Of a stretch of DNA of 64,000 bases, positions 1 through 64,000 are shown in pieces. The notes under the pieces are model-generated. The model was not told the DNA's origin. It ran no database searches and worked only from the letters and a program-made list of their open reading frames with translations. The translations under genes were made by a program, and so were the position numbers. Source of the DNA: Bradyrhizobium sp. 186 (lineage in GTDB: Bacteria > Pseudomonadota > Alphaproteobacteria > Rhizobiales > Xanthobacteraceae); the NCBI RefSeq assembly GCF_023101685.1, contig NZ_CP082164.1, forward strand, positions 744,001-808,000, read 5' to 3'. How positions within the stretch are numbered: the first letter of the stretch is position 1; every line of letters begins with the position of its first letter.

Positions 1-174
1 GGAGACGGCGGGCAGCGAGGCCGGGTCGATGGCGGCCAGCTTCTTCAGGGTATCAGGCGAATAGGCCTCGCCGGTCAGGTCCTTCACATGCGCCGACAGG
101 TCGCGCACCTGGCCGGATTTGTCGATCAGGCCGGGCTTTTCCGCACCCTTTTCGCCGTAACGAACAAGCTTCAT
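1..174 (-). CDS. Fumarylacetoacetate hydrolase family protein, N-terminal part
   Basis: Only the first 58 residues lie in the window; the gene runs off the left edge. It begins MKLVRYGEKGAEKPGLID and continues with an 'aligned to GQVRDLS' stretch, which is the usual opening of bacterial FAH-family proteins (2-hydroxyhepta-2,4-diene-1,7-dioate isomerase or ureidoglycolate-lyase-like). The metal-binding catalytic domain is outside the window, so the substrate cannot be judged. A plausible ribosome binding site (GGGAGAAACG) precedes the ATG at 174. Family assignment comes from the N-terminal pattern alone. Confidence 0.75.
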   Translation of the reverse strand, partial: MKLVRYGEKGAEKPGLIDKSGQVRDLSAHVKDLTGEAYSPDTLKKLAAIDPASLPAVS

Positions 175-277
175 TCTCGTTTCTCCCTGGGATGGACCGA
201 TCGGTTGAATAGCTTCATGGAACAGGGCGGCGGGAAATTCAACCGCTCAAAGCGTGCCGCATTGCAGCCCCTCCTTT

Positions 278-367
278 GTAGGGTGGGCAAAGGAGCGAAG
301 CGACGTGCCCACCAATTCTCTTGGTCGTCTGGGGATGGTAGGCACGCTTCGTTTTGCCCACCCTACG
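278..367. repeat. Palindromic intergenic repeat (GTAGGGTGGGCAAAGG type)
   Basis: The left arm reads GTAGGGTGGGCAAAGG and the right arm TTTGCCCACCCTACG, so the 90 bases form a long imperfect inverted repeat. This looks like one of the short dispersed palindromes common in Bradyrhizobium intergenic DNA. The right arm supplies the TAG stop codon of the adjacent MBL gene (363-365). Confidence 0.7.
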
Positions 368-1228
368 ATTGCAGCGCCACAAACCTGAACGCGTCCCCGT
401 CCCGCCTGATGTGCCCGGCGGAAAAATGCCCGCCGATCACCAGCGTCGGCGTGTCGGCAAACCGACCGAACAATTCGCGCCGCGTCACGGCCGATTGTGT
501 CTGGTCGGAATCCGCGGTCGAGGACCAGCCGAGATGCGCCATCTGGCAGGGGTGGTGTGCGACGTCGCCGGTGAGCAGCCCCTGCTCGCCGTCCGATTGG
601 ATCAGGATGCTCATGTGGCCCGGGCTGTGACCCGGCGTTGGGATCATGCGGATCTCCTCGCAGAGCCGATGGTCGCCCGGGATCAGCTCGGCCCGATCGG
701 CAGCAACGATCGGTTTCACGGAATCGTTGAACACGGCCTGCTTGTCCGGCTCGGTCGAATGGTCGCGCCAATGCTCGTATTCGGTCCTGCCGAAGACGTA
801 GCGCGCCTTCGGGAAGGTCGGCACCCATTTGCCGTCGACGAGCTTCGTGTTCCAGCCGACATGGTCGACGTGAAGATGCGTGCACAGCACGGTGTCGATG
901 CTGTCGGGAGCAAAGCCTGCCGCCATCATCGTCTCCAGGAACGGCGTGGTGCGGTTATTCCAGGTCGGGACATTGCGGCCCTGCTTGTCGTTGCCGAGGC
1001 CGGTATCGACCACGATGCGCCGGTGAGGGGTTTCCACCACCAGCGAGTGGATCGACATTTTCAGCCGGCCCTCTTCGGTGGCGAAATCCGGAATCAGCCA
1101 GGCAGCTTCTGGATTTCTTCGTTGCTCGCCAACGGCAGGATGAAGCGGGTCGAGCCGACCGTCTCCAATTCCACCACCCTGGTGATTTTGACCCTGCCGA
1201 CCTTCCACTGCATGCGGCGTATCCCCAT
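363..1228 (-). pseudogene. MBL-fold metallohydrolase with a frameshift near its N-terminus
   Basis: The body of the protein has the metallo-beta-lactamase Zn motif (THLHVDHVGWNT), a later GHSPGH histidine and a GDVAHHP aspartate, all expected of an MBL hydrolase. The first residues (MGIRRMQWKVGRVKITR, up to NEEIQKL) lie in a different frame from the rest (WLIPDFATEEGRLKMS). The frames meet at about 1094-1110, where the coding strand reads CTGCCTGGCTG; one more C (CTGCCCTGG) would join them as KLP-WLIP. As given, translation from the natural start (1228, or the inner ATG at 1213) ends at a TGA at 1094. This is either a real inactivating deletion or a homopolymer sequencing error. The conserved domain is otherwise intact. 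Confidence 0.8.
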
Positions 1229-1327
1229 GTTCTTGCTTTGGCGCCGAAAGATGCGGTTTTCCGCGCCTGATCGCAATGGATCATCTGACGGCGTGCCGCG
1301 TTGTCGCGGGAACCCAGGAGCGAGACG

Positions 1328-1804
1328 ATGCCAGAGCTTGCGATTTCCGCCGAAAAGGTCGCCTTCATCATCGAAAAGGCCCGCGAATTCGACGTCAAGG
1401 AAGCGGCGTCCGATCCGGACTCGGGCTCGAATCCCCCCGACGATGATGAGATCGACGTTCTCGAGGACACCAATTCGGATCCGGTCGCACGCGAGTTGGC
1501 CGGCTTCATCAGCGCGATGAACGAGGACGAGCAGCTCGACCTCATTACGCTGATGTGGCTTGGCCGCGGCGATGGCTCCGTCGATGAGTGGGACGATTTG
1601 CGCGCCCGCGCGCTCGAGGCGCGCGCCGAATACAAGGCTCCTCGTCGCGAAGCGGTGCAATATCTGCTGGGCGAGCCGATGCTGGGCGATCTGCTGGCCG
1701 ACGGGCTCGACGAACTCGGCATCGACTGGACCGACGAGCGGACCACCGCTGATTCCTCCGGTCCCAGCGAACGGGACGAGGATGAGCTGACGAAACAGCG
1801 GTGA
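1328..1804 (+). CDS. DUF3775 domain-containing protein
   Basis: A 158-residue acidic protein starting MPELAISAEKVAFIIEKARE. The pattern VARELAGFISAMNEDEQLDL followed by LMWLGRGDG and a C-terminal YLLGEPMLGDLLADGLDELG is the DUF3775 arrangement seen in rhizobia; its function is unknown. The ATG at 1328 has a good AGGAG site eight bases upstream, which is preferred over the upstream in-frame ATG at 1301. It stands divergently from the broken MBL gene, with about 100 bp between them that must hold both promoters. A hairpin follows the stop. Confidence 0.85.
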   Translation: MPELAISAEKVAFIIEKAREFDVKEAASDPDSGSNPPDDDEIDVLEDTNSDPVARELAGFISAMNEDEQLDLITLMWLGRGDGSVDEWDDLRARALEARAEYKAPRREAVQYLLGEPMLGDLLADGLDELGIDWTDERTTADSSGPSERDEDELTKQR

Positions 1805-1816
1805 TCGTCATTGTTC

Positions 1817-1846
1817 ACCTCGCCCCGCTTGCAGGGGCGAGGGAGA
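1817..1846. terminator. GC-rich hairpin between convergent genes
   Basis: CCTCGCCCC, a short GCTTGCA loop and GGGGCGAGG form a strong stem between the convergent DUF3775 and SDR genes. It resembles one arm of the larger repeat at 4164-4313, so it may be a repeat remnant acting as a terminator. There is no T-run. Confidence 0.5.
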
Positions 1847-1862
1847 GCACCTGCAATCGCGG

Positions 1863-2645
1863 TTACAGCGTCCCGGGGAAGGCGCCGCCATCGAGCAAAA
1901 TGTTCTGGCCCGTGATGAAGCCGGCCCGGGAGCCGCACAGGAAGGCGCAGGCATAGCCGAACTCGTCGGGATCGCCGAAGCGGCCCGCGGGGTTGAGCTT
2001 GGCGCGCTCGGCCAGGATCTGATCCGGCGTGATGCCGCGCTTCTCGGCTTCGGCCTTTGCGGTGCCGCGCAGACGATCGGTCTCGAACGGGCCCGGCAGC
2101 AGGCCGTTGATGGTCACGTTGTTGATCACCGTTTTGCGCGAGAGGCCAGCGATGAAGCCGGTGAGGCCGGCGCGTGCGCCGTTGGAGAGGCCGAGGATGT
2201 CGATCGGCGCTTTCACCGCGGCCGAGGTGATGTTGACGATGCGGCCGAACTTGCGCGCCATCATGCCGTCCACGGTCGCCTTGATCAGCTCGATCGGCGT
2301 CAGCATGTTGGCGTCGATCGCCTTGATCCAGTCGTCGCGGGTCCAGTTGCGGAAGTCGCCGGGCGGCGGCCCGCCGGCGTTGTTGATCAGGATGTCCGGC
2401 TCGGGGCAGGCCTTCAGCACGGCCTCGCGGCCCGCCGGCGTCGTGATGTCGCCGACGATCTCGGTGACTGTCACGTCCGGATAGGCTTTGCGGATGTCGT
2501 CGGCCGTCTTCTTCAAGGCCTCGGCGCCGCGCGCAGTCAGCGTGACATGAACGCCCGCTTCGGCAAGCGAGATGGCGCAGGCGCGCCCCAAGCCCTTGCT
2601 GGATGCGCAGACGATGGCGCGGCGACCTTTGATCCCAAGATCCAC
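1863..2645 (-). CDS. SDR family oxidoreductase lacking the canonical Tyr-x3-Lys
   Basis: A 260-residue Rossmann-fold short-chain dehydrogenase. The nucleotide-binding turn is CASSKGLG (13-20) rather than TGxxxGxG, the NNAG motif is at 88-91, and a serine at about 141 matches the catalytic serine. Where YxxxK should follow, the sequence reads LGLSNGARAG (about 151-160), so both the tyrosine and lysine are replaced. This matches the subgroup of 3-oxoacyl-ACP-reductase-like SDRs described as lacking a perfect catalytic tetrad, so activity as a dehydrogenase is uncertain. The C-terminal ITGQNILLDGGAFPGTL is the usual SDR ending. It is a single gene, convergent with DUF3775. Confidence 0.88.
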   Translation of the reverse strand: MDLGIKGRRAIVCASSKGLGRACAISLAEAGVHVTLTARGAEALKKTADDIRKAYPDVTVTEIVGDITTPAGREAVLKACPEPDILINNAGGPPPGDFRNWTRDDWIKAIDANMLTPIELIKATVDGMMARKFGRIVNITSAAVKAPIDILGLSNGARAGLTGFIAGLSRKTVINNVTINGLLPGPFETDRLRGTAKAEAEKRGITPDQILAERAKLNPAGRFGDPDEFGYACAFLCGSRAGFITGQNILLDGGAFPGTL

Positions 2646-2772
2646 TGTTTCACTCCCGTAATGTCAGGCAGGTTTTCGATGCCGCCACTCTATCGAACCT
2701 TGGCGCCGCTGATAAGGGACGGGCTCGCATCAAAATGCATGCGCGCTTGCGCGGCGATGCAAATGCGCCTGA

Positions 2773-3285
2773 TCAGATGCGCCGTTCCTGCTTGAGGCGG
2801 TCGATCGTGGCCGCAGCCTCCGGCGGCAGCGACTTGAAGCCCATCTGGCCGACCGTCGAGAACAGCGGCCGCAGATGCGAGCCGGCGAGGAAGGGCGGCT
2901 GGTGGTTGGCCGGCACGATCCGGTCGAACACCAGCACCAGCGTGGTCGCGACAAGGCCGACCCTGATGGCACCGAGCGCGGCGCCGCCGAGGCGGTCGCC
3001 GATACCGGCCTCGCCGATGGTGTCGTTCAGCGCGATGCGGCCGATATGCCCGAACAGCATGCCGACCACCACGAAGATGCCGAAGAACCATATCCAGTTC
3101 TGCAGCAGCGGCGAGTTCGGATTGCTGGTAATCTGCGGTGCAATGAGCGGCATCAGCGCAACCGCGATGGGCGCGGCGAGGAGATAGGCGAGGATGGTCA
3201 TGGCGCTGCGGAGCAGGCCGGTCCTGAAACCGAAACCGACCGCGATCGCGAGCGCCGCATAGACCGCGAGATCGAAGCTGTTCAT
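2773..3285 (-). CDS. CvpA family membrane protein
   Basis: A 170-residue protein with four hydrophobic segments (about 5-25, 30-50, 65-85 and 100-122) in the order typical of CvpA (colicin V production) proteins. It begins MNSFDLAVYAALAIAVGFGF and ends with a cytoplasmic tail rich in charged residues. In this family the second half contains a glycine-rich GxxDRLGGAALG stretch, seen here at about 95-105. CvpA proteins are inner-membrane proteins with a poorly defined role in envelope stress. The gene lies between an SDR gene on the same strand and a divergent SDR gene. The ATG at 3285 is supported by the match to the family start. Confidence 0.85.
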   Translation of the reverse strand: MNSFDLAVYAALAIAVGFGFRTGLLRSAMTILAYLLAAPIAVALMPLIAPQITSNPNSPLLQNWIWFFGIFVVVGMLFGHIGRIALNDTIGEAGIGDRLGGAALGAIRVGLVATTLVLVFDRIVPANHQPPFLAGSHLRPLFSTVGQMGFKSLPPEAAATIDRLKQERRI

Positions 3286-3392
3286 GAGCGGGAGCCTGCC
3301 ATGGAACGAATGAACGCCGAACCGATCATTCCGGTTTCAGATCGCTAAAATCGTCTGTATTGATGGGCTCCAAAAGCTCAAGGGTTGCGCCA

Positions 3393-4154
3393 ATGTCAGA
3401 CTTATTCGACGTCAGTCAAGAAACCGTCCTCGTGACCGGCGCGAGCCAGGGGCTGGGGCGGCAGTTTGCCCGGGTTTTGGCGGCACATGGCGCAGCCGTC
3501 GCGCTCGCGGCGCGGCAAACGGACAAGCTGAAGAGTCTCGAAGAGGAGATCCGCGGCAAGGGCGGCCGTGCGGCGGCGGTCGCGCTCGATGTCACCGACA
3601 CCGCCTCGATCGCCAGGGCGGTTGATGCAACGGAAGCCGCGCTCGGCCCCGTCACGGTTCTGATCAACAATGCCGGCATCGCCATCGAGAAGCTTGCGAC
3701 CGAGCAGACCGAAGCTGATTGGGACGCGGTGATCGGCGCCAATCTCAAGGGCGCCTATTTCCTCGCGACCGAAGTCGCGCGGCGCATGATCGCGCGCCAG
3801 CAGGAAGGCAACATCGTCAACATCGCCTCCGTGCTCGGCACCGGCGTCCTGAAGGCGGTCTCACCCTACGCGATCTCCAAGGCCGGCATCCTCCAGGCGA
3901 CCAAGGCAATGGCACTGGAGCTTGCAGGGCAAAACATCCGCATCAACGCACTCGCGCCCGGCTATATCGACACCGAGATGAACCACGCGTTCTGGTCGAC
4001 ACCGCCCGGCGAGCGTCTGACCAAGCGCATCCCGCAGCGCCGCGTCGGCGCCGAGTCCGATCTCGACGGCGCCATCCTGCTGCTGGCGTCGAAGGCATCG
4101 CGGTACATGACGGGGAGTGTGGTGACGGTGGATGGCGGGTTCTTGTTGAATTGA
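3393..4154 (+). CDS. SDR family NAD(P)-dependent oxidoreductase
   Basis: A 253-residue classical short-chain dehydrogenase with a complete active site: TGASQGLG (15-22), NNAG (92-95), Ser146 and YAISK (Tyr159, Lys163), and a C-terminal GSVVTVDGGFLLN. It should reduce or oxidise a carbonyl or alcohol substrate with NAD(P), probably an acyl or sugar compound, but the substrate cannot be read from sequence. The ATG at 3393 follows a weak AAGGGT site; earlier in-frame starts at 3360 and 3363 would add an unrelated tail. Unlike the SDR at 1863-2645 it keeps all catalytic residues. The repeat at 4164-4313 follows. Confidence 0.88.
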   Translation: MSDLFDVSQETVLVTGASQGLGRQFARVLAAHGAAVALAARQTDKLKSLEEEIRGKGGRAAAVALDVTDTASIARAVDATEAALGPVTVLINNAGIAIEKLATEQTEADWDAVIGANLKGAYFLATEVARRMIARQQEGNIVNIASVLGTGVLKAVSPYAISKAGILQATKAMALELAGQNIRINALAPGYIDTEMNHAFWSTPPGERLTKRIPQRRVGAESDLDGAILLLASKASRYMTGSVVTVDGGFLLN

Positions 4155-4163
4155 ACTCTTTCT

Positions 4164-4313
4164 TCACCTCGCCCCGCTTGCGGGGAGAGATCGCATCGCA
4201 TCGAAGATGCGATGCGGGTGAGGGGGACTCTCCGCGAGTCCGCCTCTCACCGTTTTCGCGGATAGAGGCCCCTCACCCCAACCCTCTCCCCGTAAGAACG
4301 GGGAGAGGGAGAA
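4164..4313. repeat. Palindromic intergenic repeat (CACCTCGCCCCGCTTGCGG type)
   Basis: The segment contains CCTCGCCCCGCTTGCGGGGAG, an internal hairpin around GCATCGCATCGAAGATGCGATGC, and a closing CCTCTCCCCGTAAGAACGGGGAGAGG hairpin. The same architecture recurs at 60945-61082, and half of it at 1817-1846. This is a family of dispersed rhizobial palindromes. It separates two convergent genes and probably also terminates transcription. Confidence 0.8.
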
Positions 4314-4316
4314 GAA

Positions 4317-5915
4317 CTACCGCATCTCCGCCCGGATCATATCCGCCGCCTTCTCGCCGATCATGATGGTCGGCGCATTGGTGTTGCCGCCGATCAGCGT
4401 CGGCATGATCGAAGCGTCCACAACGCGTAAGCCTTCGACGCCGTGCACCTTCAACGCCGGATCGACCACGGCCATCGCGTCGGTGCCCATCTTGCAGCTG
4501 CCGACGGGGTGATAGACGGTGTCGACGCGCTCGCGCAGCAGTGCGCGGATGTCGTCGTCGGTACGCACGTTGGCGGTGAACATGTCCTTGGTCTGGAGCG
4601 CGCGTAGCGAAGGCGTCTCCATCAGGCGGCGCGTGGTCTTGAAGCCCGCGACCATGGTCTCCAGATCATCCGCTTCGCCAAGGAAATTCGGGTCAATCAG
4701 CGGCGCTTGCATCGCATCGCGGCTTGCAAGCGAAACGTTGCCGCGGCTCTTCGGCCTGAGCAGGCAGACGTGACAGGAGAAGCCGGTGCCGCCATGGCGC
4801 TTGCGGCCGTGGTCGTCGACCATGGCCATGCCGAAATGCAACTAGATATCGGGAATGGCGAGGTTGCGCTGCGTCTTCAGGAAGCCGCCGCATTCGGCGA
4901 AGTTGGAGGTGAGGGGGCCGCGCCGTTCCCTGCGGTATTGCAGGATGGCGCGGATCAGCCGCGGCATGCCCTTGAGCGAGATGCCCGCGAAATTGGGATT
5001 GTCGGACATGTAGCCGAAGATGAAGTCGGGATGATCCTGCAAATTCTGTCCGACGCCTGGCAGATGATGCAAGCTCTCAATGCCGTGTTCACCGAGCGTG
5101 GCCGCATCGCCGGCGCCTGACAGCATCAGCAGCTGCGGCGACTGGAACGCGCCGGCGGCCAAGATCACCTCGCGTCGCGCGCGAAGCTGTTTCAATTCCT
5201 TGCCCTGCCGGTACTCGACGCCGACCGCGCGCCTGCCCTCGAACAGGATGCGCGTGGCATGCGCCTGCGTCTCGACGCGCAAATTGGCGCGCTTGCCGAT
5301 GTGCGGATGGACATAGGCGCGCGCCGCGCTCCAGCGCTCGCCGTTCTTCTGCGTCACCTGGTAGATGCCGAGGCCTTCATGGTCGTCGCCGTTGAAATCC
5401 TCGCGGAGGCGGAACTGTCCTTCTTGCGCTGCCTGCAGGAAGATCTGCTGCACCGAATTGCCGGAGCGCAGCTTGTTGACGGCGAGGGGGCCGTCCTTGC
5501 CGTGATATGCGCCGTCGAAATCGGAATTATTCTCGGCGCGCTTGAAATACGGCAGCACGTCCGTATAGGCCCAGCCGGTGTTGCCGAGCGAAGCCCAGTG
5601 GTCGTAGTCGGAGCGGTGGCCGCGAATATAGACCATGGCGTTGATCGCCGAGGAGCCGCCGAGCCCTTTTCCGCGCGGCTGGTAGCCAATGCGGCCGTTC
5701 AGCCCCTTCTGCGGCACGGTGTTGAAGGCCCAGTTGTTGACGGTGCCCGCCACCATCAGCACCAGCGCGCCCGGCGTGGTCACGACCCAGTTGTCGCAAG
5801 CACCGCCGGCATCGAGCAGCGCCACCGATGTTCCCACGTCCTCCGACAGACGTCCCGCCACAGCACAGCCGCCCGAGCCCGCGCCCACGACGACGAAATC
5901 GAATGTATTGGTCAC
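4317..5915 (-). pseudogene. GMC oxidoreductase (choline-dehydrogenase-like) with an internal amber codon
   Basis: Reading through one stop gives a 531-residue GMC flavoenzyme. It has the FAD-binding VVVGAGSGGCAVAGRLSE (8-25), the GMC signature GKGLGGSSAINAMVYIRG, the second signature GAFQSPQLLMLSG and the C-terminal catalytic region HPVGSCKMGTDAM with GGNTNAPTIMIGEKAADMI. The frame stays open throughout except for a TAG at 4844-4842, codon 358, in the context AIPDI-stop-LHFGMAMVDDHG. Homologues have glutamine there, so a single C-to-T change (CAG to TAG) explains it. The truncated product lacks the catalytic histidine and would be inactive unless the amber is suppressed. It may be real or a sequencing error. 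The gene is followed on the same strand by nothing related. Confidence 0.88.
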
Positions 5916-5947
5916 TTATGTTTCCCCCTGCAATTTTCCTCTTCTCG

Positions 5948-6050
5948 TCATTCCGGGGCGCGCGCAGCGCGAACCCGGAATCCATCCATCCGCATGATTG
6001 GTGGCGAGATGGATTCCGGGTTCGCGCTGGCGCGCGCCCCGGAATGACGG
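5948..6050. repeat. Long inverted repeat between GMC and aldehyde dehydrogenase genes
   Basis: GTCATTCCGGGGCGCGCGCA at the left is matched by the complementary CGCGCGCCCCGGAATGAC at the right, with a second inner pair (GCGAACCCGGAATCCATC and GATGGATTCCGGGTTCGC). The whole 103 bases fold into one hairpin. This is a known style of dispersed palindrome in Bradyrhizobium. Placed after the aldehyde dehydrogenase stop, it may act as a transcription barrier. Confidence 0.85.
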
Positions 6051-6054
6051 GTGG

Positions 6055-7500
6055 CTACGACATGAACCGCATCAGCTTCTCCAACCGCGCGATCTTGCCG
6101 CCATAGGGCGGATAGAGGTCGGCGAGGCGGTTGAATTTCGAGCGGTAGAACACCGGCTTCAGCTTGCTGAACGTGCGAAAACCCCACTCGCCGTGATAGG
6201 CGCCGGTGCCGGAGGCGCCGACGCCGCCCATCGGCTGGTTGATTTGCGTGAAGTGGAACAGGCAGTCGTTGACCGTGACGCCGCCGGAGACGGTGCGCGA
6301 CAGCACCTCGTCGCGCGCGGTGCGGTCCTTGCCGAACCAGTACAGCGCCAGCGGCCGGTCGCGCCGGTTGACGAAGGCGATCGCCTCAGCCGGCTCACGA
6401 TAGCCCAGCACCGGCAGCACGGGCCCAAAGATCTCCTCCTGCATCACCGCCATCGCTTCGGTCGCGCCGACGATCAGCGTCGGCGGGAATTTGCGATGCG
6501 CCTTCCAGTTGGGATCGTCGGGCTTTGCCGGTTGCAGGATCTTGGCGCCGCGCTGTGCCGCGTCCGCGACGAGGCCTTCGAGCCGGGCATAATGCCGGTC
6601 GGAGATGATCGAGGTGTAATCCTTGTTGGCGGGATCGGTGCCGAACATGCGCCGCATCTGCGCGCGCACCTTCTCGGCGATGGCCTGCAACGAGCGCTCC
6701 GGCACCAGCAAATAATCCGGCGCGATGCAGGTCTGCCCGGCATTGAGCAGCTTGCCGTAGGCGATGCGCTCGGCCGCCTCGTCGAGATCGGCGGACGCAT
6801 CGATGATTGCCGGCGACTTGCCGCCAAGCTCGAGCGTCACCGGCGTGAGATTGCGCCCCGCGGCCTCCGCGACCAGCCGCCCGACCCGGGTCGATCCGGT
6901 GAACACCAAATGATCGAACGGCAGGCTCGCAACGGCCTTTGCGATCTCGTCCTCGACACCAGTGACGAGTATCTCCGTGGCATCGAACCTCTGGGCGACC
7001 ATCTCCTTCAGCAGCGCCGAGAAGTGAGGGACCAGCTCGCTCGGCTTGATGATGACGAGGTTGCCGGCGGCGAGCGCGCCGATCGCGGGCGCGAGCGTGA
7101 GCTGGAGCGGATAATTCCAGGGCGCGATGATGCCAACCACGCCGAGCGGCTGCGGGATCAGCCGGTTGCGCGCGGGCAGGAATTGCAGCGCGGTCGCCAC
7201 CCGCCGCGGCGCCATCCAGGTTTTCAAATGTTTGGTCGCATCCCGGATTTCGGAGAATACCAGCATCGTCTCGGCGATGGTCGTCTCCACAGCCGAGCGG
7301 TGGCCGAAATCGGCCGAGATCGCCTGCCGGAAGCGTTCCTCGTTATCGGCGACCACCGCGCGCAGCCGCGCCAGCCGGTCGAGCCGCTCGGCCATCGTCG
7401 CGGCCGGTTCGGCCCGCGACCGCGCGACCATGGCATGGAAGGCGTCCTCGAGCGCCCGCAGCGGGGCGCTGGTCAGGGATCGGTCCAAGGATGGCTCCAA
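6055..7500 (-). CDS. Coniferyl-aldehyde-dehydrogenase-like aldehyde dehydrogenase
   Basis: A 481-residue NAD(P)-dependent aldehyde dehydrogenase. It shows the APWNYPLQLTL substrate-channel motif, the catalytic glutamate in VTLELGGKSP and the catalytic cysteine in NAGQTCIAPDY. The EEIFGPVLPVLGY and MGGVGASGTGAYHG segments and the C-terminal KLKPVFYRS match the class of coniferyl aldehyde dehydrogenases, which oxidise coniferaldehyde to ferulate. The frame stays open far upstream, but the family length and a good AGGGAG site eight bases before TTG at 7500 place the start there. The ferulate-type genes at 61-64 kb may be metabolic partners, but this is inference because they are 54 kb away. Confidence 0.88.
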   Translation of the reverse strand: MEPSLDRSLTSAPLRALEDAFHAMVARSRAEPAATMAERLDRLARLRAVVADNEERFRQAISADFGHRSAVETTIAETMLVFSEIRDATKHLKTWMAPRRVATALQFLPARNRLIPQPLGVVGIIAPWNYPLQLTLAPAIGALAAGNLVIIKPSELVPHFSALLKEMVAQRFDATEILVTGVEDEIAKAVASLPFDHLVFTGSTRVGRLVAEAAGRNLTPVTLELGGKSPAIIDASADLDEAAERIAYGKLLNAGQTCIAPDYLLVPERSLQAIAEKVRAQMRRMFGTDPANKDYTSIISDRHYARLEGLVADAAQRGAKILQPAKPDDPNWKAHRKFPPTLIVGATEAMAVMQEEIFGPVLPVLGYREPAEAIAFVNRRDRPLALYWFGKDRTARDEVLSRTVSGGVTVNDCLFHFTQINQPMGGVGASGTGAYHGEWGFRTFSKLKPVFYRSKFNRLADLYPPYGGKIARLEKLMRFMS

Positions 7501-7809
7501 GGCGTTGCTCCCTAAAATGATGTTTTTCCGCTGTTTTGCTGCCGCAGGCTGGCCCTTTGTGGAACTTCTGGCAAGAGCGCGCCGAACGGGCCGAAATTCG
7601 GCCCATCTGCCTGTCATAAAGTCGAAAAAAACGTCCCCGCAGCCCTTTCCAAAGGCAGCCCGGGTTGGTACATACCGCCCGCACCCGACGGGCTTTGCCC
7701 CGGGGTTGCCTTCCAAGGAAGCCTTTGGGACGCGAGAGCAAGCCACGCGAGCAGCGCCGGCCCTCATCCATCGTCCCCGGCATTTTGGCGAAGGCGCGCA
7801 ACGGTTTAA
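7501..7809. other. Intergenic region upstream of aldehyde dehydrogenase and tRNA
   Basis: About 310 bases hold the divergent promoters of the aldehyde dehydrogenase and the initiator tRNA. I see no convincing gene here; the open frames are extensions of the neighbouring reading frame. TTGCCTTCCAAGG and the GGGTTGGTACATACCGCC stretch show local dyads, but no clear -35/-10 pair could be assigned. Confidence 0.5.
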
Positions 7810-7886
<77 letters not shown>

Positions 7887-8193
7887 AGTTGGTAAAAGAA
7901 ACCCGGCAATCTCAATAGATTGCCGGGTTTGTCTTTTGGCCCAGTGTCCAATCGCAATGACATCAATCACTTGGCTCACAGGTTCAAATCACCCGCAACC
8001 AAGCGCAGTCGGCAGGCGACGTGTCCGGATGTGGGTGTGCCTCCGGTTGGTTCGGCACCGCAAGGCATACGCCGCGACTTGCCGTTGTATCCGGGGACCG
8101 CTTCGCTCACACGGGGCCGGCCGACGCCGCCAGACGGATCATCATCCACGGCGCACTTACCTTCGTCGCGTCGGTCTGCCGGATGCTACAACA
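7887..8193. other. Island left end, no gene seen
   Basis: After the terminator there is a degenerate copy of the tRNA 3' end at 7980-8003 (AGGTTCAAATCACCCGCAACC then AAG), missing a few internal bases. The remaining 190 bases contain only short unrelated frames. This looks like a scar of earlier insertion or excision. Confidence 0.55.
7901..7935 (+). terminator. Rho-independent terminator of the tRNA transcript
   Basis: CCCGGCAATCT, loop CAAT, AGATTGCCGGG followed by TTTGTCTTTT form a strong stem with a T-rich tail 15 bases after the tRNA end. Confidence 0.9.
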
Positions 8194-9063
8194 TTAGCAC
8201 GATCCAAAGGAGAGATCGCGGTTCCGCAATCTTCCTCGGCGGATAGCCCACCGTTCATGACTATAGCGCATGACACGATCGAGCGCCGCCCGCGAACCCA
8301 GCGTTTTCCCGGGCATGCAGGCGATGACAGCATTCCGGTCCTCGATGCCTTGCTCATCAACGATCCATGTCCGCAGTTCCTCACCGGCAAGCCGAGCGGC
8401 GATCCGGTCAGGCGTCGGATCAATGTCGTTTGACACCATCACGTTCATCACTATCCGGCCGCCCGGTGCCAAGCGCGAGCGGATTGCGTCGCAGGTCTCG
8501 GCATCGAACTCATCCGTAAACCGAAATCCCGGTCCACCGACGTCGACCGCAATGCCGTCGTAGTAGGTGCGATCATCGAGCACGAATTTCCGAAAGTCGG
8601 AGACAATGCAGGGCAATTCGTCCGGCAGGTCGAAAAACTTGTGTGCAAGTACGAAGCTGATCGGGTTGTTGTCGACGATGGTCAACCTCTTCCCAAGACG
8701 CGACAGTCTTGTCGCAAGATTTCCTCCGCCGCAGCCCAAAACGAGGATTTGTTCGGAGCACGACAGTAGTTCATCCATGAGCTTGACGTAGGTGAATACG
8801 CTTTCGCCATCGGGCGTTGCCTGGCTTTGCCTGACGCCTTCCTCGAAGTACACGCGTGTTCCGTCCCAGGAACACTCAACGATTTCGATCTGCCCGTTCC
8901 TGCCTTGATAACGTCCCAGCAATTTCACGGCAGACAACCACGGTAAGAGTTGAGCATTATAATACATGCACCAAACATCTATTATCATGTGATGCGCGGT
9001 ACGCCAATTGTTTCGGGAATTGCACATAATGTTTCCGTATCCTTGAGAGAAAATCGGGTGCAC
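8194..9063 (-). CDS. Spermidine-synthase-like class I methyltransferase-fold protein
   Basis: A protein of up to 289 residues with an S-adenosylmethionine-fold core: VLGCGGGNLATRLSRLG is motif I, LTIVDNNP carries the acidic residue that binds the nucleoside ribose, and YDGIAVDVGGPG the post-II aspartate. This pattern is typical of spermidine-synthase-like proteins that may transfer aminopropyl or methyl groups; the substrate is unknown. Start is uncertain: GTG at 9063, ATG at 9027 (AAGGA 12 bases upstream) or internal ATGs at 8988 and 8967 are all possible. Codon use is less GC-biased than that of the window's core genes, in keeping with an acquired gene. It lies divergently from an XRE regulator. 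Confidence 0.7.
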   Translation of the reverse strand: MHPIFSQGYGNIMCNSRNNWRTAHHMIIDVWCMYYNAQLLPWLSAVKLLGRYQGRNGQIEIVECSWDGTRVYFEEGVRQSQATPDGESVFTYVKLMDELLSCSEQILVLGCGGGNLATRLSRLGKRLTIVDNNPISFVLAHKFFDLPDELPCIVSDFRKFVLDDRTYYDGIAVDVGGPGFRFTDEFDAETCDAIRSRLAPGGRIVMNVMVSNDIDPTPDRIAARLAGEELRTWIVDEQGIEDRNAVIACMPGKTLGSRAALDRVMRYSHERWAIRRGRLRNRDLSFGSC

Positions 9064-9198
9064 GGGCTCGACACCCTCGGTTCGTTCTAATGAATCAAAT
9101 TTTCAGTTGATATATTTTGCATCTAAACTGATGCTTGAAACAATAATTTGGATAGCATAGATGTATCGAATGCAAATCCCACTGGAGGCGGCCATTTC
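9064..9198. promoter_or_regulatory. AT-rich divergent promoter region with dyad
   Basis: This stretch is markedly AT-rich and separates the methyltransferase-like and XRE genes. ATCAA and TTGAT form an inverted repeat at 9094-9111 around ATTTTCAG. A TATATT box lies just after it. It is a plausible operator for the adjacent XRE regulator. Confidence 0.45.
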
Positions 9199-9519
9199 AT
9201 GATTACGGCCAACCAACTCAGGGCGGCCCGTGCGCTCCTGAATATAGATCAGCGGCAAACTGCCGATCTTGCAGATCTTTCAGTCCCTACCATCCAGCGC
9301 ATGGAAGCGAGCGACGGCGTTATCCGCGGGAACGTCGATTCTCTGATGAAGCTGGTTTCCGCGCTGGAGAATGCGGGGATCGAATTGATCAATCCGGGCG
9401 TTACGAGCTCAGCCGGTGGCCGCGGCGTTCGCCTCAGGGAACACGTTACAAAGCCAAAGATGAAGAACGTGAAGCAGTCCAAGCCCTCGCCGCGGCGGAC
9501 TTTGGAGCGGACTCGATAA
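9199..9519 (+). CDS. XRE-type helix-turn-helix regulator (paralogue 1)
   Basis: A 106-residue protein starting MITANQLRAARALLNIDQRQ, with a helix-turn-helix at about residues 5-60: LADLSVPTIQRMEAS is the recognition-helix segment. The C-terminal tail is basic (KPKMKNVKQSKPSPRR). The ATG at 9199 has a strong GGAGG site 10 bases upstream, so the in-frame start 51 bases earlier is not needed. It is about 60 percent identical by eye to the regulator at 17278-17598 over the first 80 residues, and both are 106 residues long. The two flank the hydrogenase-related operon, so they may cross-regulate it. Confidence 0.85.
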   Translation: MITANQLRAARALLNIDQRQTADLADLSVPTIQRMEASDGVIRGNVDSLMKLVSALENAGIELINPGVTSSAGGRGVRLREHVTKPKMKNVKQSKPSPRRTLERTR

Positions 9520-10128
9520 ATAACGTGGTTCTCGAACAACGGATTTCCGGATCGAAGACGATGAAAAGCGCTCAAAGAAAATATTCTCGCAAGCGGACTT
9601 TGGCGCCCTAAGACGCTCAGACTGCATAATCAAAATCAATACGCGGCGCCGGTCGCGGCATGTGCGTTTGCTTCGAAACTGGCCACGCAGACGCTCATCA
9701 GCGCCGACCACAATATGGGCGCGGCAGCGCAGGGGCCGAGATGCCCGTTCAGCGCCACAAGGATGTCGGGAGGCAGCTACAGGGCAAACGACGCGCATCC
9801 GAGAGATGCAAGAAAGAGACAGATGGCGAGCATGCCGGCTGAACGATCCGGCTCGGAAGACGACATCGGGTGCGAAGCGTGGCGGATTCGCGTAGTCGTC
9901 AATGTAACATAGCGGTGCTTTGTCAGGCTCCCCTGCGGCGAACACCACGTAGATCAATGGCAGCAACGAGATCAATGAGACCACCGGGGTGCGACCGGAT
10001 ACGCTGGAATCATTATCCCGATATTGTACGAAAAGGGCCACCAACGGAGTGATCATAAGGACTATTGCGGCATGAACGCACCCCGCGATCAAGCCGGCTT
10101 GGAATAGCCGAAGTCGTCTGCAGAGCCC
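9520..10128. other. Gene-poor segment between the XRE gene and the hyf-like operon
   Basis: Six hundred bases without an intact gene. A possible broken membrane-protein gene occupies 9650-10092 on the minus strand (separate entry). The rest, 9520-9650, has no coding signal I can support. Confidence 0.5.
9650..10092 (-). pseudogene. Possible degraded small membrane protein
   Basis: On the minus strand directly after the hyfI-like gene, one frame reads a hydrophobic start (CVHAAIVLMITPLVALFVQY, then VVSLISLLPLIYVVFAAG). A second frame continues with MLAICLFLASLGCASFAL, a stop, and LPPDILVALNGHLGPCAAAP. Both look like pieces of one polytopic protein joined by a frameshift at about 9840 and interrupted by a stop. 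I do not recognise the family. The position fits a seventh gene of the operon that has decayed, but random hydrophobic translation cannot be excluded. Confidence 0.3.
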
Positions 10129-10662
10129 TCAAGCGGAAGTGGCGCTTTTTGCCGTTCGATCGAGCAGGGAAAGAAGTCCCTGCAAAATCGTAACGGGCGG
10201 TGGCGGACAGCCCGGAATATGAAGATCGACGGGAACGATTTGCGAGACCCCTCCGACCACCGCGTAGCTGCCGGCAAAACACCCGCCATCTCGTGCGCAG
10301 TCTCCGAGGGCAATGACCCATTTCGGGTCCGGGGTCGCATGATAGGTTCGCTCCAGTGCATCGCGCATGTTTTTGGTCACGGGCCCCGTGACCAAGAGAA
10401 CGTCGGCGTGGCGTGGCGAGGCGACGAAGCGGATACCAAAACGTTCGACATCGTAATAGGCATTGCTCAGCGCATGGATCTCCAGCTCGCAACCATTGCA
10501 TGACCCGGCATCGATTTCGCGAATCGAGAGGCTTCTACCGAGCCGTCGCCGTGCGGCACGCTGCAAGGCCGTGGCGAGTTCTTCGACGGCGGCCTCGTCG
10601 AGCGCGGGAGCCTGCTCCGTGAGCGGGCCCCGGAACAAACTTTGAAAGAGAAGTTTGCGCAT
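10129..10662 (-). CDS. hyfI: NuoB/HyfI-like iron-sulfur subunit of a hydrogenase-related complex
   Basis: A 177-residue homologue of the small subunit shared by group 4 hydrogenases and complex I (NuoB). All four cysteines for the proximal [4Fe-4S] cluster are visible: GSCNGCELEIHA (CxxC at about 53-56), GDCARDGGCF and IPGCPPPP. ATG at 10662 sits eight bases after the hyfG-like stop with a GGAGAG site, so it is the last intact gene of the operon. In such complexes this subunit passes electrons between the large subunit and iron-sulfur partners. The normal additional ferredoxin-type subunits (HyfA, HyfH) are absent from this operon. The symbol is by homology only. Confidence 0.9.
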   Translation of the reverse strand: MRKLLFQSLFRGPLTEQAPALDEAAVEELATALQRAARRRLGRSLSIREIDAGSCNGCELEIHALSNAYYDVERFGIRFVASPRHADVLLVTGPVTKNMRDALERTYHATPDPKWVIALGDCARDGGCFAGSYAVVGGVSQIVPVDLHIPGCPPPPVTILQGLLSLLDRTAKSATSA

Positions 10663-10670
10663 CGTCTCTC

Positions 10671-12182
10671 CTACTGGTCCTGCCCGGAATAGGAACAGTT
10701 GAACGATTTGTTGCAGAGCGGGAAGTCGGCGACGATGTTGTTTTCGATGGCCGCTTCGAGCAGCGGCCATTGAAACCAGGATGGATCGCGAAGATGGCAG
10801 CGGTCGGTCCGGCCACCGTCGATCCGGAGCCAGACCAGGATGTCGCCCCTGAAACCTTCGACCAGCGCCATGCCCTCGCGTGGCCCCGCCACGGAGGCGA
10901 TCGGTACGCTCAGCGGGCCGCCGGGAAGCCGCTCCAGAACCTGATTTACCAAGGAAAGACTCTGCTCGACTTCCCGAATCCGGATCCAGATGCGGGCATT
11001 GACGTCACCCTCGTCGAGCACCGGCACCTCGAAACGCAGCTCGCCATACGGCGGATAGCCGGGAGCGCGACGGGCATCGAACGTCCTCCCGGACGCGCGA
11101 CCCACATAGCCTCCCGCACCGTATTGTTTTGCCAGCACCGCCGTGACGATGCCGGTGTCGACGGTACGATCCTGGAGCGAAGCGGTGTTGTCGTAGAGTT
11201 CGACCAAGACGGGAAAGCGAACATGGACATTATCGAGCGCCGCACGGATGCTTGCCTGCCCCTTTTCGTCGAGATCGCGAACCACCCCTCCGGGAACGAT
11301 GACGTCCCGCATCAGGCGGTGACCGAAGGCTGTGTTGGCTGCGCGGAGAATGTCCTCGCGCAGCACGTTGCAGTGGGCCTGCATCAAGCCGAACGACGCG
11401 TCGTTGCAGATCGCGCCGATGTCGCCGAGGTGATTTGCAAGCCGCTCAAGTTCGGCCAGCAGCACCCGCAGCCAGACCGCGCGATCTGGCACCTCCAATT
11501 GCAGGGCGGCCTCGGCGGCTTTCGAAAACGCATAGGCATAGGCGACGGTGCTATCGCCCGATACACGTCCGGCGAGTTGCGCGGCGCGCTCGATGCTGGC
11601 ACCTCGCATCAGCCCTTCGATACCCTTGTGGGTGTATCCCAGCCGCTGTTCCAGCCGGACCACGGTTTCGCCGCTGGCGGTGAACCGGAAATGTCCGGGT
11701 TCGATAATGCCGGCGTGCACCGGACCGACCGCAATCTGGTGCAGGCCATCGCCTTCCGCCGGCAGGAAGCGGTAGGGCGAAGTCGTCGCCAGCCCGTCGA
11801 TTCGATTTCCCAGCGGGGAGCGCACGCCCCAGCGGTTGTGATCGAGCCAGGGGCGGGTGTCGGGCAAGCCTTGCGCCGACAATCCGAACAGATCGCTGAC
11901 CGTGCGCTCCAGCCGAAGCGCCGGCGGATGGTATTTGCCGACGGAAGGGTAAACGAGATTGGGGCAATCCAGGCTGACGACCGCGATATCAGTCGTATCC
12001 CGGTCCATGATCGCCATGTGTACGGTCGAGGGTTCACCCCAGAGGCCAATGAGGGTCCAGCGCCCCTGTGCCAGTTCGCTCGCTGCAAATTGCCAGACGG
12101 CAGCATCGACCACGACGCGCGGCCATGGATGATGCTGCTGGATCTTGCGGCCTTCCAGCATCAGGTCAATCAGCGATGGCAT
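10671..12182 (-). CDS. hyfG: HyfG/HycE-like large subunit without the NiFe site
   Basis: A 503-residue fusion of NuoC-like (1 to about 110) and NuoD/hydrogenase-large-subunit-like (about 150-503) parts; LEQRLGYTHKGIEGLM matches HycE LEQRLGYVHKGTE. In group 4 hydrogenases the first nickel motif is RxCGxCxxxH, but here it reads RVSGDSTVAY (206-215), with both cysteines now serine and the histidine tyrosine. The C-terminal DPCxxC motif reads SFNCSYSGQDQ (493-503), keeping one cysteine, and the protein ends there. So it cannot carry the normal NiFe centre and should not make or oxidise hydrogen. This is the signature of energy-converting hydrogenase-related (Ehr) complexes. Spacing of 17 bases from the upstream gene puts it in the operon. 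Confidence 0.88.
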   Translation of the reverse strand: MPSLIDLMLEGRKIQQHHPWPRVVVDAAVWQFAASELAQGRWTLIGLWGEPSTVHMAIMDRDTTDIAVVSLDCPNLVYPSVGKYHPPALRLERTVSDLFGLSAQGLPDTRPWLDHNRWGVRSPLGNRIDGLATTSPYRFLPAEGDGLHQIAVGPVHAGIIEPGHFRFTASGETVVRLEQRLGYTHKGIEGLMRGASIERAAQLAGRVSGDSTVAYAYAFSKAAEAALQLEVPDRAVWLRVLLAELERLANHLGDIGAICNDASFGLMQAHCNVLREDILRAANTAFGHRLMRDVIVPGGVVRDLDEKGQASIRAALDNVHVRFPVLVELYDNTASLQDRTVDTGIVTAVLAKQYGAGGYVGRASGRTFDARRAPGYPPYGELRFEVPVLDEGDVNARIWIRIREVEQSLSLVNQVLERLPGGPLSVPIASVAGPREGMALVEGFRGDILVWLRIDGGRTDRCHLRDPSWFQWPLLEAAIENNIVADFPLCNKSFNCSYSGQDQ

Positions 12183-12199
12183 GTCGCGTTATTCCTTCG

Positions 12200-13651
12200 C
12201 TATCCAAGGAGACGAGCCACGTTCTGGAACCAGACGACGAGCGGCGCCGGCAGATAGATTCCCGCGCCCAGAACCAGTGAAAGATGCGCAAACATCGGCA
12301 GGTAGGAAGCTTCCGCCGACGCCGTGCTGCCGCGAGGCGCGCCGAAGGCGACGCTGGTCAGGCGCAACGTCAATGCGCCAAACGCCAGCAGAAGCCCGAA
12401 CACCAGCACGATCGCCAGCAGCGGCTGCCGCGCGAAGGTCGAACTCACGACGAGAAATTCGCTCATGAAGATGCCTAGCGGCGGCAGCCCGGCGATCGCG
12501 ACCACGCCCACTACGAAACCCCAGCCAAGCGCCGGGTGGGTGACCGTCAAACCGCGGATCCTGTTGATCCGCTGCGTGCCCTTGATCTGCGAGATATGGC
12601 CGACGGCGTAGAAGATCGCCGACTTGGTCAGGCTGTGCATCACCATGTGCAAGAGTCCGGCGAAATTAGCGAGCGGGCCGCCCATTCCGAACGCAAACAC
12701 GATGATGCCCATGTGTTCGATCGAGGAGTAGGCAAACAGCCGTTTGATGTCGCGACGGCGGTAGAGCATGAACGCCGCGAAAACCAGCGAGACGAGTCCC
12801 ATCGTCACCATCAGCGGCCCCGGGGCGATCGCGTTGGGATTGGCGGCGAGCATGATCTTGAAGCGTAGCAGCGCGTAGAGCGCGACGTTCAGGAGCAGGC
12901 CCGATAGCACGGCCGATATCGGGGTCGGACCTTCGGCGTGGGCATCGGGCAGCCAGGCGTGCAGCGGCGCAACACCAACCTTGGTTCCGTAGCCAAGAAA
13001 CAGGAATATGAAAGCGACATTGAGGAGGGCGGGATCGAAGTCGGCAGCGTGCTGCATCAACAGCGTCCAGACCATGCCGTCCTGACCTTCGCCGACGATC
13101 GGCCGTGCCGCCATATAGACGAGGATCGTGCCGAACAGGGCGAACGCAATTCCGACGCTGCCCAGGATAAAATATTTCCACGCCGCTTCTAGGGCGGCGT
13201 GCGTGCGATAGATACCGACCATCAGCACCGTAGTTAGCGTCGCGATTTCGACCGCGACCCACATCAGGCCGATATTGTTCGACACGAAAGCCAGATTCAT
13301 GCCGAACATCATGGTCTGGAACATGGCATGATAGAAACGCAGGTACACCGGCGTCAACCGGCCTGTCTCAAGTTCGTGCGCGATATAGCTCGCGCTGAAG
13401 ATGCTGGTCGTCGATCCGACGAAGGTGTTGAGCACGATGAAAACGATATTGAGATCGTCGATCAGCACGTATGGCCCAGGCTGCGGTCGGTTGATGACGA
13501 AGAGGGAAAGCGCCGATAGAAAGGTCGCGAGGCTTGCAATGACGTTCAGCCGCGCCGTCAGCCGGTAGCCGGGCAGGATCGCCAGCAGTGCCGCCGAGCC
13601 GATCGGAGTCAGCAGCACCGCCGTCACAGGATCGAAGGAGGGCAAGTTCAT
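12200..13651 (-). CDS. hyfF: HyfF-like proton-channel subunit
   Basis: A 483-residue, about 14-segment membrane protein of the NuoL/M/N-Mrp antiporter family. It has VALYALLRFKIM, the YRRRDIKRLFAYSSIEHMGII motif and HMVMHSLTKSAIFYAVGHI, the conserved lysine-histidine region of the proton channel, plus KVGVAPLHAWLPDAHAEGPTPISAVLSG. It most resembles hydrogenase-4 component F. Its ATG overlaps the hyfE-like stop as ATGA at 13651-13648, so translation is coupled. It should be one of two ion-pumping subunits of the complex (with the hyfB-like protein). Confidence 0.92.
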   Translation of the reverse strand: MNLPSFDPVTAVLLTPIGSAALLAILPGYRLTARLNVIASLATFLSALSLFVINRPQPGPYVLIDDLNIVFIVLNTFVGSTTSIFSASYIAHELETGRLTPVYLRFYHAMFQTMMFGMNLAFVSNNIGLMWVAVEIATLTTVLMVGIYRTHAALEAAWKYFILGSVGIAFALFGTILVYMAARPIVGEGQDGMVWTLLMQHAADFDPALLNVAFIFLFLGYGTKVGVAPLHAWLPDAHAEGPTPISAVLSGLLLNVALYALLRFKIMLAANPNAIAPGPLMVTMGLVSLVFAAFMLYRRRDIKRLFAYSSIEHMGIIVFAFGMGGPLANFAGLLHMVMHSLTKSAIFYAVGHISQIKGTQRINRIRGLTVTHPALGWGFVVGVVAIAGLPPLGIFMSEFLVVSSTFARQPLLAIVLVFGLLLAFGALTLRLTSVAFGAPRGSTASAEASYLPMFAHLSLVLGAGIYLPAPLVVWFQNVARLLG

Positions 13652-14316
13652 CGGCGCTCGCCCCGGTAGTCATCCAGGGTGGAAACGTCGACAGAATCGA
13701 AGCGTTCGCGGATTCGGAACAGGAAGATGCCGATGACGATGAAAGCGATCAGGATCGAGAACGCCACGCTGATCTCGACGACGAGCGGCATACCTTTGGC
13801 ACCGGTCGCCGCCAACACCAGTCCGTTCTCGAGCGACATGAATCCCACGACCTGACTGACGGCGTTGCGGCGCGTCACCATGACCAGAAGTCCGAGCAGT
13901 ACGACCGACAGGGCGAAGGCGAGATCTTCGCGCGCCAGCGGATCGGCCTCGGCGGTCACGCGCAGCATCAGGACCATGGAGAGCGCGACCAACGCCATCC
14001 CGGCCAGCATGGTCGGGCCAATACCCACGGCTGACTCGATGTCGCGATGAATGCCGAGCTGCTTGACGATGCGATGCAGTGCCACCGGAATGACGATCGC
14101 TTTGAACACAAGGGCTATGGCCGCCGTGATGTAGAGATGAGGCGCGTGCTGAACAAAGGCTTGCCAGGCGACGGAAAGCGCAAGCACGACGGCGTGGAGG
14201 GCAAAGACGTTGAGCAGCGAATAAAGCCGGTCCTGGTACAGCATCATGAAGCTGATCAGAACGAGACCGCCCGCGAGCGTATGCGAGATATCGAAGGCGA
14301 GGCTGTGCATCTGCAT
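13648..14316 (-). CDS. hyfE: HyfE-like membrane subunit (NuoK-related)
   Basis: A 222-residue hydrophobic protein with six to seven membrane spans, opening MQMHSLAFDISHTLAGGLVL. The later stretch RNAVSQVVGFMSLENGLVLAATG carries the buried glutamate typical of NuoK/HyfE subunits of ion-pumping complexes. Start ATG at 14316 shares one base with the hyfC-like stop (TGATG), and its stop overlaps the hyfF-like start by four bases. This tight overlap shows that the gene belongs to the same operon and assembles into the same complex. Confidence 0.9.
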   Translation of the reverse strand: MQMHSLAFDISHTLAGGLVLISFMMLYQDRLYSLLNVFALHAVVLALSVAWQAFVQHAPHLYITAAIALVFKAIVIPVALHRIVKQLGIHRDIESAVGIGPTMLAGMALVALSMVLMLRVTAEADPLAREDLAFALSVVLLGLLVMVTRRNAVSQVVGFMSLENGLVLAATGAKGMPLVVEISVAFSILIAFIVIGIFLFRIRERFDSVDVSTLDDYRGERR

Positions 14317-15272
14317 CAGAAACTCCTCGATACGAATAGGAGGAGGGTTCCGAGCAAGCCCAGCATGAGGGCGGCCCCGAGGAATTGCGGAATGCGGAAA
14401 ATTCTCATTTTGGCGGAGGCGGTCTCGAACAGTGCGAGCAGGAAGCCGGCGGCAGCGAGTTTGACGAGATAGGCGCCGGCGCCAACGGCGTATGCCAATG
14501 AACCGGTGCCAAACAGGGCGATCTTCCAGGGCAAGAACACGCAGGCGATCAGCGAGATGTAGAGCAGGAGCTTGAGAAACGCGCCGAATTCGATCATCGC
14601 GAGATGGCGGCCGGAATATTCGAGAACCATCGCCTCATGCACCATCGTGAGTTCCAGATGCGTGGCCGGGTTGTCGACCGGGATACGCGCGTTCTCGGCG
14701 AGCGCCACCATGATCAGTGCGATGACCGCCATTCCCAGTGACACCCGTAGTCCGACATAGGACGACGCCATGAAATTGGCCACCGTTGAAAGCTGGGTTG
14801 AGCCGGCAACAAGCGCCATGCAAAAGAAAATCAGCAGCATCGCAGGCTCCGCCAGTGCCGCGATCATGACTTCGCGGCTGGAGCCGATGCCGCCAAAACT
14901 GGTGCCGACGTCCATTCCCGCGAGCGCCAGAAAGAAGCGCGCGCTTCCGAGCAGAGCAACGATGGCGATCAGATCGGCGGTCCAGTTGAACAGCAGCCCT
15001 GTCGCAAAGGTCGGCACCAGGGCGGCGGCAACCCAGATCGCGGCAAAGGTCACATAGGGTGTCACGCGGAACAGCCACGAGGCGTTGTCGGCCAGCACCA
15101 CCTCCTTGCGGAGCAAGCGCAGGAGGTCGCGATACGGCTGAAAGACCGACGCGCCCTGCCGCAGCACCAACCGCGCCTTGATCTTGCGCACGAAGCCGGT
15201 CAGCAGCGGCGCGAGCACGAGCACCAGCAGCATCTGCACACCCTGCACCACGATGTCCGAGATCACGACCAT
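14316..15272 (-). CDS. hyfC: HyfC-like membrane subunit (NuoH-related)
   Basis: A 318-residue membrane protein of the NuoH/HycD/HyfC family. Conserved features are the cytoplasmic loop with RQGASVFQPYRDLLRLLRKE, then GTSFGGIGSSREVMIAALAEPAML and the acidic DNPATHLELTMVHEAMVLEYSG, which forms the connection to the peripheral arm. About eight membrane segments can be counted. The start overlaps the hyfB-like stop by 10 bases, so the genes are translated as a set. Confidence 0.92.
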   Translation of the reverse strand: MVVISDIVVQGVQMLLVLVLAPLLTGFVRKIKARLVLRQGASVFQPYRDLLRLLRKEVVLADNASWLFRVTPYVTFAAIWVAAALVPTFATGLLFNWTADLIAIVALLGSARFFLALAGMDVGTSFGGIGSSREVMIAALAEPAMLLIFFCMALVAGSTQLSTVANFMASSYVGLRVSLGMAVIALIMVALAENARIPVDNPATHLELTMVHEAMVLEYSGRHLAMIEFGAFLKLLLYISLIACVFLPWKIALFGTGSLAYAVGAGAYLVKLAAAGFLLALFETASAKMRIFRIPQFLGAALMLGLLGTLLLFVSRSF

Positions 15273-17278
15273 ATCGCGAGCACCAGGAGCAAGGTGACGA
15301 GGGTGGCAAACACGAGACTGAGATATCGCCGGATGGTCAGGAACTGGACGCGGTTGAGCCGATCGGCTGAAACGCTGACCGCGCCCGCGATTGGTTGATA
15401 CATTCCCTCCCAGACCAGATCATGCAGTTCGATCCGCAGCCGCGCCGGCCTGGTTTCTCCGGGTGCCGGCATGTCGACATGGTCGCGGGCGTGGAACACG
15501 AGTGTGCCGAAAACACGGCGGATCGGCTGTGCGAAGCTTCCGGCCGAATATTGGGCCGCAGGCGTCGGGTCGGAGAAACCGCAGCCCCAGGCGGGTCCCC
15601 GCCGCAGCGCATGCGAGGCGAAGCGATGGATAACGAAGACGGCCAAGGAAGCCGATATCGTGATGAATAGCATCACCAGCAATCCGTTGTACGAACTGCG
15701 GCTCTCCGCAATCGGCACGATTGAAAGCCAGGGTTCATTGGCCTGGATCGGCATGCGGCCACCGAGGATCTCGATCATGATCCGCGAAAGCGCATCGATC
15801 ACCAGTCCCGGCAGGATTCCGGCCAGTAAGCAGATGGCGGCGAGGACGAACATGGCAGTGAGCGAGTAACGGTCGACCTCGTGGGCGGTTTGCGCGGCCG
15901 TGCTGCGCGGTCGCCCGAGAAACGTCACGCCAAACATCTTGACGAAGCATGCCGCGGCCAACGCAGCCGCCAGCGCCAATAGCGCGCCGACAGCGGGTAC
16001 CGTGATCTTCAGCGCCCATTGCGGCAACTCCGGACTTTGCAGCACGGCCTGGAACATGAGCCATTCCGAAACGAAGCCGTTGAAGGGCGGCAATGCCGAG
16101 ATCGCGACGCAGCCAACGAGAACGACGAAGCTGGTGAGCGGCATGCGATGAATGAGACCACCCAGCCTGTCCATGTCCCGCTCGCCCGTCGAGGTCAGGA
16201 CCGCGCCGGCTCCGAAAAACAGCAGGCTCTTGAAAAAGGAATGATTGAGAACGTGAAACAGCGCCGCCGTGAAGGCCAACGCCGCCTCGAGCTTCAGCCC
16301 GTTGGCCTGGAAAGCCAGGGCGAGGCCGAGGCTGGCAAAGATGACCCCAACGTTTTCAATCGTACTATACGCGAGCAGGCGCTTCAGATCCTTTTCCATC
16401 ATGGCGTAGAGGATTCCCATGACGGCGGTGATGCCACCGAGGATCAGCACGATCACACTTGCCCACCAGATCGGTTGTCCCAGCAGGTCGAAGATGACGC
16501 GAATAAAGCCGTAGATCGCGACTTTGGTCATGACGCCGCTCATCAGCGCTGAAACGTGGCTTGGCGCGGCGGGATGTGCGAGCGGCAGCCACACATGCAA
16601 CGGCACAAGGCCGGCCTTTGAACCGGCTCCGAGCACCATCAGGATCAATACCAATGCCGCGGCGTACGGTGTGTGTTGGGCGGCGCGGATGGCCGCGAAT
16701 CCGTAGTCACCCGTCGGTCCCGCCAGCAGGCCGAAAGCCAGCAGCAATGCGAGCGTGCCGAAGCTTGCCATCACCAGGTAAACATAACCCGCCTTCGCGT
16801 TGCCCGGTTCACGATGGTGCGATATGACCAGCGCCCAGGAGGCGAGCGACATGAATTCCCAGCAAAGCAGATAGGAAAACGCGTCATCCGCCAGGACCAC
16901 AAGATTCATCCCGGCCAGAAAGGCAGGGAAGAAGGGAAGGACGCGGTGCGGCGCCGGATCGTGGTGGCCATAGCCAAGACCGTAAAGGCTGGCCGATGCG
17001 CCTCCCAGATTGACGACGACAAGGAAGAACGCCGCCAGCGCATCCAGGCGGAAATGGGCGCCAAGCCACGGCAGCCCGATCGGCAGGATCAGGTCGGAGA
17101 CATTCAGAACGTCACCGACCAGATAGCGAATCGACCCGAACAATGCGACCAGGGAAACAGCCATAGTGACGCTGTAAACGATTGCCGTGGAACTCTTTGC
17201 GCGGCTCAGAACGATCGCAAGCCCGGCGATCCCCAACAATCCCGCGGCACATGACATCTGCAAAACGACGGGAGCCAT
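15263..17278 (-). CDS. hyfB: HyfB-like antiporter/proton-channel subunit
   Basis: A 671-residue protein with an N-terminal antiporter-like domain of about 14 membrane segments and a C-terminal extension ending in further segments. Hallmarks: HVWLPLAHPAAPSHVSALMSGVMTKVAIYG, MMEKDLKRLLAYSTIENVG and HVLNHSFFKSLLFFGAGAV, which carries the lysine-rich proton pathway. The start is ATG at 17278, whose A is the last base of the upstream XRE gene's stop (TGATG), so the regulator and complex are co-translated. A TTG three bases earlier is also possible. It is the first structural gene of the operon. Confidence 0.92.
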   Translation of the reverse strand: MAPVVLQMSCAAGLLGIAGLAIVLSRAKSSTAIVYSVTMAVSLVALFGSIRYLVGDVLNVSDLILPIGLPWLGAHFRLDALAAFFLVVVNLGGASASLYGLGYGHHDPAPHRVLPFFPAFLAGMNLVVLADDAFSYLLCWEFMSLASWALVISHHREPGNAKAGYVYLVMASFGTLALLLAFGLLAGPTGDYGFAAIRAAQHTPYAAALVLILMVLGAGSKAGLVPLHVWLPLAHPAAPSHVSALMSGVMTKVAIYGFIRVIFDLLGQPIWWASVIVLILGGITAVMGILYAMMEKDLKRLLAYSTIENVGVIFASLGLALAFQANGLKLEAALAFTAALFHVLNHSFFKSLLFFGAGAVLTSTGERDMDRLGGLIHRMPLTSFVVLVGCVAISALPPFNGFVSEWLMFQAVLQSPELPQWALKITVPAVGALLALAAALAAACFVKMFGVTFLGRPRSTAAQTAHEVDRYSLTAMFVLAAICLLAGILPGLVIDALSRIMIEILGGRMPIQANEPWLSIVPIAESRSSYNGLLVMLFITISASLAVFVIHRFASHALRRGPAWGCGFSDPTPAAQYSAGSFAQPIRRVFGTLVFHARDHVDMPAPGETRPARLRIELHDLVWEGMYQPIAGAVSVSADRLNRVQFLTIRRYLSLVFATLVTLLLVLAIWS

Positions 17279-17598
17279 CAAGCGCCGCCCCTCGTTCGAT
17301 TCGATGCTTTGTGTTCTGGCTGATTGTCCAAATCGGCTTTAGCTGAACCCGAATTCATCTTCAGTCGCACGCCTCGTCCCTGCGAATTGCTGACGGCTCC
17401 TTCGTCGATCATCTCGATCCCGGCGGCGTCGAATGCGGCAATTAACTTGACCAGCGAATCGACATTGCCTCGGACTATCGTATGGCTTGCCTCCATTCGC
17501 TGGATTGTAGGCACGGAGAGTTTGGAGAGTGCTGCTAGCCGGCGCTGATCGATGCCGAGAAGCAGCCTGGCAGCCCGCAATTGAGCTGCCGTGATCAT
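17278..17598 (-). CDS. XRE-type helix-turn-helix regulator (paralogue 2), first gene of the operon
   Basis: A 106-residue protein, MITAAQLRAARLLLGIDQRR, with the recognition region LSVPTIQRMEASHTIVRGNVDS. It matches the regulator at 9199-9519 closely over residues 1-80 (QLRAAR.LL, DQR, LSVPTIQRMEAS, GNVDSL.KL, GRGVRL) and has the same length. Its TGA shares a base with the hyfB-like ATG, so it is translationally tied to the energy-converting complex. An earlier in-frame ATG (17637) is possible, but paralogue 1 supports 17598. It probably autoregulates from the AT-rich DNA just upstream. Confidence 0.87.
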   Translation of the reverse strand: MITAAQLRAARLLLGIDQRRLAALSKLSVPTIQRMEASHTIVRGNVDSLVKLIAAFDAAGIEMIDEGAVSNSQGRGVRLKMNSGSAKADLDNQPEHKASNRTRGGA

Positions 17599-17639
17599 CG
17601 AAATCTGCGTCACCGTCGGGATCCCGGCCAATATCAAAC

Positions 17640-17710
17640 ATGATTTTTGTATCCTAACTAATGATGTAATATTGTCAATAAATGATATCTAGGATATCTA
17701 TTCTAACGGA
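17640..17710. promoter_or_regulatory. AT-rich promoter of the hyf-like operon with twin GATATC dyads
   Basis: This short AT-rich stretch upstream of the XRE gene contains GATATC, TAG, GATATC at 17684-17698. The two six-base palindromes sit in direct and inverted symmetry, a good operator candidate for the XRE protein. I could not assign a clear -35 box. Confidence 0.5.
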
Positions 17711-18045
17711 TGCATTTGAAGCGCTGGGCTGCGGGTTTGCGGGGGCCGGGTATATCGATCACCGCGCGGCTTGAGCGAGACATTCTGCCCGCGCAGCAAA
17801 CGGGCGTGCCCCAGAGTTTCTCAGGGCTGGTTGGAGGGCGAGAGGGTGCCTGCTATTTCGTTCAGACCAAGGCCGCTGATTGCAGGCCTGGGCTCAGATC
17901 AGCAGGAAATACTCTAGCCTTCTCAAAGACCGGTGAACGAGGACCAGATGACGCTTCAAAGGTCACCATCAACGAATGTCGGTATCGGTGGTTGCGCCTC
18001 CCCGCAACCGGCGGCCGTTAAAGCGGATTAGCCGGGACGCTTCTT
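17711..18045. other. Intermodule region with attachment-like repeat, no gene
   Basis: Only weak open frames occur here. The important feature is the 25-nt repeat at 17985-18009, ending in the tRNA-derived CCCCGCAACC. Confidence 0.55.
17985..18009 (+). repeat. Attachment-like 25-nt direct repeat, internal copy
   Basis: The 25 bases start TCGGTGGTTGCGCCT and end CCCCGCAACC. They are identical to 25889-25913. The last 10 bases are also the 3' end of the tRNA, so this looks like a second integration junction between the two modules. Confidence 0.75.
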
Positions 18046-18987
18046 TCATCCTCGATTCGATAACATCCTCTGGAGGATTTCCTCGATCGAATGTGGCGAA
18101 ATGCCTAGCTCGGCAAATCCTGGCATCTCCGGTGATGGCACGGAGTCGATCCGCATCAGCTCCACCTGATTACGAGTAAGGGGTGAACGAGGGAGTATTT
18201 CGGAGGCCGATGCCAGCGCGTGCCAGATGGCAAACGGCATTGGAATCAGGAGAGGCGCGAGGCCAGCTTGATGCGCGATCGCTCTGAGCAGTTGCTCGTA
18301 AGAGTAGGGGGTCGGGCCGCCGAATTCAAAGACCGTCGGGTAAGTCTCGGCTCGCTCCATGATTCGGGCAACCGCCTCCGCAACGTCTTCGACATAGGCC
18401 GGTTGCAATCTGGTCCGGCCGCGGCCGAACATCGGATAGATCGGAAGCCGAAGGAGCTTGAGGATGGTGTTGAGAAACGCGTCGTCCGGTCCGAACATCA
18501 CAGCCGGGCGGACGACAAATGCATCGGCGAATTCCGCGCGGACTGCCTGTTCACCTTCGCCGCGCTTTCGGATGTAGCAGGATGGCGAGGCGGCGTCGGC
18601 ACCGATCCCCGAAACGTGAACAAGCCGTTCGACTCCAGCCCGGTGGGCCTGGGCTGCTACCCGTTGAGCCGACTCGACGTGAACGGAGTGAAAAGTCTCC
18701 AGTCCGCGCTCGCGATAAAGGCTGACCGCGTTTATGACGCCGTAGGCGCCAACCAGCGCATCCGCGACCGATCGCTCGTCGTGAATGTTGGCCTCTACGG
18801 ATTGAAGTTGCGGATTCTCGGGACAAGACTGGCTGTATCCCCCGTCCGGATGCCTTGATGCGATCCGGACGGAAAATTCGCGATGGCGCAGATGGCGAAC
18901 GATGCGGTTGCCGAGAAAGCCCGTTCCGCCGAACACGGTGATGGTGCGACCGCTCGTTGCTGCTTTGGCTAGCGTTCGCGGCTCCAT
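18046..18987 (-). CDS. NDUFA9-like NAD(P)-binding SDR-fold protein
   Basis: A 313-residue atypical short-chain dehydrogenase. The Rossmann motif is VFGGTGFLGNRIVRHL (about 18-33) and the later block is RPAVMFGPDDAFLNTI with VEDVAEAVARIM and FEFGGPTPYSYEQLL. These are hallmarks of the 'complex I NDUFA9 subunit' family found in bacteria; the mitochondrial relative is an assembly or stability subunit of complex I, and a tight NADPH binder. The start overlaps the end of the DUF2189 gene by 19 bases, so it is probably cotranscribed. Its family link to complex I makes a role with the hydrogenase-related complex or the oxidase in the same island attractive but unproven. Confidence 0.82.
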   Translation of the reverse strand: MEPRTLAKAATSGRTITVFGGTGFLGNRIVRHLRHREFSVRIASRHPDGGYSQSCPENPQLQSVEANIHDERSVADALVGAYGVINAVSLYRERGLETFHSVHVESAQRVAAQAHRAGVERLVHVSGIGADAASPSCYIRKRGEGEQAVRAEFADAFVVRPAVMFGPDDAFLNTILKLLRLPIYPMFGRGRTRLQPAYVEDVAEAVARIMERAETYPTVFEFGGPTPYSYEQLLRAIAHQAGLAPLLIPMPFAIWHALASASEILPRSPLTRNQVELMRIDSVPSPEMPGFAELGISPHSIEEILQRMLSNRG

Positions 18988-19865
18988 GGGAAGAGTGAGG
19001 CCGGGAAATCCGCCGCATAGCGGTGACCTATCGGTGGGCGGGGCTGTTCTTCCGGTGGATTCGGGTCAGGCTCGACCACCTTCCGATAAAGATGCCAGGT
19101 GGCATGACCGAGCACCGGCAGCACGACGGCAAGACCGACGAAGAACGGTAGCGAACCGATCGCCAGCAGTGCCGCAACAACCAGACCCCATACCGCCATC
19201 GGAACTGGATTCTCCCTCACGGCCCGCAGCGACGTCCGGATTGCGTCGATCGCAGTCGCGTGCCGGTCGAGCATCAGCGGAAACGACACTACACTGACGC
19301 ACAGGGCCGCGACGGCGAACAGGAAGCCAACGCCGCAGCCGACGATGATGAGCGACCATCCTTCCGGCGTCGTCAAAACACGCGTTGCGAAGTCAGGGAT
19401 GCTTGCAGCAGGGGCGTGGCCGAAAGTTGCAATGTAGATCGCGTCCGCGGCGGCGATCCAGACCCCGAACAGAACCAGCAAGAGGATGCCGAGTTCGAGC
19501 ATGGCGCCGAAGGACGGTGCGCGCAACACGTGCATGGCATCCCATGCTGCTGCTTCCTCTCCGCGCTCGCGGCGCCGGCTGAGTTCGTAGAGGCCGAGCG
19601 CGGCGAAAGGACCGATCAAGGTAAAGCCGGCGGCGAGCGGAAAGAGCAGCGGCAGCACCGAATAGCCGATCACAAGTCTGAACAGGACAAGTCCGAGGAC
19701 GGGATAAATCACGCACAGGACGACGGCGTGAGTTGGGATGGCCTTGAAGTCTTCCCAGCCCAGGCGCAACGCGTTGCCCAGGTCGGAAAGGCTGATCTTG
19801 CGAACGACAAAGGCGGTAGAGACGCCAAATACGTCTAGTTTGGGTCTTGCGAATACTGTGGCCAT
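18969..19865 (-). CDS. DUF2189 membrane protein
   Basis: A 298-residue protein with six or so hydrophobic segments, starting MATVFARPKLDVFGVSTAFV. The first segment RLGWEDFKAIPTHAVVLCVIYPVLGLVLF and the second part with FPLMLDRHATAIDAIRTSLRAVRENP match DUF2189. The ATG at 19865 has an AAGGAG site nine bases upstream; an upstream in-frame start would add about 32 residues without support. It is cotranscribed with the NDUFA9-like gene and divergent from the oxidase operon. Function unknown; several DUF2189 genes sit beside respiratory oxidase genes in alphaproteobacteria. Confidence 0.8.
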   Translation of the reverse strand: MATVFARPKLDVFGVSTAFVVRKISLSDLGNALRLGWEDFKAIPTHAVVLCVIYPVLGLVLFRLVIGYSVLPLLFPLAAGFTLIGPFAALGLYELSRRRERGEEAAAWDAMHVLRAPSFGAMLELGILLLVLFGVWIAAADAIYIATFGHAPAASIPDFATRVLTTPEGWSLIIVGCGVGFLFAVAALCVSVVSFPLMLDRHATAIDAIRTSLRAVRENPVPMAVWGLVVAALLAIGSLPFFVGLAVVLPVLGHATWHLYRKVVEPDPNPPEEQPRPPIGHRYAADFPASLFPWSRER

Positions 19866-20420
19866 GGCTCCGGTCTCCTTGCTTGTGACCGCAGGGGAAC
19901 GGAGCGCACCCAAAACGCACGCATCCGCCTCATCCGCGAAAATCGCGATCGACCCCGGCAAATCAGGTTCAACAAGAAGAAGCTTTGCCGGACGACACTT
20001 GTCGCGACCGGTACAGTGAAATTAGTCCGATACACGATAGAAGCAAGATATAGCGCTCGCGGTTGGGTGATTTGTGCATCTGCACACATCGATTATTGCG
20101 CTGCATCACCAAACGCCCGGTGCCAATGGATGCTCATCGGATTGCGCGTCAGACTCGCGAAACCAGGGCGTGACATGGCCGTTTATTGAGCTATTGACGG
20201 TAGGCTCAGCGGGGGCCATCTTAAAGTTCTGAACGTCCCAAGCTCCCGTGAAATGAGCGGTCGTGGCGTGCAGTTCGTGTCAACCCTTTACGTCGCGACC
20301 GGTCGAATGGGCGAGGCAAGCGGCACGATGATGGCGAAGATGAAATTCGCCATCGCGACAGACGTGAGCTCCGCCCTTTAACTCGTATCCGCAGCCTTTG
20401 GTGGCAAGGATGCATAAAGG
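19866..20420. promoter_or_regulatory. Divergent promoter region upstream of the oxidase operon
   Basis: About 550 bases without a supported gene. A perfect dyad, TGTGCA, TC, TGCACA, lies at 20073-20086, flanked by GGTGAT and ATCACC. It is a candidate operator, possibly controlling both directions. No FNR/FixK-type TTGAT-N4-ATCAA box is seen. Confidence 0.45.
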
Positions 20421-21254
20421 ATGACTGTAGCGATCATACTGCTTTTGGTAGCGATCGCCTCGGTGCTGTTTCACATTTTCAGCCCGTGGTGGTGGACCCC
20501 GCTCGCCTCAAACTGGCGCTACATCGACGACACGATCACCCTGACATTCTGGATCACCGGGGCGGTTTTCTTCGCGGTCGTCGCATTCATGGCCTATTGC
20601 GTCTTCCGCTTTCGACACACGGAGGGAAGGCGGGCAGACTACAATCCCGAAAACAAGAAGCTCGAATGGTGGCTCAGCGTGGGGACTGCAATCGGCGTCG
20701 CAGCCATGCTGGCACCCGGCCTGGTTGTCTGGCACCAGTTCGTCACTGTTCCGGCCGATGCGACCGAGGTCGAGGTCATGGGACAGCAGTGGCAATGGAG
20801 CTATCGGCTCCCCGGAAAGGATGGCCGGCTCGGGACTTCCGATGCCCGCAATGTCGGTTCCGACAATCCCATGGGGTTGAGTCCCGACGATCCCGCCGGA
20901 CAAGACGATGTCGTCATTCAAAATGACGATTTGCACCTGCCGCTTGGGAAACCGGTGAAGCTATTGCTCCGCTCGATTGACGTCCTGCATGATTTCTATG
21001 TGCCGGAGTTTCGGGCGAAGATGGATATGATACCGGGCTCGGTCACATATTACTGGTTCACGCCCACGCGCACCGGAACATTCGAAGTTCTCTGCGCGGA
21101 ACTCTGCGGTGCCGCGCACGCGCAGATGCGGAGCAAGGTCATCGTAGACGAAGAGAAAGACTATCACGCGTGGCTGGAGAAGCAGCGGACGTTCGCCGAG
21201 TTGTCACAGCAGCGCAACGTCGCGAAAGCGGCGTACAAGTCAGGAAGCGAATGA
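20421..21254 (+). CDS. coxB: Cytochrome c oxidase subunit II (CuA protein)
   Basis: A 277-residue subunit II. It has two membrane helices in the first 105 residues, followed by a periplasmic cupredoxin domain. The CuA ligands are all present: the His in SIDVLHDFYVPEF and CAELCGAAHAQM (C-x3-C-x3-H-x3-M). The EVEVMGQQWQWSYRLPG stretch is the usual electron-entry region. No haem c motif (CxxCH) is present, so this form takes electrons from a separate cytochrome c. A hydrophobic start rather than a classical lipoprotein signal is visible. First gene of a II-I-III-III-IV operon, the same gene order as the alternative coxMNOP cluster described in Bradyrhizobium japonicum. Confidence 0.92.
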   Translation: MTVAIILLLVAIASVLFHIFSPWWWTPLASNWRYIDDTITLTFWITGAVFFAVVAFMAYCVFRFRHTEGRRADYNPENKKLEWWLSVGTAIGVAAMLAPGLVVWHQFVTVPADATEVEVMGQQWQWSYRLPGKDGRLGTSDARNVGSDNPMGLSPDDPAGQDDVVIQNDDLHLPLGKPVKLLLRSIDVLHDFYVPEFRAKMDMIPGSVTYYWFTPTRTGTFEVLCAELCGAAHAQMRSKVIVDEEKDYHAWLEKQRTFAELSQQRNVAKAAYKSGSE

Positions 21255-21329
21255 AAATATCGGCGAGGAGCGCTGCATAGCAGACGGCGAACTCTTCGCT
21301 GAAGAGAGAGAGACCAAGGAGGAATTCCG

Positions 21330-23105
21330 ATGGTCGATGTCCCGTTTGACACCGTCGCAGGCGTCCCGCCCGCCGAAGTGGGCGAGGTCGAGCTTTATCA
21401 TCCGAGAAGCTGGTGGACGAGGTACGTCTTTTCGCAGGACGCCAAGGTCATCGCCATCCAGTACTCGATCACGGCGATGTCCATTGGAATGGTTGCGCTG
21501 GTGCTGTCATGGCTGATGCGGCTGCAACTCGGATTTCCCGGCACGTTTTCGTTCATCGATCCGAACCAGTATCTCCAGTTCATCACCATGCACGGCATGA
21601 TCATGGTGATCTATCTTCTCACCGCGCTGTTTCTAGGCGGCTTCGGCAACTACCTTATCCCGCTGATGGTCGGCGCCCGGGACATGGTGTTCCCCTATGT
21701 GAACATGCTGAGCTACTGGGTCTACCTGCTCGCGGTCGTGGTGCTGGCCTCGACCTTTTTCGTGCCCGGCGGGCCCACCGGCGCCGGCTGGACGCTGTAC
21801 CCGCCGCAAGCGATTCTCTCCGGTACTCCCGGGCAGGATTGGGGCATCGTGCTCATGCTGGCCTCCCTGATCCTGTTCATAATCGGCTTCACCATGGGCG
21901 GGCTGAATTACGTGGTGACGGTGCTGCAGGCGCGCACACGCGGCATGACGTTGATGCGTTTGCCCTTGACGGTGTGGGGCATCTTCACGGCCACCGTCAT
22001 GGCGCTGCTGGCCTTCCCGGCGCTGCTCGTCGCCTCGGTGATGTTGCTGCTCGACCGCCTGCTGGGAACCAGCTTCTTCATGCCCACGCTGGTCGAGATG
22101 GGCACGTTGACGAAATATGGCGGCGGCAGCCCGATCCTGTTCCAGCACCTGTTCTGGTTCTTCGGACATCCAGAAGTCTACATCGTGGCGTTGCCGGCCT
22201 TCGGCATCATTTCCGATCTGATCAGCGTCCACGCGCGGAAGAACATCTTCGGCTATCGCATGATGGTCTGGGCGATCGTGGCAATCGGCGCCCTCAGCTT
22301 CGTCGTATGGGCGCACCACATGTATGTGAGCGGCATGCACCCGTATTTCGGGTTCTTCTTCGCCACCACGACGCTCATCATCGCCATCCCGACCGCGATC
22401 AAGGTTTACAACTGGGTGCTGACCCTTTGGCGAGGCGACATTCATCTCACCATCCCGATGCTGTTCGCGTTGGCGTTCATCATCACCTTCGTAAACGGCG
22501 GCCTGACCGGTCTGTTTCTCGGCAACGTGGTCGTAGACGTTCCGTTGTCGGACACGATGTTCGTTGTCGCCCATTTTCACATGGTGATGGGTATTGCGCC
22601 GATCATGGCCGTGTTCGGCGGACTCTATCATTGGTACCCGAAAGTCACCGGACGAATGCTCAATGAGGCGCTTGGACGATTCCACTTCTGGGTCTCGTTC
22701 CTCGGAGCCTACGCGATTTTCTTCCCCATGCACTATCTGGGTCTGTTGGGGATGCCCCGCCGCTATCATGACATCGGCGAAACGGCCTTCGTTCCGGCAT
22801 CCGCCCATGACCTCAATGCGTTCATGAGCGTGGCGGCCCTGATCGTCGGCTTCGCCCAGCTCGTGTTCCTGTTCAATCTGATCTGGAGCCTGTTCAAAGG
22901 AAAAGAGGCCGGTGGCAATCCCTGGGGAGCCGCGTCGCTGGAATGGCAAACGCCAGAGACCCCGCCGGGGCATGGCAATTGGGGCAAGGATCTTCCGATC
23001 GTCTATCGCTGGGCCTACGATTACAGCGTCCCCGGCGCCGCCACGGATTTCGTGCCGCAAAATGAACCGCCGGCTGGATTGTCGGCGCGCGGGTCGCACC
23101 CATGA
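21330..23105 (+). CDS. ctaD: Haem-copper oxidase subunit I
   Basis: A 591-residue subunit I with about 12 membrane helices. The haem a ligands are in TMHGMIMVIY and HFHMVMG, CuB ligands are in FFGHPEVYIV and WAHHMYVSG, and Tyr of HPEVY supplies the cross-linked tyrosine. The glutamate of HPEVY and aspartate of GARDMVFPYVN mark the D-channel, so it is A1-type and likely proton-pumping. The start at 21330 has an AAGGAGG site. It follows subunit II by 75 bases and overlaps the first subunit III start by four bases (ATGA at 23102-23105). Confidence 0.94.
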   Translation: MVDVPFDTVAGVPPAEVGEVELYHPRSWWTRYVFSQDAKVIAIQYSITAMSIGMVALVLSWLMRLQLGFPGTFSFIDPNQYLQFITMHGMIMVIYLLTALFLGGFGNYLIPLMVGARDMVFPYVNMLSYWVYLLAVVVLASTFFVPGGPTGAGWTLYPPQAILSGTPGQDWGIVLMLASLILFIIGFTMGGLNYVVTVLQARTRGMTLMRLPLTVWGIFTATVMALLAFPALLVASVMLLLDRLLGTSFFMPTLVEMGTLTKYGGGSPILFQHLFWFFGHPEVYIVALPAFGIISDLISVHARKNIFGYRMMVWAIVAIGALSFVVWAHHMYVSGMHPYFGFFFATTTLIIAIPTAIKVYNWVLTLWRGDIHLTIPMLFALAFIITFVNGGLTGLFLGNVVVDVPLSDTMFVVAHFHMVMGIAPIMAVFGGLYHWYPKVTGRMLNEALGRFHFWVSFLGAYAIFFPMHYLGLLGMPRRYHDIGETAFVPASAHDLNAFMSVAALIVGFAQLVFLFNLIWSLFKGKEAGGNPWGAASLEWQTPETPPGHGNWGKDLPIVYRWAYDYSVPGAATDFVPQNEPPAGLSARGSHP

Positions 23106-23806
23106 GCGCCATCATTCTGTTCATGGCCGGAATAGCCGCAATTGCGGGCTGGTGGCTCTCACAGCAGCGGCTGACAGCCAAGCCCTGGCTGGAGGAAGGG
23201 CTGATCGTTGATCTTCGCGAACAGAGTACGTCGTCCCTGCCGCCGGCGAAAATCGGGTTGGGCGTGTTTCTTGCGGTCGTCGGTTCGTTGTTCGCACTCT
23301 TCATCAGCGCTTACTCCATGCGCATGAACCTGGTGGACTGGCGGACGCTGCCGGTGCCAGCGCTGTTGTGGTTCAACACCGGCGTCCTGGTCTTGAGCAG
23401 TGTGGCACTGCAATGGGCGTATATGGCCGCGCGCCGCGACGACATCGACGGCATAAGCGTCGGCCTGTGCGCCGGTGGAGCATCCGCCATTATATTCCTT
23501 GTCGGGCAACTGCTGGCGTGGCGCCAGCTGAGTGGTGCCGGGTACTTCCTGGCGTCCAATCCAGCCAATTCGTTCTTCTACCTGATCACCGCGGTGCACG
23601 GGCTACATCTGATGGGCGGCCTGGTGGCCTTGGGCAGAACGACGGCCAAGGTATTGCATGGCGCCGAGGCGAGCCAAATTCGCCTGAGCGTGGAACTCTG
23701 CGCCATCTACTGGCACTTCCTGCTGTTGGTCTGGCTGGTCCTGCTCGGCCTGCTGACGGGCTGGACAGACAATTTCGTCGACATCTGTCGCCAGTTGCTG
23801 AGCTAG
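23102..23806 (+). CDS. Cytochrome c oxidase subunit III (copy 1)
   Basis: A 234-residue membrane protein with seven hydrophobic segments. The stretch NPANSFFYLITAVHGLHLMGGLVALGR and the later CAIYWHFLLLVWLVLLGLL are subunit III signatures. It starts four bases inside the subunit I stop, so it is coupled. The next gene encodes another subunit III. It may be a split or diverged version; copy 1 has a long, unusually hydrophilic N-terminus compared with the canonical protein. Confidence 0.85.
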   Translation: MSAIILFMAGIAAIAGWWLSQQRLTAKPWLEEGLIVDLREQSTSSLPPAKIGLGVFLAVVGSLFALFISAYSMRMNLVDWRTLPVPALLWFNTGVLVLSSVALQWAYMAARRDDIDGISVGLCAGGASAIIFLVGQLLAWRQLSGAGYFLASNPANSFFYLITAVHGLHLMGGLVALGRTTAKVLHGAEASQIRLSVELCAIYWHFLLLVWLVLLGLLTGWTDNFVDICRQLLS

Positions 23807-23822
23807 GGAAGGCAAGGACCAG

Positions 23823-24545
23823 ATGGCAGAAACGACGCTGATAAACAACGTAGAGCCGCCGGCGCGGCCTGCAGGTTGGCGAGGCATCGCCGCCGATTGG
23901 TCCTCGGATCAGCGCGCCTTCAAGAACGTTTCCTGGGGGAAGGCCATGATGTGGATCTTCCTTCTCAGCGACACCTTCATCTTCAGTTGTTTTCTGCTGG
24001 CGTACATGACGGCGCGAATGTCCACGACCGTGCCGTGGCCCAATCCCAGCGAGGTCTTCGCCCTTACGATCGGGGACAAGAAAATCCCGCTCATCCTGAT
24101 CGCTATCATGACCTTCATCTTGATCAGCAGCAGCGGCACGATGGCGATGGCCGTCAACTTCGGTTATCGCCGCGATCGCGTGAAGACTGCAGCCCTGATG
24201 TTGGCCACTGCGGCATTCGGCGCAACGTTCGTCGGAATGCAAGCATTCGAATGGACCAAGCTGATCATGGAAGGCGTCCGGCCCTGGGGCAACCCCTGGG
24301 GTGCGGCGCAGTTTGGTTCAAGCTTTTTCATGATCACCGGCTTCCACGGCACTCACGTGACGATCGGCGTGATTTTCCTGATCGCCATTGCGCGAAAGGT
24401 CTGGCGGGGAGACTTCGATGTCGAGAGGCGCGGTTTTTTCACAAGTCGGAAAGGGCATTACGAGATCGTCGAGATCACCGGCCTGTACTGGCACTTCGTC
24501 GATCTCGTGTGGGTGTTCATCTTTGCGCTTTTTTATCTCTGGTGA
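23823..24545 (+). CDS. ctaE: Cytochrome c oxidase subunit III (copy 2)
   Basis: A 240-residue protein of the same family. FGSSFFMITGFHGTHVTIGVIFLIAI and the C-terminal ITGLYWHFVDLVWVFIFALFYLW are textbook subunit III motifs, and it has the charged HYEIVEITGLY segment just before them. It starts 16 bases after copy 1. Two subunit III genes in a row occur in alternative oxidase clusters such as coxMNOP, where they are thought to belong to the same enzyme, perhaps with different roles in stability or proton uptake. Confidence 0.9.
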   Translation: MAETTLINNVEPPARPAGWRGIAADWSSDQRAFKNVSWGKAMMWIFLLSDTFIFSCFLLAYMTARMSTTVPWPNPSEVFALTIGDKKIPLILIAIMTFILISSSGTMAMAVNFGYRRDRVKTAALMLATAAFGATFVGMQAFEWTKLIMEGVRPWGNPWGAAQFGSSFFMITGFHGTHVTIGVIFLIAIARKVWRGDFDVERRGFFTSRKGHYEIVEITGLYWHFVDLVWVFIFALFYLW

Positions 24546-24554
24546 GGTCGCAGC

Positions 24555-24956
24555 ATGACAAACGTCGCGGTACATCTGGAAGCGCAGCAACACTCGCTGC
24601 AAGCCCACGTGCATGACGCACTCGCATCAGGAACCACACACACAAAGGGCCAGCAGCATCCGATCAAGCTTTATCTCGTGGTCTGGGGATGGTTGTTCGT
24701 TCTCAGCACCTGCTCCTATCTCGTCGACTATTTTGGCCTCCATGGCCATCTCCGATGGTCGCTGATCCTGCTGTTCATGGTGTTGAAGGCTGGCCTGATC
24801 GTTGCGGTCTTCATGCACATGGCCTGGGAGCGGCTGGCTTTGGCCTACGCGATCCTGCTGCCGCCGGTCCTGGTGTTGGTATTCGTGGCGATCATGGTGT
24901 TCGAAGCCGACTACACGCATCTGCTCCGGGTCATGTTTTTTGCCCCGACGGCGTAG
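24555..24956 (+). CDS. Cytochrome c oxidase subunit IV (COX4_pro)
   Basis: A 133-residue protein with a soluble N-terminus of about 40 residues and three membrane segments: LYLVVWGWLFVLSTCSYLVDYF, SLILLFMVLKAGLIVAVFMHM and LAYAILLPPVLVLVFVAIMV. The KAGLIVAVFMHMAWERL motif is the standard bacterial subunit IV region. It starts nine bases after the second subunit III, the last structural gene of the oxidase operon. Confidence 0.88.
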   Translation: MTNVAVHLEAQQHSLQAHVHDALASGTTHTKGQQHPIKLYLVVWGWLFVLSTCSYLVDYFGLHGHLRWSLILLFMVLKAGLIVAVFMHMAWERLALAYAILLPPVLVLVFVAIMVFEADYTHLLRVMFFAPTA

Positions 24957-24989
24957 TTACCATTGCTTCGTACCAGGAGGAGGACGGTT

Positions 24990-25283
24990 ATGACCACCTA
25001 CGTCATGCTTGCAAATTGGACCGAGCAAGGCATCCTGAAGGCGAAGGACTCGCCACGCCGTCTGGACGCTGCGAAGAAAGCTCTCACGGATATGAGCGGC
25101 GAGATCAAATCCTTCTACCTGACCTTGGGTGACTTTGACATGGTCGTGATCTTCGAAGCTCCGGACGACGCTGTTGCGGCGCGCTTTAGCCTGCAACTGG
25201 GGATGCAGGGAAACGTCCGGACGCGCACGTTGAAGGCGTTTCCCGAAGCCGCCTATCGGGAAATCATCAACTCGCTGGGCTAG
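24990..25283 (+). CDS. GYD domain-containing protein
   Basis: A 97-residue protein, MTTYVMLANWTEQGILKAKD, with the ferredoxin-like GYD-family pattern: YLTLGDFDMVVIFEAPDD and ALKAFPEAAY. An AGGAGGAGG site precedes the ATG, which is better than the upstream alternative. It is downstream of the oxidase operon by 33 bases and may be cotranscribed. The role of GYD proteins is not settled. Its stop codon falls at the edge of a dispersed repeat (25282-25384). Confidence 0.85.
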   Translation: MTTYVMLANWTEQGILKAKDSPRRLDAAKKALTDMSGEIKSFYLTLGDFDMVVIFEAPDDAVAARFSLQLGMQGNVRTRTLKAFPEAAYREIINSLG

Positions 25284-25384
25284 AGCATGATCCGAAAAAG
25301 TGCGAAGCGGTTTTCCGAAAAGATCATGCTCAAACAACAACCTGAAGCGCGATGATGATTCATCATCATCTCATCGCGCTTTAG
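25282..25384 (+). repeat. 103-nt dispersed repeat, copy 1
   Basis: The segment begins AGAGCATGATCCGAAAAAGT and ends with ATCGCGCTTTAG. A near-identical copy lies at 25780-25882 in the same orientation, and a related copy in the opposite orientation at 58654-58738. It contains a long hairpin (GCATGATC...GATCATGC) and an AAGCGCGATGATGA...TCATCGCGCTT stem. Confidence 0.85.
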
Positions 25385-25451
25385 TCGACTCGGGGACGGT
25401 GCCGACCGGAAGAAGTTCGCGGGGGACGGCGTAAGGCGTGGAGGTTTGTGG

Positions 25452-25646
25452 ATGCAATTTACCGTTGGGCTGAAGTTAAAAGAAAAAGCAGACCATGTCG
25501 TCTTGGACGCGCAGGACGCGCTCGCCGCCGCGCTGAAGGTGAAGGCAGAGTTTCCGGAAGCCGTCATCATGTACGTACGCCCACAAAACCGGCGTGGCGA
25601 CGCACGTCATCCGTCACATGCGTTCGCCGAAGACGTTCTTCGATGA
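25452..25646 (+). CDS. Small conserved-looking hypothetical protein
   Basis: A 64-residue protein, MQFTVGLKLKEKADHVVLDA, with an alanine-rich helix and a basic tail. It lies between two repeats. It has a modest GTGGAT context and no clear ribosome binding site. I do not recognise it. The compact length and amphipathic helix are compatible with a real gene, but it could be spurious. Confidence 0.4.
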   Translation: MQFTVGLKLKEKADHVVLDAQDALAAALKVKAEFPEAVIMYVRPQNRRGDARHPSHAFAEDVLR

Positions 25647-25779
25647 GAGAGGCCGGCGGAACCGGGATAGCGACATAGAGGACAAGCCCGAAATCTTCGT
25701 CGGCCCCTGATGGATCGAACCAAGAGCGGAGCTTTTTCGATCGGTTAGCGGCGCGTAACTCGGCTAGATCTGAATCATT

Positions 25780-25882
25780 AGAGCATGATCCCGAAAAGTG
25801 CGAGGCGGTTTTCCGAAAAGATCATGGTCAAACAACAACCTAAAGCGCGATGATGATTCACCCTCATCTAATCGCGCTTTAG
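25780..25882 (+). repeat. 103-nt dispersed repeat, copy 2
   Basis: Same orientation and length as copy 1 at 25282-25384, differing at a few positions (for example CCGAAAAG versus CGAAAAAG, and CACCCTCATC versus CATCATCATC). The two bracket the small gene at 25452-25646. Confidence 0.85.
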
Positions 25883-25888
25883 CGAGTG

Positions 25889-25918
25889 TCGGTGGTTGCG
25901 CCTCCCCGCAACCAAGTT
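25889..25918 (+). repeat. Island right junction: 25-nt repeat plus 16-bp attachment core (copy 2)
   Basis: Positions 25889-25913 repeat 17985-18009 exactly, and 25903-25918 repeat the tRNA core at 7875-7890 (TCCCCGCAACCAAGTT). The right flank then carries a terminator at 25948, as expected of the original sequence downstream of a tRNA. Confidence 0.75.
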
Positions 25919-25947
25919 CGGACTTTACCGGTCCCAATGAGAAAATA

Positions 25948-25974
25948 GCCCGCATCAAGCGGGCCATTTTTGTT
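25948..25974 (+). terminator. Rho-independent terminator downstream of the island's right junction
   Basis: GCCCGC, ATCAA, GCGGGC followed by CATTTTTGTTT. It would have terminated the tRNA transcript before insertion of the island, or it serves the converging gene. Confidence 0.8.
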
Positions 25975-25992
25975 TGGTGAGATGAGCGCCTC

Positions 25993-27030
25993 TCAGAACT
26001 TCGTAATCGTCTTCCCGTCCGCTCCGACCAGGCTCGAGGGCGCCTCGCCGAAGACCAGCCCGTCCGGCTGAAACTTGATCGTCTTCCCGCCCTCGACGAA
26101 GTCGGCAAAATTGCGCGGTGTGGCCGAGTACACGCCGTTGGTCAGGAAGTCGTCGATCGCGTAACACGTGTCGGGCTTGCCGCCGGATCCTTGCGCCAAA
26201 AAGTTCCGAAAATTCTGGCTCGTCACCTTCGCCTTCTTGCGCGCCGACCAGTTGGTGGTGCGGCGGTAGAGCTTTGGCAGGATCACTGGGCCCTTGTCGG
26301 TCGCGAGCACGTCGGTCTCGTTCTTTTTGGGCTCGCGCAGGTCGAAGTCGAAGGCCGCAATAGTTTTGGCGAGATGCTTCCAGACCAGCAGCTTCTTCGT
26401 TCGCGCGGTCTTGGCGAGCGCGAGGAAGGCCTTGATCTCGTCGTCGTTCATCGAGGAGTAGAACGTCGGGTAGGCAAGGCCCTGCTCGACAAGCCAGTGG
26501 TTGATGTCGACCGTCTTGCCCGCCACCGTCACCTCGATGTCGCCGACCAGCCTCCCATAAGTGTCGAACACCTCGTTCGGTGCATCGACATGGGTGAACA
26601 CCCGGCAGGCGAGCGTCGCCTCGCCGGCGCCGGCGAGGAAATCACGCAGCGCCTTGCTCGACGTCGCACCGAGGAATTGCCGATAGGGATGCGTGACCTC
26701 GTGATAGGCCGCGCGCTTGGCGTCTGTCAGCCCCTTCTTCTCGGCGGTCGAGAGCGGCGACGGCCGATAGTGCAACTCCGGCGCGTCGATGCCTTGGAGG
26801 CGAACGGTGAGCTTGCCGTTCTTGATCGGCGCCGCGTTGGTTCGCCCTTTGACCTTGGCGTTGTCGAAGACACGGGTCGGCTGGAATGGCGAAGAGTCGT
26901 TCTTGCGGAAGCGGATCGCATCAGGCGCGACGTTCACCACGACCTTGGTGGTGTCAGCGTCCGACCGCCCTTCCGGCCAGAACTGGCTGACATCGATCGT
27001 GCCTTCGACCTCCAGCAGTCCAACGGGCAT
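25993..27030 (-). CDS. Thermonuclease (SNase)-fold domain protein
   Basis: A 345-residue protein. The central part matches staphylococcal-nuclease-like domains: VRLQGIDAPELHYRP (about 73-87) has the GIDAPE motif, VFDTYGRLVGDIEV the second conserved stretch with the arginine, and HWLVEQGLAYPTFYSS the third. It has no obvious signal peptide, so a cytoplasmic or atypical location is suggested. The C-terminal third (about 230-345) is of unknown type. The gene is the first outside the island on the right and has typical host codon use. Confidence 0.75.
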   Translation of the reverse strand: MPVGLLEVEGTIDVSQFWPEGRSDADTTKVVVNVAPDAIRFRKNDSSPFQPTRVFDNAKVKGRTNAAPIKNGKLTVRLQGIDAPELHYRPSPLSTAEKKGLTDAKRAAYHEVTHPYRQFLGATSSKALRDFLAGAGEATLACRVFTHVDAPNEVFDTYGRLVGDIEVTVAGKTVDINHWLVEQGLAYPTFYSSMNDDEIKAFLALAKTARTKKLLVWKHLAKTIAAFDFDLREPKKNETDVLATDKGPVILPKLYRRTTNWSARKKAKVTSQNFRNFLAQGSGGKPDTCYAIDDFLTNGVYSATPRNFADFVEGGKTIKFQPDGLVFGEAPSSLVGADGKTITKF

Positions 27031-27353
27031 CGGCCGCTCCTGTCAAACGGGCACGGCGATCGCGTCAAAGAGGCGACTCGCGCGTACAAATGGAGGGAGC
27101 GGATCATCTTCGTGCGACAGGCCCATGACGGGGGGGCGGAGAGAACGCGAGTTAGTGCGGGCCCTGCTCCAAACTTGGGCCTTGCGCGAAATTGACGGCC
27201 AGCCTCTCGCGAGGCGATGCAAATGGTCGGTGGTTGAGGAGCCCACAATCCGATTGGCGAGGGCAGGATCGGTCCGTCGTGCAGCGTCTGCTGTGGCGAC
27301 GACGGACCATCTTCGATCGATGCGAAAGCTTCCGCGTTTGATCCCGCTTGCGA
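27031..27353. other. Intergenic region, nothing recognised
   Basis: About 320 bases between the nuclease-like gene and the following unknown gene, both on the minus strand. No RNA gene or hairpin with T-run is seen, only shadow frames. Confidence 0.5.
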
Positions 27354-27848
27354 TTACGACCTGTGCGGGCAGACCATCGTCAAATAGAGCAGCGTCGGAG
27401 CCTTCTCCTCGCCGTTGGCATATTCCCACTTCAGCCGGATCTCGTGCCGGTGGGCATAGGCGTCACTGGGCTCGTGGGTGATGATGTTCGTCTTCATCGG
27501 GATCGGCGGCTCGGAATTGAAGCATTTCCGGACGCAGGCATCGAGCAGCGCGCACCGCGTCAGCGGGATAACACCCGGCTCGTCGTTGGACAGCGGGATC
27601 GTGTTCGGCTGGGTGGTGAGATCGACGCGAGCCCGGCCCTTTTCCTTGTGCCAGTACGCTGCGCTACCGTCCGGCCACTTGTCTGTCGGCGTCAGGATCA
27701 GGTGGTACTGGCCGTACTCCAGGGTCGGCAGGTGAATGTCCGGAGACGCCTTGAGGATGTCCACGCTCCTCTGCATGTTCTCCAGAGGGAAATAATTGTC
27801 GTTCATCAAATCTCTGAATGAATTGCCCGTGTAGGTTCTAGTGCCCAT
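27354..27848 (-). CDS. Hypothetical protein
   Basis: A 164-residue protein starting MGTRTYTGNSFRDLMNDNYF. It contains a PTDKWPDGSAAYWHKEKGRARVDL stretch and four cysteines in the second half (TRCALLDACVRKCFNSE and the final VCPHRS). I do not recognise the family. The ATG at 27848 has an AGGAATGGGG-type site upstream, which is better than the longer frame. It precedes a signalling gene on the other strand. Confidence 0.55.
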   Translation of the reverse strand: MGTRTYTGNSFRDLMNDNYFPLENMQRSVDILKASPDIHLPTLEYGQYHLILTPTDKWPDGSAAYWHKEKGRARVDLTTQPNTIPLSNDEPGVIPLTRCALLDACVRKCFNSEPPIPMKTNIITHEPSDAYAHRHEIRLKWEYANGEEKAPTLLYLTMVCPHRS

Positions 27849-28125
27849 CGCCCCATTCCTGTTATGACTAGGCCGCCCCGCGAAATTGCGTAACTCTGCA
27901 ACAACAATTTGCTGCCCCAACGGTGACTCTGGCGCAGCGAGAACTCATACTCCAGTACTGATCGACTCTAACAAAGTACCACCGAGGGCTGTGCTTCGTC
28001 CAGCGAGGCAGCAGATTCAGAATGCCTCAAGGCCGATTGCCAAGAAGCCTTCGGCTGGTAATCTTAGGGTCTAATCGCCCGCTGGGGATGGCCTGCCATT
28101 GTCCCGAGACATTGAAAGCGCTGGG

Positions 28126-31100
28126 ATGCACTGTTTTGCGTGTCAGTCGACGATCGATATAGGCGAAAGTCGGTGTACGAAATGCGGTGCTGCGGTGCTC
28201 CGGAGGGAGGATCCTGAAAGCGAGCGCCGATTCGTCACAATTCTCCGTGCCGATGTCATAGACTCCACCGGGCTCGTTGCCGAACTGGAGCCGGAGGAGG
28301 CCGTCTCCCGCCTGGAGCCGGCACTGGCGGCCATGAGAGGCGCGGTGCGCCAGTTTGGAGGCATCGTCAGCAAGGAGCTGGGCGACGGGCTGGCAGCAGT
28401 GTTCGGTGCCCCGATTGCGGACGACAATCATGCACCGCTGGCCTGCCATGCGGCCATCGAACTCGTCCGGCGCGTTGGGAGCCTGGGCGATCCCGGACTT
28501 CAGGTCCGGGTCGGTCTCCACTCCGGCCACGTCATCGCTTACATGGTCGCCAGCGAATTTTCCAAAGTCTACGAGATCGGCGGCGTCGCCCAGCATCTAG
28601 CAGCCCGGCTGGAGTCGGCGGCCGAGGCGAACCAGATCTATGTGTCCGAAGCCTGTCAGAACCTGGCGGAGGGGCACGTCCGATTTGAATCTCTAGGGCG
28701 CAAGGCGCTGCGCGGCTTCAGCGAACCACTGCCGGTCTATCGGCTCTTGGGTGCGAGCGACCTATCGAGTTGGCGGGTGCGACGAGCGCGCAGCATGTCG
28801 CGGTTCGTCGATCGCACCATCGAACGTGCGTTGTTGGGGCGCGCCGCGGAACGGGCTGGTGCAAGCCGGCAGACCGTCCTGCTGTTGGGTGACGCTGGTA
28901 TTGGAAAGTCGCGGCTCGCGCACGAGTTTGCCCAGGGTCTCAGGGCCGGCGGTTGGCGGCTTGTGGACGCCGAGTGCAGTCCAAATCTCCAGGGTGCACC
29001 GTTCAGCACCCTTAAGCGCCTGCTGCTTTCGATCCTGGGCGCGGCTGCGAAGGATCCAGGCCAAGCAGGAGATCTCAGAACTGAACTGCCAGTGGTGCAG
29101 CAGCGTGCCGTCGATGCGGTCTTGGATCTGCCGATTGCGGACCCGCAATGGGACGAGTTGGAGCCCCACGCGCGCGGCCGCGCGATTTGCGACGCGAGCT
29201 GCGCGATCGTGGAAAGGGTGGCTCGAGATCAGCGCACTGTTCTTCTCATCGAGGATTTGCACTGGATCGATCGGGCAAGCGACACTATCGTGGCCGCCCT
29301 CGCGGGACTCCAGACGCCAAATCTGTTGGTGCTCTTCACGACCCGGCCTAACGGAATGCCGGTGTGGATAGCGCGCTGTCACGCGGAAATTGTCGCGATG
29401 CGGCCTCTCGACGACGATTCCGGACGAGCCATGCTCGCCGATATGCTCGGCCCGTCCGACACGAACGCAGATCTGAAAGACCGGATTATCTCTCATACAG
29501 CCAACGTACCGCTGTTCATCGAGGAGGTCTGCCGCAGTTTGAAAGACAGTGGGATGCTTCGCGGTCAATGGGGCGACCTTGCCCTTATGCGGCCCGTCGA
29601 GGAGCTCGGCATTCCCTCTAGCATCCAAGGGGTGATTGCAGCGCGGCTGGATCGCGTATCACGACAGGAACGCTTGGTCTTGCAGATCGCGGCCGCACTT
29701 GGACAGCGGTCGAGTGAGGCAATGTTGCGCAAGGCCGCAGCGCTGTCGGAGGACGTTCTGCAGGATTGCCTCTCAGCTCTCGACAGGGCCGAGTTGCTTG
29801 TCAACGTCGACAGTGAATTGGATCGATCGTTCGAGTTTCCGCACGAGATGGTTCGCCAGGTTACCTATGACTCGATGGTCGAAAAAGTGCGAGACAATGT
29901 TCACGCGCGCATCCTCGCGAGTATGGAAAGCGACGGAAGTGCGTTCGAGGAGCCAGACAAGCTCTGCTATCACGCTACAAGAGCAAAGGACTGGGATAAA
30001 GCCTACACTTACGGCAGGGGGGCCGCGCGAAAATCTATGACACGCTCGGCTTTTGCCGATGCTGCCAGCTATTTCGTAGTTGCGATGAACTCACTGGACA
30101 AGGCGGGCCTTACTCGCTCCCGCGAGGCGAATGCGATCGATCTGCGGCTGGAAGCGCGCTTGGCATTTATGGCGTCTGGTCAAGTCTCCGACTGGTTGGA
30201 TCATGGAAAGGAGGCTGAGCGGCGCGCGAGTGCGATTGACGACATTGAGCGCAAGGTTGCCGCCATGACTGTCTCGGCAGCGGCGCAGAATTTTTACGGT
30301 ACGCCGATTGAGGCCGTAGCTATCGGCAAGGAGGTTGTTCGTCTCGCGGAGGAGTGGGGCAATCTGGGTTGGCTAAATGCTGCCGAATACGGTCTCGGTC
30401 AGGCGTATTTTCTTGCCGGGCGCTACCGGCAGGCCGAGCAGGCGTTTGGTCGAGTCCATTCGCAACTGCAGGGTCCGGATGCTAGCGCCCCAATCGGCAC
30501 TCCCCCAAAATACACCCTCCTCCTCTGCTGCATGATGAAGAGCTTCACCCACACCGTCATGGGCGAGCTCGATGCCGCCGAACAGCTCCAGCAGCAAGCC
30601 GTCGCGATCGCGGAGGAAACCAACCGGCCCTATGACCGCGTCGCCGCCGCCTATAGCGGGGGCTGGCTGATGCTGGGCCGGAACGACCCGGCGGCCGCCG
30701 CCGCCATCCTCGAGGAAGGTTTCGTGCTGGCGCAGAAGCACGGCATCCGGCTGTTCGTGCCGGTACTCGGCTGCCATCTCGGCATGGCCTACCTGGAGCA
30801 GGGGCTGTTCGACCGGGCGCGCGGCATGCTGGGCGAGGCGCGCGAGGAGGCGAAGGCGGTCGGCTATACCTCGGCGGTGCTGCGCAGCTCGATCTACCTT
30901 GCGCTTGCCACCAGCCGGCTCGGCGATGTCCAGGCCGCGCAGAACATGCTGCGCGAGGCGCGCAACACCGCGCGCCAGCAGGGATTTTCCGGCCTCGAGG
31001 CCGAGGCCCTGTTCGGCGAAGCCGTCGTGACGCCGGCCTCTAGCGAGGAGAACAAGGCGGCTATCCTTGCCGCCCTGCGCGGAACGATCGCGATCGCATC

Positions 31101-31182
31101 CGAGAGCGGCGCGCTGCCGCTCAGGCAAAAGGCCGAGGCGATGCTGAACGAGATGCTCGCCCGGGGCGACGAGCTCACCTGA
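28126..31182 (+). CDS. Zinc-ribbon / class III nucleotide cyclase / AAA ATPase / TPR signalling protein
   Basis: About 1018 residues from ATG at 28126 (a TTG at 28099 is possible). The N-terminus has a zinc ribbon (HCFACQST and CTKCGAAV). A class III cyclase domain follows: LRADVIDSTGL with the metal-binding aspartates, KELGDGLAAVFG, VRVGLHSGHV. Then an AAA_16-type ATPase: LLGDAGIGKSRLAHEF (Walker A) and LLIEDLHWIDRASD (Walker B). The C-terminal half is alpha-helical TPR-like, and no DNA-binding domain is seen. Together these suggest a cyclic-nucleotide-producing STAND sensor. From about 30.5 kb the codon use changes abruptly to strongly GC-biased codons, whereas the upstream part is much less biased. 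Partner genes are unclear. Confidence 0.85.
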   Translation: MHCFACQSTIDIGESRCTKCGAAVLRREDPESERRFVTILRADVIDSTGLVAELEPEEAVSRLEPALAAMRGAVRQFGGIVSKELGDGLAAVFGAPIADDNHAPLACHAAIELVRRVGSLGDPGLQVRVGLHSGHVIAYMVASEFSKVYEIGGVAQHLAARLESAAEANQIYVSEACQNLAEGHVRFESLGRKALRGFSEPLPVYRLLGASDLSSWRVRRARSMSRFVDRTIERALLGRAAERAGASRQTVLLLGDAGIGKSRLAHEFAQGLRAGGWRLVDAECSPNLQGAPFSTLKRLLLSILGAAAKDPGQAGDLRTELPVVQQRAVDAVLDLPIADPQWDELEPHARGRAICDASCAIVERVARDQRTVLLIEDLHWIDRASDTIVAALAGLQTPNLLVLFTTRPNGMPVWIARCHAEIVAMRPLDDDSGRAMLADMLGPSDTNADLKDRIISHTANVPLFIEEVCRSLKDSGMLRGQWGDLALMRPVEELGIPSSIQGVIAARLDRVSRQERLVLQIAAALGQRSSEAMLRKAAALSEDVLQDCLSALDRAELLVNVDSELDRSFEFPHEMVRQVTYDSMVEKVRDNVHARILASMESDGSAFEEPDKLCYHATRAKDWDKAYTYGRGAARKSMTRSAFADAASYFVVAMNSLDKAGLTRSREANAIDLRLEARLAFMASGQVSDWLDHGKEAERRASAIDDIERKVAAMTVSAAAQNFYGTPIEAVAIGKEVVRLAEEWGNLGWLNAAEYGLGQAYFLAGRYRQAEQAFGRVHSQLQGPDASAPIGTPPKYTLLLCCMMKSFTHTVMGELDAAEQLQQQAVAIAEETNRPYDRVAAAYSGGWLMLGRNDPAAAAAILEEGFVLAQKHGIRLFVPVLGCHLGMAYLEQGLFDRARGMLGEAREEAKAVGYTSAVLRSSIYLALATSRLGDVQAAQNMLREARNTARQQGFSGLEAEALFGEAVVTPASSEENKAAILAALRGTIAIASESGALPLRQKAEAMLNEMLARGDELT

Positions 31183-31376
31183 CCTTTGAGGTGCGCCGTT
31201 TGTGCGGCGCGAAGAGCTGGCCTCTACTGCGATGACAAAGTCCCTTGCGCGGCCGCCAAGGTCGGCTACCGTTGGGCAGCTAGCCGCAGGGTTAGATGAC
31301 CTTTTGATTCACATTTTTTAGCATCCGATTTCATCGGCGCCGCGACGGCGCGACGCCCACCGGAAGAGGCGGGGCC

Positions 31377-32594
31377 ATGATCACACGGGACCAGCAAGCT
31401 CTGTCGTCTCCGGTCGAACGCGACCTGCGGCTCGATCTGTTCCGCGGCATCGGGCTGTGGATGATCTTCCTCGATCACATCCCGCACGACGTCGTGGCCT
31501 GGCTCACCTTGCGCAATTACGGTTTCAGCGACGCCGCCGAGTTCTTCGTCTTCATCTCCGGATATCTCGTCGGCTGGATCTACGGGCCGATCGTCGCGGG
31601 CGGCTGGTTTCTCGCGGCGCTCAAGCGGCTGTGGCGGCGCGCCGCCGAGATGTATGTCGCCCACATCATGCTGTTCCTATTGTTCACGGCGCAGATCGCC
31701 CGCACCGCGCGCCGTTTCGACAATCCGATGTACGAGCACGAATTCAACGTGTTCAATTTCCTGTCGCATCCGGACGAGCTGATCGGGCAGGCGATCTTGC
31801 TGAAATACAAGCCGGTCAATCTCGACGTGCTGCCGCTCTACATCACGCTGGTGTTCGCCTCGCCCTTCATCGTGTGGTGCCTGGTGCGCCGGCCGAACCT
31901 GACGCTCGCCGCGTCCGTGGTGCTCTATCTGCTGTCGCGCTGGTTCAACTGGAACATCGCCTCCTATCCGCCCGGCACGACCTGGTATTTCAACCCGTTC
32001 TGCTGGCAGCTGATGTTCGTGTTCGCGGCTTGGTGCGGCATCGGCCAGATCGACAAGGTCGCTAAATGGGCCTGGTCGAAGGCGACGATGGGACTGGCCG
32101 CAGCCTGGCTCGCCTTCGCGCTTCTGATCGTGATGACCTGGCACGTCCCCGCGCTCGAGGCGCTGATCCCGAAATGGATGATCAAGGCGATCTACCCGAT
32201 CGACAAGACCGATCTCGACATGCTGCGCTTCACGCACTTCCTGGCGCTGGCACTATGGGTGACCCATTTCATCTCGCGCAAATGGCGGGCGTTGCATACG
32301 GCCTGGCTGCGCCCCGTGATCCTCTGCGGCCAGCATTCGCTGCCGATCTTCTGCCTCGGCGTCTTCCTGTCGTTCTCGGCGCACTGGATCCTGACCCAGT
32401 ACACCAAGGGCATGTGGGAGCAGCTCGCCGTCTCCGTCGTCGGCATCGTCATCATGGTCGGGGCCGCGTGGCTGCTCGATCGTGCCAAGCGGGTGCCGAA
32501 CCTGTTCGTGAAGGTGACGGAGGCCGAGGACACCGAAGCCGCGGTGGAGAGCGCTCCGGCGGCAACTGCCGCGGCGGCGCCTGCGAGCCCTTGA
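31377..32594 (+). CDS. opgC: OpgC domain-containing membrane protein
   Basis: A 405-residue protein with about 10 membrane segments and an OpgC/acyltransferase-like profile: ERDLRLDLFRGIGLWMIFLDHIPHD at the N-terminus and GFSDAAEFFVFISGYLVGWIYGP following. OpgC adds succinyl or similar groups to osmoregulated periplasmic glucans, which matter to rhizobia in hypo-osmotic conditions and symbiosis. The C-terminus is alanine-rich and likely disordered. ATG at 31377 has a GGAAGAGG site. It stands alone after a cyclase gene, with a DUF2059 gene 36 bases downstream. Confidence 0.88.
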   Translation: MITRDQQALSSPVERDLRLDLFRGIGLWMIFLDHIPHDVVAWLTLRNYGFSDAAEFFVFISGYLVGWIYGPIVAGGWFLAALKRLWRRAAEMYVAHIMLFLLFTAQIARTARRFDNPMYEHEFNVFNFLSHPDELIGQAILLKYKPVNLDVLPLYITLVFASPFIVWCLVRRPNLTLAASVVLYLLSRWFNWNIASYPPGTTWYFNPFCWQLMFVFAAWCGIGQIDKVAKWAWSKATMGLAAAWLAFALLIVMTWHVPALEALIPKWMIKAIYPIDKTDLDMLRFTHFLALALWVTHFISRKWRALHTAWLRPVILCGQHSLPIFCLGVFLSFSAHWILTQYTKGMWEQLAVSVVGIVIMVGAAWLLDRAKRVPNLFVKVTEAEDTEAAVESAPAATAAAAPASP

Positions 32595-32630
32595 AGTCGC
32601 CGTGCAGCCCGCCTTCTCACGGAGAGGTCC

Positions 32631-33119
32631 ATGTCCAGACGTTTGTTGACGATCGCCGGCGCTCTCCTGTTCCTCGTCTGCGGGGCGTCGGCGCAAACGC
32701 CATCGCCCGAGGCGATGAATGCGGCGCGCAAGCTCGTGGTCACGCTGAAGATCACGGATCAATATCGCGCGCTGCTGCCGCAGCTCCTCCTCCAGCTCAG
32801 GCCGGTCGTCGCCCAGGACAGGTCGGAGATCGAGCGCGACTATGATGCGATGACGGCGCCCGGATCCGAGATCTATGCTCCGTTCGTCGCCGCGATGATC
32901 GATCAGATCGCCACCGTCTATGCTGCGAGCTTCACCGTGGACGAGCTGCGCCAGATCGAGGGGTTCTATGCCCAGCCGGCCGGGCGGAAGTTTCTGGAGA
33001 AGTCCGACGCGCTGGCGCGAGCGAGCGCGCAGATCGGCCAGGACGTCAGCCAGAAGGCTGCCGACGAGCTGAAGCAGCGCCTGATCGAGGCGCTGCGCCA
33101 GAAGGGACACAAGCTGTAG
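32631..33119 (+). CDS. DUF2059 domain-containing secreted protein
   Basis: A 162-residue protein with a signal peptide (MSRRLLTIAGALLFLVCGASAQ, cleaved before TPSPEAM). The mature part shows AARKLVVTLKITDQYRALLP and YAASFTVDELRQIEGFYAQPAGRKFLEKS, the standard DUF2059 helix pattern with its ETxxxL-type repeats. Function is unknown, periplasmic location is inferred. It may be cotranscribed with opgC. Confidence 0.85.
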   Translation: MSRRLLTIAGALLFLVCGASAQTPSPEAMNAARKLVVTLKITDQYRALLPQLLLQLRPVVAQDRSEIERDYDAMTAPGSEIYAPFVAAMIDQIATVYAASFTVDELRQIEGFYAQPAGRKFLEKSDALARASAQIGQDVSQKAADELKQRLIEALRQKGHKL

Positions 33120-33129
33120 ACTTCCGCCT

Positions 33130-34626
33130 TCAGTGAATAGCGGCGTACATGATCCTCTCCTCCGTCGCCTCCAATGCGGAGAATTCCTCCACGACCTTGC
33201 CCTGGCGCGAGACCAGGATGCGGTCGGAGAGCGCCATGATCTCGGGCAGGTAGGATGAGATGACCACGACCGCCTTGCCCTCGTCGGCGAGCTGGTTGAT
33301 CAACTCGTGGATCTCGACGATGGCGCCGACGTCGACGCCGCGAGTGGGTTCGTCGAAGATGATCAAGTCGGGTTCCTGCACCAGCGATTTGGCGATCACG
33401 ACCTTCTGCTGATTGCCGCCGGAAAGCTCGACCACCTTGCCGTCGTTGCCGATCGCGCGAACCTTGAGCCGTTCGATCCAGGTCTTGCCGATCGCCTCGG
33501 TTTCTCGCCGTGACATCATCAAGCGGCCCTTGGGAAATTTCGAGAGCAAGCCGAGATAGATGTTGCGTGCGATCGAGGACGTCTCGAAGAAGCCCTCGAC
33601 CTTGCGGTCTTCGGTCACATAGGCGATGCCGGCCTTCACCGCCGGCGCCGGCACCCGGTAGCGCACCGGCTTGTCGTGCAGCAGGATCTCGCCGCCATGG
33701 AAGAAGTCGCGCTTGAGCACGCCGGAGACGATCTTGAACGTTTCGGTGCGGCCGGCCCCGACGAGGCCGAATACGCCGGTGATCTGTCCCGCGAATACCG
33801 ACAGGGAATTATTCTTCACCATCGGCGCCATCTTCAAGTTCTGCACTGTGAGCACGCGCGCGCCGGCCGGCCGCACGCTGCTCTTCCGCGCGCCGTAGAG
33901 CGTGTTGGAGAGGTCGCGCCCGACCATGGCCTGCACGATCGCCGCGCGATCGAATTTAGCGGCATCGTCGGTCACGACATGCTTGCCGTCGCGCAGGACC
34001 GTGATGCGGTCGGCGAGTAGCAAGGCTTCCTCCAGGGCGTGCGAGATGAAGACGATGGAGACGCCGCGCCTCTTGAGATCGCGGACCAGGTCGAAGAAGT
34101 ATTTCTTCTCTTCCGGCGTCAACGACGCCGTCGGTTCGTCGAAGATGATCACCTTGGCGCGGTGCAGAACCGCGCGCGCGATCTCCACCATCTGCTTCTT
34201 GGCGGCGCCGAGGCCGCTGACGGTGGCGGTCGGCGTGACGTCGAAATTGAGCGATTGCAGGAACTGCTGCGCAGCGATGTAGATGCCGCGCAGGCGGTTA
34301 TAAAACTTCTCCTGCCCGAGAAACAGATTCTGCGCCACCGTCATGGTCGGCACGAGGCTGTTCTCCTGGAACACCATGGCGATGCCGAGATTGCGCGCCT
34401 CCAGCGGCGTCTTCGGCGCGACGTCCGCGCCGTCGACCGTCATGGCGCCCGAGGTCAACGTCACCACGCCTGCCATCACCTTGGTCAGGGTCGACTTGCC
34501 GGCGCCGTTCTCGCCGACCAGCGCGTGGATTTCGCCGCGGCGGAGGTCGAAGTCGACCCCGTCGATCGCAGGTACGCCGGCGTAGAGCTTGGTGGCTTTG
34601 CGCAGCGAGAGCATGACGTCGCTCAT
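33130..34626 (-). CDS. Ribose-type ABC transporter ATP-binding protein
   Basis: A 498-residue protein with two tandem ABC domains. Domain 1 has a perfect Walker A (GENGAGKST), a modified signature (VSGLGAAKKQMVEIARA) and Walker B (VIIFDEPTASL). Domain 2 has a degenerate Walker A (GLVGAGRTE), signature LSGGNQQKVVIAKSL and LIIFDEPTRGVD. This is the RbsA-like architecture of sugar importers. The ATG at 34626 overlaps the stop of the SMP-30-like gene by four bases, and a GAGGAG site precedes it. It is the last gene of the operon that also has two permeases and a binding protein, so it energises uptake of a sugar or polyol. Confidence 0.92.
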   Translation of the reverse strand: MSDVMLSLRKATKLYAGVPAIDGVDFDLRRGEIHALVGENGAGKSTLTKVMAGVVTLTSGAMTVDGADVAPKTPLEARNLGIAMVFQENSLVPTMTVAQNLFLGQEKFYNRLRGIYIAAQQFLQSLNFDVTPTATVSGLGAAKKQMVEIARAVLHRAKVIIFDEPTASLTPEEKKYFFDLVRDLKRRGVSIVFISHALEEALLLADRITVLRDGKHVVTDDAAKFDRAAIVQAMVGRDLSNTLYGARKSSVRPAGARVLTVQNLKMAPMVKNNSLSVFAGQITGVFGLVGAGRTETFKIVSGVLKRDFFHGGEILLHDKPVRYRVPAPAVKAGIAYVTEDRKVEGFFETSSIARNIYLGLLSKFPKGRLMMSRRETEAIGKTWIERLKVRAIGNDGKVVELSGGNQQKVVIAKSLVQEPDLIIFDEPTRGVDVGAIVEIHELINQLADEGKAVVVISSYLPEIMALSDRILVSRQGKVVEEFSALEATEERIMYAAIH

Positions 34627-35720
34627 GGGCGAAACTCCTCGGCAAGTCCGGTCAGCGGCAGTTTCAGGACGCGGCCTGGCCCCTTGGCGATCAGGACGAG
34701 GTCGTTGCCCATCTCGATCGCCGCAACGATGCCGTGATTGGCGCCGTCGACCCGGCTGTGCAGCGAATAGAGCGGCTTGCCATCCGCATCGAGGCGGATG
34801 ACGAGGCCGTAGGAGCGCGGCGGGGCCCACGGCTTGATGACGCCCATGGTCTTGATGTGCGCGCCCTGCATCGGCTCCTTGAATGAGATGCCGGAGCGCA
34901 GGCGCGGCGCGACCCAGTACTCCGGATCGATCTCGGCCATCATGCGACGCCGATAAGCGGGCTCGCGCAATACGAACTCGATGAGCTGGGTGCGCGCCGT
35001 GAAGGCGGTGAGCCAGTAGCCGCCGTCCGCCGCCTTCGATAGCCGCGACGGATAGACGGGAAGATGACCAAGAACGATCCGCGGCGGGGCACCCGGCGCA
35101 ACAAAGGCGAGGCGGTGACGCCAGCTCTCGCTGACCAGCATGCCGTTGCCATGCGCGCAGGCACCGAAGGCGTGGCCGAGCCCTTGGGCCAGCAGCGTCG
35201 CCGTCTTGCTGCCGGGATCCAGTCTGAACACGCGGCCGGTGCGGTTGAGCTCCATCAGGTCGCGCGCCCAGTCGTCGACGCCACACGTCACTGAGCCGTC
35301 TGTGGCGATCAGGGTGTTGTCATCCGCCAGCGCGAGCGCGTTGATCGCATTGAACCTCGCGTCAGCGAAGGTCACGCCTGGCACGTCGACCGAGGGACTT
35401 GTGTAGAGACGCACCTCGCGTCCCCCGAGCGCGACGGCGAGACCGCCGCCGGGAAGGGCGCATAAAGCCGAGATCGGTCGCTCGAAGGTGCGCACCACCG
35501 ATGCGGAGTCGCCTTTCAGACACATCAGCCGCTGCCCGTCCGCGATGAAGAGGTTGCGACCGTCAGTGGCGAGGTCTTCCGGCGCCTCGCACGTCAACAA
35601 GGTCTCGACGGATTCCAGCTTCTGGTTGGGCTTCAGCGCGCCGTCAAAGGACGGCACGGTGATGGTGGCGTCGCCGCGCCCGAGAAAGCGGTTGGCGAAC
35701 TCCCTGACGGCTGCGATCAC
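34623..35720 (-). CDS. SMP-30/strictosidine-synthase-like propeller protein
   Basis: A 365-residue protein resembling gluconolactonase/SMP-30 propellers: APEDLATDGRNLFIADG, TFADARFNAINALALADDNTLIATDG, AFGACAHGNGMLVSESWRHRLAF and PVYPSRLSKAADGGYWLTAF. It would be a sugar-lactone hydrolase or a sensor-like domain. GTG at 35720 overlaps the upstream gene's TGA by four bases (GTGA), and GGGGGAAG sits six bases before it, which decides the start. The upstream gene encodes a permease fused to the same domain, so the operon contains two propellers. Confidence 0.82.
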   Translation of the reverse strand: MIAAVREFANRFLGRGDATITVPSFDGALKPNQKLESVETLLTCEAPEDLATDGRNLFIADGQRLMCLKGDSASVVRTFERPISALCALPGGGLAVALGGREVRLYTSPSVDVPGVTFADARFNAINALALADDNTLIATDGSVTCGVDDWARDLMELNRTGRVFRLDPGSKTATLLAQGLGHAFGACAHGNGMLVSESWRHRLAFVAPGAPPRIVLGHLPVYPSRLSKAADGGYWLTAFTARTQLIEFVLREPAYRRRMMAEIDPEYWVAPRLRSGISFKEPMQGAHIKTMGVIKPWAPPRSYGLVIRLDADGKPLYSLHSRVDGANHGIVAAIEMGNDLVLIAKGPGRVLKLPLTGLAEEFRP

Positions 35721-37840
35721 GACAGCTTCCCCCACCTCTTGTCGTATTGGACGAAGTTCGGATCGGCGTTTTCCAGCTTGTAACGGCCGATCCGGTTGTT
35801 GAGGATGCCGCCCAGATAGAGATAGCCGCGATGCTCGCGCATCGAGGTAATCATCGGATGATTTTCACCGTGCAGATCCCAGAACGATTCGACGATCTTG
35901 CCCTGCTCGTTGAACTTGACCACGCAGCCCGTGTTGATGTTCGGGAATAGCCATTCGTCGACCGGCACGCGCTTGGCCATGCGGCGTCGGAAGCCGGGCA
36001 TCTTCCAGGCGAGGTCGAGCGAGGGGCTGCGCATGCCGACCAGCGCCAGCCAGTAATTGCCGTCGGAGGCGAGGTTGATGTTGTCGGGATAGCCCGGCAA
36101 ATTGTCCATCACGACTTCGACCGCGCCTTTCTTCGGTCCCGCGAACCAATAGCGCTTGATCGAGCAACCGAAAGTTTCGGCGAACAGGATCGACTGGCCG
36201 TCGCTGGCGACGCAGATGCCGTTGGGGAATTTGAGGCCGCGCAATTCCGTACGCGTCGCGCCGGTCTTGATGTCGTAAGAGATGATGCGGCCGTTGCCGC
36301 GCGCCTCCAGTCCATCGATCGGCCACTCGTCCATCTCGTAGCGCACGGTGGCTTCGGAGAAGAAGATGAGGCCGTCGTCGGTGATGTCGAGGTCGTCGGC
36401 GAGCCTCAGCCGGCTGTCGTCGTTGACCGAACGCATGCTGCGGTTGGTCTCGTCGGTGGCCTTTTCCACCGTGCCGTCCGGCTTGATGCGATAGAGCCCC
36501 ATGCCGCCGATGCAGATGTAGAGATTGTCCTGGCGGTCGAAGGCCATGCCGAGCGGCTGGCCGCCGATATGGGCGAACACTTCCATCTTCCGATAGTCGG
36601 GTGCGAGAAAGCGGATGATGTCGCCGTGACGCGAGCCCGCGTAGAGATTGTCATGGCGATCGAGGATGACGTCCTCCGGCGCCTCGATGCGGCCGAGGCC
36701 GATCAGCTCGACATCACGGAGCTTGTCGTTCTGTTCGAACGGGCCGCCTTGCCCGATCTCGGTGGACGGCGGTGGCGGCAACGCGTGATAGGTCGGCGCA
36801 ACGTAGACCTTGCTGATGATGCGGGTGCGGTTCTTCTGCCAGCGGATATCGACCATCGCAGCGATGAGCAGGATGCCGGCGAGCGCCATGCGGTTGACGC
36901 CGCCGCGCGCGTTGAGGGTTGTCAGGCCGTTGGTGATCAGGAGCACGATCAGCACTCCGACCAACGATTTGGCGACCGAGCCTTTGCCGCCGCCGAGCGT
37001 GATGCCGCCCAACACGGTCGCGGTCAGCACGATCACCTCCAGGCCGACACCGATGTCGCCACCGACGGTCCCGAGACGGGCGGCGAAGAACAGTGCGCCG
37101 ATACTGGTGAGAACGCCGCTAGCGACGTAGCAGAGTGCAATCGTGCGACGGACGGGAATGCCGGAATTGTAGGCCGAGCGGCGTGAGCCGCCGATTGCGG
37201 TGATGTGCCAGCCCGGGCGCAGCCGCGTCATGAAAATATGGCCGAAGATGGCGATGACGATATACACCAGCGCCACGCTCGGAATGCCGAAGACACTGCC
37301 GCCGCCGATGAAATCCCAGGATGGGATGTCGGGAAAGGCCGCCGCGATCGAGTTGGAGTGGCGCTGGATCAGGAGATCGTATGCCGAGCGGTAGACGATC
37401 AGCGTGATCAGCGTGGTGATGAAGGCGCGTAGCTGCAGATACCCGACCAGGATGCCATTGACGGCTCCGAGCAGCGCGCCGCAAAGCAGCGTGGCGGCCA
37501 CCACCGCCGGCACCGGCCAGCCCAGCACGTCGAGAAGATAAAGCGCGCAGAAATCCGTCAACGCAAACATCGAGCCGACCGACAGATCGATGCCGCCGAC
37601 GATGACGACCAACGCCAGCCCGAGCGCGATGAAGCCAATCTCTCCGGCCTGGCGCGCGGTATCGGCGAGGCTCGCCGGCGACAGGAAGTTATCGATCGAT
37701 CGGCTGAGCGCGAGGCCAATGATGAGAAGAAGGATGACCGGAATTGCGGTCTCGGTCCATCGCTTGGACAGAATTTCGCCGAGCAGATGATCGGGCCAGT
37801 AGCGGTAACGCAGGCTTGTCAGGGTGTCGCGCATCGGCAT
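35717..37840 (-). CDS. ABC permease fused to an SMP-30-like propeller domain
   Basis: A 707-residue fusion. The first 350 residues are an RbsC-type permease with about 10 membrane helices, containing VVIVGGIDLSVGSMFAL and GGITLGGGKGSVAKSLVGVLIV. From about residue 385 to the end is an SMP-30/strictosidine-synthase-like propeller (LGRIEAPEDVILDRHDN, FSEATVRYEMDEWP, GLKFPNGICVASDGQSILFAET, PGYPDNINLASDGNYWLALVG). The start ATG at 37840 follows an AAGGTCCTGGA sequence. A soluble domain on a transport channel is unusual and would sit in the periplasm or cytoplasm depending on topology; with an even number of helices and a cytoplasmic N-terminus it should be cytoplasmic. Confidence 0.88.
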   Translation of the reverse strand: MPMRDTLTSLRYRYWPDHLLGEILSKRWTETAIPVILLLIIGLALSRSIDNFLSPASLADTARQAGEIGFIALGLALVVIVGGIDLSVGSMFALTDFCALYLLDVLGWPVPAVVAATLLCGALLGAVNGILVGYLQLRAFITTLITLIVYRSAYDLLIQRHSNSIAAAFPDIPSWDFIGGGSVFGIPSVALVYIVIAIFGHIFMTRLRPGWHITAIGGSRRSAYNSGIPVRRTIALCYVASGVLTSIGALFFAARLGTVGGDIGVGLEVIVLTATVLGGITLGGGKGSVAKSLVGVLIVLLITNGLTTLNARGGVNRMALAGILLIAAMVDIRWQKNRTRIISKVYVAPTYHALPPPPSTEIGQGGPFEQNDKLRDVELIGLGRIEAPEDVILDRHDNLYAGSRHGDIIRFLAPDYRKMEVFAHIGGQPLGMAFDRQDNLYICIGGMGLYRIKPDGTVEKATDETNRSMRSVNDDSRLRLADDLDITDDGLIFFSEATVRYEMDEWPIDGLEARGNGRIISYDIKTGATRTELRGLKFPNGICVASDGQSILFAETFGCSIKRYWFAGPKKGAVEVVMDNLPGYPDNINLASDGNYWLALVGMRSPSLDLAWKMPGFRRRMAKRVPVDEWLFPNINTGCVVKFNEQGKIVESFWDLHGENHPMITSMREHRGYLYLGGILNNRIGRYKLENADPNFVQYDKRWGKLS

Positions 37841-37867
37841 TCCAGGACCTTGCAAGTTTCGGGACCA

Positions 37868-37895
37868 CGTCCCGGACGTGAGATCGTCCGGGACG
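37868..37895 (-). terminator. Hairpin after the binding-protein gene
   Basis: CGTCCCGGAC and GTCCGGGACG form a ten-base-pair stem with an eight-base loop between the substrate-binding-protein stop and the fusion permease. It has no T-run, so it may be an mRNA-stabilising or partial attenuator element that favours expression of the binding protein. Confidence 0.6.
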
Positions 37896-37917
37896 CTTGA
37901 GTCTTGCGTCGCGACAA

Positions 37918-38934
37918 CTATTTCTTCAGGTCGCTGAGATTCCAGCAGGACATCTGGCTGTCGGCGTTCTCCTTGGTGATCGGAATCAGCGTCGTGTATT
38001 CCGAGCCCTTGATCGAGCCGGGCTTGACGCTCGACGACAGCAGCCATTTGATCGTGCCCGCCATCTGCGCCGCCTGGGTCGGTACGTCGTAGCTCATGTT
38101 GAGGTCGAACGCGCCGGACTTCACCAGTTCGCAGGCGCCCTTGCGCTCGCCGCCGCCCGAGGTTGCGACGAACACCTTGCCGGTGAGGCCCGCTTCCTTG
38201 ACCGCTGCAGCCGTGCCGATATCCATGCCGTCCCAGAAGCCGACGATGCCACAGAGATCGGGATTCTGCTTCAGCACCGTTTGCGTGATCGCCTTGGCCT
38301 TGGCCGCGTCCCAATCGGCGGCCTGGCTCGACACCACCTTGATCTCGGGATGCTTGGCGAGGACGTTCTCGACGCCCTTCAGCGTATAGGCGCTGGCGGC
38401 GGCGGAGAGCGCGCCTTGCACGATCGCGATCTTATTCGACTTGCCCTCGCAAGCCTTGACCACCGCTTCGGTCTGGCGTTCGCCGATCTCGACCCAGTTG
38501 GCGCCGACGAAGGCGGAGCTGCGATAGGCAGAGCCCATGTTGATTTGGATGACGTAGATGCCTTCGTTCTCGGCTCGCTGCAGCAGCTTGGCGTAGGTCT
38601 GCACGTCCGGATTGTGAACCACCATCACCGCCGGTTTCTCTGAGATCAGCGAGGTGACCGCTTGCGCGCCGGCATTGGTGTTCCAGTTGGCATCGCGGAT
38701 CACGAACTTGACGCCGAACGGCTCGAGCTCCTTCTTCAGGCCGGCGTACCAGCCTTCGGTGAGGTCGAAGTTCATCGCCACCGGCACATAGGCCACGGTC
38801 TTGCCGGCCAGCGCCTCTTTGAACGGTTTCTGGAACGGCTCGTCCAGGCCCTGCTGGGCGATGGCCGGCGCGATCATTGCCGCGAGAGCCAGTGCGGCCA
38901 CGGTCGCTCTTGTCGAACTGCCAAAATGTTTCAT
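37918..38934 (-). CDS. Sugar ABC transporter substrate-binding protein
   Basis: A 338-residue secreted protein, signal peptide MKHFGSSTRATVAALALAAMIAPAIA with cleavage after AIA. The mature part has a type I periplasmic-binding-protein pattern: KTVAYVPVAMNFDLTEGWYAGLKKEL, VMVVHNPDVQTYAKLLQRAENEGIYVIQ and CGIVGFWDGMDIGTAAAVKEAGLTGKV. Sugar type is unknown; ribose/xylitol-like transporters share this architecture. The AAGGAGG site before ATG is strong, in keeping with high expression of a binding protein. A hairpin follows at 37868. Confidence 0.9.
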   Translation of the reverse strand: MKHFGSSTRATVAALALAAMIAPAIAQQGLDEPFQKPFKEALAGKTVAYVPVAMNFDLTEGWYAGLKKELEPFGVKFVIRDANWNTNAGAQAVTSLISEKPAVMVVHNPDVQTYAKLLQRAENEGIYVIQINMGSAYRSSAFVGANWVEIGERQTEAVVKACEGKSNKIAIVQGALSAAASAYTLKGVENVLAKHPEIKVVSSQAADWDAAKAKAITQTVLKQNPDLCGIVGFWDGMDIGTAAAVKEAGLTGKVFVATSGGGERKGACELVKSGAFDLNMSYDVPTQAAQMAGTIKWLLSSSVKPGSIKGSEYTTLIPITKENADSQMSCWNLSDLKK

Positions 38935-38974
38935 TGCATCCTCCTTGGTTGTGGTTGTCGTTCTTTTGGGTCGT

Positions 38975-39946
38975 TCAGATGTCGCCCTGCTGTGCCGTTT
39001 CTTCGTTGCGCGGATTCAGGAAGGAGTCGGTGATGACGGCGAGCAGCAGGACCACGCCCTTGATGAGATTTTGGCCGGCGTAGGAGATATCCATGATGGT
39101 CATGCCGTTGAGCATCGTGCCGATCAGGAGCGTGCCGATGACGACGTTCAACACGCCGCCGCGCCCGCCGGACAGGCCAATGCCGCCCAACACGACGACC
39201 AGGATGACATCGTAGATGAGCGTCGAGTTGAAGACGCGGGTCGGCATCGAATTGACGGATGCGGCCATCACGAGGCCCGCGAAGCAGCCAATCAGTGCGG
39301 CCACGACATATTGCAGGACGATGATGGGGCGCGAAGGGATGCCGGTGACACGGGCGGCGTAAGGATTGTCGCCGATGGCGTAGATATAGGCACCCCACCG
39401 CGTCCAGCGCAGCAGAAAGGCCACCACCACGCAAGCGATGGCGAACATCACGATCGACGTCGGAATGCCGAGAATAGTGCCCTGTCCGAGCCGCTCGAAG
39501 CCGTTCATGCCCGGGCTCCACTGCACGACGTCGAGCTGGAACAGTGCGGTCTGCCCGAGCCCGGCCAGCAACAGGCCTGTTGCCAGCGTCGCAAACAGCG
39601 AAGGGACTTCGGCATAGGCGATCAGCCAGCCATTGACGAGGCCAAAGGCAATCGTGAGCAGCACGGCGGTCAGGAGCGAGGTCGGCAGTGAATGACCGTT
39701 CTGCACCATCTGGAGCGCGAGTCCCGGGGGCACCGCGAGCGCGGCGATCAGCGAGATGTCGATGCCGCGTCCGATCACGACGATCGCCATGGCAAGACCG
39801 AGGATGCCGAGCACCGCCACGTTCTGGAGCAGCGTCAGCATGTTGTCCGGCGTCAGAAAACCGCGCAGGAAGATCGAAAACACAAGGAACAGCAGCGTGA
39901 AGACGGCGAAGACGATCTCCTGCTGGCTGAATCGGAAGCGCTTCAT
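38975..39946 (-). CDS. ABC transporter permease, RbsC type
   Basis: A 323-residue membrane protein with about 10 segments and the hallmarks AIVVIGRGIDISLIAALAV and VVLGGIGLSGGRGGVLNVVIG. It pairs with the fusion permease downstream in the operon to form the transport channel. It starts 20 bases after the TetR stop, so regulator and transporter may be cotranscribed. An AAGGACC site precedes ATG at 39946. Confidence 0.9.
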   Translation of the reverse strand: MKRFRFSQQEIVFAVFTLLFLVFSIFLRGFLTPDNMLTLLQNVAVLGILGLAMAIVVIGRGIDISLIAALAVPPGLALQMVQNGHSLPTSLLTAVLLTIAFGLVNGWLIAYAEVPSLFATLATGLLLAGLGQTALFQLDVVQWSPGMNGFERLGQGTILGIPTSIVMFAIACVVVAFLLRWTRWGAYIYAIGDNPYAARVTGIPSRPIIVLQYVVAALIGCFAGLVMAASVNSMPTRVFNSTLIYDVILVVVLGGIGLSGGRGGVLNVVIGTLLIGTMLNGMTIMDISYAGQNLIKGVVLLLAVITDSFLNPRNEETAQQGDI

Positions 39947-39966
39947 CGCTTGGTCCTTCCCGCGGG

Positions 39967-40719
39967 CTATGGGTGCGCCGTCTGCTTTGGCTTCGAGCGG
40001 ACCTCGGCGGCCGCGCGTCGGTTGATCCGGCTGCCGCTCGACAATGCGGCGCTGACGAAGTTTCCGACGCCATCGATGTATCCGTCGATCGACGTGCCGC
40101 GTTTGCGGTACTTGGCGCGCTTGACGTACCAGTCTTGCAGCAGCGGCTTGATCAATGAGGCCGTGAGCCTGACATAGTCGATCGTGAAGGCGCCGCTGGC
40201 GACACCCTGCTTGAGGACGTCAGCGATGATCTTCTCGGTCATGGCCTCCATGTCGATCGCACGCTGACGTTCCGTCGGCGGAAAGGACTTCGCCTCCATG
40301 AAGGCGAACACGAACCAGGGCTGCATCGCCTCGCTCATGCGGATGTGGGTCGCGATGATCCAGTCGAGGTGCCTGTGGGCATCATGCTTGACGTCGTCGG
40401 GTGGCGCGGTGAGCACCTCGGTCGCCGTTGCCGCGACCTCACCGAGGATCATCGACAGCAGCCTGGGCTTGCTGTCGATATACGTATAGAGGCCGCCCAT
40501 GCTGAGGCCGGAGGCCTCCGCAAGCTGGCGTAGCGTCGTGGCGTGAAAACCCTGCTTGTTGGAGAGCGTGAGGGTGGCGTCGATGATGCGTGCGAGATTT
40601 GCGACGGCGAGGCGCTGCTTCTGCACGCGGATGGAGGCGCGATGACGTTCCAGAATGCGCGTGCACAGCGCTTCTGTCGAGAACGTATTCGTCCACGCTC
40701 GTCGGCGCGCGAGATTCAC
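39967..40719 (-). CDS. TetR/AcrR family transcriptional regulator
   Basis: A 250-residue regulator with an N-terminal extension of about 35 residues before the helix-turn-helix. The DNA-binding part reads IIDATLTLSNKQGFHATTLRQLAEASGLSMGGLYTYIDSKPRLLSMILGEV (about 45-93), a clear TetR pattern. The start is GTG at 40719 with a perfect GGGGAGG site four bases upstream. The gene heads the sugar-import operon and presumably represses it until a ligand binds the C-terminal domain. A second hairpin-flanked gene lies further upstream. Confidence 0.9.
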   Translation of the reverse strand: MNLARRRAWTNTFSTEALCTRILERHRASIRVQKQRLAVANLARIIDATLTLSNKQGFHATTLRQLAEASGLSMGGLYTYIDSKPRLLSMILGEVAATATEVLTAPPDDVKHDAHRHLDWIIATHIRMSEAMQPWFVFAFMEAKSFPPTERQRAIDMEAMTEKIIADVLKQGVASGAFTIDYVRLTASLIKPLLQDWYVKRAKYRKRGTSIDGYIDGVGNFVSAALSSGSRINRRAAAEVRSKPKQTAHP

Positions 40720-40883
40720 GCTGCCTCCCCAAATTTCTTCCCGGACCTCTTGGCGTTGTTGTTGGTCCTGAGCTTTGCGCCCTTGTCGTCATTCCTAGCG
40801 CAGAGCGTGGCTGTCGGGAAAGGGGGCGGAGCAGATTTTCTGAGAGAGCGCTCGCTCGCTTTTTCCGCGGCATGCAATGTCAT

Positions 40884-40912
40884 GGACCTGCCCCGTGACG
40901 GGAGGCAGGTCC
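40884..40912. terminator. Hairpin between TetR and the binding-protein gene
   Basis: GGACCTGCC and GGCAGGTCC form a nine-base-pair stem, with a CCGTGACGGGA loop region. It lies after the stop of the gene at 40929-42134 (minus strand), so it probably ends that transcript. Confidence 0.55.
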
Positions 40913-40928
40913 GTGACAGGTGCAATCC

Positions 40929-42134
40929 TCACTTCACCAGCGGGCAGCCGCCGTCCTTCAGCGGCCGGAAGGCCTGGTCGGCCGGGACCTCGGCGAGCAG
41001 CTTGTAATAGTCCCAGGGGCCCTTCGATTCCTCAGGCTTCTTGACCTGGAACAGGTACATGCTGTGCACCATGCGGCCGTCTTCGCGCAAGCTGCCGTTG
41101 TCGGTGAAGGCATCACGCACCGGCAGCTCGCGCATCTTCGCCATCACCGTCTTGGTGTCCCGGGTAGCCGCGGCCTGCACCGCCTTCAGATAGTGCAGCG
41201 TCGCGCTGTAGGTCGCGGCCTGGTTCATCGTCGGCATGCGCTTGACGCGCTCCATGAAACGCTTGCCGAAGGCGCGGGTGTTGTCGTTGAGATCCCAGTA
41301 ATAGGCCTCGGTGATGATCAGCCCCTGCGCAAGCTTCAGCCCCAGGCTGTGCACGTCGGAGATGAACATCACGATCGCCGCGAGATTCTGCCCGCCGGCG
41401 ACGATGCCGAACTCGCCGGCCTGCTTGATGGCGTTGATGGTGTCGCCGCCGCCGTTCGCAAGCCCGATGATCTTGGCCTTGGAGGCCTGGGCCTGGAGCA
41501 GGAAGGAGGAGAAGTCCGCCGTGTTGAGCGGATGCTTGACGCTGCCGAGCACTTTTCCGCCGGCCGCCTTCACCACATCACCGGTGTCGCGCTCGACCGA
41601 ATGGCCGAACACATAGTCGGCGGTGAGGAAGAACCAGCTGTCGCCGCCGTTCTTGACGATGGCGCTGCCGACGGTGTGGGCGTTGGCATAGGTGTCGTAG
41701 GTCCAGTGCGCGGTGTAGGGCGCGCAGGACTTTCCGGTAATGTCGGAGCTTGCCGCGTCCGTCACGATCATGACCTTCTCGTACTGCTTCGACAACTCCA
41801 TCACCGCGAGCGCGGTGGCCGAAGTCGGCAGGTCGATGATCATGTCGACGCCTTCGGTCTCCCACCATTTGCGCGCGATGGTGGAGGCGACGTCGGGCTT
41901 GTTGAGCACGTCGGCCGAGACCATGTCGATCGGCTTGCCGAACATCTGCCCGCCAAAATCCTCGATAGCCATCTTGGTGGCCTCCACATTCCCCATGCCG
42001 CCGATGTCGGAATAGACGGAGGAGAAGTCGGACAGCACGCCGATCTTGAGCGGCGCCTGCTGGGCGGAAGCGGGAGTGATCAGGGCAGCCGACAGCAGGC
42101 CGGCCGCAGACACGAGTGCTGCGATAGGTTTCAT
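40929..42134 (-). CDS. Branched-chain-amino-acid-type ABC substrate-binding protein
   Basis: A 401-residue periplasmic-binding protein (Peripla_BP_6). Signal peptide MKPIAALVSAAGLLSAALITPASAQ, cleavage near AQQ. The mature part opens PLKIGVLSDFSSVYSDIGGMG and contains VDMIIDLPTSATALAV, KSCAPYTAHWTYDTYANAHT and HSVERDTGDVVKAAGGKVLG. This family binds amino acids, amides or aromatic acids. No permease or ATPase gene is adjacent, so it must use a distant transporter. It is divergent from a GntR/FCD regulator and an acyl-CoA synthetase, and dyads in between suggest shared control. An aromatic-acid ligand is thus plausible. Confidence 0.88.
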   Translation of the reverse strand: MKPIAALVSAAGLLSAALITPASAQQAPLKIGVLSDFSSVYSDIGGMGNVEATKMAIEDFGGQMFGKPIDMVSADVLNKPDVASTIARKWWETEGVDMIIDLPTSATALAVMELSKQYEKVMIVTDAASSDITGKSCAPYTAHWTYDTYANAHTVGSAIVKNGGDSWFFLTADYVFGHSVERDTGDVVKAAGGKVLGSVKHPLNTADFSSFLLQAQASKAKIIGLANGGGDTINAIKQAGEFGIVAGGQNLAAIVMFISDVHSLGLKLAQGLIITEAYYWDLNDNTRAFGKRFMERVKRMPTMNQAATYSATLHYLKAVQAAATRDTKTVMAKMRELPVRDAFTDNGSLREDGRMVHSMYLFQVKKPEESKGPWDYYKLLAEVPADQAFRPLKDGGCPLVK

Positions 42135-42170
42135 AGGTAGGTTTCCTCTTATGAGGGACTATGCTGTCCC

Positions 42171-42183
42171 TTTGTCCGACAAA
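42171..42183. promoter_or_regulatory. GntR/FCD operator candidate 1
   Basis: TTTGTCCGACAAA is a near-perfect dyad (TTTGTC, C, GACAAA), similar to the TTGTnnnACAA consensus of FadR/GntR operators. It lies 37 bases upstream of the binding-protein ATG. Confidence 0.72.
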
Positions 42184-42267
42184 GCTAGAGCCGGGTTCCT
42201 CAGGAGTCAATTTGTTGCGACTGCAGCACGAATGATGCAGTTTGACGCATTCCCAAGGCGCTCTATA

Positions 42268-42282
42268 GTTTGTCCGACAAAC
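42268..42282. promoter_or_regulatory. GntR/FCD operator candidate 2
   Basis: GTTTGTCCGACAAAC contains the same 13-base dyad as 42171-42183. It lies 16 bases upstream of the regulator's start codon, in a position to autoregulate. Confidence 0.75.
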
Positions 42283-42298
42283 GCCATCGGAGACGAAT

Positions 42299-43066
42299 TT
42301 GCCCCTCGCGCCGTTGTTCCGCCCGATCGATGTGGCGCCAGCCTATCAGAAGGTCGCCGACGCCATCGAGCGCGAGATCGTCAATGGCCGCATCAAGCCC
42401 GGCGATCCCATCGGCACCGAGCACGAATTGGTGCGGCAGTTCGGCGTCAACCGCTCGACCATTCGCGAAGGCATTCGCGTGCTGGAGGAGGGCGGGTTGA
42501 TCCGCCGCGATTCCTCACGCCGCCTGCACGCCTGCCTGCCGCGCTACACCAAGCTTGCGAGCCGCCTCAGCCGTGCGCTGGTTTTGCACGAGGTGACCTT
42601 TCGCGAGCTCTACGAGGCCTCGATGACGCTGGAAGTCGCGAGCATCGAGGGCGCGGTGGAGCGTGCGACGGACGAGAACATAGCCGAGCTGACCGACAAT
42701 CTTGCGCGCAGTGCGGCGGTGGTCGGCGATCCCGCGGCGCTTGCTGAATGCGATGCCGAATTCCACGTCCTCGTTGCCAAGGCCTCGCAGAATCGCGTGC
42801 TCCAGCTGGCGCGCGAGCCGGCGGCGCAGCTGTTCTATCCGACCACGGAGATGATCGTCACCAATGTCGCCCAGGGTGGGCCGCGCCTGGTCGCCGCGCA
42901 TCGCCATCTCATCGATGCGATCCGCCGCCGCGACCGCGAGGCGGGCGTGCTGTGGACGCGTCGGCATTTGCAGGACTGGCGGCGCGGGTTCGAGAAGATC
43001 GCCTCGCTCGATCGCTCCGTCGAGCACATGTACATGGAGCACGCGCAGGCAGCCCGGCGCAGATAG
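42299..43066 (+). CDS. GntR/FadR-type (FCD) transcriptional regulator
   Basis: A 255-residue regulator with a winged helix-turn-helix at about residues 20-80 (VADAIEREIVNGRIKPGDPIGTEHELVRQFGVNRSTIREGIRVLEEGGLI is the GntR pattern). The C-terminal FCD domain has HVLVAKASQNRVL and AAHRHLIDAIRRRD with metal-binding histidines. TTG at 42299 is the start, six bases after a GGAGACGA site. It sits divergent from the binding-protein gene and just before the acyl-CoA synthetase. Two identical TTTGTC-C-GACAAA dyads lie between them. Confidence 0.92.
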   Translation: MPLAPLFRPIDVAPAYQKVADAIEREIVNGRIKPGDPIGTEHELVRQFGVNRSTIREGIRVLEEGGLIRRDSSRRLHACLPRYTKLASRLSRALVLHEVTFRELYEASMTLEVASIEGAVERATDENIAELTDNLARSAAVVGDPAALAECDAEFHVLVAKASQNRVLQLAREPAAQLFYPTTEMIVTNVAQGGPRLVAAHRHLIDAIRRRDREAGVLWTRRHLQDWRRGFEKIASLDRSVEHMYMEHAQAARRR

Positions 43067-43117
43067 CGTCCCAAAACGTCTAACAAATTCAACGAATAAA
43101 GACATCAAGGAGGATAC

Positions 43118-44731
43118 ATGACCGGCGACATCGCAGCCACCATCTCGAAAGCCCGCGAGCATTCCATCGGCGACCTGCTGCGCCGCTCGGCGGGCCGCGA
43201 GCCGGACAAGCTCGCGGTGAGCTGCGGCGGCGTGAGCTGGACCTTTGCCGAGCTGGACGCGATCTGCAACCGGCTTGGCCGCGGCCTGCTCGGCCTCGGC
43301 GTCAAGAGGGGCGACCGTCTCGCGGTGCTCTCGCGCAACTCGCACGCCTTCGCGGCGCTTCGGTTCGCCGTGGCGCGGATCGGCGCGGTGCTGGTGCCGA
43401 TCAACTTCATGCTCAATCCGGACGAGATCAATTTCATCCTGAAGAGCTCCGGAGCAAAGCTGCTCGCGGCCGGTCCTGATTTCGTGGAGTCTGCGCGTGC
43501 CGCAAGCGCCAAGGACAGCGCGGTCGAAAAGCTGATCTGGCTGCCGGGCGAGGATCCCGCAACGCCGCCCGCGGGCCTGACCACCTTCGACGATCTCCTG
43601 CATGCCGACGGCTCGTTCCTCGAGGCCTCCGTCGACAGCCGCGATCTCGCGCAGATCGTCTACACCAGCGGCACGGAATCCCTGCCCAAGGGCGCGATGC
43701 TGACCCATGAGGCCGTGATGTGGCAGTATGTCAGCTGTATCATCGACGGCGGCATGAGCGTCGAGGACAAGTATCTGCACGCGCTGCCGCTCTATCACTG
43801 CGCCCAGCTCGATGTGTTCCTGGGGCCGCAAATCTATCTCGGCGCCTCCGGCGTGATCACGGGCAAGCCGACCGCCGATAACATCCTGGCACTGATCCAG
43901 GCCCACAAGATCACGTCCTTCTTCGCGCCGCCGACGATCTGGATCGCGATGTTGCGCTCGCCGAATTTCGACAAGACCGATTTGTCGACCCTTCAGAAAG
44001 GCTATTACGGCGCCTCGATCATGCCGGTGGAAGTGTTGCTCGAGCTCCAGCGCCGCCTGCCCAACGTCAAACTCTGGAATTTCTACGGCCAGACCGAGAT
44101 CGCGCCGCTCGCGACCGTGCTGCGCCCCGAGGACCAGCTCCGCAAGGCCGGCTCGGCCGGCAAGCCCGTGCTCAATGTCGAGACGCGCGTGGTCAACACG
44201 TCGATGGAGGACGTCGAGGTCGGTGAGGTCGGCGAGATCGTGCACCGCTCGCCGCATCTGTTGTCGGGCTACTACAACGACCCCGTGAAGACCGCGGCGG
44301 CGTTCTCCGGCGGCTGGTTTCACTCCGGCGACCTTGCCGTCGTCGATGCCGAAGGCCACATCACCGTGGTCGACCGCGTCAAGGACATGATCAAGACCGG
44401 TGGCGAGAATGTCGCGAGCCGCGAGGTCGAGGAGATGGTCTATCGCATCCCCGCGGTCTCCGAGGTTGCCGTCGTCGGCCTGCCCGATCCGCGCTGGATC
44501 GAGGCGGTGACTGCGATCGTCGTGGTCAAGACCGGCGAGAAGCTCGACGAAGATTCCGTCATCAAGCACTGCGCCCGCCAGATGGCGCATTTCAAGGTGC
44601 CCAAGCGCGTGATCTTCGTCGACAGCCTGCCGAAGAACCCGAGCGGCAAGCTGCTCAAGCGCGAGCTGCGCCAGCGCTTCGTCGGCGGCGAGACGCTCGA
44701 CAAGGCGATCCAGAAGAATTTTGGCACGTGA
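43118..44731 (+). CDS. AMP-dependent acyl-CoA synthetase/ligase
   Basis: A 537-residue adenylating enzyme: ATP motif YTSGTESLPKGAMLTH, adenine-binding WNFYGQTEIAPLATV, GGWFHSGDLAVVD and the C-terminal catalytic lysine segment PKNPSGKLLKREL. It resembles medium/long-chain fatty acid CoA ligases, though aromatic carboxylates are also possible. It lies 51 bases after the GntR gene with an AAGGAGG site, so it is likely under the same regulator. The regulator-synthetase-binding-protein grouping points to uptake and activation of one carboxylic acid. Confidence 0.9.
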   Translation: MTGDIAATISKAREHSIGDLLRRSAGREPDKLAVSCGGVSWTFAELDAICNRLGRGLLGLGVKRGDRLAVLSRNSHAFAALRFAVARIGAVLVPINFMLNPDEINFILKSSGAKLLAAGPDFVESARAASAKDSAVEKLIWLPGEDPATPPAGLTTFDDLLHADGSFLEASVDSRDLAQIVYTSGTESLPKGAMLTHEAVMWQYVSCIIDGGMSVEDKYLHALPLYHCAQLDVFLGPQIYLGASGVITGKPTADNILALIQAHKITSFFAPPTIWIAMLRSPNFDKTDLSTLQKGYYGASIMPVEVLLELQRRLPNVKLWNFYGQTEIAPLATVLRPEDQLRKAGSAGKPVLNVETRVVNTSMEDVEVGEVGEIVHRSPHLLSGYYNDPVKTAAAFSGGWFHSGDLAVVDAEGHITVVDRVKDMIKTGGENVASREVEEMVYRIPAVSEVAVVGLPDPRWIEAVTAIVVVKTGEKLDEDSVIKHCARQMAHFKVPKRVIFVDSLPKNPSGKLLKRELRQRFVGGETLDKAIQKNFGT

Positions 44732-44744
44732 CGCGTGGAGCCTC

Positions 44745-45947
44745 TCAATACTTCTTCACCGCCGCGCCAAATGCGAACCACAGCGCCGCTGACGCTAGCC
44801 CGAAACCGCCAAGCAGCAGGAAGGTCGGGCCATAGCCGATCCATTCCGCGATCCAGCCGCCGAGCGCCGGGCTGAGCGAGGCGCCCACGCCCTGCACGGT
44901 GATGACAGCGCCTTGCCCGAGGTTGATGCGCCCGGTGCCGTTCAGTGAGCGGGCGACCATGCCGGGCACGGCGACCGTCTGAAGTCCCGTGCCGATGCCG
45001 TCGAGCACCTGCACGGGCACGACGCCCCACCACCCCGTCAGGAAAAAGGCGAGCACGCCGCGGACGGGTAAGAACAGGAAGGAGGCCAGGATCACCGGCC
45101 AGTAGTTGCGCTTGCTCGCGACCCGCATCGCGATCAGCGAGGTCACGACCATCACGCCCTGTGCAATCACCACCGTGGTCGCGACGAAGCTTGGTCCGTT
45201 GGCCTGGGTTTCGGTGACGGCAGCGAGACCATAGAGGGGAACGATCGCGGCATTGCCGAGATGAAAGAGGGCAAGGGCCAGCGCCAGCACGAGCAGCGGC
45301 TTGTGCTTGAGCAGCATCGTGAGCGCGTCCGGCGGGCTGTCGGGATCATCCTCCTTGCTGCCGCGCGCGGCGCGATCGTCAATCGCCTTGGCCGGGATCA
45401 GCAGCACGCAGGCGATCGCGATGCCGCCGAATGCTGCCGCCAGCAGGAACACGGCGACGTAGCCGTATCTAAAGCCGAGATAGCCCGACAGCGCCGCCCC
45501 GACCATGTTGCCGGCGTGGTTGAATGCCTGGTTGCGGCCGTTCAGCGCATTGAAACCCTTCTGCCTGGCGATTCCGAGCGTAATTCCGGTCACCGCCGGA
45601 ACGATCGCGGCGCTTGCCAGCGATTGCGCGACCTGGGAGAACGTCACCGCCCAGAAGTTCTGCGACAGCAGGATGATTGCGGACGCGAGCACCACGCAGA
45701 CGCCGGGGATCACGACCCACATGCGCTTGTTGCGGCTCGCATCGATGAAGCCGCCGATCGGCGTGGTGACAAGCATGCCAGCGACATTTCCGATCGTCAT
45801 CGCCGTGCCGATCAGCCCGCTCGCCCAGCCGCGCTCCTGAAGAAATACGCCGACGAAGGGCCCGATTCCCGACTGCATATCGGCCATGAAGAAGTTGAGT
45901 CCAAACAGAGGCCAGAGACGGGGCGAGGAGGGGGACCGCGATGTCAT
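44745..45947 (-). CDS. MFS transporter
   Basis: A protein of about 400 residues with 12 hydrophobic segments. Conserved blocks: FFMADMQSGIGPFVGVFLQERGW, then PIGGFIDASRNKRMW, which is the loop 2-3 MFS signature, and ALNGRNQAFNHAGNMVGAALSGYLGF. Start is uncertain: ATG at 45947 gives MTSRSPSSPRLW, and a longer frame to 46007 is open. It converges with the synthetase gene. Substrate cannot be deduced; a drug or sugar exporter is equally possible. Confidence 0.85.
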   Translation of the reverse strand: MTSRSPSSPRLWPLFGLNFFMADMQSGIGPFVGVFLQERGWASGLIGTAMTIGNVAGMLVTTPIGGFIDASRNKRMWVVIPGVCVVLASAIILLSQNFWAVTFSQVAQSLASAAIVPAVTGITLGIARQKGFNALNGRNQAFNHAGNMVGAALSGYLGFRYGYVAVFLLAAAFGGIAIACVLLIPAKAIDDRAARGSKEDDPDSPPDALTMLLKHKPLLVLALALALFHLGNAAIVPLYGLAAVTETQANGPSFVATTVVIAQGVMVVTSLIAMRVASKRNYWPVILASFLFLPVRGVLAFFLTGWWGVVPVQVLDGIGTGLQTVAVPGMVARSLNGTGRINLGQGAVITVQGVGASLSPALGGWIAEWIGYGPTFLLLGGFGLASAALWFAFGAAVKKY

Positions 45948-46133
45948 CGATACGTCAACCGTGGTCTCAATCGGATTGGCGGGGCCTATTGTGATCCTTT
46001 CAGCCAATCGTTCTGGCGTGGATGAAAGTGTAACCGGCGCCGATCGCGTTGGTTCCAGCGTCTCGCGGCCTGGCGACCCTTGCAGTCCCTGCCGCTCAGT
46101 CTTTATTAAATCGTCTCGTCATGGAGGAGAGCC

Positions 46134-46937
46134 ATGCCTTTCTGGACTTGCGAAACCTGCGGCGCGCAATTTCCGGCAAGCGAGAAACCGCCGGCGTCCT
46201 GTCCCATCTGCGAGGACGAACGGCAGTTCGTGAACTGGAAGGGACAAACCTTTCTCACGCCCGAGACGCTGGCACAGCGCCATCGCGTGGTGTGGCGCGA
46301 CGATCTCGGCCTGACCGGCGTTGCGCTCGAGCCGAGCTTCGCCATCGGCCAACGCGCGTTGCTGGTGCCCCAGGCGGAGGGCTGCGTGATGTGGGATTGC
46401 GTGCCGCTGGCGACGCCGGAGGCCGTGGCGCATGTCAGGTCGCTCGGCGGATTGAAAGCGATCGCGATCTCGCATCCGCATTATTATGGCGCGCTCGCCG
46501 ACTGGAGCGAAGCCTTTGGCAACGTGCCGGTCTATCTTCATGCCGACGATCGCGCATGGGTGACGCGGCAGCACTCCTCGATCGTGCACTGGACTGGCGA
46601 CACCTGCCGTATTTCGGACGATGTGCTGCTCTTACGCACCGGCGGTCACTTCGCCGGCGCCGCCATGCTGCACTGGACGCGCGGTGCAGAGGGCAAGGGC
46701 GCACTGCTCACCGGAGACATCGCGCAGGTGACGATGGACCGCCGCTTCGTCAGTTTCATGTACTCCTATCCGAACTACATGCCGCTCAATGCCGCCGCGG
46801 TGCGGCGCATCGCTGACGCGGTCGCGCCCCTCGCCTTCGACCGCCTCTATGGCGCCTGGTGGGGCCGCAACATCGCCGCGGGTGCCAAGGCCGCGTTCGC
46901 AGCGTCTGTTGCGCGCTATTTGACGGCTATTGCGTGA
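46134..46937 (+). CDS. Zinc-ribbon MBL-fold hydrolase
   Basis: A 267-residue protein with an N-terminal rubredoxin-like zinc ribbon (WTCETCGAQF and CPICEDE). The rest is an MBL-fold domain: the Zn loop is AISHPHYYGALADWSEAF instead of HxHxDH, followed by LRTGGHFAGAAMLHW and ALLTGDIAQV. The HxHxDH motif is replaced, so it may bind one metal, or none, in the classical site. It has a strong GGAGGAGA site before ATG. It is an isolated gene; the dyad at 46973 lies beyond its stop. Confidence 0.82.
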   Translation: MPFWTCETCGAQFPASEKPPASCPICEDERQFVNWKGQTFLTPETLAQRHRVVWRDDLGLTGVALEPSFAIGQRALLVPQAEGCVMWDCVPLATPEAVAHVRSLGGLKAIAISHPHYYGALADWSEAFGNVPVYLHADDRAWVTRQHSSIVHWTGDTCRISDDVLLLRTGGHFAGAAMLHWTRGAEGKGALLTGDIAQVTMDRRFVSFMYSYPNYMPLNAAAVRRIADAVAPLAFDRLYGAWWGRNIAAGAKAAFAASVARYLTAIA

Positions 46938-46972
46938 GCTGATTCAGGTTTGGCTTGCCCTCATTAAATAAT

Positions 46973-46987
46973 TGTACTATTTGTACA
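46973..46987. promoter_or_regulatory. Small AT-rich dyad upstream of the MetX-like gene
   Basis: TGTAC, TATTT, GTACA forms an inverted repeat in an AT-rich patch about 105 bases before the ATG at 47091. It is a possible operator. Confidence 0.4.
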
Positions 46988-47090
46988 GTTATAGAGCGCG
47001 ACGCAACGGTGCGTCTGCTGGTTCGGCATGATCCCTGCATCGTCGTTTCAGCGGTGCGATTTGCGGGCCGCGTGAGTTAGAATTGGGCAC

Positions 47091-48107
47091 ATGGCGGCGC
47101 AGCGCGATTACGGGAGTTTCGAGGCGGGCGACGTTACGCTTCAGTCCGGCGCCGTCTTCCCCGCACTGAAGCTCGCCTACCAGACCTACGGCACGCTGAG
47201 CCCGGCCAAGGACAATGTCATCCTCTATCCGACCTCGTTCAGCGCGCAGCATTACGACACTGAATGGCTGATCCGGCCCGATGGTGTGCTCGACCCCACG
47301 CGCTACTTTATCATCGTCCCGAACCTGTTCGGCAACGGTCTGTCGTCCTCGCCATCCAATTCGAGCGGGTCGTTTCCGAAAGTCACTTATCACGACGCCA
47401 TCGCCGTCCAGCATCGTCTGCTCACCGAACGTTTGGGCATCTCAAAGCTCGCGCTGGTCTATGGCTGGTCGATGGGAGGCATGCAGGCCTATCACTGGGC
47501 CGCCTGCTACCCCGATATGGTCGAGCGCGCCGCAGTGGTGTGCGGCAGCGCGCGCTGCGCGCCTTACAACCACGTCTTCCTGGAAGGTGTGAAGGCCGCG
47601 CTGACCGCTGATCCAGCCTTTCGCGACGGCCGCTCCGTCGAAAAGCCCGTCGCAGGCATCCGCGCCATGGGGCGCGTCTATGCCGGCTGGGCGATGTCGC
47701 ACGGATTTTATCGCGACGAGGTCTGGCGCGAGGCCGGATTCACCTCGCTCGAGGACTATCTCGTCCGTGCGTGGGACGCCGCCTTTGCACGGCGCGACGC
47801 CAACGATCTGCTGGCACAGATCGGCATCTGGCAAAACGGCGACATCAGCCGCTGTGCCGCATTCGGCGGCGATTTCGATCGCGCACTTGCGGCGATCAAG
47901 GCGCATATGTTGCTGATGCCGGGCGCGACCGACCGTTACTTCGACGTCCGCGACAACGAGGACGAGCTCGGCCGGCTGGTCAACGCGAAGTCCGCCGCGC
48001 TGCATCCGATCCCGTCGGTGCACGGCCATCGCGCCGGCAATCCCGTCAACAATCCGCACGATCAGGCCTTCCTCAAGGCCGAGATCGCAGAACTCCTCGG
48101 CAAGTAG
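47091..48107 (+). CDS. Alpha/beta hydrolase related to homoserine O-acetyltransferase (MetX-like)
   Basis: A 338-residue protein of the MetX/alpha-beta hydrolase family: AYQTYGTLSP, NVILYPTSFSAQHYD, NLFGNGLSSSPSN, the nucleophile elbow YGWSMGGMQAYHWA, and the closing histidine in HGHRAGNP. The MetX family normally has this fold but the canonical MetX is longer and has a lid domain of a different sequence, so this may be a hydrolase or acyltransferase on another substrate. Real homoserine acetyltransferase is not supported by context. ATG at 47091 was chosen by family match. Confidence 0.8.
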   Translation: MAAQRDYGSFEAGDVTLQSGAVFPALKLAYQTYGTLSPAKDNVILYPTSFSAQHYDTEWLIRPDGVLDPTRYFIIVPNLFGNGLSSSPSNSSGSFPKVTYHDAIAVQHRLLTERLGISKLALVYGWSMGGMQAYHWAACYPDMVERAAVVCGSARCAPYNHVFLEGVKAALTADPAFRDGRSVEKPVAGIRAMGRVYAGWAMSHGFYRDEVWREAGFTSLEDYLVRAWDAAFARRDANDLLAQIGIWQNGDISRCAAFGGDFDRALAAIKAHMLLMPGATDRYFDVRDNEDELGRLVNAKSAALHPIPSVHGHRAGNPVNNPHDQAFLKAEIAELLGK

Positions 48108-48122
48108 GGCAGGCATTCGATC

Positions 48123-49070
48123 ATGAGCGACGCAACGATTTCAGAGTCCGGCCATCGCTTGAAGCCGCTGACGCCGGCGATGCTGCGTGAATTGTCGGCC
48201 CGTTCCAATCTCAAGGGCGCCGCGCGCAGCCTCTGCCATTTCGGCGTGATCGTGCTGGTCGGTGCGATGATCTGGAAGATCACCTCAAGCTACGGCGTGT
48301 TATGGGCGCTGCCGCTGGTGGCGGTACAGGGCTATTTCGTCGCCTTCCTGTTCATGGCGGTGCACGAGACCGCGCACAAGACCGCGTTCAAGAGCCGCGC
48401 GCTCAATCTCGCGGTCGGCTATCTCTCGGGCTTCATCATCGGATTGCCATACGAATATTACTGCCTGTATCACTGGGATCATCATCGCTACACCCAGGAT
48501 CCGAACAAGGACCCGGAGTTGATCGTCGGCGTGAAGCCGAAATCCGACACGCAGCTCGCGATCGCCTATAGCGGCCTGCTCCAAGTCGCCGGCCGTCTCT
48601 GGCTGATGCTCGGCCATGCCGTCACCGGCAAGGTCACCGTGCCCTGGATCCCCGAAAACAAGCGTGCGGTCATCGTGACCGAGGCGCGCGTCTATGCCGG
48701 ATTCTATGTCGCGCTACTTGGGCTCTCGCTGTGGTTCTCTTCGGCGCTGCTGCTCTGGGTCTGGATCGTTCCGCTGATCATCGGGCAATTCTTCCTGCGG
48801 CCCTACCTCTATGCCGAGCACACCGGCTGCGAGCGGACCCGCAGCGCCTTCGAAAACACCCGCACGACCTACACCGGGGCGATCGTCAAATGGTTCGCGT
48901 GGAACATGCCCTATCATGTCGAGCACCACGCCTATCCCTCGATCCCTTTTCACGCGCTGCCGAAGCTGAACGAGATCGTCGACGGCGAGATCGTCTATCG
49001 TGGCCGCGGTTACCTCGCGACGACGCGCGAGACCTGGGCCTGGTTTCGTCGGCAGCGGCTGCCGGGCTAG
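48123..49070 (+). CDS. Fatty acid desaturase family protein
   Basis: A 315-residue membrane protein with the three histidine boxes of the desaturase/hydroxylase family: VHETAHKTAF, YHWDHHRYTQDP and YHVEHHAYPSIPFH, with hydrophobic spans between. It should be a di-iron integral membrane enzyme acting on an acyl or carotenoid-like chain. It starts 16 bases after the MetX-like gene, so they are probably cotranscribed. A strong bidirectional hairpin at 49092-49122 terminates it. Confidence 0.9.
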   Translation: MSDATISESGHRLKPLTPAMLRELSARSNLKGAARSLCHFGVIVLVGAMIWKITSSYGVLWALPLVAVQGYFVAFLFMAVHETAHKTAFKSRALNLAVGYLSGFIIGLPYEYYCLYHWDHHRYTQDPNKDPELIVGVKPKSDTQLAIAYSGLLQVAGRLWLMLGHAVTGKVTVPWIPENKRAVIVTEARVYAGFYVALLGLSLWFSSALLLWVWIVPLIIGQFFLRPYLYAEHTGCERTRSAFENTRTTYTGAIVKWFAWNMPYHVEHHAYPSIPFHALPKLNEIVDGEIVYRGRGYLATTRETWAWFRRQRLPG

Positions 49071-49091
49071 CCAAATGCGAGTTCAGTGCGC

Positions 49092-49122
49092 AAAGCCCCG
49101 ATCGTGGAGCGATCGGGGCTTT
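49092..49122. terminator. Bidirectional rho-independent terminator
   Basis: AAAGCCCCGATCG, loop TGGAG, CGATCGGGGCTTT. A's and T's on both sides allow termination of the desaturase transcript on one strand and the small secreted-protein gene on the other. Confidence 0.9.
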
Positions 49123-49139
49123 GTCGTGGATGCCCGATA

Positions 49140-49380
49140 TCAGTAGATCCCGTACGCGCAGACATTCACCACGCGCACGCGCAGGCCGCGGCGGGTCTGG
49201 ATGACGCGCTCCTGGTAGCAATTGTTGACACCGGTGTTGACGTAGAGGCCGCCAAAGCCCCAGCCGGGACCCCAGTGGTGGTGGAAGCCGTGGGCCGAGG
49301 CTGCGGCGGGCGCGAGAGCGGCAACGCCGAGCGAACCGGCAGCGATCAGACCAAGTGCAAGCTTACGAAAACATCTTCAT
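49140..49380 (-). pseudogene. Small secreted His-rich protein with a frameshift in the signal peptide
   Basis: Reading from TGA at 49142-49140 back, one frame encodes RKLALGLIAAGSLGVAALAP, AAASAHGFHHHWGPGWGFGG and VNNCYQERVIQTRRGLRVRV, ending NVCAYGIY. That is a signal peptide plus a short mature protein of the type common in Bradyrhizobium. The expected start ATGAAGATGTTT is present at 49380, but the next bases are TTCGTAAG rather than TCGTAAG in frame, so ATG-AAG-ATG-TTT-TCG-TAA stops at once. Removing one T from TTTT restores MKMFRKLALGL. The gene is either inactivated by one base or the T-run was misread. No protein call is possible without that correction. Confidence 0.78.
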
Positions 49381-49509
49381 TCTCCAGTGTGGCGCGAAGC
49401 CGTTGTTGCGTCCCTGCATCTCCGTCGAGCCGGGACGCGAATGCGTTCATGGCGCGAGGCGGGAATCGTGTTTCAGGATTGTTTCGTCGGCTGCGGCAAA
49501 GTGCTGCCG

Positions 49510-50514
49510 TCAGGCCTTCCGCGACACCGGTTTCGCGGCCTGCGACGATGCGCGATAGCGCGCGGCCATCGCCTGCGTCAGCTCCGCCATCTTCTCGCGC
49601 AGATCGGTGGGCTCCAGCACTTCGGCCTCGGGCCCGAGCCGCAACAATTCGGCTGCGGCGTGCCACGACGTCTTGCCGGTCGGCACTCTGGCAATACGCC
49701 AGCCGTCGGCGTCGGCGGTCTCTTCAAGCTGCGCGCGTGCCTTGACGTACGGCTGGCTCAGCGCGTCGAGCAGTTTTACCCCGAACGGTGACAGCCGCAC
49801 GATCGCGACATTGGGATGCATCTCGGCCTCGAGGCGGAGCGTTGCGGCCTGCCAATAGGCGGCGAGATCGAAACCGGCGGGACGATCGAAGCGATCGTCG
49901 AGCGCCGTGCAGTCGAGCACACGCGCGACGCGATAGGTGCGCACGCTGCCATCGACCTGGCCGGCGAGATACCAGCTTCCGCCCTTCAACACGAGGCCGA
50001 GCGGCGCGACGCGGCGCTGCTTCTCCGCGCGCCAGCTCCGGTAGCGGATTTTGATCAGCGTTCCCCGTAGAGCCGCGCCGGCAATGGCGCGCAGATGTTT
50101 CGGCTCCTCGGCTTCGCCGAACCAGCCGGGCGCGTCCAGGTGAAAACGCTCCTGCATCCGGCCGGCATCCTGACGCAAATGAGCGGGCAGCGCCGCCATC
50201 AGCTTGTTCCGCGCCGCGATCATCGCCGTATCAAACCCAAGCGCCGCAGCCGGGCCGGGCAGTCCGGTGAGAAACAGCGCCTCCGCCTCGTTCTGCGACA
50301 ATCCGTTCAGCCGCACGCGGTAGCCGTCGAGCAGGCGATAGCCGCCCTCCGCGCCGCGATCGGCATAGACGGGAACGCCGGACGCCGCGAGCGCGTCGAT
50401 GTCGCGATATATCGTGCGCACCGACACCTCGCAGGCCTCGGCCAGTTCAGGCGCGGTGACCTGCCCCCGCGCCTGGAGGGTGGTGAGGATCGACAGCATC
50501 CGGCTCGCGCGCAT
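49510..50514 (-). CDS. WYL-domain transcriptional regulator (YafY type)
   Basis: A 334-residue regulator. The N-terminal helix-turn-helix is MRASRMLSILTTLQARGQVTAPELAEACEVSVRTIYRDIDALAASG, followed by the WYL domain around LIKIRYRSWRAEKQRRVAPLGLVLKGGSWYLAG and a C-terminal extension. Such proteins are ligand-binding transcription factors. It is divergent from a glutathione transferase gene, and a perfect 12-base inverted repeat at 50527-50553 lies between the two. Self-regulation and control of the transferase are likely. Confidence 0.9.
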   Translation of the reverse strand: MRASRMLSILTTLQARGQVTAPELAEACEVSVRTIYRDIDALAASGVPVYADRGAEGGYRLLDGYRVRLNGLSQNEAEALFLTGLPGPAAALGFDTAMIAARNKLMAALPAHLRQDAGRMQERFHLDAPGWFGEAEEPKHLRAIAGAALRGTLIKIRYRSWRAEKQRRVAPLGLVLKGGSWYLAGQVDGSVRTYRVARVLDCTALDDRFDRPAGFDLAAYWQAATLRLEAEMHPNVAIVRLSPFGVKLLDALSQPYVKARAQLEETADADGWRIARVPTGKTSWHAAAELLRLGPEAEVLEPTDLREKMAELTQAMAARYRASSQAAKPVSRKA

Positions 50515-50526
50515 CGCTTCTTAAAC

Positions 50527-50553
50527 CATACCTGACATAGGATGTCAGGTATG
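50527..50553. promoter_or_regulatory. Perfect dyad between WYL regulator and glutathione transferase
   Basis: CATACCTGACAT, AGG, ATGTCAGGTATG is a 27-base perfect inverted repeat 13 bases upstream of the regulator start and 46 bases upstream of the transferase start. Confidence 0.85.
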
Positions 50554-50598
50554 TTCAGCTAGAAGCATCACCGCCAGACGGCCCAAGGGAGACCTACC

Positions 50599-51243
50599 AT
50601 GACCGATCCGAACCGCATCACGCTGTATTATTCGCCGCAAAGCCGTGCCACCGGCACGCGGGTGCTGCTGGAGGAGTTGGGGGCGCCCTACGGTCTCCAT
50701 GTCCTCAACATGAAGGCGGGCGAGCAGCGCCAGGCCGCCTACCTCGCCATCAATCCGCTCGGCAAGGTGCCGGCGATCCGCCATGGCGAGGCCCTCGTCA
50801 CTGAGCAGGTCGCGATCACCATCTATCTTGCCGACCTGTTTCCGCAGGCCGGCCTGACGCCCGCGCTTGGCGATCCGCTGCGCGGCCCCTATCTGCGCTG
50901 GATTGCCTATTACGGCTCGTCGTTCGAGCCGGCGCTGATCGACAAATTCATGCAGCGCGAGCCCGCGCCGATTACGCAGTCGCCCTATGCCGATTATAAC
51001 ACCATGCTGGGCGCGCTCGAGACGCAACTGTCGAAGGGGCCATATCTGCTCGGCGAGCGCATGACGGCCGCGGATATCTTGTGGGGTGTCGCGTTCAGCT
51101 GGACGATGATGTTCGGCATCGTGCCGAAAAAGGACGTCTTCGTCCGTTATTCCGAGCGCATGACCTCGCGGCCTGCGTTTCAGCGGATCAATGCGGCGGA
51201 TGACGAGATGGCGGCGCAGCATGCCGCGGCTGTCGGTGGTTGA
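50599..51243 (+). CDS. Glutathione S-transferase family protein
   Basis: A 214-residue glutathione transferase: N-terminal thioredoxin-like domain (ITLYYSPQSRATGTRVLLEEL with the catalytic serine region, and NPLGKVPAIRHGEALVTEQVAITIYLAD), then an alpha-helical domain with GERMTAADILWGVAF. It would conjugate or reduce with glutathione. AAGGGAG precedes ATG at 50599. It is divergent from the WYL regulator and sits with a DUF6157 gene 18 bases downstream, so they may form one operon. Confidence 0.9.
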   Translation: MTDPNRITLYYSPQSRATGTRVLLEELGAPYGLHVLNMKAGEQRQAAYLAINPLGKVPAIRHGEALVTEQVAITIYLADLFPQAGLTPALGDPLRGPYLRWIAYYGSSFEPALIDKFMQREPAPITQSPYADYNTMLGALETQLSKGPYLLGERMTAADILWGVAFSWTMMFGIVPKKDVFVRYSERMTSRPAFQRINAADDEMAAQHAAAVGG

Positions 51244-51260
51244 ATGATCCAAGGTTGCAG

Positions 51261-51695
51261 ATGACGAAACCGATGCACACGACCAACTGCTTCAACACCT
51301 TCATCCGGGTTGCCGAAGACTGTCCCGCGCGTACCGGCGAGGAGCCGCCACCGCGCGCGGGACAACCGACGGTGGCGTGCCTGCAATACGTGATGATCGC
51401 CAAGGCACCCTACAAATACACGTCCGACGACGTGATCTTCGCGACGTCTGCGCCGGGACGCGAGCTCGATGTGAAGGCGACGAAAACGGAGAAGCATGCG
51501 GCCCGTGAAGCGTTCTTCTCCCGGGGGCAAGCGTGCATGAGGGCGTCTAGCCTGGGCAAGCGCTTCGGCTGGGGCGTTCATGCCGATAGCGAGGGCCGGA
51601 TCGCGATCTACGCCATCGACAGCAAACGCTACCAGGCGTTGGCGCGAGACCCGAAGCTCACGCAGGTACGTGCGATGCGATCGAAGCGGGCGTGA
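51261..51695 (+). CDS. DUF6157 family protein
   Basis: A 144-residue protein beginning MTKPMHTTNCFNTFIRVAED, with a KYTSDDVIFATSAP region and a KASSLGKRFGWGVHADSEGRIAIY-type ending. This is the DUF6157 pattern of unknown function. The ATG at 51261 has an AAGG site; the second ATG at 51273 is possible. It follows the transferase gene closely. It converges with the enoyl-CoA hydratase-like gene at 51696, with no spacer between the two stops. Confidence 0.8.
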   Translation: MTKPMHTTNCFNTFIRVAEDCPARTGEEPPPRAGQPTVACLQYVMIAKAPYKYTSDDVIFATSAPGRELDVKATKTEKHAAREAFFSRGQACMRASSLGKRFGWGVHADSEGRIAIYAIDSKRYQALARDPKLTQVRAMRSKRA

Positions 51696-52481
51696 TCAGA
51701 ATTTTGGCGGCCGCTTTTCCGCAAAAGCCTTGATGCCTTCCTTGATCTCGTCGCCGCGCATGCTGTCGCGGTGGCGCTGGTCGGCGGCTTGCTCGTCGAG
51801 CTCGCCGCGGGCGAATTCGTTGATCGCGCGCTTCATGCCGCGCATCGCGTTCGGTGCGTTGCCGGCGAGGATGTTGGCGAGCTTGTCGACTTCCTCGTCG
51901 AGAGCTTCCTCCGGCACCATGGCGGTGAGATAACCGATCCGCAGCATTTCCGGCGCGGTGATCTTCTGCGCGGTCAGGAACAGTTTCTTCGCGTTGTCGA
52001 CGCCGAGCCGCGTCACGTAGCGTTTGATGCCGCTCCTGTAGTAATGCAGCCCAAGCCGCGCGGCGGGCATGAACATCTCCGCAGTATCGACGCCGATGCG
52101 GAAATCGCAGGCGAGCGCGAGATCGGTCGAGCCGCCATAGACGCCGCCGTTGAGCCGGCAGATCGTCGGCACGCCGAGATCCTCCAGCCGGTTGACGACC
52201 ACCTCGAACGCCGAGCCCGCGCTCTGCTGCTCGCCGGCGCTCACCGCCCGCTCGGCCACCGAGTTGAGGTCATAGCCCGCGGAGAAGGCGCGCCCCGTGC
52301 CGGTCAACACCAGCACGCGGATCGCCGGGTCGGCTTCGACCCGGTCGAACAGCTTCATCAGGTCGCCGAGGTCTTCCGCCTGGAGCCGGTTGAGATGCTT
52401 GGGACGGTTGAGGCGGATGGTGGCGCGTGCGCCGGTGATTTCGAGCACGGGGCTGCTGGCCGCGTCGGCTATGTCCGACAT
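51696..52481 (-). CDS. Enoyl-CoA hydratase/isomerase-like protein
   Basis: A 261-residue crotonase-family protein: ATIRLNRPKHLNRL, VLVLTGTGRAFSAGYDL and GGVYGGSTDLALACDFRIG. The usual glutamate pair (in GGCELA and FGxPE contexts) is not clear: the first is TD in GGSTDLA and the second site reads MFMPAARLG, so hydratase activity is doubtful and the protein may act on another acyl-CoA. ATG at 52481 with a GGAG site six bases upstream is preferred over the overlapping ATG at 52493. It lies immediately downstream of the channel gene and may be cotranscribed with it. Confidence 0.85.
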   Translation of the reverse strand: MSDIADAASSPVLEITGARATIRLNRPKHLNRLQAEDLGDLMKLFDRVEADPAIRVLVLTGTGRAFSAGYDLNSVAERAVSAGEQQSAGSAFEVVVNRLEDLGVPTICRLNGGVYGGSTDLALACDFRIGVDTAEMFMPAARLGLHYYRSGIKRYVTRLGVDNAKKLFLTAQKITAPEMLRIGYLTAMVPEEALDEEVDKLANILAGNAPNAMRGMKRAINEFARGELDEQAADQRHRDSMRGDEIKEGIKAFAEKRPPKF

Positions 52482-52492
52482 TCTTGTCTCCA

Positions 52493-53602
52493 TTACCTGT
52501 TTTCGAGCGCGCGCCGTTTCGCCTCGGCATCGATCGTCTCGGCGAGCTCGGGGTGTCGCGCCATCAGCACGCGGAAGTCGACGAGGTCGAGCACCAAAAG
52601 CCGCGACACCTTCGTGGTCGAGACGTTGGCGCCGCGCATGTTGTTGCCGAGCAGCGCCATCTCGCCGAAGAAGGCGCCATCGCCGAGCTGCACCTTCTTG
52701 CCGGGCAGATCGACCTCGACCTCGCCGGCGGCGATGAAATACATGCAGTCGCCCTGCGCGCCCTTCCGGATGATCATGGTGCGCGCCGGCAGCTCCATGG
52801 TCCGCAGCATGTGGGTGACGTCGGCGATGGCAGCCGGGCCGAGCGCTGCGAAGAACGGCACCTTGCTGACGGATTCCCAGGTCTTCAGGAAATTGTCGCG
52901 GCGGGTCTCGGCGGCAAAGCCGGTCGCCAGAATGCCGGTCCAGAGCCCGAACACGCCGAGGCCGGAGATCATCACCAGAGCCGCCACCATGCGTCCGAGA
53001 GGGGTGACGGGCACGACGTCGCCATAGCCGGTGGTGGTCAAGGTCACCACCGCCCACCATAGCGCGGCGGGCACGCTGCCGAACGTTTGCGGCTGCACGT
53101 CCCGCTCCAGGAAATATTCGGCGACGGAGGCGAGGAAGACCACCATCAGGAAGATCACGAGCACGCTGAGCAGCGGGCCCGATTCCAGTACCAGCACGCG
53201 GCGGAGCTGCCGCAGGCCGGGAATGCCCGGCACCACCTTCAAGACCCAGAGCACGCTGAGCAGCCAGGCCGTCCTGGGCTCGGCGCCGAGAACCAGTGCG
53301 ACCGGCACAGCCAGCGCCCCGACCGCATCGACCAGCCCGGCGGAGGAGGACAGGTAGAGCGAGAGGCGCTCCTGCCGCGCCATATGGCGGAGCCGTACCA
53401 GCCATTCGAATACGAAGTAGGCGAGGCAGACCCAGAGCAGGACATCGACCCAGCCGTGCGCCGCCTCATAGGCCGGGTTGACCGTCAGCAGCACCATGCT
53501 GAACACGCCGATGGCCACCGCCACATAGGCCGCCTTGGTCATGTTGCGGCCGGCCGTGGCGGCCACGAACTGGGCCAGAGCGGAGATCAACGGCTTGGAC
53601 AT
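52493..53602 (-). CDS. Cyclic-nucleotide-gated potassium channel (MloK1-like)
   Basis: A 369-residue six-helix channel with a selectivity filter TLTTTGYGDVVPV and a C-terminal cyclic-nucleotide-binding domain (MYFIAAGEVEVDLPGKKVQLGDGAFFGEMALLGNNMRGANV, where the arginine binds the phosphate). This matches MloK1 of Mesorhizobium loti in size and layout. The start at 53602 (MSKPLISALAQF) was chosen by family length. The gene is divergent from another cyclic-nucleotide-binding protein, so cAMP or cGMP signalling is suggested. Confidence 0.9.
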   Translation of the reverse strand: MSKPLISALAQFVAATAGRNMTKAAYVAVAIGVFSMVLLTVNPAYEAAHGWVDVLLWVCLAYFVFEWLVRLRHMARQERLSLYLSSSAGLVDAVGALAVPVALVLGAEPRTAWLLSVLWVLKVVPGIPGLRQLRRVLVLESGPLLSVLVIFLMVVFLASVAEYFLERDVQPQTFGSVPAALWWAVVTLTTTGYGDVVPVTPLGRMVAALVMISGLGVFGLWTGILATGFAAETRRDNFLKTWESVSKVPFFAALGPAAIADVTHMLRTMELPARTMIIRKGAQGDCMYFIAAGEVEVDLPGKKVQLGDGAFFGEMALLGNNMRGANVSTTKVSRLLVLDLVDFRVLMARHPELAETIDAEAKRRALENR

Positions 53603-53869
53603 GCGGGAAGGTGGCCCGGTCTTTGGAATAGGTTTCAGAGGTCCCGGCCGGGACCTCGGCGCCAAAGTGCCCGCCTGGGCGGAGGCCGTCAACGACGGCC
53701 GCGGGCCGCTTTATCGGACCGCCTTAAGGGGACGGAAATCCGCGCAACAAATGGGCTAAATCACAGACAAGCCATCCGATTTTCCCATATATGGGACCTA
53801 CGCGGCCGTTGCTTGGGGCCTTCTCGCCCCGGCGAGCCCGTACCATTCATTGCAAGATTGGTTGGCCCG

Positions 53870-54541
53870 ATGGATACGTCACATATTGCACAGCATGCAG
53901 GAACGGCAGCCGCCCTGTTCGCGTCGGTGTTCGTGGTGGCCACCACCACCATGCGGACGATGATCCCGCTCCGCGTGTTCGGCATCCTCACCAACCTCGT
54001 CCTGATCGCGACCGCCATCCCCGCGCACAATTATCTGGTGATTGGCGTGCAGACCGTGGTGCTCGGCCTCAATGCCTACCGCCTGCACCAGATGCTGCAG
54101 CTCGTGCGCGATGTCCGCAAGTCGGTGAACTCCGACCTCTCGATGGACTGGCTGAAGCCGTTCATGATCGAGCGCAAATGCAAGGCCGGCGAGGTGCTGT
54201 TCTACAAGGACGAGAAGGCCGAGGACATGGCCTATATCGTCAGCGGCCGCTTTCGCCTGGTCGAATCCGGCATCGAGTTGCCGGTCGGCGCCATCGTCGG
54301 CGAGCTCGGCATGCTGTCGCCGTCGAACACCCGCACCCAGACGCTGGAATGCGTCGAGCCCGGAAGCATCCTCAGCGTCGGCTACAACAAGGTCGAGGAG
54401 CTCTACGTGCAGAATCCGGCCTTCGGCTTCTACTTCCTGCGGCTTGCCAGTGCGCGCCTGTTCCAGAACCTCAACACGCTGGAGCAGCGGCTGGCGCAGC
54501 AGACCGCGGCGATCGCGACGACGGCACCGAAGCCGGCGTGA
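53870..54541 (+). CDS. Membrane-anchored cyclic-nucleotide-binding protein
   Basis: A 223-residue protein with two or three membrane segments (AGTAAALFASVFVVATTTM, VFGILTNLVLIATAI, YLVIGVQTVVLGLNA) followed by a CNB domain (GEVLFYKDEKAEDMAYIVSGRFRLVESGIELPVGAIVGELGMLSP). The second phosphate-binding arginine segment is TRTQTLECVEPG. It is divergent from the channel gene by 270 bases. Its role is unknown; an anchored sensor is plausible. ATG at 53870 follows a GGCCCG sequence and no strong ribosome binding site. Confidence 0.82.
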   Translation: MDTSHIAQHAGTAAALFASVFVVATTTMRTMIPLRVFGILTNLVLIATAIPAHNYLVIGVQTVVLGLNAYRLHQMLQLVRDVRKSVNSDLSMDWLKPFMIERKCKAGEVLFYKDEKAEDMAYIVSGRFRLVESGIELPVGAIVGELGMLSPSNTRTQTLECVEPGSILSVGYNKVEELYVQNPAFGFYFLRLASARLFQNLNTLEQRLAQQTAAIATTAPKPA

Positions 54542-54570
54542 CGCCTCGCGTTGCCTGAGGAATTGATCGC

Positions 54571-55443
54571 GTGTCGAATGACGACGGCATCCTGGCTTCG
54601 CTTCGCTACCTCTTCGAGGACATCATCGGAGAGGAGGACGACACGCCGCCGTTCCTGCCTGAGGGGTTGCCGAAGGCTGCGGCGCTCGTCGTCAGCGACG
54701 GCATTCACGTCCTCACCGAATATCAGGGCACGAGCTATGCCCAGCTCTATGTCGACCGGGTCTGCCGCTTCGTCGGCCGCCTCGGTGACGACGGCCGCGC
54801 GCTCTGCGACATCGCGCATCTGATGGCAACGCGGATGGCCTATGAGGATCCGATCCGGATCGCGCAGTTGAAGCTGATGGAGCTTGCCGACGGCAAGCCG
54901 CCATCGGTCGAGGTCAGGAAGTTCCGCTTCGACGAGTTGATCGGGGCGCTGCCGGCGATTGCCGGTGAGCCAATGCTCGATGCGCTCGATATGATCGGAT
55001 GGCGCCACCGGCGGGTCTCGATCCGCTTCTCGAACGCGAGCCGGATCGGGATCCGGCGCCTCAAGCTGGAGGCTGCACTGAAGCGCTGGCGGCTGTTCTC
55101 GCTCCGCTACGCCGAGGAGCGCGCCTGGGTCGAGCGCTGGCTGCACATGATCTCGCGCGCGCTGGTCAAACAGCCCGCGGCGGTGCCGGCGATCATCGAC
55201 AGCGCCAACATGATCGCGGGCCATGGCGACGACTATCGCCATGGGCTGGCCGACTGGCACGCCATCATCGACGGTCTGGCGAAGCCGACCTTCGACGGTG
55301 CGCTCCCGCTTGGCGATCTCGCCGGCGCGATGGCTGAGGCGCGCGCCGCAGCCGAGCCTGATCGCCGGCAGGCGGCGCTAAAGCGCGCCATTGCCCGGAT
55401 CAGGGCGCGAACGCCGGGGGCGACGGACGTGCTGGCGGGCTGA
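54571..55443 (+). CDS. DUF6537-like standalone protein
   Basis: A 290-residue protein. The stretch SDGIHVLTEYQGTSYAQLYVDRVCRFVGRLGD, ATRMAYEDPIRIAQLKL and RWRLFSLRYAEERAWVERWLHMISRAL, ending ADWHAIIDGL, looks like the C-terminal domain (DUF6537) that normally ends fused indolepyruvate:ferredoxin oxidoreductases. Here it stands alone, with no thiamine-diphosphate or ferredoxin domain. GTG at 54571 has a GAGGAA site. It is downstream of the cyclic-nucleotide-binding gene by 29 bases. Family call is from visible motifs only. Confidence 0.6.
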   Translation: MSNDDGILASLRYLFEDIIGEEDDTPPFLPEGLPKAAALVVSDGIHVLTEYQGTSYAQLYVDRVCRFVGRLGDDGRALCDIAHLMATRMAYEDPIRIAQLKLMELADGKPPSVEVRKFRFDELIGALPAIAGEPMLDALDMIGWRHRRVSIRFSNASRIGIRRLKLEAALKRWRLFSLRYAEERAWVERWLHMISRALVKQPAAVPAIIDSANMIAGHGDDYRHGLADWHAIIDGLAKPTFDGALPLGDLAGAMAEARAAAEPDRRQAALKRAIARIRARTPGATDVLAG

Positions 55444-55447
55444 AGCG

Positions 55448-55666
55448 CTACTTGAAATGTGGTGGCTCGTCGTAGCCGCGGCGACTGCTGAAGAAGAGCA
55501 GGATTATCAGGCCAACGCCGACAACCACTGAGAAACCGGCCCCCAGCGCCAGTGCCACATAGCCTTCCGTCGGGATCGGCTCCCCCTCGATCGCCATCGC
55601 GGAGTAGGCGAAGTAGCCAACGGCTGCCAGCATTCCCAGAAGGAGGATGATGAGGAGTGTACGCAT
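55448..55666 (-). CDS. Small membrane protein
   Basis: A 72-residue protein, MRTLLIILLLGMLAAVGYFA, with two membrane segments (1-25 and about 38-62) and a charged C-terminus (FFSSRRGYDEPPHFK). It converges with the DUF6537-like gene at 5 bases. I do not recognise the family. The ATG at 55666 was chosen for the hydrophobic start; another in-frame ATG is at 55690. Confidence 0.6.
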   Translation of the reverse strand: MRTLLIILLLGMLAAVGYFAYSAMAIEGEPIPTEGYVALALGAGFSVVVGVGLIILLFFSSRRGYDEPPHFK

Positions 55667-55774
55667 GCCGCGTTCTCCGGTTGTATCCACAATACCAACG
55701 GTTGCAGGGAAGGACGGTTCCCTGGCTCCGGCCGAGGACCCTCGCCGCAGGTTCCCGACGCCATGAAAGGCGGC

Positions 55775-57208
55775 TCAGGCGCTCTGCGCAGTCTTCACCA
55801 CCACGACATTGCTGTCGTCGTGCTGGGGAGGGACGGTCTTCTCGGCCTCTCCGGCATGACGCTTGAGGTAGTCGCGACGCATACCGATATCGTCGCGGAC
55901 GAATTCGTAGCCGAGCTTGAAGGTGTCGAGCCCGTCGGTACTGATCGTTCCGTCTCTGAGGCCGATGACGGCGCCGCGCAAGATGCCTTCCAACTCGTCC
56001 TGAAGACATTCGAGCTGATCCAGCGAATGGGCGTGCTCGATGCGTTCGCCGATGTCGAGGATGGCAGTGGAGAGCTCGCTGGCCTTCTCCGGCGCGATCC
56101 GGGTGATCTTGGCGTAGATCGCGGCGAAGATCGAGCCGATGACGCTGAGCGCGGCGGCGCCCAGATACATCAGGTCGCTGTACTTATCCATGAATGACTT
56201 GGTGTCGTCGTTGATGTAGTCGGCTGCCCCCTGATGCGCCATCACGTAGGCGTCCTTCTCGACGGAGGCCGGCTCGATCCTGGTGGCGAAGCCGCCGTCG
56301 AGCCCGAGCGCGGACTTGTTCTCGTAGACGATGCGCGCGAGGTCTCCGGCCGTGCTCACGGACATCCTGGATTGCGTGACCAGCAGCCATTCGAGCCCGA
56401 TCGTGTCGAGATCGTCGTCGGGGATTTCGGGGGACGCGGATAGCGTGCCCGCCGTCAGCGTCTCGGCGGAAATGCCCGGGAATTTGCGCGCCAGCGCCTT
56501 GGCTTCGTCGATCGCGTTCAGCGTGAAGCCGCCGCGCCTGGCGACCTGCTCATAGGCCTTGTCCCGCACCGCTCTGGAGCCGTGGACGACGGCGATCACC
56601 GCGCCAAAGCCGCTGGCCGGCGCAAACAGCTTGTCGAGCGTTGCGCCCTGCGGCGCCATCTGGATTCTTGCTGCGGCTTCTGATCCGTCGGGAACGTCGA
56701 GAATGCTGTGGACAAAGGCGAGCGAGGATTCGTTCTCGGCGACGACCGCGACCTTCTTCTTCTTCAACTCGGCAAGCGACTTGATCTTCTTGTTGCCGGG
56801 AACGAGCAAGAGCACGAGATCGTGCTCCAGGATCGCAACCGTGCGCGCCCGTGGCGGCACCTTGGCGTCGGTGCGCAGGATGGCGAGGTCGGCTTGCCTG
56901 CGGTCGAACTGTGCGAGTGCTTTGGTGTTGTCGGGGTTGTTGACGACCTTGATCCGGAAGCGCGAGGCGTTGTTCTTCAGCACGGTGGCGAGCTTCGCCG
57001 CGAACAGCGCCTCGTCGCTGTTGGGCGCCCCGACGGCAAAGGTCAGCGTCTCTGAACTGTGCACCAGCGTGCGGCCGGCCCAGACGGTGGCAAGCGACAG
57101 GAGCAGGGTCAGCACGACGTACAGCAAGACTTGCTGTTGATTGGTCTTGATGACCTTTGGGCGGCGCGGCGGCTGCTCGGTCGGCAAGGTCGAGCCTTCA
57201 ATACTCAT
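55775..57208 (-). CDS. TAXI family TRAP transporter solute-binding-like protein
   Basis: A 477-residue protein with an N-terminal membrane anchor (QVLLYVVLTLLLSLATVWAG) and a TAXI-type binding domain: LTFAVGAPNSDEALFAAKLATVL, FRIKVVNNPDNTKALAQFDRRQADLAILRTD and SSLAFVHSILDVPDGSEA. The C-terminal part has a second membrane segment (LMYLGAAALSVIGSIFAAIYA) and a cytoplasmic tail with helices. No permease gene is adjacent, so it may be a sensor or an orphan binding component. The tail is longer than usual for the family. Confidence 0.82.
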   Translation of the reverse strand: MSIEGSTLPTEQPPRRPKVIKTNQQQVLLYVVLTLLLSLATVWAGRTLVHSSETLTFAVGAPNSDEALFAAKLATVLKNNASRFRIKVVNNPDNTKALAQFDRRQADLAILRTDAKVPPRARTVAILEHDLVLLLVPGNKKIKSLAELKKKKVAVVAENESSLAFVHSILDVPDGSEAAARIQMAPQGATLDKLFAPASGFGAVIAVVHGSRAVRDKAYEQVARRGGFTLNAIDEAKALARKFPGISAETLTAGTLSASPEIPDDDLDTIGLEWLLVTQSRMSVSTAGDLARIVYENKSALGLDGGFATRIEPASVEKDAYVMAHQGAADYINDDTKSFMDKYSDLMYLGAAALSVIGSIFAAIYAKITRIAPEKASELSTAILDIGERIEHAHSLDQLECLQDELEGILRGAVIGLRDGTISTDGLDTFKLGYEFVRDDIGMRRDYLKRHAGEAEKTVPPQHDDSNVVVVKTAQSA

Positions 57209-57555
57209 GGCAGCACTCTGGCCTCAATCCAGGATCGCGGCGCCGCCGGATTGCCGGCTCGATGCGCTCGAAAAATTCGTAAGCGTCTGAAAAAAGAACG
57301 ATAATCCTCTACCCGGGGATGATAACGCGCCGGCACGGCGATGCAAATTTCGAGCCGGAGGTAACCTTACTCAAGATATCGCGGCGATTGGTCATCCTAT
57401 CACCGTTTAGCCACAGTCGGCGATTTTCCAGTTCCCCCGGCTGCATTCCGCCGCGGGAGATGTCATAAATCACGGGTCCCGGCGATTTGACCGGTCCAAG
57501 AAGAAGTTGCGCTGAACGCTCCAATTTTTGTTGTCACGTCAATGAGGGCGCCAGC
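57209..57555. other. Intergenic region, nothing recognised
   Basis: Three hundred and fifty bases between divergent genes (TAXI and DUF3307). Possible promoters only; no hairpin or RNA gene is evident. Confidence 0.5.
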
Positions 57556-57957
57556 TTGTCGTTTCCACCCCTGTCATCGGCGATTCCGGTTGAAGCGCTC
57601 ATTGGCTGGATGTTGCTGCTCACTTTCAAGCACATCATCGCCGATTTCGTGCTCCAGACCGCCTGGATGGCGCACGGCAAGGACCAGAAGCACGGCTGGG
57701 CGCTGCCGCTTCTGGTGCATTGCCTGATTCACCTTGCGGTTGCGCTGCCACTGATCCTGATCGTCGCGCCGAGATTCTGGTTTGTGGCCCTGATCGATTT
57801 CGTAATCCACATCACGATCGACCGCGCCAAGGGGCTCGTCTCGGCCAATTTCGGTGTCAACCAGGAGCATCCCTGGTTCTGGACCCTGATCGGCGTCGAT
57901 CAGGCGCTGCACCACCTGACCGGCTTCGGCCTTTCCATCTGCATGGCTGCGAACTGA
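57556..57957 (+). CDS. DUF3307 membrane protein
   Basis: A 133-residue protein with four hydrophobic segments, starting LSFPPLSSAIPVEALIGWML. The conserved stretches FKHIIADFVLQTAWMAHGKDQKHGW, LVHCLIHLAVALPLIL, DFVIHITIDRAKG and LIGVDQALHHLTGFGLS are the DUF3307 pattern. The start is TTG at 57556 with GAGGGCG eight bases upstream, an inference. Function unknown. Confidence 0.8.
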   Translation: MSFPPLSSAIPVEALIGWMLLLTFKHIIADFVLQTAWMAHGKDQKHGWALPLLVHCLIHLAVALPLILIVAPRFWFVALIDFVIHITIDRAKGLVSANFGVNQEHPWFWTLIGVDQALHHLTGFGLSICMAAN

Positions 57958-58254
57958 CTGTCGGTCGCCCCGGGCGCGGGGCAATCGCATATGAGCATTC
58001 ACAAGAAGCCGTCATGCCGGGCTTGTCCCGGGCATCCACGTTCTTCTGTCCGCGTGGATGGCCGGGACAGGCCCAGCCATGACGCCGTGGAGGCTTTAGC
58101 GCCCAAACTCTCGGGTCATATGCGATTGCCCTGCCCCTGACGGCGCCGGCTGATTCGCGGTCAGGGCGCAAGGGCACCGGGTGACTACCGGGCGGCGTGG
58201 TTAACCTTTCATTAGAGAATTGCGCTGCATCTTCGGCGTCGAGGGAGAACTGCA
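57958..58254. repeat. Nested palindromic repeat element
   Basis: The outer arms GGGGCAATCGCATATGAGC (about 57978-57996) and TCATATGCGATTGCCC (about 58117-58132) are inverted. Inside are CGTCATGCCGGGCTTGTCC and its complement at 58065-58087, and CATCCACG/CGTGGATG. The whole element of about 170 bases folds on itself twice. It is a compact dispersed element typical of Bradyrhizobium. The remaining bases to 58254 have no gene. Confidence 0.75.
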
Positions 58255-58653
58255 ATGTTTTCAAGCCGCGACGCCTATGAAAGCGATTTCTGCCCGGTCC
58301 GCGACGAACTCCTTGGCGAGATGTATCGCGCCAACGAGAGTGGCCTGCCGCGGCTGGTTGAGACTGTTTCCCCGGACGTTCGCGCCATGCTGGCGCTGTT
58401 TTGCTATCGCCGCAGCCATCTGCACTCGCTGGCAGTCGCGATCGCAGCCAGCTGCAGCGAGCGCGACCTGATTGAGCACGGTGGCCGCGTCGGCTCGACG
58501 CTCTACGCGCTGTCACGCGAAGGCACGGTCAAATCGTCGCCGTCGCTGTCGGGAGGCCGCAAGCCGATCACGCTGTCGACCAAGCCGCTCTCGGTGCTTG
58601 CGCCGCTTCAGGACGAGTTCGACGACGAGGTCAGCGAAGCCGTTCCGGCTTAA
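58255..58653 (+). CDS. Hypothetical protein
   Basis: A 132-residue protein, MFSSRDAYESDFCPVRDELL, with a helical middle (AMLALFCYRRSHLHSLAVAIAASCSERDLIEHGG) and a basic C-terminal segment. I do not recognise it, but its codon use and open length look genuine. ATG at 58255 follows a GGGAGAAC site. A dispersed repeat copy follows right after the stop. Confidence 0.65.
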   Translation: MFSSRDAYESDFCPVRDELLGEMYRANESGLPRLVETVSPDVRAMLALFCYRRSHLHSLAVAIAASCSERDLIEHGGRVGSTLYALSREGTVKSSPSLSGGRKPITLSTKPLSVLAPLQDEFDDEVSEAVPA

Positions 58654-58738
58654 GGCGCGATCGATCGCGCTTTAAGATATTTATGGGCGCATGATCTTGT
58701 CGGAAAACCGCTGCACACTTTTCCGGATCATGCGCTAG
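58654..58738 (-). repeat. Dispersed repeat, related copy 3 (inverted)
   Basis: The minus strand reads GCATGATCCGGAAAAGTGTG and CAGCGGTTTTCCGACAAGAT, then AAAGCGCGATCGATCGCGC. It corresponds to the repeats at 25282 and 25780 in the opposite orientation. The stop codon of the YkgJ-like gene (58728-58730) lies inside it. Confidence 0.7.
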
Positions 58739-59066
58739 CTGCCTCGATTGTCGGCAGCCCGAATTTCCGCCGCGCCATCGCGCATTCGGCGTCGCCTGGC
58801 ATGCAGGTGCGGCACACCTCCGGCCGCACCGCATAGATGCCGCACGCCGTCGCCGTGCCGATCTCCCCTTGCAAAGCCGAACAGCGATCGCCCTCGCAGC
58901 GCATGCCGGATTGCCGCGCGTTGACGAGCTTTTCCGGGATCGCCGCAAGCTCCTCGTCGCTCTCGATCGAGAAGCGCGGCCAGTTCGCCGAATAGGCGCA
59001 GCAGGCGCCGCAATTCTGGCAGCAACTCGACAGGTCGATGGTGGATGTCTCTTCCATCGTCATCAT
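58728..59066 (-). CDS. YkgJ-like cysteine-cluster protein
   Basis: A 112-residue protein, MMTMEETSTIDLSSCCQNCG, rich in cysteine: CCQNCGACCAYS, CEGDRCSALQ, CGIYAVRPEVCRTC and GDAECAMARR. This spacing is the YkgJ-type zinc or iron-sulfur cluster family. ATG at 59066 overlaps the WYL regulator stop by four bases (ATGA) and has a GAAGGA site, so it is cotranscribed with that regulator. Its own stop lies in a dispersed repeat. Confidence 0.85.
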   Translation of the reverse strand: MMTMEETSTIDLSSCCQNCGACCAYSANWPRFSIESDEELAAIPEKLVNARQSGMRCEGDRCSALQGEIGTATACGIYAVRPEVCRTCMPGDAECAMARRKFGLPTIEAASA

Positions 59067-59761
59067 GTATCCTTCGGGGGACCCCACACCAGGCTCTGCC
59101 GCCATTTTGCGCGCAGCACGTCGCGCCGTTCCGGATATCTTTCGTCGAGATAGGTCGCATCCACCACGCGGTCGGTGCGGAAGCTGCGAAAATCGCTGCG
59201 CAGCTCGCACCAGGCCGCGAGCAGGCGGACCGCTTCGAGATAGCCGACCGAAATCGGCCAGATCATGCGCTCGCTGGGGCGACCCTGCTCGTCGCGATAG
59301 CGCAGTATGATCTTCTTGCCTTCGTGGATCTGGGTGCGCGTGCGCGCCATGTCCAAGCGGTCGGGCTCCCTGTTCCAGCTCGGCCGGGCGCGGCTCGCCG
59401 GTTCCAGCACGAAGGGGCGCAGGCGTTCTGGCACGGTGTCGGCGATCTTGGCCATCAGGTCTTCGGCCGCGCGCGCCAGTGTCGTGTCGGCATGGCCGGC
59501 AACCCATTGAGCCCCTAACACCGCGGCCTCGATCTCGTCGGGCGTCAGCATCAAAGGCGGCAGGTCAAAACCCTTTTCCAGAATGTAGCCCATTCCGGCT
59601 TCGCCGCGGATCGGCACGCGCTGGCCGATCAGCGTTGCGATGTCGCGATAGATGGTGCGCTTCGAGGTCTCGAGCTCGGCCGCGATCGCGTCCGCCGTCA
59701 GCGGTTTGCGAGTGCGCCTCAGCACCTGGATGATCTGAAACAGCCGGTCGGCGCGTCTCAT
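59063..59761 (-). CDS. WYL-domain transcriptional regulator (second copy)
   Basis: A 232-residue regulator, MRRADRLFQIIQVLRRTRKPLTADAIAAELETSKRTIYRDIATLIG (helix-turn-helix), then a WYL domain (KIILRYRDEQGRPSERMIWPISVGYLEAVRLLAAWCELR). It is shorter than the copy at 49510-50514 and diverged in sequence. It is cotranscribed with the YkgJ-like gene. Dyads at 59807-59828 and 60118-60139 share the same arms and spacing, so it probably controls itself, the small gene at 59876 and the downstream transferase. Confidence 0.9.
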   Translation of the reverse strand: MRRADRLFQIIQVLRRTRKPLTADAIAAELETSKRTIYRDIATLIGQRVPIRGEAGMGYILEKGFDLPPLMLTPDEIEAAVLGAQWVAGHADTTLARAAEDLMAKIADTVPERLRPFVLEPASRARPSWNREPDRLDMARTRTQIHEGKKIILRYRDEQGRPSERMIWPISVGYLEAVRLLAAWCELRSDFRSFRTDRVVDATYLDERYPERRDVLRAKWRQSLVWGPPKDT

Positions 59762-59806
59762 GACAAATCTCTTATCGGGGGGACGAATCGAAAAACGGCG
59801 CGTGGA

Positions 59807-59828
59807 TGCTGACAGGATGTTGGCAGCA
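59807..59828. promoter_or_regulatory. WYL regulator operator candidate (A)
   Basis: TGCTGACA, GGATGT, TGGCAGCA is an imperfect dyad with one mismatch. It lies 46 bases upstream of the regulator's ATG and 48 bases upstream of the gene at 59876. Confidence 0.75.
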
Positions 59829-59875
59829 GGGGAGTTCTATACCGGGACAACGCTTCGACTGAAGAGGATTTGTCG

Positions 59876-60151
59876 ATGATCATTCCCACCCATTTCGGCC
59901 CGGCCGGCCCGCTGTGGCGAGTCCAGGCTTCGCTGCACGCCTGGGCGTTCAACCGCCTCGTATCCCCTGATCTCATGGCCGTCGACCTCCGCTTTGCGCT
60001 TATGAGCGTGGTGACGCGCTCGCTGGTCCAGGCCGGGGACGCGATGGTCCGCCATGTCGTTCGTCATGTCATGAGCCGCGCCTGGCGAGGGGCCCGTTTC
60101 GCAGAAGATATCACGGCTGCTGCCACAATGGTGGCAGCAGCCGGCCGATAG
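59876..60151 (+). CDS. Small hypothetical protein
   Basis: A 91-residue protein, MIIPTHFGPAGPLWRVQASL, divergent from the WYL regulator and ending in an alanine-rich tail that contains the second operator dyad. GAAGAGGATT precedes ATG. I do not recognise the family. It may be regulated by the WYL protein. Confidence 0.55.
   Translation: MIIPTHFGPAGPLWRVQASLHAWAFNRLVSPDLMAVDLRFALMSVVTRSLVQAGDAMVRHVVRHVMSRAWRGARFAEDITAAATMVAAAGR
60118..60139. promoter_or_regulatory. WYL regulator operator candidate (B)
   Basis: TGCTGCCA, CAATGG, TGGCAGCA has the same arms (with one difference) and the same six-base spacer as candidate A. It sits within a longer 12-base perfect inverted repeat (60115-60142), at the 3' end of the small gene and 48 bases upstream of the transferase ATG. 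Confidence 0.78.
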
Positions 60152-60187
60152 GTTCCATCAACTCTTTCGCGGTTCAGGAGAACTGAC

Positions 60188-60916
60188 ATGATCACGCTTT
60201 ATGGCTTTGGCACCGGCTTTGGCCTGCCGGAAATCAGTCCTTTCGTCACCAAGACGGAGGTGCAGCTCAAGATGGCGGGACTGCCCTACCGGAAGGAGCG
60301 GGCAATGCCGCCGGCTTCGCCCAAGGGTCAGTTGCCCTTCATCGACGATGGCGGCGAGGCGGTGGCCGATTCCACCTTCATCCGCGCCCATATCGAGCGC
60401 CGCTATGGCTTCGATTTCGACGCCGGGCTCTCGTTGCAGGAGCGCGCGCAGGCCTGGGCGTTCGAGCGCATGATCGAGCATCATGTCTATTGGTCGCTGG
60501 TCGGCTCGCGCTGGGTCGATCCGGTCAACTTCGCCAAGGGGCCCGCGCATTTCTTCGATGGCGCCCCGGAGCACAATCGCGAGAAGCTGCGCGAGGATGC
60601 GCAATTCCGTGTCGCCGAGAACTATCTGCTCTCCGGCCTCGGCCGCCACGGGCCCGACGACGATGTCGATCTCGCCTTGCGCTCGCTGTTCGCGCTCTCG
60701 GTGCAGCTCGGCGACAAGGCCTATCTGATGGGCAACAAGCCAAGCGGTGTGGATGCGACCGCCTTCGGCGCACTTGCTGGAATCCTGACGCCGTTCTTCG
60801 AATCCCGCCTGCGCGAGCGCGCCGAGGGATTTCCGAACCTTACCGCCTATGTCGACCGCATGATGGACACGTACTATCCGGAGTTCGCCTGGACGCCGCT
60901 GCGGCAGGCGGCTTAG
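60188..60916 (+). CDS. Glutathione S-transferase family protein (second copy)
   Basis: A 242-residue glutathione transferase: N-terminal MITLYGFGTGFGLPEISPFV, then YRKERAMPPASPKGQLPFIDDGGEAVADSTFIRAHIE, and an alpha-helical domain with MGNKPSGVDATAFGALAGIL. The family is closest to the FAX-type or unclassified GST. AGGAGAA precedes ATG at 60188. It is the second GST next to a WYL regulator in the window. Confidence 0.88.
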   Translation: MITLYGFGTGFGLPEISPFVTKTEVQLKMAGLPYRKERAMPPASPKGQLPFIDDGGEAVADSTFIRAHIERRYGFDFDAGLSLQERAQAWAFERMIEHHVYWSLVGSRWVDPVNFAKGPAHFFDGAPEHNREKLREDAQFRVAENYLLSGLGRHGPDDDVDLALRSLFALSVQLGDKAYLMGNKPSGVDATAFGALAGILTPFFESRLRERAEGFPNLTAYVDRMMDTYYPEFAWTPLRQAA

Positions 60917-60944
60917 CTTCCGGCGTCTCCGCAGACTCCCTGCA

Positions 60945-61082
60945 CCTCTCCCGCTTGCGGGAGAGGTCGGCGCGAAGCGCCGGGTGAGGGCTTTCTCCAC
61001 GTTGGGATTTGTTCCAGATATCTCGAACAATCCCTACGCGGAGCGACCCTCACCCCAACCCTCTCCCGCAAGCGGGAGAGGG
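60945..61082. repeat. Palindromic intergenic repeat (CACCTCTCCCGCTTGCGGGAG type)
   Basis: CCTCTCCCGCTTGCGGGAGAGG at the left, CCCTCTCCCGCAAGCGGGAGAGGGG at the right, with GCGCGAAGCGC between. It has the same family as the repeat at 4164-4313. It separates the transferase from a convergent binding-protein gene. Confidence 0.85.
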
Positions 61083-61121
61083 GCGCACCAACGGCGGGGC
61101 CGCAGCTCGATCTCAATGCGA

Positions 61122-61146
61122 AGAGCCGGCCCATTGGGCCGGCTCT
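61122..61146. terminator. Hairpin downstream of the binding-protein gene
   Basis: AGAGCCGGCCC, ATT, GGGCCGGCTCT forms an 11-base-pair stem just after the stop of the gene at 61172-62314 (minus strand). No T-run follows it on that strand. Confidence 0.6.
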
Positions 61147-61171
61147 CGTCGTCTCGAAACCGTCGCCGCCC

Positions 61172-62314
61172 TTACTTCACGAGCGTGTACTTGCCGTTCT
61201 TCACCGTGAGCAGGATGCGCGAACGGTCGTCGAGGCCGTAGCGATCCTTTTCGGTGAAGTTGTAGACGCCCTGGCTCGCCGCGATCTCCCTCTCCGACAG
61301 CAGCGCTTGCCGGATCGCCTCGCGGAATTCCGGCGTGCCGGGCTTGGCCGTCTTCAGCGCCGCCGGGATGACGCGCTTCAGGATCTCGAACGCATCGTAG
61401 GAGTGGCCGGCGAACTGGCTGCGGCTGTTCGGGCCGTACTTGCCTTCATAGGCCGAGTTGAGCGCGAGGCCCGGCTTCTTGGTCGCGGCTTCGTCGGGCT
61501 GATCCTCGGGGTCCATCACCGGGCCCGAGGCCATCAGCACGCCTTCCGCCGCCTTGCCCGCGATGCGGATGAAATCCATGCTGGCCGCGCCGTGGGTCTG
61601 GTAGATCAGGCCCTGATAGCCGCGCTCGCGCAGCTCGGTCTGCGGCAGTGCGGCCGCGGTGCCGGAGGCGCCGACCAGGATCGCGTCGGGATTGGCGGCG
61701 ACGAGCTTCAGCACCTGACCGGTCACCGAGGTGTCGGGCCGCGCAAAGCGCTCCTCGTCGACCAAGCTCATGCCCATCGGCACGCCCTGGGCTTTGAAGT
61801 CGTTGAACCAAAGGTCGCCGTAGCTGTCGGAATAGCCGATATAGCCGACCGTCTTCACGCTCTTCGATTTCATGTGCTCGTAGAGCACCTTGCCCATGAT
61901 CGGAATCGGCTGCGGCATCGCCACCGACCACTTCATGCGCTCCGGCGTGATCGGGAATGGCGCGAGGCCGAAATGCGGAATACCGGCTTCGTTGGCGACG
62001 TTGGAGACCGCGATCGTCGGCGGCGTCAGTGCCGAACCCATGATGATGTCGGCCTTGGATTCCGTGACGAAGCGGCGGGCGTTGGTGGTCGCGGTGGTGG
62101 GATCGCCGCCGTCGTCGAGCACGATCACTTTTAGCGGCACGCCGCCGATTTCCTTTGGTGCGAATTCCAGCGCGTTGCGCTCGGGAATGCCCAGCGCCGC
62201 GCCGGGGCCCGTCGTGGTGGTGGTGATGCCGATGGTGATTTCACTGGTCTGGGCCAGCGCAGGCAGCGCAAGCGTGGCCGCGGCGATCGCGGCGGTCAGG
62301 TAAAAGCGTTTCAT
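61172..62314 (-). CDS. ABC substrate-binding protein (Peripla_BP_6 type)
   Basis: A 380-residue secreted binding protein: signal peptide MKRFYLTAAIAAATLALPALAQ, then SEITIGITTTTTGPGAALGIPERNALEF, VTESKADIIMGSALTPPTIAVSNVANEAGIPHFGLAPFP and DAILVGASGTAAALPQTEL. The family takes up branched-chain amino acids or aromatic acids. The ligand is suggested by the adjoining genes (thioesterase, SDR and feruloyl-CoA-synthase-like gene) to be an aromatic acid, an inference. AAGGGAGG precedes ATG at 62314. Confidence 0.9.
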   Translation of the reverse strand: MKRFYLTAAIAAATLALPALAQTSEITIGITTTTTGPGAALGIPERNALEFAPKEIGGVPLKVIVLDDGGDPTTATTNARRFVTESKADIIMGSALTPPTIAVSNVANEAGIPHFGLAPFPITPERMKWSVAMPQPIPIMGKVLYEHMKSKSVKTVGYIGYSDSYGDLWFNDFKAQGVPMGMSLVDEERFARPDTSVTGQVLKLVAANPDAILVGASGTAAALPQTELRERGYQGLIYQTHGAASMDFIRIAGKAAEGVLMASGPVMDPEDQPDEAATKKPGLALNSAYEGKYGPNSRSQFAGHSYDAFEILKRVIPAALKTAKPGTPEFREAIRQALLSEREIAASQGVYNFTEKDRYGLDDRSRILLTVKNGKYTLVK

Positions 62315-62416
62315 TTATTCCTCCCTTTACGTGTTTCTTTGAAAGCAGAAATCGGGGTTTAATTCAGCCCCGTCTTTTGGTGATGCGGCGATTTAGCTCC
62401 AAGATCCAACTAAGAC

Positions 62417-62836
62417 CTAATTCCCCACGAATCTCGCCACCAGTTCCGGCGGGAAAGGTGCCGATTTCAGCTTCTCCGGGTTGGCCGGGTCGCGGCCGAC
62501 CAGGACGCGGGTCTCGAACGCCTCGATGGCGAGATCGTCGCCCTTGTAGACATTATGCTTCACCTCGAAGCTCGAGCGCTTGATGCTCTCGATCCTGGTT
62601 TCGATGGTGATCCAGTCGCCATGGGTCGAGGGGATGTAGAATTTCGCCCGCGTGTCGACCATGGGGATGCCGACCAGGCCGTATTTGTGGACCAGGTCCT
62701 GTTTCGAGAAGCCCGCAGTCTCGAACAGGAGCGAGGTCGAATCGTCGAACATCGCGAAATAGCGCGGGTAATAGACGATGTTGGCGGGGTCGCAATCTCC
62801 CCACTGGATCTGTACGTCGCGCCGGTTCACGAACAT
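62417..62836 (-). CDS. Acyl-CoA thioesterase (4-hydroxybenzoyl-CoA thioesterase type)
   Basis: A 139-residue hot-dog-fold thioesterase: QIQWGDCDPANIVYYPRYFAMFDDS carries the catalytic aspartate of this family (Asp16), followed by KFYIPSTHGDWITIETRIESIKRSSFEVKHNVY. It would hydrolyse an acyl-CoA such as 4-hydroxybenzoyl-CoA. It sits 36 bases after an SDR gene on the same strand, and may be cotranscribed with it. Confidence 0.9.
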   Translation of the reverse strand: MFVNRRDVQIQWGDCDPANIVYYPRYFAMFDDSTSLLFETAGFSKQDLVHKYGLVGIPMVDTRAKFYIPSTHGDWITIETRIESIKRSSFEVKHNVYKGDDLAIEAFETRVLVGRDPANPEKLKSAPFPPELVARFVGN

Positions 62837-62872
62837 GCGTCGCGCCCTTGCTCTGCTGATTTTCCCGGCGTC

Positions 62873-63634
62873 TTACTTGGGCGCCATGCGCAACGAGCCG
62901 TCGAGCCGCACCACTTCGCCGTTGAGATATGTATTCTCGACCATGTGCAGGGCGAGTGCCGCGAATTCATCCGCGTGGCCGAGCCGGCGCGGGAAGGGGA
63001 TCGCCGCGGCGAGCGAGTCCTGGGCTTCCTGAGGCAGGTTGGCCAGCAGGGGCGTCAGGAACAGGCCGGGTGCAATCGTCAGCACGCGGACGCCGAACTG
63101 CGCGAGCTCGCGCGCGATCGGCAGCGTCATGCCGACGATGCCGCCCTTGGAGGCCGAATAGGCCGATTGCCCGATCTGGCCGTCATAGGCGGCAACGGAG
63201 GCGGTGTTGATGATGACGCCGCGCTCGCCGGTCGCCTGCGGATCGAGCTTGGACATCTCCGTTGCGGCGAGACGCAGCATATTGAAGGTACCGATCAGGT
63301 TGACCTTGATCACCTTGTCGAAATCCGCGAGTGCCATCGGTCCGTCCCGGCCGACGACGCGCTTGGCGACGCCGATGCCGGCGCAGTTGACCAGCACGCG
63401 CGCCGGGCCGTGGGCCTTTGTAGCCGCCGCAATGGCGGCTTCGGCGGAGGCGGCATCGGAGACGTCGCAGGCCACGGCCACGCCCTTGATCTCGGCGGCA
63501 ACCGTCTCGGCAAGCTTGGTATTGAGATCGAAGACCGCGACTTTGGCGCCCTGCGCCGCCAGCTTCCGCGCGGTCGCCGCGCCCAATCCTGATGCGCCGC
63601 CGGTGACGATGGCTGCCTGATCCCTTAACAACAT
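62873..63634 (-). CDS. SDR family 3-hydroxyacyl-CoA dehydrogenase-like protein
   Basis: A 253-residue classical SDR: TGGASGLG (11-18), NCAG, a catalytic serine in NTASVAAYDG and SAYSASKGG. The form ASVAAYDGQIGQSAYSASKGGI matches 3-hydroxyacyl-CoA dehydrogenase type 2/HSD10-like enzymes. Together with the flanking genes it could catalyse the beta-oxidation-type step in side-chain shortening of hydroxycinnamoyl-CoA. It is followed by a thioesterase. Confidence 0.9.
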   Translation of the reverse strand: MLLRDQAAIVTGGASGLGAATARKLAAQGAKVAVFDLNTKLAETVAAEIKGVAVACDVSDAASAEAAIAAATKAHGPARVLVNCAGIGVAKRVVGRDGPMALADFDKVIKVNLIGTFNMLRLAATEMSKLDPQATGERGVIINTASVAAYDGQIGQSAYSASKGGIVGMTLPIARELAQFGVRVLTIAPGLFLTPLLANLPQEAQDSLAAAIPFPRRLGHADEFAALALHMVENTYLNGEVVRLDGSLRMAPK

Positions 63635-63659
63635 GGCGTTCTCCTGTAGCTGTGGTTTC

Positions 63660-64000
63660 TTAGCCGACCGATATCACACGGTCCGATGGATTGGCAGCGT
63701 AGAGCTCCTCGATCAGGAGGTTGCGATGCTCCAGCACCGCGCGCTGGTTGATCGAGCCCTTGTCGGTGACCTCGCCCTTGTCGATCGAAAGCGGCGTATC
63801 CAGGAGGATCGCGCGCGTGATCCGCGTCGAGGAGCCGGTGGCCGAGGCGAGGAAGCGCGTCAGGCGCTCGCGAAAGGCGTCGCGCACCAACTGGTCGCGC
63901 GTCGCGACGACGAGATCGTCGGCCGGCAGCGTCGGGTTGACCAGCCGGCAGCCGTCGAGATCGAGCACCACGAGCGCGGAGACCTCGTCGCGGTTGATGC
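63660..64000 (-). CDS. Feruloyl-CoA-synthase-like AMP-binding enzyme, C-terminal end
   Basis: Only the last 113 codons lie in the window; the gene continues past the right edge. The sequence INRDEVSALVVLDLDGCRL, AILLDTPLSIDKGEVTDKG and INQRAVLEHRNLLIEELY resembles the C-terminus of feruloyl-CoA synthases, with the catalytic lysine in the DKGEVTDKG-like loop. Substrate specificity cannot be judged from this part. It begins the same-strand cluster with the SDR and thioesterase. Confidence 0.8.
   Translation of the reverse strand, partial: INRDEVSALVVLDLDGCRLVNPTLPADDLVVATRDQLVRDAFRERLTRFLASATGSSTRITRAILLDTPLSIDKGEVTDKGSINQRAVLEHRNLLIEELYAANPSDRVISVG

Follow-up and report, generated by a model that had tools for sequence, protein, structure and literature searches.

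Within the window, the whole 64,000-nucleotide stretch of the Bradyrhizobium sp. 186 genome analysed here, the open reading frames describe a minus-strand operon (17598–10129) that begins with a small XRE regulator and continues as hyfB-C-E-F-G-I (Table 1). All six hyf-like frames lie on this strand, with adjoining genes overlapping or at most 20 bases apart, and the B-C-E-F-G-I order recurs at 99/122 loci of the family to which we assign the complex, Ehr (energy-converting-hydrogenase-related). The original prediction treated 10129–17598 as one hydrogenase-4-like set; the hyfB, C, E, F, G and I-like genes stand, but 17598–17278 is a separate XRE gene. It also held HyfA, HyfH and formate dehydrogenase to be missing, and no such gene occurs in the operon, in agreement with a scan for ferredoxin-type motifs; NADH module genes (NuoE/F/G) are likewise absent from the operon in the list of open reading frames. 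Judging from relatives, the hyfI start is most likely ATG 10662 (177 aa), directly after hyfG, rather than 10770, since annotated relatives begin there and the 213-aa frame from 10770 overlaps hyfG. The XRE gene (PF01381 E=2e-5, 25 bits, cut-off 23), whose stop codon shares bases with the start codon of hyfB (TGATG), has a same-strand relative upstream of hyfB in 24/39 and 34/59 of the loci whose upstream sequence reaches 900 bases or more, two sets that have some genomes in common, and is probably the operon's own regulator.

Table 1 Features of the Ehr locus and its flank, in window positions.
Feature	Position	Strand	Basis or remark
XRE-family helix-turn-helix regulator, small, 106 aa	17278..17598	-	First operon gene; sequence, PF01381
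hyfB-like antiporter subunit, 671 aa	15263..17278	-	NCBIfam NF005086, 899 bits, cut-off 667
hyfC-like (NuoH/HycD type) subunit, 318 aa	14316..15272	-	PF00146 E=4.5e-37
hyfE-like subunit, 222 aa	13648..14316	-	NF008556 E=4.7e-24, below its cut-off
hyfF-like antiporter subunit, 483 aa	12200..13651	-	NF005043, 914 bits, cut-off 533
hyfG-like large subunit (EhrL), 503 aa	10671..12182	-	NiFe ligands replaced by S208, S211, S497, G500
hyfI-like small subunit (EhrS), 177 aa	10129..10662	-	PF01058; one hydrogenase-type 4Fe-4S site (CxxC, C, C)
Second XRE helix-turn-helix gene, paralogous	9199..9519	+	Beyond operon 3' end, opposite strand
Spermidine-synthase-fold (SAM-binding type) gene	8194..8967	-	Co-occurrence with Ehr; structure-model match 3gjy

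Structurally, the large subunit has a hydrogenase-type fold with the NiFe site replaced. The model of HyfG finds HycE as its best PDB match (TM 0.88, E=2.6e-30), with E. coli complex I chains next in the fold search; its confidence is low at 134–182, which contains E161, and at 499–503, which contains G500. The RxCGxCxxxH and DPCxxC motifs of group-4 NiFe hydrogenase (Hyf/FHL-2) are not present, and the open frame instead reads RVSGDSTVAY (206–215) and SFNCSYSG (493–500). Alignment to HycE places S208, S211, S497 and G500 at the four ligand cysteines, all of which are gone, as had been claimed, while the sole cysteine left in the motifs, C496, aligns with a proline position and not a ligand position. 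A misread motif region, which would have overturned that claim, is excluded: 122 other aligned Ehr rows have the same replacement with small variation, and it is therefore not a reading error. Decay or an assembly error was ruled out on the same replacement, common to the 123 aligned Ehr rows. In Hyc/Hyf large subunits a C-terminal tail is cleaved during maturation; HyfG ends three residues past G500 and has no tail, one is present in L080, L081 and L083, and the Cys-bearing L059 is without one too. We infer that the complex has no H2 activity. At another locus, the window's own genome carries a full-length hydrogenase (PF00374), and the case therefore does not rest on a lack of maturation; hydrogenase maturation was itself rejected as a requirement of Ehr, with 25/70 Ehr-bearing Bradyrhizobium genomes having no PF00374 match at E≤1e-30.

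What replaces the ligands is itself conserved. Among 120 near full-length Ehr rows (window included, of 123 aligned), D210 and D254 are kept in 120/120, K492, N495 and G500 each in 119/120 with a gap in the remaining row, and S208, S211 and S497 in 118, 110 and 115 of the 120, a picture unchanged by thinning to <80% identity, which leaves 85 of the 123 rows. D210, K492, N495 and G500 were kept in 21/21 loci that were re-read, including 13 Burkholderiales plasmids and a Rhodococcus plasmid; the serines were not strict, with alanine for S208 in 6/21 and threonine for S211 in 7/21. By conservation the two motif windows rank 42nd of 345 and 19th of 344 in HyfG, which is high but not top, and part of their conservation may therefore be structural. 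The earlier statement that the NiFe site was lost is thus right about the ligands but understated, since a different residue set is conserved in the same place; as judged from the alignment, the pocket is a conserved replacement set and not a decayed one. The hydrogenase proton path, with the HycE residues as named in the available text of PMC9474812, is also kept (E161 and R445 in 119/120, H251, R362 and E404 in 120/120), as is H185 (120/120).

The cluster cysteines and the pump residues are kept, in line with the original description. HyfI retains all four cluster cysteines (CxxC, C and C) in 116/116 near full-length rows and matches HycG (E=5.3e-40) and MbhJ (E=2.5e-38). HyfC, whose best PDB match is HycD of E. 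coli FHL (E=5.1e-43), keeps the acidic residues D100, D121, E134, E142 and E193 in 109/109 rows. The membrane channels, described as intact, have pump residues conserved across the aligned rows, namely TM5 Glu, TM7 Lys, TM8 Lys and TM12 Lys in 102–103 of 103 rows of HyfB, and TM5 Glu, TM7 Lys and TM12 His/Lys in 117–118 of 118 rows of HyfF; the TM8 Lys position of HyfF is Asn, likewise in two FHL-type relatives.

With a group-4-type large subunit devoid of NiFe cysteines, a 4Fe-4S small subunit and antiporter/NuoH-like subunits in one operon, the proposed Ehr-type identity is borne out. On sequence grounds the complex is an Ehr complex descended from a group-4 NiFe hydrogenase, because the NiFe pocket has been exchanged for a different conserved one in a hydrogenase-like machine. 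Evolutionarily, the Ehr large subunits form one clade (SH-aLRT 100) that groups with a Cys-bearing type (SH-aLRT 96), with the E. coli-type FHL outside, in a quick tree rooted on a single long NuoD branch; one Ehr clade beside the Cys-bearing type suggests a single loss of the NiFe cysteines followed by re-specialisation. Ehr is present in 70/146 Bradyrhizobium genomes sampled and has matches on 61 plasmid records, and the six-gene set also occurs in Alpha- and Betaproteobacteria and on a Rhodococcus plasmid, where hyfI comes first. Two loci are incomplete despite flanking sequence, L067 with no detectable hyfI and L159 with no detectable hyfB. Ehr genes are frequently labelled hydrogenase, HypE or NADH dehydrogenase.

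Across the Ehr neighbourhoods, including ten annotated plasmid loci, there was no constantly linked donor or acceptor gene. In the sequence available around each locus, frames with two ferredoxin-type motifs lie within 6 kb of Ehr at 2/123 loci (L076, L113), against 3/3 FHL-type controls, and frames with any such motif at 4/123, with none within 6 kb of the window's operon. In Variovorax, a gene with the annotation '4Fe-4S binding protein' sits ~3.4 kb upstream of hyfB. Small genes follow hyfI in Azospirillum, Variovorax and Paraburkholderia, with none common between those groups. Comparing Ehr-bearing with Ehr-free Bradyrhizobium genomes by a Fisher test, which ignores shared ancestry, no clear co-occurrence emerged for NiFe hydrogenase (45/70 vs 39/76, p=0.13), nifH (43/70 vs 50/76, p=0.61) or form I CO dehydrogenase (31/70 vs 22/76, p=0.06), and Fdh-alpha-type genes occur in all 146/146 genomes and therefore give no association signal. 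A term search for a low-oxygen link in the Burkholderia literature (PMC3759415, PMC6127331, PMC9104464) found hydrogenase and hyf genes unmentioned.

Outside the six hyf genes, the recurring neighbours are the XRE gene and a spermidine-synthase-like gene. The latter, probably a transcription unit separate from the operon in the window (8194–8967), is found in 28/70 Ehr-bearing and 0/76 Ehr-free Bradyrhizobium genomes (a Fisher test here ignores shared ancestry) and in 12/13 Burkholderiales plasmid Ehr records examined, a count that leaves out genome G386. Its model has 3gjy as best Foldseek match (E=4e-14), and each of the 50 listed matches is a spermidine synthase or a polyamine aminopropyltransferase; a profile from 11 relatives supports this fold at E=4.6e-7, and the protein alone reaches only E=0.3 against Pfam Spermine_synth. 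In what we take to be the catalytic motif of spermidine synthase, DxxD, the first aspartate (D142) is kept and the second is replaced, giving DVGG in place of the motif. No paper linking spermidine synthase to Ehr was found in the open-access literature searched.

The Ehr family is suspected of linking redox chemistry in the cytoplasm to the movement of charge across the membrane. We posit that the complex is probably a proton pump driven by redox chemistry, wired like a hydrogenase and with a new substrate where the NiFe site used to be, for which we infer the direction of electron flow, proton pumping and reduction of an acceptor. In such a membrane complex of six subunits, a soluble carrier of low-potential electrons, for which the operon has no gene, would dock on HyfI and pass electrons singly to the one 4Fe-4S cluster of HyfI, from which they would reach the old NiFe pocket of HyfG (presumably marked by S208, D210, S211, D254, K492, N495 and G500) and reduce a small acceptor molecule there. 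Protons for this reduction would arrive by the kept hydrogenase path (E161, H251, E404, R362, R445), and charge changes at the pocket would be relayed through HyfC's acidic channel to HyfE/F/B, moving protons across the membrane. More speculatively, and we regard this extension as rather unlikely, Ehr could be a separate class of proton pump, its NiFe pocket rebuilt (G209-D210, D254, K492, N495 and G500, mostly with S208 and S211) for reduction or oxidation of a small molecule, in which several lineages use a spermidine-synthase-fold, SAM-dependent partner to make or modify that molecule or the complex.

From a bioenergetic perspective, the complex might instead be a complex-I-like quinone reductase, which would pump protons as electrons pass from ferredoxin (or similar) to quinone at a site where HyfG, HyfI and HyfC meet, a reading we consider possible, if doubtful. 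NuoD, the quinone-site subunit, is a homologue of HyfG (29% identity to the host's own NuoD, with complex I chains after HycE in the fold search), HyfC is NuoH-like, H185 is invariant, and the host respires, with cox genes at 20421–23105. The pocket argues otherwise, as the position that we assume to be the quinone-site tyrosine of complex I is G209 in HyfG. Where hydrogenases and complex I have the canopy aspartate, 119/120 rows have asparagine (N495), and HyfI carries the CxxC of hydrogenases in place of the consecutive cysteines of cluster N2. Moreover, the beta1-beta2 loop has I160/E161, with glutamate as in hydrogenases, and not complex I's quinone-site histidine (residue roles from the available text of PMC9474812).

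Other readings fare worse. The HyfI cysteines, invariant in 116/116 rows, together with strong constraint on the replacement residues and proton path, make it improbable that the complex is an ion channel, antiporter or membrane-potential sensor, non-redox or nearly so, with HyfG/HyfI only a structural cap, even though no redox enzyme is constantly linked and the NiFe ligands are all gone. A partnership with formate dehydrogenase (FDH-Ehr) has been proposed for Margulisbacteria/Saganbacteria (available text of PMC6349859) and suggested for Geobacter, in which Ehr subunits reached higher levels on formate than in conditions with hydrogen (available text of PMC7894505). For the window this seems very improbable: no FDH gene lies in the operon or among the annotated genes of the ten plasmid loci, the Fdh-alpha-type genes are uninformative, being found with or without Ehr, and H2 formation is not credible without NiFe cysteines. 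That the operon is a decaying hydrogenase-4 remnant, as the joint absence of HyfA, HyfH, FDH and NiFe ligands might suggest, is scarcely believable with its frames open, the six genes kept in Alpha- and Betaproteobacteria and on a Rhodococcus plasmid, 61 plasmid records and the replacement residues conserved.

The Ehr family and the hyfBCEFGI set are already in print, and the complex is not new; what this analysis adds are the conserved replacement pocket, the kept proton-path, HyfI cluster and pump residues, the absence of complex I's quinone-site hallmarks, the Cys-bearing sister and the spermidine-synthase-fold companion. Together, the conserved pocket, the apparent single origin beside a Cys-bearing sister and the companion gene turn the role of Ehr into specific questions about residues, deletions and ligands. 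This matters for a common complex, carried by many Bradyrhizobium genomes and plasmids, and solving its role would also reveal where in the complex I machine quinone is needed.

Ehr complexes (Marreiros et al. 2013, cited after the available text of PMC6349859 and PMC6728331; other Ehr papers are PMC10284858, PMC7304191 and PMC7894505) combine group-4-like large and small subunits without NiFe cysteines with Mrp/NuoL-like pump subunits, and the window operon is alike. Elsewhere a formate dehydrogenase partner has been proposed, whereas none is linked to the window operon, and the available text of open-access papers on the family gives no established function for Ehr complexes. Two Cupriavidus hyfBCEFGI clusters, Rmet_4666-4671 of C. 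metallidurans CH34 and H16_A2196-2201 of C. eutrophus H16, match the window's six hyf genes in content and order; they were judged unlikely to serve lithotrophic growth in the available text of PMC2864759. The CH34 large subunit is 44% identical to the window's HyfG, and the CH34 locus lacks a relative of the window's XRE gene and has a spermidine-synthase-like gene downstream on the same strand. Mycobacterium tuberculosis Rv0081-Rv0087, seven consecutive genes comprising a regulator and hyc-family EHR genes that are said not to form a functional hydrogenase (available text of PMC6728331), resemble the operon by description only, and the regulator, Rv0081 (available text of PMC6177252), is of Smt/ArsR type, whereas the window's is XRE. 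MBS/Mbx sulfane sulfur reductases are marked by sulfane sulfur reduction at an altered site of the large subunit. The E. coli formate hydrogenlyase/hydrogenase-4 (HycE, PDB 7z0s) shares the fold (TM 0.88), the fused NuoC-like N-domain, the proton-path residues and the HyfI cluster type, but has the four NiFe cysteines, C-terminal tail, ferredoxin-type subunits and FdhF that the window Ehr lacks. From respiratory complex I (NuoB, C/D, H, L/M/N) the window Ehr differs in having a hydrogenase-type cluster motif and neither NADH module nor quinone-site hallmarks, although both belong to the same superfamily and share the same membrane-arm logic.

The operon's product is, near certainly, an Ehr complex, as the original prediction held: the NiFe ligands are gone from its large subunit, HyfG, and Ehr forms a single clade (SH-aLRT 100) in a rapid maximum-likelihood tree built from 55 rows, sampled mostly from one phylum, rooted on one long NuoD branch and computed without bootstrap. 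The stop and start codons of adjacent genes overlap or almost touch along the operon (17598-10129, minus strand). Close relatives of HyfG that bear names are all from Bradyrhizobium, and a HyfG search of the 10.77-Mb host genome returned the window's large subunit and NuoD, the quinone-site subunit of complex I; a full-length PF00374 hydrogenase is present elsewhere in that genome.

Features of the Ehr operon and of other parts of the window
Feature	Position	Strand	Remarks
Spermidine-synthase-fold gene	8194-8967		
XRE gene	9199-9519	+	paralogous to the XRE gene at the other operon end
hyfI	10662-10129	-	passes one NuoB subfamily model (NCBIfam)
hyfG	12182-10671	-	NCBIfam complex I model, below cut-off
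hyfF	13651-12200	-	NCBIfam hydrogenase-4 subunit, above cut-off
hyfE	14316-13648	-	
hyfC	15272-14316	-	NCBIfam complex I model, below cut-off
hyfB	17278-15263	-	NCBIfam hydrogenase-4 subunit, above cut-off
XRE regulator	17598-17278	-	106 aa; first gene of the compact operon
Genes 5' of the operon	18046-23105		NAD(P)-binding SDR-type gene, DUF2189 gene, cytochrome oxidase subunits II and I
1027-aa frame	28099-31182	+	adenylate cyclase, AAA ATPase and TPR domains
865-aa single frame	35717-38314	-	branched-chain amino acid permease (BPD_transp_2) and strictosidine-synthase-like/SMP-30 domains; possible gene fusion

Aligned to HycE, the large subunit of E. coli formate hydrogenlyase (FHL), HyfG carries S208, S211, S497 and G500 at the four NiFe cysteine positions, and it ends only three residues past G500. 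In L080, L081 and L083, relatives of FHL type, a tail follows the motif. Among 123 aligned Ehr large subunits, the window's included (from loci fetched in two collections, with some genomes double), D210 and D254 were kept in all 120 near full-length rows, K492, N495 and G500 in 119 each (the remaining row being a gap), S208 in 118 (Cys in the other two), G209 in 118, S497 in 115 and S211 in 110; thinning to 85 rows (<80% identity) left pocket conservation unchanged. This conservation of the replacement residues speaks strongly against decay of the NiFe site. A separate re-read covered 21 loci (13 Burkholderiales plasmids, one Rhodococcus and others, with L067 and L159 already aligned and L167 the same record as L103). 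D210, K492, N495 and G500 were present in 21/21, as against Ala for S208 in six and Thr for S211 in seven, so the firm pocket consists of the acid, lysine, asparagine and glycine, the serines being frequent, not strict. With conservation ranks of 42nd of 345 and 19th of 344, the two motif windows are strongly, not uniquely, conserved.

The accessible text of the FHL structure report (PMC9474812) names a catalytic glutamate (E193), a canopy (R478/D529/S283) and a proton path (H284/E437/R395), which align with E161, R445/N495/N250 and H251/E404/R362 of HyfG; 119-120 of the 120 Ehr rows retain E161, R445, H251, E404 and R362, and Asn has taken the place of the canopy aspartate. The small subunit, HyfI, keeps all four predicted cluster cysteines, in the hydrogenase-type arrangement CxxC, C, C (116/116 rows), and not the consecutive cysteines of complex I cluster N2. 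The membrane channels look intact, as originally proposed: the acidic residues of HyfC are conserved, and HyfB and HyfF retain the Glu/Lys of antiporter-like pumps, except for an Asn at TM8 of HyfF that two FHL-type relatives share.

A single-chain model of HyfG (mean pLDDT 85.5) best matched HycE (TM 0.88, E=2.6e-30) and then E. coli complex I; its confidence is low exactly at E161 and G500, and it therefore lends no support to the pocket geometry. D210, K492, N495 and G500 were found at equivalent positions in neither FHL nor NuoD. Judged by these kept and lost residues, the complex is wired like a hydrogenase and its pump is apparently intact, and the pocket belongs to neither hydrogenase nor complex I. 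The likely reading is a redox-driven pump whose former NiFe site handles a new substrate; quinone as the acceptor is less probable.

Evolutionarily, Ehr groups with a cysteine-bearing type (SH-aLRT 96), with FHL outside. This cysteine-bearing type is represented by L059, a 10,170-bp contig of one Bradyrhizobium bin (G132) with RICGVCSVAH and ELCYSC intact, Glu-Leu standing where Asp-Pro usually precedes the last cysteines. It holds a second hyf-type operon, whose large subunit lacks a C-terminal tail, and an ORF with a ferredoxin-type motif was found nowhere on the contig. Since its named relatives are Betaproteobacteria, Acidobacteria and others, L059 may have entered the bin as a contaminant. 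D254, K492 and the B-C-E-F-G-I order are common to L059 and Ehr, and on the simplest reading of the sequences the cysteines would have been lost once, after the six-gene set had formed. A very divergent cysteine-less large subunit (L082, genome G183; 25% identity), in whose surroundings the small subunit is the only match to the window's proteins, is perhaps a second route to NiFe-site loss.

At E<=1e-60, Ehr occurs in 70 of 146 Bradyrhizobium genomes, and a sample of 299 genomes from the host phylum yields 66 with a match at E<=1e-40, eight of them weak (E>1e-55), with cysteines in three of the four weak matches inspected. Counted by match and not by motif, plasmid records at E<=1e-50 number 61, of which 19 are typed conjugative. 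Bradyrhizobium Ehr falls in two tree places split by a branch of 99, and a motif-read Rhodococcus plasmid copy adjoins a transposase gene of the IS110 type and has integrase genes at a greater distance, which argues that the operon moves between genomes. Gene order is B-C-E-F-G-I in 99 of 122 loci; the remaining 23 keep part of the set in the right order. Of these, 21 lie at the end of the available sequence, which does not account for L067 (hyfI not found) and L159 (hyfB not found). On the Rhodococcus plasmid, hyfI comes first. A same-strand XRE relative lies 5' of hyfB in 24/39 and 34/59 loci of two sets, and upstream of hyfB in 0/13 Burkholderiales loci. Among L172, L174, L178, L179, L187 and L180, YoaK-family genes recur near Ehr (Rhizobium rhizogenes, Paraburkholderia, Burkholderia), as do YjdM zinc-ribbon genes (Burkholderia, Rhodococcus).

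The spermidine-synthase-fold gene (model pLDDT 89.4; best structural match 3gjy, a probable spermidine synthase, E=4e-14) has 30 Bradyrhizobium matches at E<=1e-25, spread over 28 genomes that are each Ehr-positive, versus 0/76 Ehr-negative genomes; all 30 lie <=10 kb from hyfG, one (G138) being a fragment. The Mesorhizobium loci L094 and L129, and L061 from the same taxonomic order, have a more distant relative next to Ehr; two further Mesorhizobium loci, L091 and L096, have none. Within 10 kb of hyfG, 12 of 13 Burkholderiales plasmids have a match at E<=1e-5 (L184 weakly, 3e-10) and L185 has none; these are 13 of 15 listed records, Variovorax and Paraburkholderia aromaticivorans having been noticed first and the other 11 taken from the match list. 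Across seven of these records and genome G386, 11 of 14 whole-record domain matches lie <=11.5 kb from hyfG versus 0.3 expected at random, at a distance set after seeing the data, with neighbouring copies non-independent and G386 picked for having a match. The gene lies upstream of Ehr in some loci and downstream in others, and the available flanks of Rhizobium, Azospirillum and Rhodopseudomonas loci hold no match at E<=1e-5, making it an optional partner. Because alpha- and betaproteobacterial proteins share only 19-31% identity and the second catalytic Asp is absent from the Bradyrhizobium protein, we refrain from naming it a spermidine synthase.

A 2013 paper is the source that later literature cites for Ehr. 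In the accessible text of published accounts, Ehr complexes are suspected redox-coupled pumps of undetermined function (PMC6349859, PMC6728331, PMC10284858, PMC7304191, PMC7894505), and a hyfBCEFGI set was reported for Cupriavidus in 2010 (accessible text of PMC2864759); the class is thus already known, and this operon is a further member. What this analysis adds is that the residues replacing the NiFe ligands are conserved and contrast with those of a quinone site, and that a gene of spermidine-synthase fold accompanies Ehr in some lineages.
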